From contig NC_081822.1 in the NCBI RefSeq assembly GCF_030704535.1, positions 10,905,001-10,969,000 on the forward strand: a DNA stretch of 64,000 nt, read 5' to 3'. The stretch is from Vitis vinifera. Taxonomy: Eukaryota; Streptophyta; Magnoliopsida; Vitales; Vitaceae. Positions 1 through 64,000 of this stretch are shown here, in pieces (positions within the stretch are counted from its first letter, which is position 1; every line of letters starts with the position of its first letter). The position numbers and the translations under genes were made by a program. The notes beneath the pieces are model-generated. The model saw only the letters and a program-made list of their open reading frames with translations. It was not told the DNA's origin and ran no database searches.

Positions 1-486
1 GATACTTGTTTAATTACATGCAAATTACATGGTCGTCATCCTGTCTGAAATTGAGGAACCAAATATTTTTTTACGAGTGATACATCTCAATTATAAGGCA
101 ACCAACCTAGAACCTCAGGAAGGGAATTGGATGATGGTAGGCTGAGGACAAATAACAGCATCAACAGGTCATGGTTGGCTAGGCAGATATTGTTGGTTGT
201 GCTGCCTTCAATACGCTAGTGTAATGACCAACTTATATGTTAGATGCCAAGCAGACAAATGTAACAGTAGTAGCTTTTGTTTGCACAACAAAAGCAGCTC
301 TTATGTAGTAGATGTGAGTAGACACCGGTAGCTGTAGCCAAGGACAGAGTTGCAATTAACATTGCAATGGGCCACTTATTTAGTACACATTTGGCAGACA
401 CTTGTAACAGCAGCTTTTGTTTTCACTAGATGTTACTCATTTATGAAACTGGGAGCTCAGGGCATGGTCTTATTATTCATACTTGA
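1..486. other. Intergenic, 3' flank of defensin
   Basis: No coding region or RNA gene is recognisable here. The stretch lies downstream of the minus-strand defensin. It contains a loose duplication: a segment reading roughly GCAGACAAATGTAACAG near 250-266 recurs as GCAGACACTTGTAACAG near 393-409, each followed by an AGCTTTTGTTT-like run. Confidence 0.5.
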
Positions 487-895
487 TTAACAATTGAAGT
501 AGCAGAAGCATGCAACTCCCGGGAATTTGGCATGACAAGCTCCATGCTTGGCACCCTCCCAGTTCTTGCACTGACGATCACAGTTCTTCGAGCTTCCACA
601 AAAACCGGACCAGGTCTTGCTAGGTCTTTGGCAGACCTTTGCTTCCAACATCACCATCTCTGCACAGCACAGGACATCACTATTTATTTTCTGTAGTTTG
701 AAACTCAACAACACACACACAAATTCCTTTGCTTATATTCTTCATTGTGATTATAGAAGCAACATATGAATCACCTAAATGTCTATTTATCAGAAAGTAG
801 AAAAGGCATATTTGCATACCAGTGGAAACAAGAAGGGCAAAGAGGGTGAGGAAGGAGAGGGCATAAGAAAGAAGATAACCAAGTAGCTTAGCCAT
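487..895 (-). CDS. Plant defensin, PDF1 (antifungal) type
   Basis: Secreted cysteine-rich defence peptide of the plant defensin family. Exon 1 is 820-895 and exon 2 is 487-659; the 160-bp intron has GT...AG ends and splits a Glu codon, giving 82 residues. Residues 1 to about 32 form a signal peptide ([19 protein letters not shown]...) that would be cut after LEA, leaving a 50-residue mature peptide starting [15 protein letters not shown]. It has the eight cysteines of the family and the gamma-core GxC...CxC. The RPSxTWSGxCG start and C-terminal YFxC are typical of the PDF1/Rs-AFP subgroup, and an intron in the signal peptide is usual for the family. The start is the first ATG after the TATA box. 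A TTG/GTG-initiated reading of exon 2 alone would lack the signal peptide. Antifungal activity is inferred from the family, not visible here. Confidence 0.9.
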
Positions 896-955
896 ATCTG
901 TTTATACTCTTAGAAAATGAGATGAGTCTATTTCTTGGTGTTGTGATTTTCTGCT

Positions 956-963
956 CTTTATAG
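956..963 (-). promoter_or_regulatory. TATA box of the defensin gene
   Basis: On the minus strand this reads CTATAAAG, about 60 bp upstream of the defensin ATG. The spacing suits a TATA box with a short 5' leader. Confidence 0.6.
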
Positions 964-3804
964 CCCAATGTTGATGTGTGAATTCGAGGCTCCAATTAGA
1001 GAAAAACAAAGACCAGCTCAAGAAGTCAGGCGAATCCCTTGTCTGTAAGCCCATCGTCTCAAACATTTAATACAAATTTGGCTGAATGCATTGCAATTGA
1101 AATCTAGTATTTAGATTCACATATGCAATTCAAACTTGTGTTCGTCACTCATCTGGTAGTTATATTTGTTCCCTGAGTTTCATGAATTTTAAATGGAGGG
1201 GAATTCTAGGTTTGAAAAAAGAAATGGAATGTAAAGTTAGGACTCATGAAGTTGGTTAACCAATGTCTTTCAGCCACTTGAGGGACTCAGCTCCTTGTGA
1301 CGAATCCCGGTTTGTGATTATGGTGGCTTATATATGCAGGCTCCACCAGTCCAATTGGAAAATTTTGGTATTTGTTTCTGCAGTGGCTATCTGATTGAAA
1401 AGTCTCTTGTTCATATCTGCCATATTTGACCTTCAGGCAGGGCCAGGGGTTCAATTTTCTAAGAGGGCTGCTTGAGATTACAACAGCAAATGCAGACACA
1501 CATGGGACCTGATAGGAGTTTACTTCTCAGACTGAATGGATTTGGAACCAGGGGTGACTTCCATCATGTGATGGGAAGAGGGCCTCAACCGTATTTACTT
1601 CGGATGTGGTTAAATGCTATTGAGTCCCAAAGAGAAGTACTGCAATCTTTTCGTGCACATAGTGATCTATTAATCAGAATACAGAACCTTTACAACCAGA
1701 AAGCAACAATTAAGACCCACAAAATAATTATTAAAAAAAAAAAAACATGTACTTTTCCGGAACGCCACATTTGGTGAGTTTCGCCTCAAAGAAAGCATTG
1801 ATAAGATAATTTGTACTCTTCACTCTTCAGCGTCTACAGAAGAGTGGTTTGATTTTCTTGGCAGAGCTGAAGCTTTTGCTTGGAGGATAATCTAATTTAA
1901 TAAGCCCCGGGATGGATAATTAAGAGAAAGAAATAAAGACAAATAGTAGAAATTATGGAGGGAATGGAGCCCAGAGATCCATCACCTCTGAAAAAAGACA
2001 GAAGGCCCCAAAACCCCACTAAAAGTCAGATTCTCGAATTAGATTGTCTCCATAGCAGGCACATCGAATCCTTTTGAGAAGTATATGATTCAAAGACTTA
2101 CTTTTAACTGTTTGGCTCTTCTGACATTTTGCCTAAACAGTCTGGAGTAGCGTTTTTGTTTTGGATATGGTTAGGCTCATACCCCATCACGTCTTGCGGA
2201 ATTCTCAACTTTTTGCCAACCCAATTTTCTTCCATGCCACGAATAACTTTTCTTTGATCCAACATAATTACTTTTTACGGGCTACGTTTGTTACCCATGG
2301 ATTTTAAATAATTGAATGCAAAAAGCTTTGCTGATTTTACTGAGACACGGAAAATTAAAGTAAGAACAAAACCCACCACAGCGTAACGCTTGGATGGACT
2401 CAAGTGTCTGCGTGCATAAGAGGAACACTTTTACAATAGATATGAACAGGTGGCAGAGAAGTCTACTTCATTTTGGATGTGGCAGAACCTTGATACAACA
2501 AAAGCTTACACTCCTTGGTGAACAAACAAACGGGAAGGGATTCTTCGGAACCTCCGCCATCAAAATCACAGCGCCAATAATATACCACACCAATGCTTAC
2601 TAAGAAAGAAAGGATGCAAAACCCCACGTGTCAACTTCACAGCAAAAGCCCACTGCATTATCATTGGTTATTCTTTTTAACTTTGTGGGCGCCAAATAGC
2701 TCCACGTCTCCACCAAGAAGGTGAAATACACAATGAAAAAGTGTTGGGTTTTCTTAGTGAGTAAGAATTTCAGCAGATAGATAGACTGGATGTCCACGTG
2801 AGATCACCATGCCCGCCTCTTCTCACATTTCAATGATCAAGAGCCATGACCATATTAACCCCCAATTTTAAAAGGCAGGTCCAATCTGATGTAGATTTAG
2901 GACTGACCATGTCCTATCTTAAGAAGCAGTTTTGGCTACCGTGTACGATTGGGTTCTTTTCTTTGTATGCAATGGGTTGGTCATGGGGTTGACCCAGAAG
3001 AAGCACAACAAAACAAACTTCAAATGTTATATCAAATCATAACAATGATGATAATAATAATAATTAGACTCAAATGGGATTTAATTATACATAAAATGAA
3101 ATTATATTTTTGGCTTTATGAATCAAAACATGATGTTGGGAGCCATAATAAGTCAAAACAGTTATGGAGGGCCATGTCTCAATATGCAAGCAAATATGGT
3201 AATATACAATCATATCAAAGCTACCAAGTTTCAACCCTACTATTATATCTTAACCTAACCTCAGCGGTGAGGTGCCCAAAAAGAAGAGATCCTAGTGACC
3301 ATTCCTTGTGTTGGTTTCTCTCTACATTCTTTCAAGGCTCAATTATGAGAGCGTGGACTGTTTTAGTTAACCAAACTTTTTAGAACTACCGGGTCCTATT
3401 CACAGCCTTGATTGAATGTTGAGTTCAATGAGTTCATTAACTATATACTATTTTTTTAACACATTGTACTGCGGTAGGCCACCGAAACCTGCACAATAAA
3501 TGCGAGTGAGGAGCAATTACTATGGTTTTAATGAGCATGGCTAAAGACCCGAAGGAGTTGTGAAAAGTTGGCTTGAGAAAAGAGTAATCATTAGATGGGT
3601 TGGGTGGGTTCTTCAAATAATCCCCAGAGCCACATTATTTAGCTTTTTATTTGTAGTGACGCATCTAATCGAATAGTTTATGTACATGAACAGTGAAAAC
3701 TACCTTTACCTAATTTGGATTGACTTCCTTAATAAATAAAATTTATCATTTGTCCACTGATAAACTGTACTTGAGCAGATGTTGGAAGAAGGGTTACAGC
3801 TAAT
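964..3804. other. Intergenic, no gene recognised
   Basis: There are only short open frames without domain signatures; the longest, around 1472-1777 and 2949-3383, are low-complexity or lack recognisable motifs. ACGTG-containing G-box-like motifs occur near 2623 and 2793 but cannot be tied to a gene. Confidence 0.5.
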
Positions 3805-3972
3805 CAAATCTTGATATTTTCAAATGATTTCAAGCAGCTCTAATTAAAAGTCTTAAGCTTAAAAGAAAAAGACCAAATTTATTGACTTCAAATCTTGATA
3901 TTTTGAAGTCATTTCAAGCAGCTCTAATTAAAAGTCTTGAGCTTACAAGAAAAAGACCAAATTTATTGACTT
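3805..3972. repeat. Tandem duplication, 2 x 84 bp
   Basis: Two adjacent 84-bp units (3805-3888 and 3889-3972), each beginning CAAATCTTGATATTTT and ending TTTATTGACTT. They differ at only a few positions. This is a recent local duplication in non-coding DNA. Confidence 0.9.
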
Positions 3973-5532
3973 CTTTTTTTTGGGAACAGAAATTTATGGA
4001 CTTTATTATCCTCCACCAACAAGGCTAAAAAATTAAACATGCAGCGAAGGATAGTCTAGAATGGTCAAATCACACGACCATTTCTCCAGAGGTGAGCCAA
4101 TCAACTGCCCCGGCCGGCTCCAAAATGATTGTAACTTTTAATAATTTATTGAGATTATCTGCAGGAAAAGCAATGAAGAGAGGGGAAGTGGGAATTCGTT
4201 TCCCGATAAAATTTAATAAATGGAAAGGAGAGGGAAAAAAGAGTAGAAGAGAGAAACCGTGATGATTATGTATCCGGTATCCCAATATTAAATGGAAGAC
4301 AGGCTATATCGCGTGTCTGACGGAACCTATCGCCAGAAGGAAGAAATGTGAAGGGGAAAGTGGGATTCATTCCAAACACCCACATCCCCTCTCTCTCTCC
4401 TCCATTTTAACCCGTCAAACACTCGTCTTCTGTGTCGCTTTTGGTACTGTTAGTTCAGGGGGTCACGTGATATCTATTCGCTGCGCACTGCCACGCTTTG
4501 TACGGACGCGCGTGACCCTTACGCGATCTGCTTCCTTTTTTATTTTTCTCATTTATTTATCCTCCAATTTTGAAATTTTCTTGGTGTGTGGTGGATCGAT
4601 CCGGCCGAAGCACGAGCCCTGAGCGGGTCGGTGCGTTTCTTTTTCTGAAAATCTTCTTTTAGGACTTCACTCATGGGCTTCCCATGCAAGACAAAATGGT
4701 AGATGTTTCACGTCAGTCCAAGTACCCTCTCCCACATTAATGCATGCTTTTTTTATTATTACTCTTTTTTTTCACGAAAGACCTGCCTTTTTCCGAGTAC
4801 AATTTTCAAACTTAAATAATAATTTACTCGAATTTCCTGGAATTTTTTACTAAAAAAAAATATATAAAATTAAATTGACTATATATAAATATTAAAAAAT
4901 AATAATCAACATATAAATTTTAACAAACATTTTGGGGATTTTTTTAATTTATATTTATTATGTATAATGGATTGTGTGTGGAATTGTTCTCAGGTGAAAG
5001 AATTGAAAAGTGGAAACATAGGTCAGTATGTAGTCGAGTCGGGCTCAGGAACAGGGAGAAACACGACGACCATGTTATTCGAAGGGATTTTTTTATTTTT
5101 TATAATCTATTTTACTTTTATATTGAATTTTATTTTTCAGAAAATAAATTTAATTTTATAATTAAATTATTTATAAAAAAAACGAGTTTATTTTTAGCTA
5201 TTTTTAGTCGAGTTTTTTCAAAATATGGGATATTTTTTAGAATTCGTTTAGTGTTTTAGTGCCACGTTGGATTGCAAATCCCACTTGTTTTGCGGGATAA
5301 AAAGAGAGAAAAATGGCAGGCTGGCATTTGCCTGTACATCCGTGACCTTACAATCTGGACACTCTACTCCTAACCCACGCGTGCCCGTCGTGACGTGCTT
5401 ACTCTTCCGCTTCTAATTTACATACTCACCCTCCCCACAAATTTATATACTTTTCAATGCCTATCATTATTATTATTATTATTAAATTTTGAATAAAAAA
5501 TAAATAAATGGATCAACAAATTATTATGAGCT
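3973..5532. other. Intergenic, upstream of the DUF4408 gene
   Basis: No gene is recognised. A perfect CACGTG G-box lies at 4464-4469. From about 4790 to 5260 the DNA becomes strongly AT-rich, with weak open frames that look like chance. A TTA-trinucleotide microsatellite sits near 5467-5484. A GACGTG motif near 5393 lies closer to the next gene's promoter. Confidence 0.45.
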
Positions 5533-5540
5533 CTATAAAA
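5533..5540 (+). promoter_or_regulatory. TATA box of the DUF4408 gene
   Basis: The sequence CTATAAAA lies in CTCTATAAAAGG about 375 bp upstream of the chosen ATG. The interval up to 5911 is pyrimidine-rich (CTCTTCTCTTCC-like), as in many plant 5' leaders. Whether that leader contains an intron cannot be decided from sequence alone. Confidence 0.55.
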
Positions 5541-5911
5541 GGACAACATGCGACCTAGTTCCCATCTTCATTTCGAAAAATAAACCAACATAGGAGCCAA
5601 GACGTATAGTCATTACAACCCATACCTCTCTTCTCTTCCATCATCTTCAATTCTCCTCCTCATTTTCTTGCCGTTTCTTTCCCTTTCTCGCTCTTCTCTT
5701 TTATCATCCTCACTATCCCGGTATTGCCGGAAAATCCACCCTCTCCAATCATCCGTGTTCTTCACACATCTCTTTTTTCCATATGTTCAACCAATTTCCT
5801 GTTTAAAAGCCGTTTTTTGGTTCGCTTGCTGCGGTTTTAGTGATTCCCGACATTTACTCTTTTCAAAACTGTCGTTATAAGGCTATCAGTTTCTTCCATT
5901 TTCTGGAGGGA

Positions 5912-6733
5912 ATGGATTCGATCGATTTTGATAGCGTCAAACTTGAGAAAGCAAACGCCATGCGCAAGTATCATACGCTTCGAAAGTTTGCCAACTTTTT
6001 GCGAGTGCTCGAGGTTTCTGTGGCACTGTTCATCATGCTGTTTTGGTCTTCAAAGCGAGTTTCGAACGCCGTAAAGATCTTCTCCGAGTACCTCCGGGAA
6101 CTCTGTGTGGTTCTCGCTAATCCTCGATTCATGTTCCTAATCGGAAATGCAATAATCATCACTCTCTTCGTCAAATCCGGTCGCTTCTCCGGCGAAAACC
6201 CCGACAGGGGCAATGCCGAACCAGATCTCTACGACGAGTACGTCCAGCACAGCGAGAATAGCCAGAAGGTCGTTTCCCAAATTGACTGCACGGTGACAAA
6301 GGTCAGCCACGACGATGACTTCGTCAAGCACAGTGAGTCGCAGCAGAAAGGCTTCTCCGAAATTGATTCGCCAGTTCCGGCGACAAGCGACGACAAGCAG
6401 ATTGTCTGCTGGGAGAATGCGCTCCATACTGTTCTTCCGGATCCGGTTACAACCGTTACAAAGAAAGTTCCGGAGACGAAATTTTATCGAAGGACAAAGT
6501 CGGCGACCATCCGACCCGAGAGTGCCGAGAAGCCTAGTAGAGAGCTGCGGCGATCAGAGACAGATAAGTTTCAGAAAATGGATAGTTCCGGCGGTAAATC
6601 GGCTAGAAGATTGTCTAGGGTGGAGGAATTGAGCAATGAGGAGTTCAGACGCAAGGTAGAAGCGTTCATTGAAAAGCAACAGAGGCTTCTAAGGGAAGAG
6701 AACGTGGCAATCGTCCTGAGCAAACAGAACTGA
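5912..6733 (+). CDS. DUF4408/DUF761 membrane protein
   Basis: Intronless 273-residue protein. The start is the ATG that opens MDSIDFDSVKLEKANAM; the frame stays open upstream to about 5840 but has no earlier ATG in context. Residues about 29-48 (LRVLEVSVALFIMLFW) and about 71-90 (FMFLIGNAIIITLF) are two hydrophobic segments, the second followed by VKSGRFSG. This matches the N-terminal DUF4408 layout of plant membrane proteins. The middle is hydrophilic, charged and probably disordered. The C-terminus (about 233-265: LSNEEFRRKVEAFIEKQQRL) matches the DUF761 short helical motif. The family function is poorly known; some members are linked to stress or cell-wall-associated growth, but nothing here fixes a role. 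Codon use and the intact frame argue for a real gene. Confidence 0.88.
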   Translation: MDSIDFDSVKLEKANAMRKYHTLRKFANFLRVLEVSVALFIMLFWSSKRVSNAVKIFSEYLRELCVVLANPRFMFLIGNAIIITLFVKSGRFSGENPDRGNAEPDLYDEYVQHSENSQKVVSQIDCTVTKVSHDDDFVKHSESQQKGFSEIDSPVPATSDDKQIVCWENALHTVLPDPVTTVTKKVPETKFYRRTKSATIRPESAEKPSRELRRSETDKFQKMDSSGGKSARRLSRVEELSNEEFRRKVEAFIEKQQRLLREENVAIVLSKQN

Positions 6734-9700
6734 AGCTGCAGTGAACAAAATAGTAAATATGTCGAGGAATTTACGACAATTCACAGTACAGATTACTGCT
6801 CTAGAGAAGTAAAATGTATCCCCATTTTCTTGTCCTTGTTTTTATCAATTTTCTTAAGATGCTTCAGGGCCGGGATGTACAGTTCTATTTCTTAAATCTC
6901 AGAAATCAGTGGTAGATTGATGTTTACCTATTGATTTCCAGGGTCGGCCGTTCAACTCATCCTGCTGAGTTATTGGTTCAGCTGGAATGGCTGAAAACAA
7001 AAAGCGATATTACGCTATTTAAGTATGCTATTCTTTTAACCCTAAACTTTTGCCATTAACATGGAAAGTTGGAAAGTAAGGCTTCTGAAGAGGCTTTTGG
7101 AATCAGATTTAAGTTTTAAGATGAGAACACATCCACGTATGGTTTGCTGTTGTGTGTGTTTGGCCGTATTCCCGATTTTCCATTCCAGAAGGGGCTCACA
7201 TCCTTCGCATACAGCCCTCGCAGGTGCATGTATTGATTGTATGAGGTTGAAGCGCCCACAATTGCAAAGGCGTTTTATTAGTTTGGACTTATTCCCATAC
7301 CAAACGCTACACACCCTTTCCTTCTGCACAAGCATGGAAACACACTGACCACAGAAACAGTCCCCTGCCCAAAGGACACCCCCTTAATTTTAAAGTAAAT
7401 ATATGTTTCTTTATTCCTTTGTTTATATGACAGTCCAACCACCATCCTAATTGACGCCACAGAGCAGAGATTGGTAGGGTCATTCAAAGTATGTGACCAT
7501 GCCCGCCCATTTTATTGCCAGACATAGGACTTAAAGGGTGAAAATCAAGGACGACCCCATCATCATGAAATGTTTGTAACAACATTCATGTTGATGATGA
7601 AATGATTGAAGTTGTCCGCACGGCCAAATTTTTGGCACAGTTATGTATGAAAGAATGTAATTAATCTAATTTCACACTCAAAAGCGTGTAACCTTCTGAG
7701 CAAAAAACATGACTTTTGCCATACTTTTGGCGTATTAAAGTGCTTAACCATAATATTAGAATAATTAGCAGCTTTATCCCGATTTCTCCTAGTTGGGTTT
7801 GTCATAATTACCCACACTAAGCGATTGCGTAGTGGGTGGTTCGAGGAAAATTGTGCCTCTCTTTGGCCCCTTCTAAAGGGAGAAAAAAAGTCACCACTAT
7901 CTCCTTGGTTCATAATGTTCCTTTGTAGGGTCATCCCAATAACTTTCCCACCCTTGTTTCCTCATCTTTAATTACCTTTTAATGTTTGAGGGGGGTCCAT
8001 TTTCTAGGAAAGAGAGAGAGAAATGGTTGTTTGGCAGCAACACACAACTTCCTTGGTGGGGTGGGGTTGTGGGTTGGTGGGGCATGGGCCTTGTTTTGTA
8101 TTTTTTGGGTGTGTTTTATAACGAAGCAGCTTTGCTCTTATCCACCTCTTGTTGGAATTATGCCACAGAGAAATATTGTTATTGTGTTTTTTTTTTCTCT
8201 TTTTTCCTGCTGGCTATTACCATCATCCATGTACTTTAAAGATAAAAGCCTTCGATCAATTTCCTGCTGGCTACCTATGCTTAGAACACACATCCTTGAT
8301 CCTCCACAGTACTTATCCACCCCATCTGAGAAAAAGAGAGCTTCAATTTTGATTCCCCAAAATAGCTATACCCACAATACACACACGATTAAAGAGCAAA
8401 AATGATCATGTTTAATCTATGTTTTTACCTGATCTATGTCTACAGGATTTGTTAAGTCTCTGTAACTAAGCTTAGAAGAAGAGTGACATAATAATTTAAG
8501 TAGTTTAAGCAACTAAATTAACCCTTTTGTCAGTTTTCTAATATTATTCATTGGTTGATGTTTTCTTATTTGTCTGTTTTCTAATATTATTCGTCGCTTA
8601 ATGTTTCCTTAAATCCCAAGTTTTGTATATATATATATATGAATGATGTCAGTCGTTTATTTATCATCTACCAAAGCTGGAACCTAAGGCATGAGCTGCC
8701 CAGAATACCAGTGTTCCTCCACATTTGAACTCTGAACCTTGGATTCTTTTGGCAACAGCCCAATGTATTTTAATGAGACTGGATTTGAGGAGACCACTAG
8801 GTTACAATGAGTTCGTGACAATTAAAGAGACTAACAAATTGAAGGCAATTGATTGGCTGAGTCCTAGTCCACATCATAAACAATAAAATGAAGCTTAATG
8901 AGAGGGAATTTAATTCATGTCGTAACCCACCTTGCTCCAAGTCTTAATCAAACAACATTTTTGGTCCCCACATCTGTACTTTTTTTCTTTCTCAAAGACA
9001 TTCAACTGCAGGGTTTAATTATTGTGTTTCATTTATTATACCCTTGATGGATGCTTCATTCAAGAATCAAACTGGTCCAATAAATCAAGGTCATGATCAT
9101 TTGAATCTCAGATATTTTTTCCTTGTATTTTTTTATATAGCTGAGAAATGAAAAGGACACCAGCAAGGACATGGGTGGACGGGGGTGATGAATGGACGGG
9201 TGACCTCCTTCTAGTATTGAGCTAGCATCAAAGGAACAAGCCAAGAAAATGATTACCACAGGAGAAATGTAGCACATGTAGTGCAACAGTGGGTGCTAGT
9301 TGCTACTCTTTATTCTACTAAAATGAAAAAAGTGAGCCCACCATTTTTAGTGGACCTCTGGTGGACGCTTCTGAACATGCCTCGGGGTTGTTTTGGGGGC
9401 CTTTCCTTTATGTGCATGTAATGTAACTCAGTTAGAGGACTTAAACCAATAGAGGAAAACCGGATCTTTGTACCCTTTTCCTCCTTTTGTTGTTGTTGTT
9501 GTAGTAGGCATATAGAAGTTAGCAGGAATCTTGCTAAAGATGTATCGATGCGAAACTGAGGTGGAAAGAAGTCGAAAAACACAGGTTGCGCAATGATGAA
9601 TGACTTTTGGTGGCTACTAAAATTAGAGTGAGTTCCATAACACTCTGATCACACTTTCAATTTGGAGTGGATGAGGAGAAGAATGCATGCCAGACAACTA

Positions 9701-12211
9701 ACAATAAACCAATTGTAGTGTATATTAAAGCAAGGGGGGCCAATCAGGATATGGATAATCAGAAAAGATCCCAAAAGAACCCTCAAAAGAAAAAAGAAAA
9801 ATGAATGAATGTGTCAAAAAATTGTCAATTATCATCCCCTGATCCTGCCATATCCAACCAAGCCTTGGTAATAATATAGAAAGGAGACACCACCAACTAT
9901 CAATCCCCTCAATTATTTTGTATAGAAAATATAGAAGGCGATAGGTTTCCCAACCGTTTTGGCGTTTTGGGAAGACAGTGGCCGAAAAATATGAAGAGGA
10001 GGGAGCTGGCATTGGCAATGGGATTGGTTAGATCGGTTAGGATGAATGCCAAAAAATAAAATAGAAGGTTGTTTATTAGACAAAAGCGATATCAGAACAG
10101 GACTGCCAAACTTAAAAAATTAAACAGCCCAACAACACTGCAGAGAATACTTGGCCTGTCTCTCTATTCCCGAGTCCTCCATTGTCGGCTGTTGCAAACA
10201 TTGTTTTTTTCACAGCCAAGTCAAAAATACACTCGCATTCCTAAATACTTGAAAAAGGCAATAAATGAATATTTCAAAAAACATAATGTTTAAAATTATT
10301 GACTTGTCTGTTCTTAAATTATCACATTAAAACTTATTATTATTATTATTATTATTATTTTCTTTTTAATTATTATTTGTTTGATAAAATTAACTTAAAA
10401 TTTATTCTCAATAATCAAATGAACATATTTCCGTTCATTTGTTTTAATTAATATTTATTCTTATTGATTTTAATTTATATTTATTTTTATTAATTTTAAA
10501 TCATAAGTTTATTTATAAATAGAGCTGTAATTTGAGTGGGTTAGTAGGGTTGATAGGTAATTTGTATCCAATCTGAATTAAGAAACAATCAATCTAAGCT
10601 TAATCAAATTCAACCTTTAACCTGAGATATTCAACTCAAACTCAATTAAATTCAATATTTAATCTGAGATATTCAACCCAAACCTAACTCAAAATTCATT
10701 TTTCAAAACTCAAGTTAAATTTGGGTTGGTCGAGTTTAAATTTGGATTGATTGAATTAGATTCAGATTGGTCAGGTTGATTGGGTTGCATTATTCAAAAT
10801 TCATCTATGATGGTTTTTAAAAAATATTTTTTATATATATTTATAGCAAGATTTAAATATATGAATAAGAAAAAATAAAAAAGCAAAATAAACTTATGTA
10901 TCTTTCTAAACAAATGAAAAAGTATATGATATAATTATAATTATATTTTTTTAAAAATTAAAAAGAAAATAAATATTATTATACCATATAATGAATATTA
11001 TAAAAATATTAAATCGATAGGTTAGACTCAGGTTGTTTGAATCTTGGTTCAAGTCCAACTTAAATAGATATTAGGTTAAGAAAATTTAATTCAAATTCAA
11101 CCAGAATATTAAAAATGTTTCCAAAATCTTCTCTAAGTATTAGGTAAAATTGAGTCCACCTATCCAAGTTGTACCCTTATTTATAATACATGCATGATAC
11201 ATAATATTTATTATAAAAAATGAGTGGATGAGGAATTAAAAATTCTAAAATACATTTTCACTAATACCAATAAATGAAATACAAAAGATTTAAAATTAAA
11301 ATAAATTAATTATTTTGATTTAATACTTAAAATTAAAAGTAACTTTTAAGTCGTAATATTAATTTAGTTTATTAATTATATTTAATAACTTAAATTCAAA
11401 TACCAAACCATTACATTAATTTAGTAAACAAGTCGTAAGAGCAATGCTTATTTAAGGTCAACATTAGTGGCTTGTCCTTTGCACTAGCATTTGGTACCCT
11501 GACCAAATTGGAAAGTTGTAGGGATGGTGGTTCTTTGGCCGATTCTGGCAGATCATACTCCCTTTTACAATTTTCTTTCCATTTTCTGCCTTAGTTTTCC
11601 ACCCCTCATAGGTCACTTCAGTCCCTCAATTTTGTGGCTCATATTTTACCCGTTAGGTATCGTGACGTTGTCGTTTGTGAAATTTCAACAAGAGCGACTC
11701 CAATGGTAGATAGAAACAAATCATTGAGTATAAAATTTGCACATACTTTAGAATAGATTCAATTTCAGTGACCGGAGAAAAATGTTACTGGCACACCCAT
11801 TGTAACAAAAGACCAAAATCATACCATTTGGGTGAAATAAGAAAAGGGACGGACAATGTACGATAATGTAAGTACGTGTTTGGATATGTCTAGGATCAAA
11901 GGGAAGCTTTTTTTTTTTTTTGGGTGCCTCTTAAAATATAATAGGAAAGAAAATTAAAATATACGAATTTAACATTAATTTACAACAATGTCATCTGCAT
12001 TTTACAATAATCAAATACTACCCTAAACTCTTAGAAGTTTCAAATCCAAGCCATTCATACACGTACATACAGGCACGCACCAACCCAGGATGATGGGTGG
12101 AGGTTAGGCAAAACCCTGCCTAATCCCAGCTGCAACTAACTACCCAGTAATCAATTTATACACAAACCATTCCTTTTTCCTTTGTACATCAAATTCTGGT
12201 CCATATCTTGC
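6734..12211. other. Intergenic, 5.5 kb, no gene recognised
   Basis: There is no ORF with a recognisable domain. It includes a 43-bp direct repeat (from 8528 and from 8571, both with TTTTCTAATATTATTC), a TA microsatellite near 8629, a TTG run near 9488, and an ATT/TTA run near 10337-10360. From about 10530 to 11170 there is a low-complexity zone rich in GGTTGGGTT and AACTCAA words that looks like decayed repeat DNA. Confidence 0.5.
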
Positions 12212-15200
12212 TTACGCGTCCGCTGCATCCTTTGCAATCGGGCTAACATGAATGGGGCAGCCGCTTTTTAGTCTCGAGAATAGAGCCCACTTCTCGATGC
12301 TTGAATCCGGGTTCACTACCGTCCAGCTGTTCAAATTCATATTCATAGACTTTATTAATGTGATCATCACATTCTTTACTATTTTTCTTATGACAAAAAT
12401 TAGTACTTGTTTGCCTATGCTTTTGTGTTTCAATTCTATGCCCCCATTCATGAAATAGATGTACAATATGAATCATGTAAGGGTCAAGAAAAGATGGTAA
12501 CTATTATATGCTTGTATAAAAATCTGGTTTTTTCCTTGGGCATGATGAGCATGACCCTTTGTCCATAATAAAAATCATGGTTCAACTGGCCATCACATAA
12601 CAATAGGTTGACATTTTTTGAGGAAAAATCAGAACATGTGCATGTGACAAGTTATGATTGGTCCTACTTTTGGTATCGACTAATTGGTTAAGGTAGCGGA
12701 CCCTTTTTGAGTGAAACTGGTTTTTAAATGGTTGTGTTTTTTAGCAGGATCATAAAAGGCCCAAGTGGTCCAAAATTTCAGTGCTCTGGATGGATCGATA
12801 GGCCCATAATGTAAAGAGGAGGTTGGTTCCACGGGCAGCGATTCAATTTGAGGCTCTTCATGATCCAAAATTACAATAATAAAAAGTCAACAATTCAAGA
12901 ATGTTAGAAAATTGAATTGCGAAGAAACGAGTCCCCTGGAGGCATATGCCAAATTTAATGACAATAAAAAATGGATGGAACTCACTTGTAAGTGGTAATC
13001 AGGCGGTGCAGAAAGACTAGCATCATGGCTTTAGCCATGTTCATTCCCAGGCATGTCCTCCCCCCAGTTCCGAAAGCTAAAAAGCTATTTGGCTTTGGTT
13101 CACCCTGATTATGAGAAATATATCTTATCAAAGCTGAGATAAGTTTTTTTTTTTTTTTTTTTTCTAATATTCTCGATCGAAGGTAGAAAGCAATACATTG
13201 TTTGAAAATGTAGTCTTACATCAAACCTGGAAGGAATGAACATGGTGGGATTGTTGTACAACGTAGGATCAAGATGTATAGATCTAGCATCGATATTGAT
13301 GTTCCACCCCTTCTTGATCTTAAACCCTGCAGAGGAAAAAAATTTCACATCTGGAAATATAAATGACAGGATTCATAAATTTCAAGGCAGTTGAAGAACC
13401 AACCTTGAACCTCACAGTCCTGGAGGGCTACTCTTGGGAGCCATGCTACTATAGATGCCATCCTTAACGATTCTTTCACCACCTTAGAAGCATATGGCAT
13501 CTCATTAAGATCATCCAGTGTAAGAGACGAGGTGTGTGAAGTTTTTTCTGCAATTCGGCCTTGCTCTGCCTGTTTAGATAACGAAACCGACTGATACATT
13601 ACTCACTTTGAATTTTAAGTGGCAAAGAACAAAAGATATAATGCAATTATGAATTTAAAGTTTGTATGTATATATACAAACTCTAATGTTTGGACTCACT
13701 CTGAGTGTGTGGAGGACCTGTTGGTTCTCGTCCAGGTACTTCACCATCCAAGTGATTGCACTTGCTGTTGTATCCTGGCCTGCATATGTATTGGATCAAC
13801 ACAAGATTTGATGCATGCAATGGAGGATTAATGAAGGGAGGGGGCTGTTAATTATGAATGACCTGCAATTATCATGGTTAAAATGTTGTCTTGGATCTCT
13901 GCATCCGTTAAGGGTGGGACTTCATCACAACAGGCACTACCATTGTCTTTCAGGAGATGTTGTAGAAAGTCTTCATGATAGGCTTCTCCTCTTCTCCTTT
14001 CCTCGATTTTCTTCTCCAGCATTTTCATTACTCTTTTTCTTGCCTGTCCCATCAATTCAGTGTTCATTAAATATCCAGCAAAAATATCTTCATTTTCCTC
14101 AAGGAGAGGGATTTGGGTTTCAAGATTTCCCATAAGGTAAAAATGAATCCGAACTGCTGAGTCTAATAAAATGGGAAGCCCATTAGGCTGGAAGGAAGGG
14201 CATGCATGAAGTGAATGGGCTTTGTTAAGGTGAAATTAATTACCTCAAGGCCTTTATAGAATCGAGTGCAGGGTAGCCTCAAAGGGAAGGCAATCATTGC
14301 TTCACAAACATGGGCAACATCCTTTTGCAGCATCTCTACTTCATCTCCGCTCTCTAAACTCATCAACATCTTGCACATGGCTTTACAGATTAGCTACACC
14401 AAATAAAATCACAAGCGAATGACATTCACTGCAAAGCGTTATATCTTTTCAAATCTTTAAATGATCTTAAACTGCTAAACAAACCTCAAGAGCTTCATGG
14501 AGCACAACCACAGTGGGTTTGTGTTCCCAGCCACTGAGAGTAGTGACAATCAGTTGATCAAACTGTTTGATAAATGAGGAAATGGAAGCAGTAGAGAAGA
14601 GATTGATCAGACGACCACGGATCAATTTGTGGTGCTGATGAGATGCACACAGTAGGCTCTCATTTCCCACTAGCTCTGCGATTGATTTTATGTATCTCTT
14701 TGTGAACTTCCCCACTTCATTGTTCAGTACCACTTTTGCCGACTCCGTGCTTGAAACAAAAACATGAGTCTGCCCAAATATGCTGGTCCTAAAACAGTTT
14801 CCATACCTGTCACCGAAAATTTCCGATCATTTCCAAATTGGGGTCTCGCCTTAGCCCTTGATTTCAAACTGATCAGTTCAGATTTAAGAAACTATGGGGA
14901 ACAAATCTATTCAACTCAAGACTTAAATGATCCCTTTTCCACTCCTCTTCACATATTCTTACAAGACTCAAACGAAGAGTGATTTTAGTACGGATTATTA
15001 AATTATGGACAAGGACTGCCCAATATAACTGGTAAGCTTATGTATGCATCAAAAAAGTAGAAATTCAAAGTTAAATATACTTCATTAAAATTCTGAAAAT
15101 AGTCTTTAAAAATTGAACAGTGGTACTGCATGAAACAAATCATTTAATTTCCATGCATATTATCTTAATCCAACCTTACCAAAGAAAAGATTACCGACTC

Positions 15201-15561
15201 AACTTCAAAACTTACTTTAAGGCAGGGCGGACGAATCTAATATATATACATAGACGTCTTTATAGTGGCGGAGAGATAGAGAGGGGTGTTACCGGAGTTG
15301 ACGAATATGAACAAAGTCATAGAAGCCTTTGGAAGAGCTGGTGGCAGCCATGAAGTGCAGAGTTTCTCCGATCAAGGGTAGTCCTCTACTCCCGGGAGGA
15401 ATCTTGGCAGTTGATTCCCAATGAGAGTCACGCAAGACCCTGGCTATCCCACGCATCAACCACATCAACGAGACGATGAGCACCACTGTGTAACAGCAAA
15501 GCTGGAGAGTGGCATTAGGCAAAAGATTCAGCATGCTCCTTTTGATCTCATCCAACTCCAT
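12212..15561 (-). CDS. Cytochrome P450, CYP85 clan, probably CYP722-like
   Basis: Membrane-anchored haem monooxygenase, 502 residues in nine exons: 15293-15561, 14485-14806, 14244-14393, 13863-14043, 13700-13779, 13404-13569, 13220-13326, 12986-13104 and 12212-12326. All junctions are GT-AG and phases match throughout. Features in order: N-terminal anchor helix (about 17-38), proline hinge IPPGSRGLPLIGET, oxygen-binding I-helix AGQDTTASAITW spanning exons 4 and 5, K-helix ESLR, PSRFD, and the haem loop FGTGGRTCLG with its cysteine thiolate in exon 8. The hinge, I-helix and YGNCFRTSIFG segment place it in the CYP85 clan, which handles terpenoid hormones such as abscisic acid, brassinosteroids, gibberellins and strigolactones. 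Its resemblance to CYP722 is from memory, so the substrate is inference. No disabling change is seen. Confidence 0.88.
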
Positions 15562-17889
15562 GCTTGCTTCTCAAGTTTTCAATGCATTACTTCTGCATCT
15601 ATTTATTTTGATTTTTTGATTTTATTTTTTAAATTAATGAATAGAGGAAGGGAGACACCGATGGTGTTTTGGACTGGAGGAGTGTGAAGTAATGTTTCCA
15701 CTTTCGAACAAAGTGCTCTTAAATTGGACGGTCTGGCTTGCTCCACCCATTATCACACGTCATACACCTATCACCACCAATTGTGACTTGTGAGCGCTCA
15801 TCTATACTTACGTTTCTTTATCATTAATTCCTGTTTGTATTTCTTTATGCCATCATAAATTCATTTTTTATTCTTGTGAAAAGGGATTAATTATTTACCT
15901 GAACACCCAATTAGTTATTTATGATCATAATTTGAAATTTGGTTCAACGTATTGTACGGATCCTGATATTTGATATGATAATTTAGTTAGTGTTAGTTCA
16001 AGGTTTTGTAATGGGTGAGTCCTATGTATATGAAAAATGCTATGAAAGACTACACATATATAAAATGTTATGAGGGCTAATAAGACGAGTGAGAAAAATC
16101 TCGCTAGGCGTGTGCTTGTGTACGTGCAATTTTTCATCTCCATCAATTTCAAGACATCAAAACACACCAAATAAAGGTCAAATGATTCTAGAAGTAACTT
16201 GACTATTGGGAGTAGTGCTCATGTGCAAATGGAATTTAAAGAAGTAGTGGAATTTGTATTTGAGATTGGCCTTACTCTTATTTTGAGAGTTGTTGCCTTA
16301 TATCATCTTTTAGGTGGAATTTGATTTTTATTTCAAGATTAGATGATATCGAATGCTCTTTTAATATTTTTTATGGCAATTTAAAGTTGATTTATGATTC
16401 TAATGTTTTTAGCAATCAACTTTTATGTAATGAATTATACAAGTTGAAAATTTGTCCTATTTCTACTTTAAATGTTGAAAATGGTAGCATCCAACTAAAA
16501 AAAATTCTATGTGATTGGATCATATTTCTAAAGAAAAACTTTCCTTTAATATTAAATTAAACAACAACCTATGCAATAAAAGTAAATAGAGGGGGAAATA
16601 GAGATGCAAATATGATTTTATAATGTTTCAACAAATGTTACCTCCATTCATTTTCTTCAATTTCCTTTTCGAGTGAGGGTTCTATTAATGTAAGACTTCC
16701 AATCCAAGCTTTCAAGCTTTATACTTGGATTGGATGGTTCCATTGGACTCTAATAACACTTTTTAAGTTCAATGTCAACTTGATGCTTAAACTCTCAACT
16801 TTTTTCAAATAAGGGATGTTTAATCACATTCAAAGCTTGACATAGAGAAAAATGAATAGATGGAAAATTCAATAAAAGTGTTTTCTTATCGATAAATGCA
16901 TTTGAGTTTTGGTTCAATCAATTGAGTAGATATTGGGCATTAGCTGCACTGTTAAACACTTTTTCTATAAAATTTAGCATTGACCATTCAAGCTTTAATT
17001 TGATCAATTGAGTAGCTATTGGACATTAAATGCATTATAAGTAGTCATTGGTTATTTTTAAACTTCAATTGACCCTTGTCATTGCTCAACAGACAAACAT
17101 TACATTTATCGAAACACTAATGGTAATCTCATCATTTTTAATCAAATATTTCTTAAAAAAAAAAGTTTGATAGAATGATACTATGAAAATATCCAAGGTA
17201 TCTCCTCTATTTATTTCCATTGAAATATTTGTATACATCAATCAATAAGAATATTCAATCTTTATTTGACTATATTTTCAAAAAATGCCATGTCAAATTT
17301 CGAATATGATATAGATGGTGTCACAAGAGTGCATGATTCCAATCCCACATGGTTGGAAAAAAATAGGAACCATATATTGAATTTGTGAAGGAATGAAAAT
17401 CTTTAAACTAGGACCCCCATATATCATCAGTGCCGGCAAAAAATAGAAATTGTTTGCAGACGATATATCAACAAGATTAGTTTGCAATTTGACTCTATTC
17501 AATTTCAGCCAAACTAAAATCGTTTTCACTCAATATTTGGCAAAGAATCATTTTTCAAGTTCATTATCTGTTAGTGAATATTGTCGCATCCTTATATGAT
17601 GGAGATAAGAATAACGACTTTAAAGGTTATGTCTAATTCCCAAAAAATACTAAAAAAGAATTTTCATGTTTGATTTTACCATAAAAAAAAAAATGAAAAA
17701 ATGTCAACTATAATTAAAATCAATAAGAAATTTATATATTTTAAATTATTTAATATTTATATGATAGAGTTAAATAAATGAAATGTACTTAGAGTAATAA
17801 ATAAAAAATAATTTATTGATTTAAAATTTATATATTTTTTTATTTTTTTTCTTTCACATTTTTTCTTAAACTTTTTGGAAGGAAACATA
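15562..17889. other. Intergenic upstream of the P450 gene
   Basis: No gene is recognised. The first few hundred bases are the P450 promoter side, with no clear TATA box. The rest is AT-rich without repeats that I could delimit. Confidence 0.4.
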
Positions 17890-18168
17890 GATGGTGTTTG
17901 TTTTTTTGGCTTTTTGCTGAAAGCAATTTGTTTTCAGAATTTAAGTTGTTTGTTTTTCTACTTTTTCATGACTTATTATAAACTTTTTATTAAATAAAAA
18001 AAGTCAAAATATGTAACTTTTTCTAAATATAAAAAATAACATATTTATTTATTTAATTTTTTTTAATACTTAATAGAAATGAAATATTACAAAAGCAAAT
18101 AACATAATATTTAACATTATTAAGTATTAAGGTTCTATTTAAAATTAGGTAAAAAAACAAACACCGTC
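17890..18168. mobile_element. MITE-like element, Harbinger-type candidate
   Basis: A 279-bp AT-rich segment with inverted ends GATGGTGTTTGTTTTTTT and AAAAAAACAAACACCGTC. It is flanked by ATA on both sides (17887-17889 and 18169-18171), which would be a 3-bp target duplication. The ends match those of the element at 21133-21339. It has no coding capacity. PIF/Harbinger assignment rests on end sequence and 3-bp flanks only. Confidence 0.65.
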
Positions 18169-18422
18169 ATAGTTTAGGAGTTTTTTCTTTTTTTTAAAAA
18201 TTAAATTAAATTTGTTGAGATATTTCTTTGAGTGGATACTATGTATAAATAACTCAATATATTCCTTTCAATCTGATAAAGAAGGGGAAACAGCATATCG
18301 GCTTAAATTCCAAAACCCTTGATTACTAGAACCAATACCAACAGATACACCAACATCACAAAATCATTTAAGAAAAATAAATTTAAGTCTGCAGAATTCT
18401 CTCAAATAAGTCGCACTTGCCT

Positions 18423-18427
<5 letters not shown>

Positions 18428-18455
<28 letters not shown>
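18428..18455. repeat. AT microsatellite touching the SABATH-1 stop codon
   Basis: An uninterrupted TA/AT run of about 28 bp ends immediately next to the minus-strand TAA stop (18456-18458), so it starts the 3' UTR of SABATH-1. Slippage here could alter the 3' UTR but not the protein. Confidence 0.9.
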
Positions 18456-18459
<4 letters not shown>

Positions 18460-21400
18460 CCTTTTTTGACAAGGGAAATAACCAAAACGATGTACTTGGG
18501 TGTAGTCTTTGACAAGTGATCATCCACAATGTCGCCATACCTTTTAAATAGATCATCCATTATATGTCCTCCAAAGTGGAATTCCAGCATGGACTCCACC
18601 ACAGCTCTAATAATCTTTGAGTGTCCATGGCCCCTCGATAGTGCTTCCGATGTGGGATACACACCTTCACTCACAGAACTATTCCCATCATTTCCATTAA
18701 TCCAATCAATTTCAAAAGTCTCGAGGCGGTCGAGGATGAATGATCCTTCTTTTTGTATCTCAAAGTCCACTTCTTCAGGAGACGGTGTGTAGAAGGGCAA
18801 ATTGAAAGAATCGGCCTTCTCTTCTTCAACAAGGCCCTGCAAGTAATGATGATCTTAGTGAGCTAAGATGCTTACTCTATTTGTTTCTGTTGGAGTTGTA
18901 GGAAGAGTGTAAATAATTTTTTTTTTATTCTATTATTCTTATATTTTTTTGGAAGAATCCTATTGAGAATTATTTTTATTTTATTTTATTTTATTAGTGT
19001 TATATTTTTGGAAAGAATTCTATTGGGATTGTGCTAGTGGAGCCCCATTCCATTTATAAGTAAAATTTTCTTCCACTTTGAGTCATATTATAACTACAAG
19101 TAGAGTCCTATTGAGACTGTGATAGTGGCCTATAAAAACAGATCACCCCTCACTCTCTATATATGAATGCCAATTTTTCAGATAATTTTTCAGAGAGTAT
19201 TTTCATATATCTATCTAGATGAATTTTTTCAAAACTCGAGTTGCACACATCTCGCTTACAGAGTACACCAAAGGCGAGATCTAGCTATTGAATCCTGGAG
19301 GTAGACCACTGATACCCTAGTACATCGAATTCGTCTTCGAGAAAGGTGGAAGGTGGATATATTTCAAGGACAGTGTTTATCACGCCTCAGATAAGTTTTT
19401 CTTCTTATTATGTTTTTTGTTTGTGTCTTTTGGGCTAGTCATTTGTTTCCATACCCTTAAATCCAACATTCTTGAAATATATCCAAATGGAAGTTTACTT
19501 AGTTCACACCCGTACTGACATCTCTAAAATTGATCCATTCAATGGGACATTCTTTAAAAGATGGCAGTAAATGGTTTTATTTGCAATTGATGTAGTGAAC
19601 TTGGGACACATTTTGACTGACCAAAAACCAGAAAATGGTTTTCATTTGTTACCAACCTGGGAAACTTGAAATAAACAAGTTAAGCATGATATTCTAAGTA
19701 CCCTTTCTAATGAACATTTTGATATTTATTGTCAATTTAAAGTTGCAAAAGAAATTTGGGATGCAATAAATAAAAAATATATTTTGAAAAATACAAAAAC
19801 TCAAAAATATGTCATAGGGAATTTTAGAAATTTCCAAATGACCGAGGATGAAAATGTATCATCTCAAATCCATGACTACCACTTGTTGATTAATGACTTA
19901 GCTATTGAAGACATTAAATTACTCGAACTTTTTATAGTTGGTTATTTAGTAGAGACTCTTCCACAGTCTTGAAAAGACTACAAAAATAACATGAAACATA
20001 AAAGGAAACAGATGTCCGTAGAGGATGTCATACTCCATAGTAGGATTGAGGAACAAAACCGAAATAGGGACAATGTCGAGAAAGCTAAGGAATTTTCTTC
20101 TAAGACTAATGTAGTAGAAGAAAAACCCAAACCCAAAAACAACAGGTCCAAAAATCAAAACTCTTAGACCAAGCTCAATGCATCAAACAAGGTCTAAAAC
20201 CCAACTATTAAAAAACGGGGTAATTGCTTTGTCTGTGGCAAACCTAGACACCATGCAGCTCAATGTCGCCACAGGAAGAGAACTAAGAAGTCCAATTCAA
20301 AGGCAAATCTGGCAGAGGTAGAGGTGATCACAGTAGTAATCTCCTCTGAGGTGAGCATGGTCACCAATATGAAGGACTGGGTGGTAGACTTTGGGGCTAC
20401 TAGGCACATCTATGAGAATAGAAGTGCATTTACTTCCTATACCACTGTAAAGGAAGGAGAAAAACAAATGTTCTTGGGTGATTCTAGATCTACTCCAGTG
20501 ATTGGCAAAGGAAAAGTTCTCTTCAAGCTAACCTCTAGAAAAGTGTTTGCCCTTAGTGATGTTCTTCATGTGCCAAATATCCGTTGGAACTTGGTGTCAG
20601 TATCTCTGCTTGGAAAAGCAAGAATGAGGATCTTGTTTGACTCTGATAAAATAGTTTTAACCAAGGATGATACATTTGTGGGAAAAGGGCTATTGTAATA
20701 AGGGTTTATTTATGTTGAATGTTTCTGATAATATCAATAATAATGCATCCTCTTCTTTTGCTTACATAGTTGATTCTTGTGATATTTGGCATGGTAGACT
20801 AGGACATGTGAATTTTTCATATATGAAGAAAACGATTGAATTGAGTTTAATCCCTAAACTATCCTTAGAAAACCATGCAAAATGTGAATTTTGTGTAGAA
20901 TATAAAGCCACAAAGAAATCTTGCAAATCAATTGAAAGAGAATCAGATCTACTAAGTTTAATACACAGTGACTTAGGAAACCTAAAAAAATACAATGACT
21001 AGAGGTGGTAAACGATTCTACATAACTTTTATAGATAACTACTCAAGGTATACAAGGGTAATCTTTTGAGAAACAAAGATGAAGCAAAAAATGTTTTCAT
21101 CAAGTATAAAAATGAAGTAGAAAATTAACTAAGGTGGTGTTTGTTTTTTGACTGAATAGAAAAAACCAAAATATTTGGTTTTTTCTATTCAACTAAAAGT
21201 GACATATTAACATCATCCAACATAATTAAAGTGAACTTGTTATCAATAGATTCAATTTAGTTATGTTGGATGATGTTAACAGGTTACTTTTAACTGAATA
21301 GAAAAAACAAAATATTTTGGCAAAAAAACAAACACTACCTAAGAAAATTAAAAGGTTTAGAACTGATAGAGGATGAGAGTATGAGTCCAACCCCTTTAAT

Positions 21401-24400
21401 TTTTTATTTTTTTGTGAAGATCATGGGATCATTCACGAAACTACTCATCCTTATTCCTCTTAGTCTAATGGAGTAGCAGAAAGGAAAAAAATAGGACCTT
21501 AAAAGAAATTATGAATGCAATGTTGGTAAGTTCAGGAGCACCCTTGAACTTGTGAGGGAAATTTATTCTATCCGCATGTCATATTCAAAATAGAATACCT
21601 TACAAGAAAACTAGTAAAACTCCTTATGAGTTGTGGAAAGGTTATGCGCCTAATATAGCATACCTGAAAGTGTGGAGGTGTTTAGCTAAAGTTCTTCTCC
21701 CTTAACCTAAAAAACGAAAACTAAGTCCTAAAACCTTCGATGCAATGTTCATGGGCTAAGTTAGGAATAGTGCGACGTATAGGTTTCTTGTTACTAAGTC
21801 AAAAAACAATTATGTAGATGTCAATACTATAATAGAAACAAAGAATGTAGATTTCTTTGAAAACATCTTTCCTGTGAAACTAAATGGTGAACAACAAGTT
21901 CAGAAAACAAGTAGAGAAAAATCTATTGAACCTTCTGAATTTGAACCTAAAAGGAGTAAAAGATATAGGAAAGAAACAAACCTTGGAGATGATTTCTACA
22001 CCTTTCTAATAGATGAGGACCCTATATCCTACAAATAAGCTATAACTTCTCCTGATGCACCATTCTGGAAGGAGCCCATTAACAATGAAATCAAATCAAT
22101 CATGTATAACCATACATGGGAGTTAGTAGATTTACTTCTTGGTGCAAAGACTATTGGTTGTAAGTGGATCTTTAAAAGAAAATTAAAACAAGATGGGTCC
22201 ATAAAGAAGTATAAAGCTCATTTAGTTGTCAAAGACTTTAAACAAAGGAAGAATGTAGATTACTTTGACACATTTGCCCCTATGACTAGAATAGTATCAA
22301 TTAAAGTATTGATTGCTCTAGCTTCCATTCATAATTTGATGATACACCAAATGAATGCCAAGACTACATTCTTGAATGAGGATTTGGAATAGGAAATGTA
22401 TATGGATCAACCTAAGGGTTGTGTAATTCCAGGGAAGGAGAAAAAGGTGTGTAGATTGGTTAAACCACTATATGAGTAAAAACAAGCTCCCAAACAGTGG
22501 CACAACAAGTTTGATCATGTATTAGCAACTAATGGATATTCCATTAATGATGATGATAAGTGTATCTACAACAAGTATGAGGATAACACATGTGTAGTCA
22601 TCCGCCTTTATGTTGATGACATGCTGATATTTGGAACTAGTCTATAGGTCGTATGTGAGACTAAGAAATTCCTAAGTTCTAAGTTTGATATGAAAGACCT
22701 AAGAGAGGCAGAGGTGATTATAGGAATTAAAATAACTAGAACACCTAATGGGATTAAACTTTCTTAAGAGCACTATGTTGAAAAGATTCTAAGGAAGTTT
22801 GAACACTTTGATTGTAAACCAGTGTCAACTCCTTATGATCCCAGCTCATAGCTGAAGAAAAATAGAGAACATGGTGTTGCCCAAATAGAGTATGCTCAGA
22901 TCGTAGGGAGCCTAATGTACTTAATGAACCGTACTAGACCTGACGTTGCTTATACAACAGGTAGATTGAGGCAGTACACCCAAAGTCCTAATCAGGACCA
23001 TTGGACTGTTGTTCGTAGAGTTCTTAAGTATTTGAGAGGTACCATTAACTATAGTTTGTGCTTTAATGCATTTCCAAGTGTTCTTGAAGGATTTAGTGAT
23101 GCAAATTGGATCTCAGATTTAGATGAGATGAAATCCACTAGTGGATTTATTTTCATCATTGGTGGAAGTGTAGTTTCTTGGAAGTATACCAAGAAAACTT
23201 GCATTACTCGGTCTATTATGGAGGTTGAATTTATTGCCTTAGAAAAGGCAAGTGCTGAGGTTGAGTGGCTTGAAAACCTCTTAGTAGATATTCCTTGATG
23301 GACGAGACCAACCACATCTGTGTCTATGCGTTGTGATAGCCAAACTGCAATTGCTAAGGCTAAGAGTAAATTACTTAATGGGAAGAACACGCATATACGT
23401 CTAAGGCACAATATTGTGCGACAACTGCTTAAAACATGGGTTATATCCCTAGAATTTGTGAGGTTAGAGTTGAATTTGGTCGATCATTTGACCAAACCAC
23501 TAAATAAGAAACTAGTGGAAGAAACATCGAGAGGGATGGGGCTTATGCCTATTACAGAAGTCAAAAGTGATGGTAACCCAACCTATTAGAATGGAAATTC
23601 CATGAAGTAGGTTCATATGGATAATAACAAATCACTTGTTGTCTTGAGGTGTTCTATCAACTCTAATTGTATGAGAGTCTATCCCTATGGTATAAATAGA
23701 GTGTATTCTACATTGATTAAGGTTGAGTGTTTACTCTTAATGAATACCATATTCCTTATGGATGGTATGTTTAAATACAAAACATACTTGATGGATTCAC
23801 CTATATGAGAGTAGAGGCGGGACTGCTTCCTATGAGAACTTAGGCAAGTTCTCTAGAGCTCTCATGAATATCGAGGTAGGGCACATGGCCTATTTGTGCC
23901 AACTCATTTGTATAGCTCGTATCGTAGTTGAGAAAACCAATATGGATAAAAGTCCCTTGAGTTACATCAAGAAACACTGGTTCATAGAAATTTATTTTTA
24001 CCGTGTTTTGTGATTCAATACTTATTTGTCCTAAGACTGGTTCATCGCCTTTGGGCACCATTATTGATGCATTGGATTTTTTTTTCCTAAAAAAAAATAA
24101 AAATCATGTTTACACTCTATGGGGATTGTAGGAAGAGTGTAAATAATTTTTTTTTTCTATTAGTCTTAAATTTTTGGGAAGAATCCTATTGGAAATTATT
24201 TTTATTTTATATTATTTTATTCTATTATATTCTACTAGTCTTATATTTTTTGGAAGAGTCTTATTGGGATTGTGCTAGTGGAGTCTCATTCTATTTATAA
24301 GTAGAGTCATCTTCCACTTTGAGTCATATTCTAATTACACATAAAGTCTCATTGGAACTGTGTTAGTGGTCTATAAAAGCAAGTCACCCCTCACTCTCTA

Positions 24401-26825
24401 TATATGAAAACTAATTTTTCAGAGAGTTTTTCATACATCTATCTGGAGGAATTTTTTCAAAACCTGAGTTGTACACATCTCGCTTACAGAATGCACCCAA
24501 AGCAAGATCTGGTTGTTGAATCCTGAAGGTAGACCATTGGTACCCTAGTGCACCGAGTTTATCTTCGAGGAGGATGGATGGTGGATCTATTTCAATGACA
24601 GTGTTTGTCACACCTCAATCGATAAGTTTTTCTTCTTATTAATTTTGTTCTTTGTTTGTATCTTTTGGGCTAATCATTTGTTTCCATACCCTTAAATCCA
24701 ATAGGAGTAATGCAATAATGTCGACAAACAATACATGCACACTAGATAGTTAATTTATTAATAAAAATGATCACTTCCAAGTTGAGTTTAAGTTATTGGA
24801 GATTTGGACCGACCTAATTAGGAGTCTGGTGATGTGTCTGTAGCACTAGTGTTCGAGATGGGGCCTCGTATAATTATTTCACGTAATTTACTTAATAATA
24901 AAAAAAAAATTGATATGTACCTCTGAGACCATGCTCATTAGTGCTCGTGCTAAGAGTTCAAATTGGTAGCAACTCTCATCTGCAGCGGGATCTGGAGATC
25001 TCCTACCCATGAATGACAATACCATGCGTCCTTTGGGAACTATCTCTTCCGATCGTGACTTGAGAAATAGTGAGAAGTCCTTCTGGAATTGAATCAAGTA
25101 TGCTTCCAGAACGCAAAGCGGGCTTGTCTTTGATATATAAATCTTTCCCCTGTTGTGTGTGGTGGCCTTGCTGTCCAAACCAAGTGGAACCTACATACAT
25201 TCATGGATTAATTCTTTGTTAGCATTGTCGCATACTCAAGTTTAAATTGTACATTATATGGCTTCACAATCCGAATAAAGCGCCCCATCATCCACTAATT
25301 AAAATGGCACACCATCCTAAAAGATCACTTGGTGCATGCCAAAAACAAAAAGCAATTGATATTTTAGGGCAAAATGTAGTGATTGTGATTGTGACTAAAG
25401 TAGCGACTAATAAAAGGGCACCCATTTATGGTCACATTATTTAGCAGCCCTATTCTTGTGAACACGAACCAAACCGTGTTCACAAGAACACGAATTAAAT
25501 ATCATTCTTAAATAAACAAACCAATTGTCATGTTCTTGAGAACATTACTACATATAACTGAAAGGGGATCATCTCTATTATAAGAAGTTATTATTCGCTC
25601 CAATAGGAGAATGACACATGAACTCTTCATAAATATAAATATCAAAGAAGGTTTAAGGAAAAGACAATAAAAAATTAGTGTACTTACAATGACATTTCTT
25701 AACCAAATCATGCACACACATGAGTACAAAATAAAAAAACATGATATTTTTAATATGGTTTTACTATCAATATGATCTCTACATCTACAAAGCACATCAA
25801 CACTAAAACATACATTAATCAAATGAAAGAGAAAGAGTTCATAGTACAATGATGAAGCTCTCACAAGCTCTCTCAATTGCAACTATGTATTCTAAACAAA
25901 ATTCTAACAACCTAACAATATTAAATATACAATAAGGACAAACTCGTTATTCATCATATAAAAAAAATTTCTCTACTCAACCCCGGCATCCCAAGTCAAG
26001 AGCAACAAAAGTTATTCACACTTTACAATCCAACAACATGACAGTAAGGGCATGATGCCAACATTGAAGACACTTACGCAACAATATTGCTTTTATTCCA
26101 ATCCAATGAAATGGCCACATTAACAAACCTGAGAGAGCCAATGAAGGCTGGAAGAGGAGTGCACAAAGTGCATACTCTTGGTTGGGAACAGCCTCCCATA
26201 AAATGAACCAGGCATCCCAACTATAAAACATGGCCCGAATCCTGAACCCTTTTCTTCCTTCAATTTGGTGTAAAAAGCTGGGAGTGAGCCAAATACATTA
26301 TTGAAGTCATTGGTGGTAAGATCGTTCAAGTACACCCTAAACTCCGGTGATGAACCACAGCCCTGCAGGCACCATTTGGCATATATGACGTTCAATATCT
26401 CTGATATCACCAATAAGGTGTTGGGTCCAGATGAGCATCCCAAATCCCCAATGCCTATGCTGTCTGCAGACAAGTGGTTGCTCAACATGTCTAGTATAGC
26501 TTCCTCAGTTATGCGCTTCCCAGCAGATATAATGTTGCTCTACAAAAGGGAAAACATTTTCTCTTCCAATTGATTAAACATTTATGTCGTGTCTACTTAC
26601 CTTCCACATTCTAGCATTAAAAGAATCGATCTCAAAAAATGAAAGGAATCGATCTTTGATAAACACACGGGACAGTAAAGCAATTAATGAGAAGAACGTA
26701 ACATATGATAGATTCATAGAATACATAATAGTATAAGAATGGAACTCCACCTGAACCGACGAGTTCTTCGCATAACTGGTCTCCCCAGATCCGCCGTTCA
26801 TGTGAAGCTTTTGCATCACTTCCAT
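18456..26825 (-). CDS. SABATH carboxyl methyltransferase (SABATH-1)
   Basis: SAM-dependent methyltransferase that would methylate the carboxyl of a small acid such as jasmonate, salicylate or benzoate. Four exons (26751-26825, 26129-26539, 24921-25190, 18456-18836), all phase 0 with GT-AG ends, give 378 residues, normal for the family. It starts [21 protein letters not shown]. Visible motifs are Gln25, the SAM loop [19 protein letters not shown] and the pocket [12 protein letters not shown]. Where known salicylate enzymes have Tyr and Met it has Ser and His, which favours a jasmonate-type pocket. The usual pocket Trp of exon 3 (YQWELLA in its neighbours) is Phe (YQFELLA), and the C-terminal KYINLVISL is KYIVLVISL, so its substrate may differ. 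Intron 3 (18837-24920) holds an antisense Copia element. The reading frame is intact. Confidence 0.85.
18888..19468 (+). repeat. 5' LTR of the Copia element
   Basis: 581 bp from TGTTGGAGTTGTAGG to ACCCTTAAATCCAACA. A TATA-like CTATAAAAAC lies near 19130-19139. The copy at 24118-24703 is colinear but visibly diverged by substitutions and small indels. Confidence 0.85.
21133..21339. mobile_element. MITE nested in the Copia element
   Basis: A 207-bp element with inverted ends GGTGGTGTTTGTTTTTT and AAAAAACAAACACTACC, flanked by TAA on both sides (21130-21132 and 21340-21342). Inner sequence is also palindromic (CATCATCCAACATAA near 21212, TTATGTTGGATGATG near 21262). It interrupts the Copia integrase region, so it inserted after the Copia element. 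TAA flanks suit PIF/Harbinger (Tourist-like) elements. Confidence 0.8.
24118..24703 (+). repeat. 3' LTR of the Copia element
   Basis: 586 bp, colinear with the 5' LTR. It has decayed ends (TATGGGG for TGTTGGA, TCCAATA for TCCAACA). A CTATAAAAGC promoter-like word lies near 24371-24380. Confidence 0.8.
25453..25488. repeat. Perfect 14-bp inverted repeat in SABATH-1 intron 2
   Basis: TTCTTGTGAACACG (25453-25466) and its exact reverse complement (25475-25488) are separated by the 8-base loop AACCAAAC. On either strand this folds into a perfect hairpin. Confidence 0.85.
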
Positions 26826-29658
26826 CTCTGTCCACGCCCTAAAAACTCCGGTGAATAATAGGGAATGCTGATGCTATATCGTAACTTACACCACGTGGTT
26901 CTGCCATACCAAGATAATAATTTTAAAATGATTTCTAAACCGTGCATGCACGACAACAACCAATCAATGGTATAAAATGTAATATCATTTTTATATTTCG
27001 ATTTTTTATCTCTTTCCATGTTCCACCGTGCATGATTCATTCATATTAACAAAATAATTCTTTATATGGGTCCAATTCAATCATATATGGTCCTCTATAT
27101 CAAGATCTAACAAAAATATTTATGCTGTAAATTATTTTGCAACCTGTGAAAAATTGAAAATAAACTGACTCTAGTTTCTAGGGAAATTGATCTTTTTCCT
27201 GCTTTTGGCCACAATTTGCCATATGAAATGGCACCTAATCGGCTACTAACTGATTACAAAATCTCAGGCAAGCAGACATGACTTGGTCCCTAGGCCCTAG
27301 TTATCAGTTTATGTGCATTAGCTTTTCAAGATTTGAATCACATGGTGCCATGGGATGCACGTTACCGGCTATTAATGGGTAATTAATTACGTACAAATCT
27401 CATATCAACCCTACATGACTGTCGGTCCCTACCTCCTACCAGTTTATATATGTTCAACATTATCTTTGTAAGATTTGAAATCACATGGTCAGCTGACTCC
27501 GAATCGCAAAAAATCAATCCGTTTTTAAAATATATTCTTAAATGATTATTTGTCAAAGTACTTTTTGTTCTAAAAGCAGAGAAGTGCTTAAAAAAAATAC
27601 AGTTTTCAAACAGCTGGTAGGGCTCTCTGCCTCTCTCACACATCAAACCATAGGGTCTGATTCATGGGTCGACGTCACCAAGGTCACTATGGTTTTTACC
27701 AAATAGAAATTAACCAATATCCTAAAGCACTCACAAGAATCTATACATTGTGGATTGGGTCATTATTCCGAGTGATGGAGCCATGTGTTCCACTTCCCAG
27801 AACAGTTGCTCAATTATGTTGAGTGGAGTGGGCAGGGCTTGTACGTCATGTGTTTTAGTTTGAGCGATGAAGACAAGGGGGACGTGTCATCATAATTGGA
27901 CTTCATTTAAATTTCAAAATCCCTTTGGAAGAAATTACATAATAAGTACAACCAGTAGTTACAGTGCTTTTTAGACTTGATAAGCCTATATTTGGTGTCA
28001 AGGCTCAAATTTCAATTTGCTACCGCCAAGATTCGATCCAGGCATAAGGCTTTGGGTTTAAGTTTGGTACCACTAAATCATCTTTTCTTTTGTTACTATA
28101 TATACATAATAAATATCTTAAAGTTCATTATTGAAAAATAATATGTTATTTCAAAATTTAATTAATTAATTAATTAATATATAAAATCCACCATTATAAT
28201 TTTTTTAACAAGTATTTTTTAATATCATTTATATGATAATTAAATATAAAAAATATAAATATTAAAAATTCAAATATGCATTATCATTTATTTTACATTA
28301 TTGAATATTTGAATAAAATAAATTATAATTTTAATATTAAATGTATCATCATTTTCTCATTAATCTTATTTTTAAAAATGACTATCACTTCACTTTTAAA
28401 TTTTTTACATTTATCCTTTTAGTTTTGAATGTTTTTATTTCAAAATATTAAAAATATAAATTTATTCAAAAAATACTAAAATATAAAATAATAATAATAA
28501 TTAAGTTCAAGTATTTTATAAATTAAAATTAATTTGATCATATAAATAATAGATTATTAATACTCATATAGCTTTACTTACCGATATTTTTTTTTAACTA
28601 TATCTATATCAATTACATTTTAAAAAAAATAATTTTAATATATATGTTTTATTTATTTTATCATTTTTTTTAGTTTTTTTAAATATTCTCATAAATTTTA
28701 AATAATTTTTATCTGATATTTTTATTATAATATTCATATTTCTCTAAATTTTTTTATATATTTATAAAACCAATAGCGAATATTCGTGTTAATCACTATT
28801 TCAAACTTGAGCTAAAACTCATGTCCACCTTGGACCACTCCACCTACCCAATCAATTCATTGAGCTAAAACTCATGTCCCACCTTGGACCTGGATCACTC
28901 CACCTACCCAATCAATTCATTGTGTTTTATTTTTTTGCGCACTCGAAAAATATCAAGCCATGACAAGACAACAAAAAGGTCACAGGCCATAGAAAATAAT
29001 GTAATCATTTAATCTCCAATAAATATACAAGCCCAAATCAACAAAGCCAGTAAACAGTATCCAAAGCACAATGAACAAAACCAAGTCTCCAAGCAATGTA
29101 CTGTGAAGATTTAACGGAAGATAGAAAGAAAGACCTACCGCTTTTGAAATGATAGTGGAAAGAATGGGTGTCGTAGTGGAGAGATGGCGTCAGTGCCACC
29201 GGCGTTGAAGCGAAAATAGCCACTTGTGGTGAACTTCACAATGGATGGTGATGGCGGTGCTCACAGTGGGGTGATGACATGGGAGCCGTGGGTATGGTGT
29301 GAAAAAGAGAGAGATAAGATATGGCCGGAGGGGGGAACGCCGGTTTCGGAAAGGAGTGTCGGCCGACAGTGGAGTCGTCGGTGGTGAGAAGGGCCGCCGT
29401 CGTGGGTATGATGGTGTGGAGAGAGAAGAGAAATAGAGAGAGGGAAGAGAAAGGTGGCCTGTGGGTGTGAGGAAAAGAAGAAAAGAGAGAAAATGGGGAG
29501 GAAATGAGGGTGAGTGGAATTGTCGCGGGGATCAGAGAGAGAGAAGGAGGAGGGGGGTTTTAAATCTCCAACAAAGTATTTTTAAAAATAAATATAAATC
29601 TTAATTATAAAATCCAATTATATAAATCCTAAATAAAAAATCTAGTTGTATATGATTG
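26826..29658. other. Unit A intergenic DNA between SABATH-1 and the next SABATH gene
   Basis: No gene is recognised. The stretch is colinear with 39049-41789 in unit B. From about 28130 to 28780 it is extremely AT-rich with an ATTA run near 28160. A segment of about 57 bp (GAGCTAAAACTCATGTCC...CAATCAATTCATT) is tandemly doubled at about 28810-28921; unit B has only one partial copy. 29040-29570 is purine-rich and more GC-rich, with open frames on the minus strand that I cannot assign to any family. Confidence 0.5.
26892..26897. promoter_or_regulatory. G-box CACGTG upstream of SABATH-1
   Basis: A perfect palindromic G-box 67 bp upstream of the SABATH-1 ATG. G-boxes bind bHLH factors such as MYC2 in jasmonate responses, so this suits a JA-inducible promoter, though that is inference. 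The duplicated copy keeps the same box at 39115-39120, where it now fronts a pseudogene. Confidence 0.5.
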
Positions 29659-30730
29659 TGTAGACCCCCGAGGAGCTGGAGCTTTCTTTTATGATTATTT
29701 TTTGCTGTTTTTCTGACGGCCTCTCAAGTGGGCTGCTCTCGGGCGGCTGGGACGGGATACGGACATGGCTTGGGGAGGAAGCTAAAGAAAAACAGAGGAG
29801 AAAGAAGAGAGAGGGGGAGACTGAGAAAGAAGAGAGAGGGGGAGACTGAGAAAAAAAGGGGCGGGGGAAGGTTTTTTTTTAGAAGAGGCTTTCCAGGTAC
29901 GAACCCCATATTCACCATTGTCCCTGTTTGTTATTTTCTCTACTTTGTCTCTAGATATTATTGTTTGTTTCATATCAGGCCATATTGTTAGCTTTCCTTG
30001 ATCTCTACCATGGATTTGTGATCATTATTTTATCATCTTTCCCTCTTGGTTTTGTTGAAGAGCAAGCCGACTCTGTTTTTAGCTTCACTATGAAATATCT
30101 CAGCATTCACTCCCATATTTTTGTATGAACCTATGGTCTTTCAATCCGTTAGCAAGCTTGTTGAATGAAGCATGAAACGGGTTTTGCACGTTTTTTTATT
30201 TATTTATTTTATTATTCCCATTTTTGGTACTCTGTTCTTGCCGTTTCCTCTGTTATTGGAGGTGCAAATGTCCCTGCAATGAATGATCTTTTGGCACCAT
30301 TTGAGATTGTTTTTGGAAGATGAGATACCCAATGGTGATTTTTCTATTGACGGTGAGCACGGTCACTACGCAGTTGGAATAGATATTGTAAGGTTACCCA
30401 ACCAAGGAAGACGCAAAGGAGACTTATTTTTAACGGGACATGATGTCGCTCCTCTTTATTGTTATGCTGGGAATAACAGGGTCCAAATGAAGATCCCAAG
30501 GGTATTATGTGCTGATGGTATTTGTGTTTTTATGCTCAGTTTGTTGTTGGCATTCCCTGCTTGCACGTGATGCATGCATGCATGGCCATATGGAACATTT
30601 CATCTTCCATCTTCTCAAGAACCCATCATTCATACCCATTTCATAATTCCTATTCACCATTTTCCCATCACCTTCATATCTATATTCCTATTACTCATAT
30701 TATATGTTCCACCGCTTCTCGTTTTATATC

Positions 30731-30960
30731 ACTCATCCCATGCATGCACCCATAGCCATCAAACCCATTGTTTCATACCCATTTTCCTTCCCATCACCCT
30801 TTCTCTCACTAGCTCGTTCCATATCACTCATCCCATGCATGCACCCATAGCCATCAAACCCATTGTTTCCTACCCATTTTCCTTCCCATCACCCTTTCTC
30901 TCACTAGCTCGTTCCATATCACTCATCCCATGCATGCACCCATAGCCATCACCCTTCATA
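30731..30960. repeat. 95-bp tandem repeat inside the solo LTR
   Basis: About 2.4 units of 95 bp, starting at 30731, 30826 and 30921. Each has ACTCATCCCATGCATGCACC, so each carries a CATGCATG palindrome. The following 120 bp contain more CCCATGC-type words. Confidence 0.85.
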
Positions 30961-31719
30961 CCCATGCAAACCATCCATTTTCATACCCGGCTACCCACCA
31001 TACCCATGCTATGCTCATCTCCATAGGAATCCCAAAGCCACCCACCTACATGCATGGGAATCGTGCATGCATGGCCACCCCCCATGGTTGCCATTCATCA
31101 ACACATACCCATGCTAACCTCCATACCCGTATCCTCCATGCCCTCATGTATATCACCACCCTCCCATGCATAACTATCCTCCACTTACCCATTTTTCTTC
31201 TTCTTACCACATTTCTCTCTCTACACCACCACCACTACCAAACCCTCATTTTCTCACTAACTAACTCCCTTTCTACTCCCTACCCGGTTATCTCTCTACA
31301 CCACATACCCATTTTCCAAATACCCATCAACCCACCTTTCTTGGCCCACTTCCAAAGCCCACTAAACTTATTTTCTTGCACAATGGATTGGAGAAGCCCA
31401 AGGCCCGTGAGTGCATTTTGAAGGTTTGAAGGCCTTTCTCCATCTTAGGGTCATCTCAAAGTGCATTTTGAAGCCCAGGCCCATGAGCATCATTTTAAAT
31501 TTTCTCTCCACCTTGGCCCATTCCTAAATGCTCCCATTCACCCTTGGCCCATTTCCAAAGCCCTCAAATTTTAAAAGTTGATTTATGGAAATCTAGCACC
31601 CAAATAATTTTATCTTACAAATTTTCATCTTTAAATAATCCTTTAAAAATTCCGATTCTAAATTTAATTTCTAATTTCAAAAATTTCACTATTTACGTTC
31701 ATCTATTTAATTATTGTTT

Positions 31720-31761
<42 letters not shown>

Positions 31762-31929
31762 CACTTATTTATTTATTTTTTATTATTATTATCATTTTAC
31801 CTATTTATTTTTAAAAAAAAATTACACATTCAAATAATTTCCAATATTTAAATTTTTTATAATTTAACTTTCATAGTTTCTACTTCCTAAATAATTTCCA
31901 AAATTATGCTCTCTTTCGAATCTAATCCC

Positions 31930-32300
31930 TAAAATCCCAATTCTTAAATTTAAATTTTCAAAACTCCAATACTTAAATAATTTACTAATTGCTTTCAAAT
32001 TTAATTCCCAAAATCCCAATTTCTAAATTTAATTTTCAAAACTCCAATTCTCAAACAATTTACTAATTTCTTTCAAATTTAATTTCCAAAATTCCTTAAA
32101 TTTAAATTTTCAAAACTTCAATCCTTAAATAATTTACTAATTGCTTTCAAATTTAATTCCCAAAATTCCAATTTCTAAATTTAATTTTCAAAACTCCAAT
32201 TTTCAAACAATTTACTAACTTCTTTCAAATTTAATTTCCAAAATTCCAATTCTTAAATTCAATTCCCAAGACTCCAATTTTCAAATAAATTTCAAGAAAA
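31930..32300. repeat. Imperfect AT-rich repeats inside the solo LTR
   Basis: A roughly 110-125 bp motif containing TTCAAATTTAATT and TTTTCAAAACTCCAAT recurs imperfectly about three times. This is low-complexity internal LTR sequence without coding capacity. Confidence 0.6.
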
Positions 32301-33013
32301 TCTAGTTTTCTTTCCAATAGTCTTAATTCCATTCTGGTCTTCAAACAATCTTCTGCTCCTCTTGTTTTTAATAAGCGTGAATGCAATTTTCATAATTCCT
32401 AAATAATGGAATTTGTGATATTAATTCATGCAAGATTAATCGGGTTTTGGTGGGGGCCTCACGTACATGATCTTATGATCTATTGATTGATTGACTTGGT
32501 TATCATACATGATTTATTTATCCTGCTCTCCGACATGCATGCTATTATTTCTTAATTGTGCACTAACCTCTCTCTTGATAGCGCATGGTGGCTCGTCGCC
32601 CAGGTACGCACCTACTTTCACTCTGGTAATTGTCCAAGCATATTTTGATTCTCACGTGTGCATGATTTATTCTGGGTACTCATCGATCTACTCGTCCTGC
32701 TATGATTGCCTCATTTTATTAGTAGAGACCCGTTTTTAGAGACTTAGAAGGGTGCTATGGTTTTTACCGTACCTTCCTAATAAGTAACCTAACCCCCGAA
32801 CCCGATCCCGTTTTTCACAGACCACCTCTTCCAAAGTAAGGAGTCACATTTAGGGTTTTTCTTTCTTATTTTGTTTACCCTTTAAAAATAAAACAAAAAT
32901 AAGTTGCGACTCCAAGTCATTTTCGAATAATCAATAAATCAATTTTTCAAATAAAATCGAGTTCGCCATCGAGTGGAAAACGCACGAGCCGAAAATATGG
33001 GGTCCACAGATTG

Positions 33014-34357
33014 CTAAATATCAAATGCACTCTAATATATAAAGGAAATTTATTATTATTTTTAATTATCTTCTCAATGCACATACATGCTAATTTTCAC
33101 TTTCAAATTAAAATTAGACTAAAATATTTTTGAAGTTTGGTATGATTTTATTTTTTTATTTTTCTAAAAAAGGGTTGGACTTTTGTTTTGATTTTCAAAA
33201 TAGTTTTTTTATTCTTAGAAAAGGAAAATAATTTTGTAAACTTGTAAAAAATAAAGTCAAACAATAGGCCTTTTTATAAATAAATAAATAAAAATCTTTG
33301 ATCATTTTTAAAAATTATTGTATAGATGAGCTAAAAAGTACATAAATAAACCACTTTTCTTCTTTTAAGTCTCTATTTATTGTAAGTCACTTGTAATAAT
33401 AAAAAGTTAAAATTTAATAAAAGTGTTCTACATTATTAAAACTTAAAAAAATGAATTTTCTAAAATAAGATTAAAAAAAACATATCTATTCCATTTGAAT
33501 TGCTCTCTACCTATTTTATCATAGCATGTTACAAATTAATTAGGTAATGGTGAAAAATTGCTAAAGAGTACTTATTTTACTATAATTTTCTTCTATTTAA
33601 ATTTTTATTTTTGATATTATTTAATAATAAATATAATGAAATTAATGATCATATATATTGACATTTAGTTTTCTTATTTAACTTAAAATAATTGGTCATA
33701 TTCCTTTTTTTTTAATTCCCCTATTTTTTTATTATTTATTTTGTAGTTCAACTACTAAATAAAATTTATGAATAAATCATTGTTGAATATATAAAATGTT
33801 ACTCCTATATCATAATATTTTTTTTCTCTTTGTTTTTTAGACTTGAAATTAAGTCGTATAATAAATTAATAAATTTTATACAAAATATATATACATTTTT
33901 TTTTGTTTAAGTATATGATAGAATAATTGTCTTTCATTATCTACTAATTTCAATGATAAGATATCAAACGTAAATATATAAATATTCTTTATATATCACT
34001 ATTTCCAATTCATATGCAATCTTTTATTATTTTTATTTAAAATTTTCAATAATTATGGGTTAAGGTGCACAAACACACAAATAGATTGAACTCATTGAGA
34101 AGAGGGCCCATGGGTTTACCCTTCGGTTGGCCCATTGAGTTGAATAACTCTCTTTAATTATAGGCTTTTAGCCCATTAGGGTTGAGGTGGGTATATACCA
34201 TATTTTACAATTTTTCTGTTAAATAGTGATGCAAAGCATGGAAAATTACAAAAGAGAGGAGAGCAAAGGAAGAACTTCAATGGTAATACTAACGGAACAT
34301 CAAGAAATTTATTGTATGTTGATCACAAAGTACATGTACTCTAGCTTCTACATTTCA
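33014..34357. other. Unit A intergenic DNA, 3' flank of SABATH copy A
   Basis: Colinear with 41790-43134 in unit B apart from small indels. AT-rich, with no gene seen. A partly palindromic segment around 34085-34145 (GAACTCATTGAG...CATTGAGTTGAA) is present in both units. Confidence 0.45.
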
Positions 34358-37300
34358 TTAAACTTTTCTTACAAGGGAGATGACCAAATTAATATACTTA
34401 GCCCTTGTCTTTGCCAAGTGATCGCCCACCATCTCACCGTACCTTTGAAATAAACCATCCATTACATCTCCTCCAAAATGGCTTGCTAGCATGGACTCAA
34501 CCACAGCTCTAATTGTCTTAGCCACTCGTGCTCCATTTGATAGCGTTGAGGACGTGGGAGTTGCATCATAATTATCACCATCACCCCCATCCCAATCTAT
34601 TTCAAACATTTCCAGCCGATCTAAGATGAATGACCCCTCTTTGTATATTCCAAATTTCACTTCTTCCGGACTTGGTGCATAGTATGGAGCATCGAATGAA
34701 TCAACCTTTTTCTCTTCGATTAGACCCTGCATTTAGGAGAAATATGTTCTATTTAATTTTGGCAATCGACCCTCACAAATTTAAATAATATCATACAAAC
34801 TTCTCTTTTTTCGATAAACTGGAAAACCTTATGATGTCAAATTTTTTACTGAAGGAATGAGTAAAATGCATGAATGAACATGTTATGAAATTCATCAAGT
34901 TGTTAAAAAGGTATTTAATATGACTTAATGACTTAATTTAAGTCATAAATAAATTAAACATATTTTATAAAATAATTTAATAATCATAACTTAAAGTTAA
35001 AAATAACTTCAAGTATTAAATTAAAATAATGAACTTATCTTTAATCTTAAATTTCTTTTAACTCATTTTTTTCATATCTAGTGAGACTAAATTTTAATTG
35101 AGACTCCACATGCACAACTTATTTTTAAAGTTAAAATATAACTTTAAATATTAAGTTATAATAATTAACTTATTCTTAATTTTTTACCTCATTTTTATAT
35201 AACTAATGAGAATATATTTTATAATTATTGACTCATTTTTTTATATTAAATACTTTATGATTTGCCTCATATAGCAAAAAAAAAATTATTACTTATAAAA
35301 ATTAATAAAAATAAATAATAATAAAAAATGGTGATAGTAAATATATTCTATGATGATTTAAAATAAATTTTAAGTTGAATTATATCTTAAAATAAAAATA
35401 AGTATTATATGATAAATTAAATCAATAATTTAATTTAAAATTAATTGAAATGATCAAATAATATGCATTAATTAATTTTATCCTCAACCTCTCCAAATGA
35501 TAAGAGGCAGGCAAGATTGAGAGGGGCTAGAAAAAATCGGGTAGATTTTTTTAGCATTAGTAGGTAGGGTTATGGTAGACGAGTGGTCCCAAGTGAGAGG
35601 GATAATTGGTGCCACCAACTGACCAACCTCAACAGCCCTCGTGGAGACTGTGAACACAACACACAGTGCGACCACAAATGCAGATTATGCTGTGATTCTG
35701 TCTGGTTTAGAGCTTCCATCCGCTTCTCCACAATGAAAGATGAAAAAAGACAAAAAAAAAAAATGGGGGGAAGGAAGAAGTTCGATTGAATAGATATATA
35801 TACCTCCGAAACCATGCTCATGAGTGCTCGGGCTATGAGCTCCCACTGGTAGCAACTCTCTTTTGAACGAGGGTCTGTGGATCTCCTGCCCATGAAGGAC
35901 AACACCATGCGTCCTCCCCCCACTATTTCTTCTGCACGTGACTTGAGAAACACTGACCAGTCCTTCTGGAACTGCGATGAGTATGCCTCCAAAACGCAAT
36001 CTGGACTCGTCTTTGATATGTAAATTTTTCCCTTGTTCCAGCTCCCTCTCCCATCCTTGCTCTCTAGACCCGGTGGAACCTGCAAATAAATGTTCATCCT
36101 TTCTTTTCTCAGTATAATTCACGTAGGGCTTCCTCGTATGTGAGGGAGTACTTGCCCCCAAATCAGTTACATTTAATAAAAAAAGAAAAGAAAAAAAGAT
36201 CGGAAAAAGAAAAACAGAGAAGAGAGAAAAAAAAAAAAACATCTACCCAGATTTCATCAATAAGTCAATCCCATTTCATCTATGGTCCGATCCAGTTGAA
36301 ATTTAAAGGAGAGATTTGAAACTCGAATAGCTACAATCTGAATGGTGGAAATCAGATTTTGAGTTCGGAAATTGGTGTTGCTGCCCGTGAACAGTAACAG
36401 TGTTTTTTTGTTTACTTTCCTCAATTTTTCTTTGTTTCTCTTGTCAAGAGAGATTATATAATCCGATGTTATATGTGCTCTTGATATATTTGGTAATCTT
36501 TAGTGATTATTTTAGAGAAAACAGGTGCAACTCATTATTGTTTATAGTCAAAGTTTGAATCGTACTATGTCTTATGATTTTTTCTTTCATACAAAAGGTT
36601 TTCCATATAAAAATTATGGTATCTGTTTTATTTTTCTATTGCATGAATTTATTTATTTATTACTACTAGTTATTATTGTCTATTTAATTTTACACAAAGA
36701 AATTATATAAAAATCCTGATATTTATTGGAATATTGTGATTTCACCCTAACAATTCAAGAGATAGGTCTTGTTAAATTGTAATCATTATCTTAGAATAAT
36801 GTTATTTTTCTATCTCAATTGTATCACATCTAAATGTTGAAATAGTGATTGAATACATTCAAAGAAAATTAGTTATTAATATGTATTGAATGGGATAAAA
36901 GCGATTAATATAAAATGGCAAACAACAAACATTTAAACAATTGGGTAAAAATGGAAGAGAATAGCATTACTCAGGGTGAGAGGGAAGAGTAATACTATTC
37001 ATGGCCAGGGGAGGATTGATTTTAGCGCTGTCTCTTCAAAAGGAACAAGCTGTTGAAGGTTGAGGGAGAGAGAACACATATTGAATATATGGTCCTTCTA
37101 CAGACGGGCATGGTGGCTCCTGGGAACCGGTTCATATACCAGTCTAGACCATGGTCGGTGTTTTTCTAAGTTGGGTCAAAGGAGAATAAATATAAGGAAA
37201 TACAAACAAACCTGAGAGAGCCAGTGGAGACTGGAAGAAGAGTGCACGAAATGGAGACTCTTGCTTGGGAACACCCTCCCGTAAAATGAACCAGGCACAC

Positions 37301-37944
37301 CCGATATAAAACATGGCCCAAACTCGGAGCCTTTCTCTTCCTTGAGTCTGTTGTAAAATGCAGGGAGTGAGCCAAACACATTGTTGAAGTCATTGCCGAT
37401 GAGATCATTCAAGTACACCCTAAACTCAGGCGAACAAGGACGACCCAGCTGCTGCCATTTGGCATATATCACGTCCAGTATCTCTGACACCACCAACAAG
37501 GCGTTGGGTCCAGATGAGCAACCCAAATCCGCAATGCCTACGCTCTCAGGCAAGACATTGTTGAATATATCTAGTATAGCTTCCTCCGTCACTGGTTTCG
37601 CTGTGGATATAATGTTGCTCTGCAAAAAAAAATTGAATAAACAGCTATGAGCTTTTCTCGATCTAAAGCAAAAAGAGAAGAGATATATAAGCAGCAGAAA
37701 TCACAAAAAAATTGGCAATCTGGGAATACATTAATATTTTCTTTGTGTGGGGTTCAACATTTCTTGCTAGCTATGGTTCTGTCAACTTTCTATGTATGCC
37801 TACTCCATTTACTAAAAGTACTGGGAATCATAAAAATCATATAATCTTACAAGGATGAAACTAATCAACCTGAACTGTGGAGTTGGTTGCGTAACTTGTC
37901 TCCCCAGCCCCTTTGTTCATATGGAGTACTTGCATCACTTCCAT
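34358..37944 (-). CDS. SABATH methyltransferase, JMT-like, copy A
   Basis: Four phase-0 exons: 37870-37944, 37212-37619, 35804-36079 and 34358-34726, coding 375 residues. It starts [20 protein letters not shown]. It has Gln25, SAM loop [19 protein letters not shown], pocket [13 protein letters not shown] (Ser154 and His157 where Clarkia salicylate methyltransferase has Tyr147 and Met150), and Trp240 in YQWELIA, the likely counterpart of pocket Trp226. From memory, a Ser at this spot (Ser153) and an Asn near the C-terminus (Asn361) steer Arabidopsis JMT to jasmonate; KYINLVISL here may supply that Asn. Methyl jasmonate synthesis is thus the best guess, with salicylate or benzoate as alternatives. 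A TATATAAA box lies about 100 bp upstream. It differs from copy B at eight coding bases by my reading, five changing an amino acid. Confidence 0.88.
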
Positions 37945-38045
37945 CTCTCTCCACACAATACAAACTCAATTGCAATGAAGAATTTTAGTCTAAAGACTGG
38001 AAAATCCGGATAGAAACTTAAATGGAAAGCATAGAAGGGAGGTGC

Positions 38046-38053
38046 TTTATATA
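38046..38053 (-). promoter_or_regulatory. TATA box of SABATH copy A
   Basis: The minus strand reads TATATAAA about 100 bp upstream of the ATG at 37944. The same box is kept in copy B at 47067-47074. Confidence 0.6.
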
Positions 38054-38371
38054 CAAGTCAGGTAGCAAGTATGCTGAATGATTTGCTAACCTCCGATAAA
38101 ATCTAGAAACCTAGCTATCCTGCCATAACCAACCAAAGCTAGCCATCTACAAAATATGTGGTTTTCGATAACCTCCTGTGGATCCCGTTGACCAGCGCGC
38201 CGCCCGTAACATGACAACCACATCCTTATTTGTTGGGTTCCTTTCCTCATTATTCACGTACTTGCCTTTTAAGAGAGCCAACCCCACACACCCTAACAAA
38301 ATATTTGACCAGCCATAAAAAAGATTTGGTTTTTCTATTTGAAAATTTCAGCTATCACCGGCCGGATTTTT
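38054..38371. other. Promoter side of SABATH copy A
   Basis: Upstream DNA shared with copy B (about 47075-47390). It includes a GC-rich GACCAGCGCGCCGCC word near 38191. No coding sequence is seen. Confidence 0.45.
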
Positions 38372-38580
38372 TCTCCTAAGTTCTCTTCCAATGGTTGACT
38401 TGTGCCATTTATCACATTTATCACATTTCTCCTAAGGTCTCTTCCAATGGTTGACTGCATCTAAGTCTTGGGAATGGGGGACTTGTGCCATTTATCACAT
38501 TTATCACATTTCTCCTAAGTTCTCTTCCAATGGTTGACTGCATCTAAGTCTTGGGAATGGGGGACTTGTGCCATTTATCA
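38372..38580. repeat. 83-bp tandem repeat at the duplication junction
   Basis: Units start TCTCCTAAG at 38372, 38428 and 38511; the last two are 83 bp apart and the first lacks 27 bp. The last unit is cut short at CCATTTATCA, where the duplicated SABATH-1 sequence begins. The matching array in unit B is at about 47392-47570. Confidence 0.85.
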
Positions 38581-39048
38581 CAGCCCTGCAGGCACCATTT
38601 GGCATATATGACGTTCAATATCTCTGATATCACCAATAAGGCGTTGGGTCCAGATGAGCATCCCAAATCCCCAATGCCTATGCTGTCTGCAGACAAGTGC
38701 TTGCTCAACATGTCTAGTATAGCTTCCTCAGTTATGCGCTTCCCAGCAGATATAATGTTGCTCTACAAAAGGGAAAACATTTTCTCTTCCAATTGATTAA
38801 ACATTTATGTCTTGTCTACTTACCTTCCACATTCTAGCATTAAAAGAATCGATCTCAAAAAATGAAAGGAATCGATCTTTGATAAACACACGGGACAGTA
38901 AAGCAATTAATGAGAAGTACGTAACATATGATAGATTCATAGAATACATAATAGTATAAGAATGGAACTCCACCTGAACCGACGAGTTCTTTGCATAACT
39001 GGTCTCCCCAGATCCGGCGTTCATGTGAAGCGTTTGCATCACTTCCGT
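38581..39048 (-). pseudogene. Truncated SABATH pseudogene (duplicate of SABATH-1 5' end)
   Basis: Exon 1 (38974-39048) and the first 182 nt of exon 2 (38581-38762) of a SABATH gene nearly identical to SABATH-1. The start codon is ACG instead of ATG at 39046-39048 (minus strand), and exon 2 stops dead at the duplication junction, so the rest of exon 2 and exons 3-4 are missing. The upstream G-box (39115-39120) is retained. It could still be transcribed but cannot make a methyltransferase. Confidence 0.9.
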
Positions 39049-42000
39049 CTCTCTCCACGCCCTACAAACTCCGGTGAATAACAGGGAATGCTGATGCTAT
39101 ATCGTAACTTACACCACGTGGTTCTGCCATACCAAGATAATAATTTTAAAATGATTTCTAAACCGTGCATGCACGACAACAACCAATCAATGGTATAAAA
39201 TGTAATATCATTTTTATATTTCAATTTTTTATCTCTTTCCATGTTCCACCGTGCATGATTCATTCATATTAACAAAATAATTCTTTATATGGGTCCAATT
39301 CAATCATTTATGGTACTCTTTATCAAGATCTAACAAAAATATTGATGCTGTTAATTATTTTGCAACCTGTCAAAATAAACTGACTCTAGTTTCTAGGGAA
39401 ATTGATCTTTTTCCTGCTTTTGGCCACAATTTGCCGTATGAAATGGCACCTAATCGGCTACTAACTGATTACAAAATCTCAGGCAAGCGGACATGACTCG
39501 GTCCCTAGGCCCTAGTTATCAGTTTATGTGCATTAGCTTTTCAAGATTTGAATCACATGGTGCCATGGGATGCACGTTACCGGCTATTAAAGGGTAATTA
39601 ATTACGTACAAATCTCATATCAACCCTACATGACTGTCGGTCCCTACCTCCTACCAGTTTATATATGTTCAACATTATCTTGGTAAGATTTGAAATCACA
39701 TGGTCAGCTGACTCCGAATCGCAAAAAATCAATCCGTTTTTAAAATATATTCTTAAATGATTATTTGTCAAAGTACTTTTTGTTCTAAAAGCAGAGAAGT
39801 GCTTAAAAAAAAATACAGTTTTCAAACAGCTGGTAGGGCTCTCTGCCTCTCTCACACATCAAACCATATAGGGTCTGATTCATGGGTCGACGTCACCAAG
39901 GTCACTATGGTTTTTACCAAATAGAAATTAACCAATATCATAAAGCACTCACAAGAATCTATACATTGTGGATTGGGTCGTCATTATTCCGAGTGATGGA
40001 GCCATGTGTTCCACTTCCCAGAACAGTTGCTCAATTATGTTGAGTGGAGTGGGCAGGGCTTGTACGTCATGTGTTTTAGTTTGAGCGATGAAGACAAGGG
40101 GGACGTGTCATCATAATTGGACTTCATTTAAATTTCAAAATCCCTTTGGAAGAAATTACATAATAAGTACAACCAGTAGTTACAGTGCTTTTTAGACTTG
40201 ATAAGCCTATATTTGGTGTCAAGGCTCAAATTTCAATTTGCTACCGCCAAGATTCGATCCAGGCATAAGGCTTTGGGTTTAAGTTTGGTACCACTAAATC
40301 ATCTTTTCTTTTGTTACTATATATACATAATAAATATCTTAAAGTTCATTATTAAAAAATAATATGTTATTTCAAAATTTAATTAATTAATTAATTAATA
40401 TATAAAATCCACCATTATAATTTTTTTAACAAGTATTTTTTAATATCATTAATATGATAATTAAATTTAAAAAATATAAATATTAAAAATTCAAATATGC
40501 ATCATCATTTATTTTATATTATTGAATATTTGAATTAAATAAATTTTAATTTTAATATTAAATGTATCATCATTATTTCATTAATCTTATTTTTAAAAAT
40601 GACTATCACTTCACTTTTAAATTTTTTATATTTATCCTTTTAATTTTGAATGTTTTTATTTCAAAATATTAAAAATATAAATTTATTCAAAAAATAATAA
40701 TAATTAAGTTCAAGTATTTTATAAATTAAAATTAATTTAATCATATAAATAATATATTATTAATACTCATATAGCTTTACTTACCGATATTTTTTTTTAA
40801 CTATATTTATATCAATTATATTTTAAAAAATAATAATTTTAATATATATGTTTTATTTATTTTATCATTTTTTTTTTAGTTTTTTTTAAATATTCTCATA
40901 AATTTTAAATAATTTTTATCTTATTAATATTTTTATTAAAATATTCATCAATATTTCTCTAAATTTTTTTATATATTTATAAAATCAATAGCGAATATTC
41001 GTGTTAATCACTATTTCAAACTTGAGCTAAAACTCATGTCCCACCTTGGACCACTCCACCTAAAATATCAAGCCATGACAAGACAACAAAAAGGTCACAG
41101 GCCATAGAAAATAATGTAATCATGCACGATTTAATCTCCAATAAATATACAAGCCCAAATCAACAAAGCCAGTAAACAGTATCCAAAGCACAATGAACAA
41201 AACCAAGTCTCCAAACAATGTACTGTGAAGATTTAACGGAAGATAGAAAGAAAGACCTACCGCTTTTGAAATGATAGTGGAAAGAATGGGTGTCGTAGTG
41301 GAGAGATGGCGTCAGTGCCACCGGCGTTGAAGCGAAAATAGCCACTTGTGGTGAACTTCACAATGGATGGTGATGGCGGTGCTCACAGTGGGGTGATGAC
41401 ATGGGAGCCGTGGGTATGGTGTGAAAAAGAGAGAGATAAGATATGGCCGGAGGGGGGAACGCCGGTTTCGGAAAGGACTGTCGGCCGACAGTGGAGTCGT
41501 CGGTGGTGAGAAGGGCCGCCGTCGTGGGTATGATGGTGTGGAGAGAGAAGAGAAATAGAGAGAGGGAAGAGAAAGGTGGCCTGTGGGTGTGAGGAAAATG
41601 GAAAGAAGAAGAAAAGAGAGAAAATGGGGAGGAAATGAGGGTGAGTGGAATTGTCGCGGGGATCAGAGAGAGAGAAGGAGGGGGGGGTTTTAAAATCTCC
41701 AACAAAGTATTTTTAAAAATAAATATAAATCTTAATTATAAAATCCAATTATATAAATCCTAAATAAAAAATCTAGTTGTATATGATTGCTAAATATCAA
41801 ATGCACTCTAATATATAAAGGAAATTTATTATTTTTTTTAATTATCTTCTCAATGCACATACATGCTAATTTTCACTTTCAAATTAAAATTAGACTAAAA
41901 TATTTTTGAAGTTTGGTATGATTTTATTTTTTTATTTTTCTAAAAAAGGGTTGGACTTTTGTTTTGATTTTCAAAATAGTTTTTTTATTCTTAGAAAAGG

Positions 42001-43134
42001 AAAATAATTTTGTAAACTTGTAAAAAATAAAGTCAAACAATAGGCCTTTTTATAAATAAATAAAAAAAATCTTTTATCATTTTTAAAAATTATTGTATAG
42101 ATGAGCTAAAAAGTACATAAATAAACCACTTTTCTTCTTTAAGTCTCTATTTATTGTAAGTCACTTGTAATAATTGAAAGTTAAAATTTAATAAAAGTGT
42201 TCTACATTATTAAAACTTTAAAAAAAATGAATTTTCTAAAATAAGATTAAAAAAAACATATCTATTCCATTTGAATTGCTCTCTACCTATTTTATCATAG
42301 CATGTTACAAATTAATTAGGTAATGGTGAAAAATTGCTAAAGAGTACTTATTTTACTATAATTTTCTTCTATTTAAATTTTTGATATTATTTAATAATAA
42401 ATATAATGAAATTAATGATCATATATATTGACATTTAGTTTTCTTATTTAACTTAAAATAATTGGTCATATTCCTTTTTTTTTTAATTCCCCTATTTTTT
42501 TATTATTTATTTGTAGTTCAACTACTAAATAAAATTTATGAATAAATCATTGTTGAATATATAAAATGTTACTCCTATGTCATAATATTTTTTTTCTCTT
42601 TGTTTTTTAGACTTGAAATTAAGTCGTATAATAAATTAATAAATTTTATACAAAATATATATACATTTTTTTTGTTTAAGTATATGATAGAATAATTGTC
42701 TTTCATTATCTACTAATTTCAATGACAAGATATTAAACGTAAATATATAAATATTCTTTATATATCACTATTTCCAATTCATATGCAATCTTTTATTATT
42801 TTTATTTAAAATATTCAATAATTATGGGTTAAGGTGCACAAACACACAAATAGATTGAACTCATTGAGAAGAGGGCCCATGGGTTTACCCTTCGGTTGGC
42901 CCATTGAGTTGAATAACTCTCTTTAATTATAGGCTTTTAGCCCATTAGGGTTGAGGTGGGTATATCCGTATATACCATATTTTACAACTTTTCTGTTAAA
43001 TAGTGATGCAAAGCATGGAAGATTAAAAAAGAGAGGAGAGCAAAGGAAGAACTTCAATGGTAGGACTAACGGAACATCAAGAAATTTATTGTATGTTGAT
43101 CACAAAGTACATGTACTCTAGCTTCTACATTTCA
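39049..43134. other. Unit B intergenic DNA
   Basis: Colinear copy of 26826-34357 without the 3.35-kb insertion. No gene recognised. It includes the unassigned purine-rich block (about 41160-41700) and AT-rich DNA. It differs from unit A by scattered substitutions and by indels, such as loss of the doubled segment near 41060. Confidence 0.5.
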
Positions 43135-46100
43135 TTAAACTTTTCTTACAAGGGAGATGACCAAATTAATATACTTAGTCCTTGTCTTTGCCAAGTGATC
43201 GCCCACCATCTCACCGTACCTTTGAAATAAACCATCCATTACATCTCCTCCAAAATGGCTTGCTAGCATGGACTCAACCACAACTCTAATTGTCTTAGCC
43301 ACTCGTGCTCCATTTGATAGCGTTGAGGACGTGGGAGTTGCATCATAATTATCACCATCACCTCCATCCCAATCTATTTCAAACATTTCCAGCCGATCTA
43401 AGATGAATGACCCCTCTTTGTATATTCCAAATTTCACTTCTTCCGGACTTGGTGCATAGTATGGAGCATCGAATGAATCAACCTTTTTCTCTTCGATTAG
43501 ACCCTGCATTTAGGAGAAATATGTTCTATTTAATTTTGGCAATCGACCCCTCACAAATTTAAATAATATCACACATGTTGGGACGTCATTTGTTTGTTTT
43601 GGCCCTGGGCAGCCGCATGGGCCGGATACCAGAGTGGCCTCCCCAGGATTCGAACCCAAGTCCAAGACTTAAGGACGATAAAGTTGCCCTCCTGGTACCA
43701 TCTGTGCTAGTAGTGCAGATGGTACCAGGAGGGCAACCTTATCGTCCTTAAGTCTTGGACTTGGGTTCGAATCTTGGGGAGGCCACTCTGGTATCCGGCC
43801 CATGCGGCTGCCCAAGGCCAAACAAACAAATGACGTCCCAACAACACAAACTTCTCTTTTTTCGATAAACTGGAAAACCTTATGATGTCAAAATTTTTTA
43901 CTGAAGGAATGAGTAAAATGCATGAATGATCATGTTATGAAATTCATCAAGTTGTTAAAAAGGTATTTAATATGACTGAATGACTTAATTTAAGTCATAA
44001 ATAAATTAAACATATTTTATAAAATAATTTAATAATCATAGTTAAAAATAACTTCAAGTATTAAATTAAAATAATGAACTTATCTTTAATTTTAAATTTC
44101 TTTTAACTCATTTTTTTCATATCTAGTGAGACTAAATTTTAATTGAGACTCCACATGCACAACTTATTTTTAAAGTTAAAATAAAACTTTAAGTATTAAG
44201 TTATAATAATTAATTTATTCTTAATATTTTACCTCATTTTTATATAACTAATGAGAATATATTTTATAATTATTGACTCATTTTTTTATATTAAATACTT
44301 TATGATTTGCCTCATATAGGAAAAAAAAAATTATTACTTATGAAAATTAATAAAAATTAATAATAATAAAAAAATAGTGATAGTAAATGTATTTTATGAT
44401 GATTTAAAATAAATTTTAAGTTAAATTATATATTAAAATAAAAATAAGTATTAAATGATAAATTAAATCAATAATTTAATTTAAAATTAATTGAAATGAT
44501 CAAATAATATGCATTAATTAATTTTATCCTCAACCTCTCCAAATGATAAGAGGCAGGCAAGATTGAGAGGGGCTAGAAAAAATCGGGTAGATTTTTTTAG
44601 CATTAGTAGGTAGGGTTATGGTAGACGAGTGGTCCCAAGTGAGAGGGATAATTGGTGCCACCAACTGACCAACCTCAACAGCCCTCGTGGAGACTGTGAA
44701 CACAACACACAGTGCGACCACAAATGCAGATTATGCTGTGATTCTGTCTGGTTTAGAGCTTCCATCCGCTTCTCCACAATGAAAGATGAAAAAAGACATA
44801 AAAAAAAATGGGGGGAAGGAAGAAGTTCGATTGAATAGATATATATACCTCCGAAACCATGCTCATGAGTGCTCGGGCTAAGAGCTCCCACTGGTAGCAA
44901 CTCTCTTTTGAACGAGGGTCTGTGGATCTCCTGCCCATGAAGGACAACACCATGCGTCCTCCCCCCACTATTTCTTCTGCACGTGACTTGAGAAACACTG
45001 ACCAGTCCTTCTGGAACTGCGATGAGTATGCCTCCAAAACGCAATCTGGACTCGTCTTTGATATGTAAATTTTTCCCTTGTTCCAGCTCCCTCTCCCATC
45101 CTTGCTCTCTAGACCCGGTGGAACCTGCAAATAAATGTTCATCCTTTCTTTTCTCAGTATAATTCATGTAGGGCTCCCTCGTATGTGAGGGAGTACTTGG
45201 CCCCAAATCAGTTACATTTAATAAAAAAAGAAAAGAAAAAATGATCGGAAAAAGAAAAACAGAGAAAAGAGAAGAGAGAGAAAAAAAACATCTACCCAGA
45301 TTTCATCAATAAGTCGATCACATTTCATCTATGGTCCGATCAAATTGAAATTTGAAGGAGAGATTTGAAACTTGAATAGCTATAATCTGAATGGTGGAAA
45401 TCAGATTTTGAGCTCGGGAATTGGTGTTACTGTCCGTGAACAATAACAGTGTTTTTTTATATACTTTCTTCAATTTTTTTTTGTTTCTCTTGCCAAGAGA
45501 GATTATATAATCCGATGTTATATATGCTCTTAATGTATTTGGTAGTCTTTAGAGATTATTTTAGAGAAGATAGCTGGAACTCATTATTATTTATAGTCAA
45601 AGTTTGAGTTGTACTAGGTCTCATGATTTTTTCCTTCATATAAAAGAGATTTATTTTTCTGTTGCATGAATTTATTACTACTAATTATTATTGTTTATTT
45701 AATTTTGCACAAAGAAATGATAGAAAAATCCTGATATTTATTGAAATATTGTGATTTCACCCTAACAATTCAAAAGATAGGTCTTGTTAAATTGTAATCA
45801 TTATTATAGAATAATGTTATTTTTCTATCTCAATTGTATCACATCTAAATGTTGAAGTAGTGATTGAATACATTCAAAGAAAATTAGTTATTAATATGTA
45901 TTGAATGGGATAAAAGCGATTAATATAAAATGGTAAACAACAAACATTTAAACAATGGGGTAAAAATGGAAGAGAATAGCATTACTCAGGGTGAGAGGGA
46001 AGAGTAATACTATTCATGGCCAGGGGAGGATTGATTTTAGCGCTGTCTCTTCAAAAGGAACAAGCTGTTGAAGGTTGAGGGAGAGAGAACACATATTGAA

Positions 46101-46965
46101 TATATGGTCCTTCTACAGACGGGCATGGTGGCTCCTGGGAACCGGTTCATATACCAGTCTAGACCATGGTCGGCGTTTTTCTAAGTTGGGGGCCAAAGGA
46201 GAATAAATATAAGGAAATACAATCAAACCTGAGAGAGCCAGTGGAGACTGGAAGAAGAGTGCACGAAGTGGAGACTCTTGCTTGGGAACACCCTCCCGTA
46301 AAATGAACCAGGCACACCCGATATAAAACATGGCCCAAACTCGGAGCCTTTCTCTTCCTTGAGTTTGTTGTAAAATGCAGGGAGTGAGCCAAACACATTG
46401 TTGAAGTCATTGCCGATAAGATCATTCAAGTACACCCTAAACTCAGGCGAACAAGGACGACCCAGCTGCTGCCATTTGGCATATATCACGTCCAGTATCT
46501 CTGACACCACCAACAAGGTGTTGGGTCCAGATGAGCAACCCAAATCCGCAATGCCTACGCTCTCAGGCAAGACATTGTTGAATATATCTAGTATAGCTTC
46601 CTCCGTCACTGGTTTCGCTGTGGATATAATGTTGCTCTGCAAAAAAAAATTGAATAAACAGCTATGAGCTTTTCTCGATCTAAAGCAAAAAGAGAAGAGA
46701 TATATAAGCAGCAGAAATCACAAAAAAATTGGCAATCTGGGAATACATTAATATTTTCTTTGTGTGGGGTTCAACATTTCTTGCTAGCTATGGTTCTGTC
46801 AACTTTCTATGTATGCTTACCCCATTTACTAAAAGTACTGGGAATCATAAAAATCATATAATCTTACAAGGATGAAACTAATTAATCAACCTGAACTGTG
46901 GAGTTGGTTGCGTAACTTGTCTCCCCAGCCCCTTTGTTCATATGGAGTACTTGCATCACTTCCAT
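43135..46965 (-). CDS. SABATH methyltransferase, JMT-like, copy B
   Basis: Four phase-0 exons: 46891-46965, 46229-46636, 44849-45124 and 43135-43503, coding 375 residues. Same motifs as copy A: Gln25, [28 protein letters not shown] and Trp240. By eye the two copies differ at eight of 1128 coding bases. The five amino-acid changes (A to B) are Ala to Thr in GPNALLV, Arg to Lys in AFYNRLK, Ile to Leu in WELIARA, Ala to Val in KTIRAVV and Ala to Thr in KTRAKY. None touches a predicted SAM or substrate contact, so both copies should share one activity. Intron 3 (43504-44848) holds a palindromic insertion absent from copy A. TATATAAA lies at 47067-47074. Confidence 0.88.
43576..43843. mobile_element. 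268-bp palindromic (foldback) insertion with tRNA-like A and B boxes
   Basis: A near-perfect inverted repeat: TGTTGGGACGTCATTTG at the left end and its complement CAAATGACGTCCCAACA at the right, arms of about 128 bp, with a short loop near 43700-43712. It is flanked by ACACA on both sides (43571-43575, 43844-43848). Unit A has the empty site ATACA at 34793-34797. The right arm carries TAGTGCAGATGGTA (from 43711) and GGGTTCGAATC (from 43763), which resemble the A and B boxes of a Pol III tRNA-type promoter with tRNA-like spacing. The left arm carries both in mirror image. It may be a head-to-head SINE-like dimer or another foldback element. Lies in intron 3 of copy B. Confidence 0.85.
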
Positions 46966-48544
46966 CTCTCTCCACACAATACAAACTCAATTGCAATGAA
47001 GAATTTTTGTCTAAAGACTGGAAAATCCGGATAGAAACTTAAATGGAAAGCACAGAAGGGAGGTGCTTTATATACAAGTCAGGTAGCAAGTATGCTGAAT
47101 GATTTGCTAACCTCCGATAAAATCTAGAAACCTAGCTATCCTGCCATAACCAACCAAAGCTAGCCATCTACAAAATATGTGGTTTTCGATAACCTCCTGT
47201 GGATCCCGTTGACCAGCGCGCCGCCTGTAACATGACAACCACATCCTTATTTGTTGGGTTCCTTTCCTCATTATTGACGTACTTGCCTTTTAAGAGAGCC
47301 AACCCCACACGCCCTAACAAAATATTTGACCAGCCATAAAAAAGATTCGGTTTTTCTATTTGAAAATTTCAGCTTTCACCGGCCGGATTTTTTCTCCTAA
47401 GGTCTCTTCCAATGGTTGACTGCATCTAAGTCTTGGGAATGGGGGACTTGTGCCATTTATCACATTTATCACATTTCTCCTAAGTTCTCTTCCAATGGTT
47501 GACTGCATCTAAGTCTTGGGAATGGGGGACTTGTGCCATATATCACATTTATCACGATATTTCAGGATTTTTTTTCACATTCATCACGTTTCAGTGGTTA
47601 AATTCGGGATGTCTCCATGTTTAGAAAACAGCAACCCCACTTGGTCAATCATACCGTTAATTCTTATATCATCAATTATAAAATAAGTATTATTTTTTTT
47701 ATTATTATTTGATCAACATCTTTAATATTTTCATGAATTTCAAGTAATTTTTATCTTATTAATATTTAATATCAAAATATCTATTAATATATTTCGTGAT
47801 TATCATCGATTATTTGTCAAAATCGATATCTTTATGCTTACTCATAGGATAATTATACAAATAAATTAATTATAATAAAATATAGAATATAAATAAATAA
47901 GACTTAGACATAAACTCATATGACCTAAAAATGTGTAAATAGTGCCATTGATGGATGATATCTTTTTTACATTTATCTGAATGTACATTTCGGTTGGTTG
48001 TACGATCAAGAATTTTCCTCACGTTGGAAAATAAAAACCATATAAAAGTTAAAACAAAGAGAAAGTGGGTTGTATCATGTATGTACCATCATCTAGACTA
48101 ATTGTGCATAGGCCGGCCCACTTTTTGAAAAATTATTTCTCATTTCTCTTTCTTCTTTGCATCCATCACGTGGACGGTTGAATGTGGTGAAAATTTGAAA
48201 AACATATAAATCAAGTACCAGATATTTTGGGTTTGTTTGCCCACCGTTTTTTTTTTTTTCTAAAAGTATAAATCAAGTATTAATATTTTGGATTTGTTTA
48301 AAACCAATAGTTCAAAATAGTTTTTGAGAACAATATTTGAAAACTATTATAAGAAGTTTTCTAAAATAAAAGTCTATTTGAAAATCTAAAAGATTTTTAT
48401 CATATTTTAATATTTTTAAACATATTTTAAAAATAAATTTTATGTTTAATGTTTTATTTTTAATCATTTTACATGTTTATATAATTATTTTTTAAAATAA
48501 TCATAAGAAAATAAATAAAAATAATATAAAATAACAAAAAGATG
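46966..48544. other. Upstream DNA of SABATH copy B, then unique DNA
   Basis: Up to about 47547 it matches unit A, including two units of the 83-bp repeat at about 47392-47547. Beyond this the homology ends and the sequence is unique. A segment at about 47730-47800 belongs to a dispersed AT-rich family also seen near 28680, 40890 and (inverted) 54850. 48281-48540 resembles the MITE-like element at 51707-52075. No gene is seen. Confidence 0.5.
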
Positions 48545-49252
48545 TGTTGGAATCCGTGCAACGATTAATGACAAAAAATAGAAAAACGAGAAAGAAGAAT
48601 ATAGAGATTTAACGTGGTTCGGCTAATTGCCTATGTCCACGGGAATAGGGAAAGAGGATTTTCACTATATTAAAATTAGGATCACATAAAAAATGTATTT
48701 ATATTAATCCTTATGAATGAAATTCCAAAAATACCCCTAATTTATCAGGCTAGAAATATTGTCTTTGAGGAGGAAGAGGGATCTACTGTTGCTTTTGATA
48801 ATGTACAGGTTTCACTACCTATCATTGATCAAGAAGTAAATTTGGATCCTCAACCAACAGACAATATTGTTCAACCCTTAATTGCAAATGAGGACATTGC
48901 TCCTGAAGAACAAACTCAACAACCTCAAGAAAATATGTCATTAAGGAGATCCACTAGAGAGAGGAGAAATGCAATTTCGGACGATTATATCGTATATCTC
49001 CAGGAACGTGAGGTAGAAAGTGGAATGATGGAAGATGATCCAATCAACTTCCAGCAAGCCATGAAAAGTTCTAACTCTCATAAATGGATTGAAGCCATGA
49101 ATGAAGAGTACAAATCTATGCAAGACAATAAAGTTTGGGAACTTGTCCCATTACCAGTTGGTACGAAGCCCATTGGTTGTAAATGGATCGTGGGTTGCCC
49201 TCGCACCCCCCAACCTACTATTCGCCGTACAACAAAAAAAGTACAAGTCTGA
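48545..49252 (+). mobile_element. Copia fragment, rearranged
   Basis: It starts TGTTGGAATCCGTGC like an LTR end, with AACGTGGTTCGGC inside. It then jumps (near 48750) into a Copia pol frame, open to 49252. The frame contains the region between integrase and reverse transcriptase (SLRRSTRERRNAISDDY) and the start of RT (WIEAMNEEYKSMQ, VWELVPLP, GCKWI). It breaks off at about 49189. The catalytic RT core and RNase H are absent. It is an inactive relic. Confidence 0.8.
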
Positions 49253-50890
49253 ATGGTAAATGTCATCGCTTCAACATTTTGCCTATTTTTTTTCATATGT
49301 CTTTTCACTCAAATATGAACCATGTGCTACAACAAATTGTTTTCTAAAAACATTGTATTTTTTATTCTCAATAAAACTGTCATAAAAAAAATTATAAAAC
49401 ATTCTCTTTGCCTACCTTAATGATAATAAGGAAAAATTTTAAATTGATAGTGGTAAAAACAAAAAGATAAGTAAAGAATAAACATTACTATGTTTCACTA
49501 AATTTTTTATATAACATGGTAAAAACTTCCCCACATTTTTTTAAGCAAATTTACAAGTAATAATTCCAACATTATATCTATGTCAATCATTTATAATTGC
49601 AAGTGAATAAAGATATTTAAATTATAAGATAGCTATAACTTTATTCAACTAATACTAGTCGTGTTATCTCATATCAAGTCAACTAAATTTTCTCTGATGC
49701 ATTTCTATTTCAAGCTTGAAAGTTTCCATTACTGTGCAACGAATGCACGTGATACACTCATGAGATGAGTTCTAGGTGGTGTCAGATTTGGTTTGGTTTG
49801 GTTTGTTAGTTTAGGTTGATAATTTTGTTCTAAATATTATTAGATTTACTCTATGTAATTTTTGAGAATTATTCTAATAATTGAAGACTCAAAATTATCA
49901 ATTTAGACACGTGTCTTTTTAAGTAAATATGATTTAAGGGTGACTGATAATGTCAATAAAAATTATATGATTTGAGTTTATACTTTATATAGAAAATGTG
50001 TAAAGAATGGAAAATTTTCGAACACCCCTAAGGTGACTAAGCACTTAATTTATTTTTTATTTTTTGAAAAATTGTATTTAAAAATGTTGATATTGCATCT
50101 AGTTGGCTTGATTTTTTAAATATAAACATGTCTTCTAGAGTTGAAAACTTCATGCACCTTAACTTTTGAAATATAAATATACCTTCTGAACGAAGGTAAT
50201 AAATTTTAAAATAATATAGTTTATTATAGATTTAATTTTAATAATTGAAGAAGAAATTATTCTATTTACAATATCAAATGATATATTTTTAAGTAAGTAT
50301 CGAAAATGCACCATCAATCAAATGGTGATATGTATGCATTTTCAAGTTTCATGATTTGTATTATAATTCTATTTATTTGTATCATCACATCAAAATTTTA
50401 TTTATACCGTTATTTAATGATTTAAATTTTATCATATATATTTAATAATCCAGATTTAAACTTAGATAGATACTATTATGATACTTTAATTAGCATTTTT
50501 TTAATATAAATTCTTTTATTTTCCCTTTCATTAGTTTGAATTTATAGTTGACGCGTGTCATCTGTTCTACATAATTACAAGGTTTGCAACTTGTTTTTTT
50601 TTTCTTTTTTTAAAGTTAGAAGGATTCAATTGCTCTAAAGATGATATAAAAGAAACATTTTTAGGTTGTTCCAATTTTATTATTTTTTATATTATACTTT
50701 TGGTACAAGAAAACTATCCAAATTAGTTTGTTTTGTATCATTAGTTGCTAAATTGCTGGAGTAGAGTAACTGACATCTTCGTTGGTTTATTATTTTGCAT
50801 TTCGTGATTGTGTTTTTGGGCTGTTAATTGGGGTTTATAATCTCTAGCTAGTTTAACATGTGAAACTTTGGTACTCATTACAGTAAGGTT
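49253..50890. other. AT-rich intergenic DNA
   Basis: No gene or bounded repeat recognised. Confidence 0.4.
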
Positions 50891-51135
50891 TAGATGGTGT
50901 TTATTTATTTTTTTATCTTTTAATAACTTAAAATGAAATAATATTAATAGTGTTGAGTATTAAGTTATTTGTTTTTTAATATTTTATTTTTATTAAGTAT
51001 TATGAAGTAAAGAAAAACCAATATTTTACTATTAGCATTTTTTAAAAGTTAAATATTTTGGTTTTTTTTTTTCAATAAAAAAATTAAAAATAAGTAATAA
51101 ATTAATAAAAAGTAAAAATAAAAATAAACTATCTA
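50891..51135. mobile_element. MITE-like element, same end type as 17890 and 21133
   Basis: An AT-rich segment of about 245 bp with inverted ends TAGATGGTGTTTA and TAAACTATCTA. The outer GATGGTGTTT matches the other two elements. Boundaries are approximate and no target duplication is certain. Confidence 0.5.
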
Positions 51136-51607
51136 AAATATGAAAGTAACATGTTTTCAATAAAAAGTTAAAAAAACAAACATATTATTCTGATATATAT
51201 ATATATCTATGTTTGATTGTTGTAGGTTGTGTGTGGAAGGTTGAATCGTTTTTAGATTGATATCCAAAAGCTCAAAGAAATTATTTTAAAAAGGGGGAAT
51301 AAAAGATTGTAGCTAAACAAATATTGCCTTCTTTCTTTTTTTTCTTTTTGTTTTTTCACGATTATACTTTTTGATGATAAATCTAACCAAGCATTATAAA
51401 AAATAAATAAATATCAAAAGAAGCCTTGAAAAAATTTAAAAGTAAAAAAAAAATGGATAATTTTATTTTACAATTTTACAATTAAATCTTGAAAAATTAG
51501 AAAAGAAATTATAACAAAAAAAAGGAAAAAAAAATATAGGATTTTAATTTTTGGGAGAATTAGGTTGGTGGTTCTCCAAAAGCATATGAATGTGTTAAAC
51601 GGCATAA

Positions 51608-51714
51608 AATTTTAAAATTAATAAAAAAAGTCTAGAAATATAAGAAGAAGATAAAGGTCTTGTTTTAAAATTAATAAAAAGTCTAGAAATATAAGAAGAA
51701 GATAAAGGTCTTGT
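51608..51714. repeat. Tandem duplication of about 53 bp
   Basis: The segment with AAAATTAATAAAAA, AGTCTAGAAATATAAG and AAGATAAAGGTCTTG occurs twice in a row. The second copy leads directly into the MITE-like element. Confidence 0.8.
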
Positions 51715-52075
51715 TTGGTAATTGGTTTGGAAAACTGAAAAATGGTTTTTAAAAATTATTCTTTAATATTTTATAAAATAAAAGCCTATTTGGGAATCTA
51801 AAACATTTTTGATATATTTTTAATACTTTTAAACATGTTTTAAACGAAAATTATGTCTAAAACTTTATTTTTAATCATTATACATGTTTGTATAATTATT
51901 ATTTAAATCAATTCTTTAAAAAAAAATTTAAAAATATTATCTTGAAAATACTCTATTTTTTATTTTTAGAATAAAAAATAAAAAATAATTTTTTTTATTG
52001 TTAAAAATGTTTTTCAATTTTTTTATTATAAAAAACAGAAAATCATTTCGAAAATAATTACCAAACATATCCAAA
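51707..52075. mobile_element. MITE-like repeat, TGTTTGGTAATT ends
   Basis: It begins TTGTTTGGTAATTGG and ends with AATAATTACCAAACAT, an inverted repeat. The interior (AAAGCCTATTTGGGAATC, TTTTTAATCATTATACATG) matches 48360-48490 closely, so it belongs to a repeat family with at least two members here. The superfamily is uncertain (hAT-like is possible). Confidence 0.5.
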
Positions 52076-52294
52076 AAGGACCTTGTGTGTGTGTTTCCCC
52101 CTTATTTTATCTTTTCATATTATCAACTATTCCTTTTGTTTTCTCAACCACTCATTTTATTTATTTATTTATATTACTATTGTTGCAAGGTATATTGTGA
52201 ATTTAAAGCAACAACGTCAAGAAAGAAGATAATGAAAAGCCAAGCATCAGCATCAAAGCAGATGAAAACTAAGAAGATTTATAGCCAAGTATTA

Positions 52295-52767
52295 GGGATT
52301 TTTTATAACAGTACAGTTAGTTTTAAAAAATAATTTCTAAATTGTAGTTGTGGAAAAAATAATTTCAAATTTATCGTAGTTTCTGATAAGTAAGAAAAAA
52401 AACATTATTTCTTTTTAAACTCATCTCTTTATATACCAAAGAAATTGTCTAAATCGATTCTTGAAGAGACAATTTCTTAAAAAAAAAAAAGGAAATCGTC
52501 TCTTCAAGAGACATTTTTATCCATTTTTTTTAAAAAAATAATAATTTAGGAGAAATCGTATTTTAAAGAGACAAATTTCTCAAAAAAAAAAAAAAAAAAA
52601 AGAGTTGAGAGAAATTGTCTTTTCAAAAGACAACTTTCTCCTAAAAAAAAATTATTTGGGAGAACTAGCCTCTTGAAGAGACGATTTCTTCCAAAAAATT
52701 AAAAATATATATATTTTTTCATTCTTTATAAAAATTTTAATTAATGATATATTTTTAATAATATAAT

Positions 52768-52804
<37 letters not shown>

Positions 52805-54453
52805 AAATTTAAATTAATTTTATTTACTAAATTTAATATATAAAAAAATTATGATTATTGAGATATTTATCAACAATAATATTTATCAAAATATAAATTA
52901 TGTTTAATATTTAGATATTGATTTAAAAAATATTTTCTTCTTAATCTTCACTTTTTTCTTTAAATTAATTCAATTAATTATAACTAATAAAATTAATTTA
53001 CTTTTATATTGTTTTTTATTTATAAGATAAATAATATTTATCTAATTTTTATTTATTTCTTTTGCTTTGTAATTTAAAAAAATTATTATCAATTTTATGT
53101 GAAAAATGTGTTTATAAAAAATAATTTTGTTATTAATTTATTAAATAATTATTACAAAATAAATAATTTTGTTTTTATTTTAAATTTAAAATTAATTTTA
53201 TTATATAAATTTAAAATTTAAAAATATTAATCTTTAATTTAAAATTTAACTGTAAAATAAATCAAATATAGAAAAATAAATTAATTTATTATTCAATAAA
53301 TTAATTTTCAATAAAATTTTTAGTATTAAGATATATAAGTTTTTAAGTATTAATCAATTTAAAAAGAAATAATAATCATTTATATATTAAAATATTTTAT
53401 TTAGTAATTATAAATGATAAAAAACTAAAGTAATTTGAAAAAATAATAATTTTTTTAAAAAATAATTTAATACACTTAAAATTAGAAATTATTAACTTTT
53501 TTTTTATTAAGAAAAAATTGAGGAAATATTTTGCTATATAAATTTTTTATCTATTTTTAATTTTTAATGTTATAGGTTTCAAGAAAATCGATCAAATAAA
53601 AAATAATAAATAAAAATTAAGAAATCATTTTTTCAAAAATTATATATCCAAATAAAAGCCTTAAAATTTAAATACACAATATCATAAATATAAACATCAA
53701 GTCAATCCTTAATTATCAAATGTTTTTAACATTAAAGAATTTAAGTCACCTACTATCATGGTTATAAAAAAACCAATAATATTATTCATATAAATACCAA
53801 AAAACCAACAAATATCCCAACAATTAATAAAGTATCAATCATGATAAAAAATCAATTATTATCATGAATGCAATAAACCAATAACTTTGTTCATATGAAC
53901 CATCAACAAAGAAATAATAATAAAAATCAATATCTAAATATTAAACTTAATTTATATTTTTATAAATATTATTTTTAATAAATATCTCAAAAATCATAAT
54001 TTTCTATATATTAAAATTTAGTAAATAAATAAATAAATTATATATATATGTGTGTGTGTTATTTAAAAATATATCATTAATTTTTTTTTTTTGGGAGAAA
54101 ATAGTCTTTTAAAGAGACGATTCCTTCCAAATAATTTAGTTTTTTATTTTTATTTTTTTAGCATAAATCTATATTCAAGAGACAACTTCTCCCAATTTTA
54201 TTTTATTTTTTGAGAACATCGTCTATTTAAGAAATGATTTCTCCCTATTTTTTTCTTTTAGAAATCGTATATTTAAAAGACGATTCAGTATGTAAATTTT
54301 TTTAAAAAATAAATTTAAAAAATCGTATATTCAAAAGGAAATAACGTTCTCTCTCCTATTTGACAAAAACTATGGTAGATTTAGAATTATTTTTTTGATA
54401 ACGATACTTCAAGAATTATTTTTTAAAACTACCATACTATTATGAAAAATCCC
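52295..54453. mobile_element. 2.16-kb long-TIR DNA element with palindrome arrays
   Basis: The ends are inverted repeats: GGGATTTTTTATAACAGTA at the left and, at the right, the complement of GGGATTTTTCATAATAGTA. The similarity continues through AGTTTTAAAAAATAATT and then over several hundred bases (52295 to about 52925 against about 53926 to 54453). AAGTATTA flanks both ends (52287-52294 and 54454-54461), or CAAGTATTA if one base is shared: an 8- or 9-bp target duplication as made by hAT or Mutator transposases. Each arm carries about five variants of a small palindrome like GAAATCGTCTCTTCAAGAGACGATTTC. The centre (about 52926-53925) is AT-rich with no transposase, so it is non-autonomous. 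A long TA microsatellite lies at about 52770-52801. Confidence 0.85.
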
Positions 54454-56039
54454 AAGTATTATCGCATTAGACATCCATGTGCCAGAAAGATGCAGATTCC
54501 CTTAGCAGGGGAATGATGACAATTATAACCATATAACTGCATCATCCTCACATGAATGGTCCCTATCAGAATGACTATGGTTTTGTAGAACATCACCCCA
54601 AAACATATCAAATGTTTTTTTTTTTTAATGTAAATTAACATATGTTTATTCCGCGTCATATTTTTACTGTAGACCTTTTTATAGGCCAAACTCTGTTATT
54701 AAAGTAAATTTATAAAAATTAAAAAATTTAAAAACTGCTGTCTGTGTTTAATATGTTTACAACCTTCAAAAGTTTTTATAAAAAATTGGACCGTAGTGGA
54801 CAACAAGAATAAAAATAATGGTAATTATGGATATATAGGTATTTAGATTTTACAAATATATAAAAAATATCGATGAATATTTTTTCACAAATATCGATGA
54901 ATATTTTTTCACAAATATCAAGCGAAATTATTTAAAATTCATAGGAATACTTATAAAAACTTAAAAGCAAAAATATACATTTTAAAGTTATTTTATAAGT
55001 ATAATTAACATAGATATGATCAATAAGAAAAACATCGGTAGATAGAGATGTATCGATAGATTCGATATTTGAATTTTAAGAATAATAAATATGAATTTTG
55101 AAGTGTATAAAGTTAGAATTGAATTAAGAAATATTTGATTTATTAAATAAAAACAATTTATACATAAATATAATATATATATATATAACATTGTAATAGT
55201 CTTTGATATCAAAATAAAGATCAATGTGGTTTCATCATATTTTTAGATAAAGGGAGTTCATCTTGTTGAAAACAATATTTATTTTAAAAATTTTAAAATA
55301 TTTTTATTAAAACATATTTTTATTATATTTTAAATAAAAAATTAAATTAATTTATATAAAATATTTTATTTAGGATTTAATTTTTAAAATTTTATTAAAA
55401 ATATGTGGTAACAACTTTTTATATTAATATTAATTTATTTAAATTATTAATAATTTATCTTATTAAATTAATATTAATTTATAAAATATCATCCATAAAA
55501 ATCGAAATTTTAATGATAGTAATTTAATCAAAATAAAGATGGATAATTAAATAATTATTTATACCGAGTGAGGAAAATTTATGATTTGTTTTTTTTTTTT
55601 TTTTTTTTTTATCTCTACTAAATCTAAAAATCAAAAGGGCCACCCACTTGGCCACTTCCTACTTCTCTCACTCGGGCATCAAGAAGCCTTTTCTGAAGTT
55701 GCCCTCCAGACGAGAGAATCCCTAAAAAGGCCCTATTTTCCTCACCTGCAGCGATTTTTCGCCGATTTTAACCGAAATTTCTCCCGTCGACATTTCGCCC
55801 CCCTCTTTCGTATCGCTGGCCACCGAAACCAGAAATTTCGGCGAAAAAAATGGAAACTTTCATCAATGGACAGAGGACTGAGAGCAGAGGAGGGGCACCA
55901 AGCAGCGTTGGGTTTAAAAAAGTTGGAAAGATGCCACCCATATGCTTTATGTTCCAGGGATGCAGAGAGCAGTGAGACTGAGCCCTAGCTCCTCCTCCTC
56001 CTCATTTCCCCATGCTCTCTTCTTAATTCAGTTGCATAC
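54454..56039. other. Intergenic DNA and probable 5' leader of IPK1
   Basis: AT-rich to about 55580. It includes a 27-bp tandem duplication (54866-54919: ATCGATGAATATTTTTTCACAAAT) and a poly-T run at about 55588-55610. 55620-56039 is GC-richer, with CGAAATTTC/GAAATTTCGGCG words that can pair with each other. It probably contains the IPK1 transcription start and 5' UTR. No TATA box is clear. Confidence 0.45.
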
Positions 56040-59000
56040 ATGGAGATGGAGGTGGCCCTACACAAAAATGACGCTCCCCACTGGGTTTACAGGGGAGAAG
56101 GCGCTGTCAATCTTGTTCTTGCTTACAACGGATCCTCTCCTCTATTCGTACGGTTTTTCCTTCTCCTCGTTCATCGGTCGATGTTTTCTTACAAAACACT
56201 TCTCCATTTCGCATTCTGTATTTGTAGGTGGGGAAAGTGCTACGCATACAGAAGGCTTCCAGGAAGGTAGCCCCAGGTTCAGAACAATGGCTGAATGGCC
56301 ACGAACGCCTTATCTGGAAAGACAATCCTGATATTTTATCATCCCCTTCGAAGGAAATTGCACAGCAGATGTTTGTGCAGAATGTAATGGCCCCCCGGTT
56401 AGGTTCCCAACACATTGATGCGGGGGTATGCTTGTTCTCGTGTTTTTTTCCCCTTTTTTTTTTATGGGAAGTGTTTGGTTTTGCATCTGGCTTATCGTGT
56501 GGTGGTTTTTCTCCCTGTTTGTACTTGCACTGAATTTTAGATTGTCTCACAAGTTGCACCTATTCATCTGTGGTGCCACCTCTTGGATGTGAGCTTCCTT
56601 GAAAGAAAATTCTTGAAATGGCTTGAAAATTTTACTTGTTTAAATTGTTAAAAAATTATAGTTGGTTAACCAGCTTCATAATGAATATGTTTATTGGTTA
56701 TCTATGTGTTATGGGCAAATCATGGATACTTTTTGTTTAGTTATCTATATGACTGTGTTTTGGAAAAATCATATGTACGTTTAGTTTGTTGATCTATGTG
56801 AAGGTGTTATTGGAAACAACAGATACAGTTTTATTTATCATAACAGCGCAGTCGATATCCCTTAACTCGGCTTCCTTTAAACTTGGCAGATTCGTGTTCT
56901 TGTGTCCAGGGAATTCCTGGAATCAGTTGAAAAGAATGTGCTCTGTCAACGTCCTGCTTGGCGAATTGAGGCTGCCAAGGTTAATACCAACTGTGATTAT
57001 GCACTTCTTTTATCTGATCATTCGGTTTTTCCCCATAGTAAGTACCATCTGTTGAAATGTGTTTAAAATTTTTCTTTCATTTACTCGACTCTTAAGTAAT
57101 TTCCCTTGATTATATTGTCTCTATATTGCATGTTTATGTATTCAAATTGTGTCTCCCTCTTATTATTATCAAACTTAGCTGCCAGACTACTTATTTCAGT
57201 GTTCTTGTTCAGAAAGATTACCCAAATTTTGTGCTACTACTTCATTATGACAAGTTTCTATTGATTGGTTGGGATCTTGTTGAGAGAAAGGGTTGTTTTT
57301 TGTGTTACCTCTTATGTGGCTTATCCATCTGGTGCTCATTGTATATGTCTTGTGTACTTAAGTGGACTATGTTCTCATGCCATATGTATGCATCTTTTAT
57401 TGCCTAATAAAAATTGTGATAAGTTGCTATTGAATGTAGGAATGAATTGGTTTCCGTTTTCAAGTTCTTATTTTCAAGCTTATTTTTTTGTTGTCTCCAT
57501 TAAAAATTCACCTTCCCATCTTAATTTCATGGGGAGATATAAAGTTGTATACATGCAACTAAATCTAGATAACGGGGAAGAGTCAAAATCTATAAAATTG
57601 AGATTCTTTTCCTGATTTTGGGCTTTCTGGTTTGATAAATTAGTATTTGCATTTAGATATTCTTTACTATTTTCAAATACTCCAAAGTAGAGACAACAGG
57701 ATCAACCTCCAAATCTTTTTGGGATTAGAGCCAACAAACCCCCTATGCCAAAACTTCTTTAACTGAGTGGGGAAAAACCCAAGACGCATCAAACAGAGAA
57801 AATCACAGACCTAGAGGCCTATCTGCAAGGAATAAGGATGTGATCAGCCAACTCAAATCTTGTTTTCATAAGCGACACTGATTAACCATAAACCATGCCT
57901 CTGTTCATTAGCTGATCAGAAGAGAGAATTTTCTTCCAAGATACTAAACAAAGAAATAAATCTTAAATGGTGACTTGGATCTCCATCTCTTTAGCTACAA
58001 AGGAAAGGCAGAGGACTCATACAAGGTCATAGAAATGTAAAAGGACCTAACTGACAAAAAACCTATCAGGGCTTTCTAAATCAACCTGTCCACCATCCCA
58101 CCTGAGAGTTTTTTTGTACCATGAGTATAAAAAATTTATCATTAGATTGGAGGTTACACTTTCCTCTTTTAAATTCTGGCTTAGAAAATTATTGATGATT
58201 ATAGAAGAAATTTGGATAAGAAAATAAAAACCTAGTTTTTAAATTTGAACTATACTTTCTTGCATGTTTTTTTAATTGTAATTCTAATAAAACCTAGTAA
58301 TGCCACCACCACCTTTTCATGGCTATTGCCATGACCACCAAATCAGTGGAGACACCATTTGGTCCATCTTTCATAATCACTATTGCTTGTGCCCTCACCT
58401 AGCTGACCACCACCTCCATCGCCTATGTTTTTTTATTGCCACTGCATTGCCAATCTGCTCCCTTCATCCTATCATGCTCATCACTACCCTCATGCTACTA
58501 ATTTGTGCCACTGCCATCACTGTGCATTTATCCCACACTGCCAATGACAGCATTCTGATTTCAGTACTGTAGTGTCATATATTCTACTTTCCTCATTTCA
58601 GGTTTTGTTAAAGGTGAACCATGCATATCTGTTGAGATAAAGGTGTTTCCTTCTCTGCTGATCTCTTCATTTCATTTCATTTCATCTCTTCAGAGTATCA
58701 ATTTATTTTCTTCTTTACAAACTTCTTATTTTACTCCTCTCCCTATTGACTTCACCTTTTTTTCTGGGAAGCAGCCCAAATGTGGATTTCTTCCATTTTC
58801 AAGATTCATAGCTGAAGGAAATGCTATTAAAAAGAGAGTAACCCGGTTTAGGATGCACCAAATCCTGAAGTTGCATCAACAAGAGGTAATGTCTCTTCCC
58901 TATCCAATGTTTTTTTAGAATTTATGTTATAATGTGAAGGCTCTTTGACTTGAAGTGTATTGGTGGATTAGCATTCATATATGATCTGATCCAATCAGAA

Positions 59001-60396
59001 TCCTTATGTCAATATCATGTACAATACGAGGCATGTGGGATTTATAGTCTAAGTTCTGTAAAAGGATCCTAGTTTATCAAGCGTTTTCACTTAAATATTT
59101 ATGTTATTCTTACATTGGATTCTGATTTAGACATGTTCACTTACACCTCAGATAGCACAAATTAGTGAATATGAGCCATTGGATCTATTCTCTGGATCCA
59201 AGGAGAAAATGCATAAAGCTGTCAAGGCTCTCTTTACCACCCCTCAGAACAATTTTCGAGTATTCTTAAATGGTTCTCTCATATATGGGGGCTTGGGTGG
59301 TGGGACAGATAGTACTAGCTTTATGGTTGGTGAAGCATTTGAAGATGTACTCAAGTGTGTAATTCAAGCTGAGGTTGGCATGCGTGTGGAAAGTTTTTTA
59401 CATCTTGTTTCTGAGACAGTCTCTAAATCAGGAGTGTTGGATCGGCTTCTTGAAGTACAGAAGCTTGATACGTTTGACATAGAAGGGGCAATCCATGCAT
59501 ATTATGACATTGTTTCTGAGCCTTGCACTGTCTGTAGAGATTTGGGCGAGGACATAGCTTCACATAGATATACTTCTCTGCATTCCATTCCTTCAGATGA
59601 AAGTTTGAAGATTGTTAGAGACTATTTGATTGCTGCAACTGCAAAGGACTGTAGTTTGATGATCAGTTTTGCCCCAAGAAAAGATGGGAATTCAGCTTCT
59701 CCATATAGTAATGTATATCTAGCATCAACTGATCAAAGTTTTGATTACAAGGTATAGTTCCCCTTCCATTTCTGTGTTCAATCTTAGAATTTACTGGTAC
59801 CAAACTACTTGTACCTCTCGTGGAAATGAAATCATTACATCCTTTGTCAAAGCAATCGAATGCACATCTATTAGAGATGGAAATTTTGTCACTTGTCTCC
59901 AAAAATTTGTAATGACACGATTTCTTCTACTCTCATCAATGGTCTGATTATCTTTAAAAATAAAACTCGTTCAGATCATATGAAAAACAAAGCAGAAGGA
60001 TTTCAAGTACTATCTCAAGTACAATGAGAAGGATTTTATTTCATTGTGATTTTCAAATCCATTGATGTGCTAAATTGTTAATGATGCATTGTAAATTCTG
60101 ATGTATGAGTTTTTTCAGTTCATGGCGCTGAGGTACTCTACTTTGTGTTTAAATTACAGCTAGAACCTGAAAGTTGCTAACTACTGAGTTCAGTGTATTT
60201 CCTTAGCTACTGATATCTTGCTTTGGCTGTAAATTTGTAGGCATATTTCATTGACCTGGATATGAAACCCTTGAAGAAGATGCAATACTATTATGAACTA
60301 GACCAGAAAATAGTGAGCTGCTATACTCAGATGATGAAAACGAAGCATCAACCAGAAAAAGCTGCAAGCAGTGGGGCTTATGAAACTACAAGTTAG
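56040..60396 (+). CDS. IPK1: Inositol-pentakisphosphate 2-kinase
   Basis: Phosphorylates Ins(1,3,4,5,6)P5 at the 2-position with ATP, the last step to phytate (InsP6), a phosphate store and signalling molecule. Seven exons (56040-56147, 56228-56425, 56890-57037, 58602-58642, 58775-58885, 59152-59751, 60241-60396), GT-AG with consistent phase, give 453 residues, normal for the family (Arabidopsis 451). The N-terminal nucleotide loop is YRGEGAVNLVLAY (18-30). The family signature GEPCISVEIKPKCGF spans exons 4 and 5 with Glu163, Lys165 and Lys167. Asp368 (AKDCSLM) and Asp407 with Lys411 and Tyr419 (FIDLDMKPLKKM) fall where I recall the catalytic and ligand residues of AtIPK1. MEMEVALHKNDAPHWVYRG is the natural start. 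The protein is complete, with no broken motif. AATAAA words occur at 60888-60898. Confidence 0.95.
57038..58601. other. IPK1 intron 3 (1.56 kb)
   Basis: The longest intron of IPK1. 57660-58080 differs in composition (A- and C-rich, with words such as GGGATTAGAGCCAACAAACCCC) from the T-rich rest and may be an old inserted fragment, but I see no element ends or protein motif. Confidence 0.4.
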
Positions 60397-63300
60397 CATT
60401 CAACACAACACCAATCAGGATGGAGATTCCACTTTGCTGCCAATGTTCTGATAAAATATCAAATGTTCATTTATTAGAACAAATTAGTTATTTCCTCGTC
60501 AGGGTTCACTTTGTCATAGTATACCAAAACATCAGCCTGGCCTAGACTTCAAGGCTTGAGCTTGATTTGCTGGTGCTTCCTCCTGTCTAAGGCTTCTTGC
60601 TGGATCCTTGCATGTTTGACATAGATGAATTTGGATTTGCCCATTGTGAAACTACACCAATGCTCAGATTTTTAGCACTCCAAGTAAACAGGACCAATTC
60701 CATGACCCATGTCAGTTTCTGAAAGTATGAGGAAGTCGATAGCTTGACACAATCTGATCAGGCTAAGAATCCATGAGTAATTGTGAAGGGTTAGAAAAGT
60801 TATAGATTTGGTGAAGTTTAATAAATTCGTTTTTACAAATCTTGAAAATTCTTTCGAGTTTGATAGATTTTGTATTTGTCTTCTTTAAATAAAATAAAAC
60901 CACTTTTTTTCTCATGCTATTAAAACATTTCTATCATAGTGACTCCTAAATGGTCCTCAAGTCCGACGATAATAATTATTTTCATTAACAAATCAGAAAG
61001 TGCATGCAGTACACGCATCTCTCTTTTGTATTTCATGCATTCAAATGCAGAATGCGGTCTTTCTTCCGTGCGCAATGTCAACATAGAATGGGTTAGTGAT
61101 CTGCCTTGTATCACTGAAGGAGTAAAAAGAGAGAATTAAAAACAAGAAAAAAAATGGAAAAAAAAAGTCGTCAGTGTAATTTAAAAGAAGAAAGAAGAAA
61201 GGAGAATGGAAAGGACAATGATATTTAAAAAAAAAAAAAAATCAAAATGAAAAAACACCACCTCAATGGTGCATGCTAGGTTCCATATTCTCTTGCGAGA
61301 TCCCACCTTGTAAGGCCATATTGTGTGTTCAAGTAGAGTCTTTCACATCGATCACAGGCTTACAGGTGTTATCTGAAACTTTGTTTTCAGCTGTGAGGAT
61401 GCAGCATTGCAGCCCCTGAATTGGCCCCAACTTGGTTTCAGAATGCTCTATCTTATATGTATCCAAACATGCCCTTCTTTTAGAATTATAATAAAAACAA
61501 AGTGTCTTCCACGCTGGTGAGGACAAGTTGAGGAAACATGGTGACATGGTGACGATTACCAATGAATGCACCTGCCAGAAAGTGGTTTGATTCAAGTTAA
61601 ATGCAGCCTGTCGAAATGAGAGTTAGTTTTGGCTTTGATTCAAGTTAGATGCTCTGTTTAGTTCGGTCTCCATCCATAACAAATTGAACCTACAGCCTAG
61701 GATGGCTAGCAGAACTCCTAGTATACGTTGAGTGACCAGATTGGCTCTCAGTTTCTCTTGGATACCTAATCAGTGTCTTCGTTGATCCTCCATTAATGGG
61801 AGCTTAAATCGGAGGACAGAAGAGAAAGAGACTGAAGAGACTTCTTTTCCCCACTACAGGGAAAGCGACATTCAACTACTGGAGTGTTTTTCCATCTCAC
61901 GCCTGACACGCCTCATTTATTCATCCAGCTGGGTTTTGAACTAACCTACCTTCATGGAAATGGTGGTGGAAACTGAGAGAGGTAACAAGAGATATGATAA
62001 ATCCTCAGTTTAGGCGCACTAACTACGACTGCAATTCTGATTTATGACTTGGTTGGCTTTAACTAGTTTTAATTCAATGACTTGTTCCAAAGTAGTAATC
62101 CTATCACTTATGCACTTGAAAATCCTTCAACCTGGGGGGTGAAAATTGTTTGTTGCGACTATATGAATGCTTTTACAAGTCAAGTCAAAGCTGGATTTCT
62201 TTCCCAGCATGGAGAAATTGTTTTCCTGTGTGAACTGTAGGTGCAAAACAGGATCAAGTTATTGATGGAAACCCTAATTCTTGGATCATTCAAAGGAGGT
62301 CTGCAGCAGCGCAATAGAAGGATATTATTACCAGATTACTGCAGCATTCATATAAATAATGTAAGATCTTAGAAGCTTGAATATCTTTGCAAATGGCGCT
62401 TCCCTTTTGGTACCAGGTCACATAAGCCATAATCCAGACAGGAATGCTGCATCTGCAGAAACCTATTACTTGGTGATCAAGTTCAACCTCCCTTTTGCCA
62501 GACCATTCAAAAGAGCAGGTAGCAATTAATGAAGTTTTCATTAAGTTCCCCAGTTCAATTTTTGCTTAAGATGTGATACATGAGGCAGCTTTTTGTTCTT
62601 AAGGTATAGTGTAAGCATGAAAATCTCAAACTGGTGCTCTTTTGAGTAAGACAGAATTCTCCAATCACCATAGTAACAGCTCTCAAATGTACAATATCGG
62701 ATGTGAGCAGTAGTTGCTATCAAAATTGGAGGTTCCATGTGCCAGCATTGAGTGTTATGTCAGTGTGTACATAACAGAGACCAATCATTAAGGTCAGTTC
62801 AACTGAACCCTCGGTGTAACAAAGCTGAAATGAAAATTAACGCCCTTTACTGAGTTGAAAAATCAGCTTCATATTCCCTTCTCTGCAAAACATCAGTCTA
62901 CAACCACATGATATTGTCTACGCAAAATCACAGTTTATCCAGAGAAGAATAAATGTCTCACCAGACGCAGTACTGTTCACTGCAGCACTATCCTCTGGAT
63001 GGACGAGATACCATGTACCTCACCTGTCACATTTCAAAGTTAAATCCCTTCTGTTGCCATTGGAAACAAGTCAAAGTCTACCTCTGGTATATGCTAAGAA
63101 CATGGTAAAGTTAGAAAAGTAACCATCTAATGCAAAATATCTCTGATTTGTGAGTGATGTTGGCCATATTAAAGTACATTCTAGGTGCTTGATACAGTTT
63201 AGGCCAAAATAAAAACGGGAAGCCATGATTTAGCATGAAGTCATTGAGACATGAAAAAATGTACATTAAATGCAAAAGGGAGGTAATAGGTGATCCAATC

Positions 63301-63790
63301 AAGAACCCCTTCTGACCAACATTTAATTCGAGTTGCTAACCAACACTGTCACTACTCTTGTCTGCAACCAAACTCTTATAAAAAATATGTAACTAAGCTA
63401 AAAGGATAACAAACAATTTTCCAAGAATTACCAACAATTTGAAAGAGAATAATTTTTATAAATAGCAACTATGAATCCATTCACAACTTCCACAGCAGCT
63501 TGTTCTACTCCATTTTCCTATGCTTACAGTTAGTACAGTTCTGTACTAAAAAACCATGTCAAAGGTTCCATCTCTTCCTCAAACTCCCATACTTCTATAA
63601 TGGCTCTATGGTTTAAGTGGTGTTTTATATTAGCTTATGCATTAGATTTATGAATTCTCATCTTTCTGAGCAGTTCTTTCCCTGCACTGACACTTTTCAG
63701 TACTTTTTCAGCACATCTGATATGGAATATAATTGATCTGCTCTGAGCTCAGAGTCCGTACTAAAGACCCTGGCTCTATTTTTTATGCAG
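60397..63790. other. IPK1 3' UTR and intergenic DNA before the HMA gene
   Basis: 60397 to about 60910 is probably the IPK1 3' UTR. The rest has no domain-bearing frame. The 5' exon(s) of the downstream HMA gene should lie here. An ATG at 61952 in a purine-rich context followed by GTAACA is one candidate, but its phase does not fit the clear exon at 63791, so I do not call it. Confidence 0.4.
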
Positions 63791-64000
63791 AAAACTGTTG
63801 TGTCAGTGGAACTACTCTGTTCAAAGTGCAGACAGAAGGTCATGAAGTTAATTGGTGCAATAGAAGGGATAACTTCTGTTGTTCTTGACCCTTCAAAAAA
63901 TACTGCCACAGTAATTGGAGAAGCTGATCCAGTGAAAATTATCAAACAGGTGAGGAAGTTCAAAAGATCTGCAATGATTGTGAGTATAGGTCCTCCCAAG
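63791..64000 (+). CDS. Heavy-metal-associated (HMA) domain protein, partial
   Basis: An exon beginning after ...TTTTTTATGCAG and open to the window edge. It codes KTVVSVELLCSKCRQKVMKL and continues through a full HMA fold (beta-alpha-beta-beta-alpha-beta) to VSIGPPK. The metal-binding CxxC is present as CSKC. The residues before it form the first beta strand, so the AG at 63789-63790 is the likely acceptor and frame starts at AAA. The protein resembles plant HIPP/HPP or Pi21-like proteins, which bind copper or zinc or act as chaperone-like partners. Whether it ends in an isoprenylation CaaX box cannot be seen. Its first exon and 3' end are missing from this call. Confidence 0.75.

Follow-up and report, generated by a model that had tools for sequence, protein, structure and literature searches.

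How did a near-perfect palindrome with a tRNA-like promoter in each arm come to lie within a plant methyltransferase gene? The window, the 64,000-nucleotide stretch of grapevine DNA that we analyzed, holds such a structure at positions 43576-43843. Checking the sequence confirmed the 268-bp palindrome, the mirrored A and B boxes and the TG...CA-type ends that an earlier note had described. The arms are 96% complementary over 43598-43709 and 43711-43822 and 100% complementary over 43576-43599 and 43820-43843; when aligned, they differ at 5 of 133 positions, all transitions, and by one indel. The predicted RNA folding energy is -271.2 kcal/mol, compared with a mean of -90.5 for shuffled sequences (z -36). 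A chance palindrome was rejected.

The termini are TGTTGGGAC...GTCCCAACA, and the arms run outward from position 43710, with an A box, a B box and then a tail ending in GACGTCCCAACA in either arm. Pattern searching placed the boxes at tRNA-like spacing, mirrored and outward-reading, with A boxes at 43698-43709 on the minus strand (TAGCACAGATGG) and 43711-43722 on the plus strand (TAGTGCAGATGG) and the B box GGTTCGAATC at 43647-43656 (minus) and 43764-43773 (plus). ARAGORN called no tRNA anywhere in the window, and an Rfam scan of the window detected no family at threshold; at a loose threshold, all six matches of the palindrome were to hairpin-like families, namely miRNA precursors and one viral element, and stayed sub-threshold. 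A six-T run at 43857-43862 starts 14 bases past the right end of the palindrome, and a predicted Pol III transcript of the right arm could thus terminate there.

Comparison of the flanks, and of the host gene with its paralogue, revealed how the palindrome entered the locus. Copies of ACACA flank it at 43571-43575 and 43844-43848, while the paralogous gene unit carries a single ATACA at the corresponding place (34793-34797) and no insert, bearing out both the target duplication and the empty site proposed from the sequence earlier. The aligned blocks of the two units are 97.8% identical (33009-34797 versus 41785-43575) and 95.5% identical (34795-38507 versus 43846-47555). Since ATACA occurs once and the insert is missing in the paralogue, the palindrome entered as one unit, after the tandem duplication. 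This duplication of methyltransferase units spans 26356-47555 of the window. The product of the host gene is a Methyltransf_7 (SABATH) protein, with profile matches from two host exons, and the palindrome starts 72 bases from an intron acceptor predicted by inspection at 43503/43504.

We searched the window's own assembly (495.6 Mb in 21 contigs) and obtained at least 155 matches to the insert, the best 40 of 128 first-look candidates being scored; a second search scored the best 40 of 61. We examined 51 non-overlapping loci (L012, L016, L026 and L028-L075), which are the best-scoring places and not a random sample; L064-L075 were taken as 1.3-1.9 kb pieces, and some of their ends may fall outside. 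Three modules build these 51 loci: a 70-base head with both boxes (H), a 64-base tail a with the terminus CCCAACA, and a 98-base tail b with the terminus GACGTTTT or GACGTTTA. The last 20 bases of the a-end are TGTTGGGACGTCATTTGTTTG. We refer to H plus tail a as alpha and to H plus tail b as beta; the window copy is alpha'alpha. Its left arm consists of tail a at 43576-43639 (outer end TGTTGGGACGTC) and the head at 43640-43709, both on the minus strand, and its right arm of the head at 43711-43780 and tail a at 43781-43843 (outer end GTCCCAACA), both on the plus strand.

Longer copies combine the same units. At roughly 510-590 bp, the usual order is alpha' beta alpha' alpha, in either orientation (L032, L051, L056, L058 and L060); L040 and L044 are degraded copies resembling this arrangement, and L057 (544 bp) is alpha' alpha' alpha alpha. 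Bigger copies measure 963 (L030), 995 (L054), 1015 (L055), 1129 (L053), 1365 (L047) and 1692 bp (L074). Tail b usually abuts the a-end of the next unit, with TTTTTG at 20 and TTTATG at 12 of the 32 joints caught by a pattern. The final 27 bases of tail b, CACCAGAGCAAAAAAGGCCGACGTTT(T/A), abutting an a-end, gave separate matches of 86-100% across sub-types in several of L028-L075. In head segments selected through their boxes, conservation stays near 90% for 15 bases past the A box, and the middle of the head is variable. A cmscan of seven family loci gave no tRNA match, and searches of viral contigs, bacterial genomes and plasmids returned nothing, or 18-mer matches without a nearby B box (11 of 11). 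Thus, the palindrome is one copy of a dispersed, modular family of small mobile elements. The other genome copies on which the earlier note had made its reading depend are present, and its core observation stands; it had overlooked the longer, modular copies and the single-base signature, described below, at the palindrome tip.

To define the ends of the copies, we took the outermost matches to two motifs (left, TGTTG[AG][AG]AC[AG]T; right, A[CT]GT[CT][CT]CAACA). Both sides had a-type ends in 33 of the 51 loci, and 18 were without one such end. The 33 loci comprised 25 with an exact 5-bp duplication, two with one mismatch (L058 and L073) and six (L016, L031, L037, L061, L062 and L063) in which head or tail b lies outside the tested a-ends; at L016, a stray end motif was also picked. 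When left and right flanks of different copies were mispaired, 1 of 1056 combinations matched. Two loci have exact duplications with one end of the head type, namely L016 (CTAAG; left end TGTTAGCACA) and L029 (CAAAG; right end TGCTCAACA). Exact duplications therefore total 27 of 51 loci, and 25 of the 27 have the same end, inverted, on both sides, at a-end-to-a-end lengths from 148 to 1692 bp. Inspecting flanks for 5-bp duplications, a check suggested beforehand, thus yielded an integrase-like pattern with TG...CA ends. The 25 target sites are weakly palindromic (RTN-GTWAC-NAY, by eye), and equal symmetry occurred in 40 of 2000 controls. In the portion of PMC6911290 available to us, plant LTR elements that make 5-bp duplications are reported to have a weak palindromic preference at their target sites.

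Single-arm versions, which had also been proposed as a thing to look for, exist in two forms. L042, L045 and L046 have one head, carry the duplication and keep both outer a-ends, and so resemble palindromes that have lost internal sequence. In L034, L048 and L049, the element stops at the head and no duplication was found; these look like half-palindromes. As the first three keep outer ends and the others are without a duplication, we rejected single-head copies as founders. Other copies with a head-type end (L031, L059, L061, L062 and L063) had no convincing duplication in the end scan.

We next compared the arms of the 14 head-to-head alpha'alpha pairs caught by a pattern, among which L031/L032, the pairs within L054 and the pairs within L055 are not independent. 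Arm divergence was 0 in six pairs and less than 1% in five; the remaining three were L063 (1.6%), the window copy (2.4%) and L036 (6.2%). Within a pair, both arms share a sub-type (for example, 120 + 120 bases in L031 and L032, 133 + 133 in the caught L030 pair), the exception being L036, with arms of 133 and 128 bases; the arm lengths of one L054 pair differ by 4 bases. Despite this near-identity, a single position, the fifth from the centre (N in TAGC-N-CAG, within the A box; the fifth base of the box at 43711-43722 in the window copy), is discordant in 13 of 14 pairs, the mismatch being A/G in nine, C/G in three and A/C in one. At the other 59 positions, 17 of 826 cells are discordant, 13 of them in L036, for which the arms were compared without gaps. 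At N, all six pairs that are otherwise identical (L016, L031, L032, L054 twice and L058) are discordant, with A/G in four and C/G in two. When the scan was widened to joints of any arm type, 7 of 30 had the same base at N on both sides; among joints whose arms shared at least 95% identity, the figure was 2 of 18. In a set of 57 different A-to-B segments, no base accounts for more than 30-40% at N, whereas the bases beside it hardly vary.

The window copy has three base differences apart from the tip. At these positions the alternative base is present in 47, 56 and 53 of 56 other arms, and the window copy's states are shared with 0 to 2 of the 56. Its right arm carries two of the changes, one C to T and one G to A, the kinds that methylation of a repeat would favor. 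Since these states are private or nearly so, they look like later mutations, suggesting that at insertion the two arms differed at the tip only. Against this, the arms differ at 5 of 133 positions, versus 17 of 971 and 17 of 1779 in the flanking gene copies (chance 0.085 and 0.009; pooled, 0.025), which means that the repeat mutates faster or that some differences are older than the insertion; with the two tip bases set aside, the excess loses significance (0.36, 0.11 and 0.19).

Both differences at the window centre are also compatible with CpG decay of TAGCGCAG. Such decay could account for the tip mismatch in the window copy and in the nine A/G pairs. It does not fit the C/G and A/C pairs, however, and the A/G pairs of L031, L032, L058 and one L054 pair show no other difference despite about five CpGs per arm. 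We therefore rejected it.

The reading that we favor, at a probability of roughly 0.5, is that a small non-coding retroelement of Pol III type, with a design akin to tRNA-headed TRIMs, produced the palindrome as a dead-end insertion. Pol III would start just upstream of H, yielding an RNA that begins at the head and continues through tail a. A putative primer would set the start of first-strand DNA precisely at the tail-a terminus, and the cDNA, on reaching the RNA 5′ end, would often add one untemplated base. The tip of this cDNA, ...GCTAxTAGC+N, could then fold back, GCT pairing with AGC around the loop A-x-T, and extend from N, copying itself. The product would be a head-to-head palindrome with the a-end TGTTGGGAC at both outer ends, which an integrase of the LTR-retrotransposon type, perhaps Copia-like and supplied by another element, would insert with a 5-bp duplication. 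Longer, beta-bearing copies would be sources or partly completed products.

Several observations bear on this snap-back model. A base that is discordant at a constant distance from the centre of otherwise identical arms is hard to explain as a copied base and fits the last base of a primer. Under snap-back, the RNA would begin a few bases before the A box. This is the region in which Pol III is expected to initiate, but a distance of 5 bases is shorter than usual in tRNA genes, which counts against the model. Both ends of the product would correspond to the first-strand start, that is, the a-end, as seen in the 25 of 27 exactly duplicated copies. DNA folding of the window tip gave a three-base loop, and L055 and L057 contain small central duplications (repeated TAGCCCAGATGG and TAGCACAG) that look like slippage at the start of snap-back. 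The left LTR of a Copia element in the window has the ends TGTTGG...CCAACA, which we count in the model's favor. Tip bases match in 1 of 14 pairs, more rarely than a random untemplated base predicts (by our estimate, roughly a third). We considered TGGTACCAGGAG in the head as a tRNA-Leu primer site and rejected it, as the corresponding tRNA-Leu gene pattern, GTTCGANNCCNNCTCCTGGTA, had 0 matches in the genome. The conserved stretch beside the a-end matches no tRNA 3′ end known to us.

Self-priming of this kind has a precedent, as fold-back of minus-strand strong-stop DNA is documented for HIV-1 in the available part of PMC4668388, and the work is also cited in an excerpt of PMC10986323. The proposed fold-back of first-strand DNA near the RNA 5′ end is the same in both systems. 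Self-priming by HIV-1 is an abortive side product, described as an aberrant by-product that nucleocapsid protein suppresses, whereas the family's version appears to integrate repeatedly. The grapevine genome seems to hold many integrated self-priming products, marked by a single-base footprint where the RNA 5′ end is presumed to lie, which would allow self-priming to be studied by counting genomic copies. A further suggestion from the family is that an integrase of the LTR type can use molecules whose two ends are the same.

A DNA transposon could instead account for the inverted ends. Here the element would be a hairpin MITE-like transposon with terminal inverted repeats (TGTTGGGACGTC...), a captured tRNA-like SINE head and a transposase that makes 5-bp duplications. 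Identical inverted ends in 25 of 27 exactly duplicated copies and the variable length between them fit this well; direct LTR-internal-LTR order occurs in one duplicated copy (L029), and inverted ends dominate, as in a TIR DNA transposon. Hairpin MITEs are likewise short inverted repeats that give small RNAs. Near-identical arms with a single tip mismatch in 13 of 14 pairs would be unexpected from cut-and-paste transposition, however, and L016 and L029 combine exact duplications with one end of another type. The family also differs from hairpin MITEs in keeping Pol III boxes, and we know of no plant DNA transposon superfamily with 5-bp duplications. We regard a MITE-like origin as improbable, but as an explanation to be taken seriously.

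The palindrome could also be a solo LTR or part of a tandem array of a tRNA-headed TRIM resembling Helenus, with alpha as the LTR, beta as the internal region and the inversion produced by recombination or inverted integration. Helenus elements (TRIMp3; Kojima, 2024; PMC10886601) are short and non-coding, with tRNA-like boxes in the terminal repeat and, in plants and fungi, 5-bp duplications, the only plant listed being Selaginella. They have two direct LTRs, a PBS and a PPT (PMC10886601). The grapevine family is like Helenus in its 5-bp duplication and in having A and B boxes within the terminal repeat, its boxes being found by pattern and without an Rfam tRNA match. Helenus has direct LTRs around an internal region, whereas among the 27 exactly duplicated grapevine copies only L029 does (alpha'-beta-alpha', within CAAAG); L059 has the same order without a convincing duplication. 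As for a PBS or PPT, the last 27 bases of tail b give the 86-100% matches noted above, and no tRNA matched. Since direct LTRs are not the rule and any PBS or PPT would be putative, we do not file the family as Helenus, although it may work similarly. The main text of PMC10886601 does not mention palindromic, inverted or hairpin forms.

Tandem TRIMs come close in another respect. The accessible part of PMC4717578 (Gao et al., 2016) describes tandem TRIM arrays within one 5-bp duplication, one of them inverted, with two inverted TRIMs in maize SMART; like these, the grapevine copies are arrays of LTR-like units inside a single 5-bp duplication. It also lists five TRIM families in grape, with 228 and 8,890 copies (taken as complete and total copies). 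These may or may not include the palindrome family, as the text consulted gives no match; the main text mentions no tRNA, PBS or palindrome, and the portion consulted describes no tip-base signature. Cassandra, a TRIM headed by 5S rRNA, shares with the family a short, non-coding design and a Pol III promoter inside the LTR but differs in being 5S-derived and in having direct LTRs (PMC10886601). The L029 structure favors a TRIM array, as does L032, in which the three alpha units share one sub-type and the beta head differs. Recombination between direct LTRs leaves one LTR, though, and not a palindrome with two a-ends, and we rejected a solo LTR formed by simple recombination. With direct order in only 1 of 27 exactly duplicated copies and the tip mismatch unexplained, we judge an origin from a conventional TRIM array unlikely.

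The nearest kinds are thus tRNA-headed TRIMs such as Helenus and inverted tandem TRIMs, of which we consider the family a variant, and the statement in the earlier note that the palindrome fits none of the standard classes was too strong, with Helenus and the inverted tandem TRIM of maize close by. Our search of the literature for palindromic or inverted LTR, TRIM and SINE elements found no like description, a statement that holds for that search alone; judged by title, the plant TRIM paper alone among those listed was relevant. The family suggests that tRNA-headed TRIM-like elements extend to a flowering plant.

Snap-back by a Pol III-type retroelement, the reading that we favor, has a bolder form in which it is the regular mode of replication rather than an accidental event. 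The tip GCTAxTAGC would be built for fold-back, and beta RNA might supply the family's own tRNA-headed primer. The predicted end of beta RNA at the T-run GACGTTTTT would give it a 3′ end complementary to the conserved stretch abutting tail a, where it may act as a primer. If such a hairpin retrotransposon exists, a single LTR end would be enough to make an integrable molecule. We put this form forward tentatively and consider it doubtful.

The earlier note had also raised the possibility that the hairpin is a source of small RNAs, and a published grapevine pair does match family members exactly. Vvi-miRC68 (TGGTACCAGGAGGGCAACTGTC) and its star (TGTTGCCCTCCTGGTACCATC) are reported among grapevine small RNAs, at 1.05 and 0.09 normalized reads, respectively, in a gibberellin-treated library and none in the control, in the section of PMC3937062 at hand. 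The exact miRC68 sequence occurs at five sites in 4 of the 51 loci and the exact star at three sites in 2 of the 51, and never both at one locus. Comparison of the window copy with the published sequences identified a stretch like Vvi-miRC68, with two mismatches, at 43679-43700 on the minus strand, and one like the star, with one mismatch, at 43682-43702 on the plus strand. Paired by eye, the two RNAs leave a 2-base 3′ overhang on one side, of the kind produced by Dicer. Because the exact matches lie in several dispersed family loci, both RNAs most likely derive from this repeat family, which suggests that at least one published grapevine microRNA should be reclassified as repeat-derived. The converse, that the palindrome is a paralogue of a genuine microRNA gene represented by Vvi-miRC68, could draw on the same exact matches and overhang; we consider it very improbable, as the matches are dispersed over 4 and 2 loci with none in common and define no single locus, and as a nearly perfect 268-bp hairpin is more like a source of siRNAs.

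Least probable of all, and rejected, is that two SINEs inserted head to head, or that a single SINE was duplicated in place: the tRNA-like head with its A and B boxes would fit, but there is a single outer 5-bp duplication where an inverted pair, as the earlier note pointed out, should show separate ones, there is no A- or T-rich tail, the same ends and head-to-head joints recur at many loci, and the paralogue has the empty site. Plant tRNA-derived SINEs do resemble the family in the tRNA-like head, here with boxes at tRNA-like spacing and no tRNA family match, and the beta unit is SINE-like in its terminal T-run; the family's 5-bp duplications, two identical outer ends and want of an A/T tail set it apart from them.

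We also noted features of neighboring sequence. In both L031 and L035, GGGTCCCTACAT lies immediately to the left of the element, reflecting a shared repeat or a shared site. In L061 and L063, the head-type ends adjoin GACGGCG / GGCGCCGTC sequence, which we take to resemble the beginning of a Gypsy element's internal region, a possible case of nesting. A second, weaker palindrome (21166-21320; 155 bp, 84% self-complementary), with by eye no sequence relation to that at 43576-43843, lies inside the Copia element of the window. This element occupies 18888-24701, has matches to Pol_BBD, gag_pre-integrs and RVT_2, and has LTR-like repeats that are 82% identical; its left LTR has the ends TGTTGGAG...TCCAACA (TGTTGG...CCAACA), and its right LTR is decayed, with both ends gone. 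The Copia element adjoins exons of a third, diverged methyltransferase gene.
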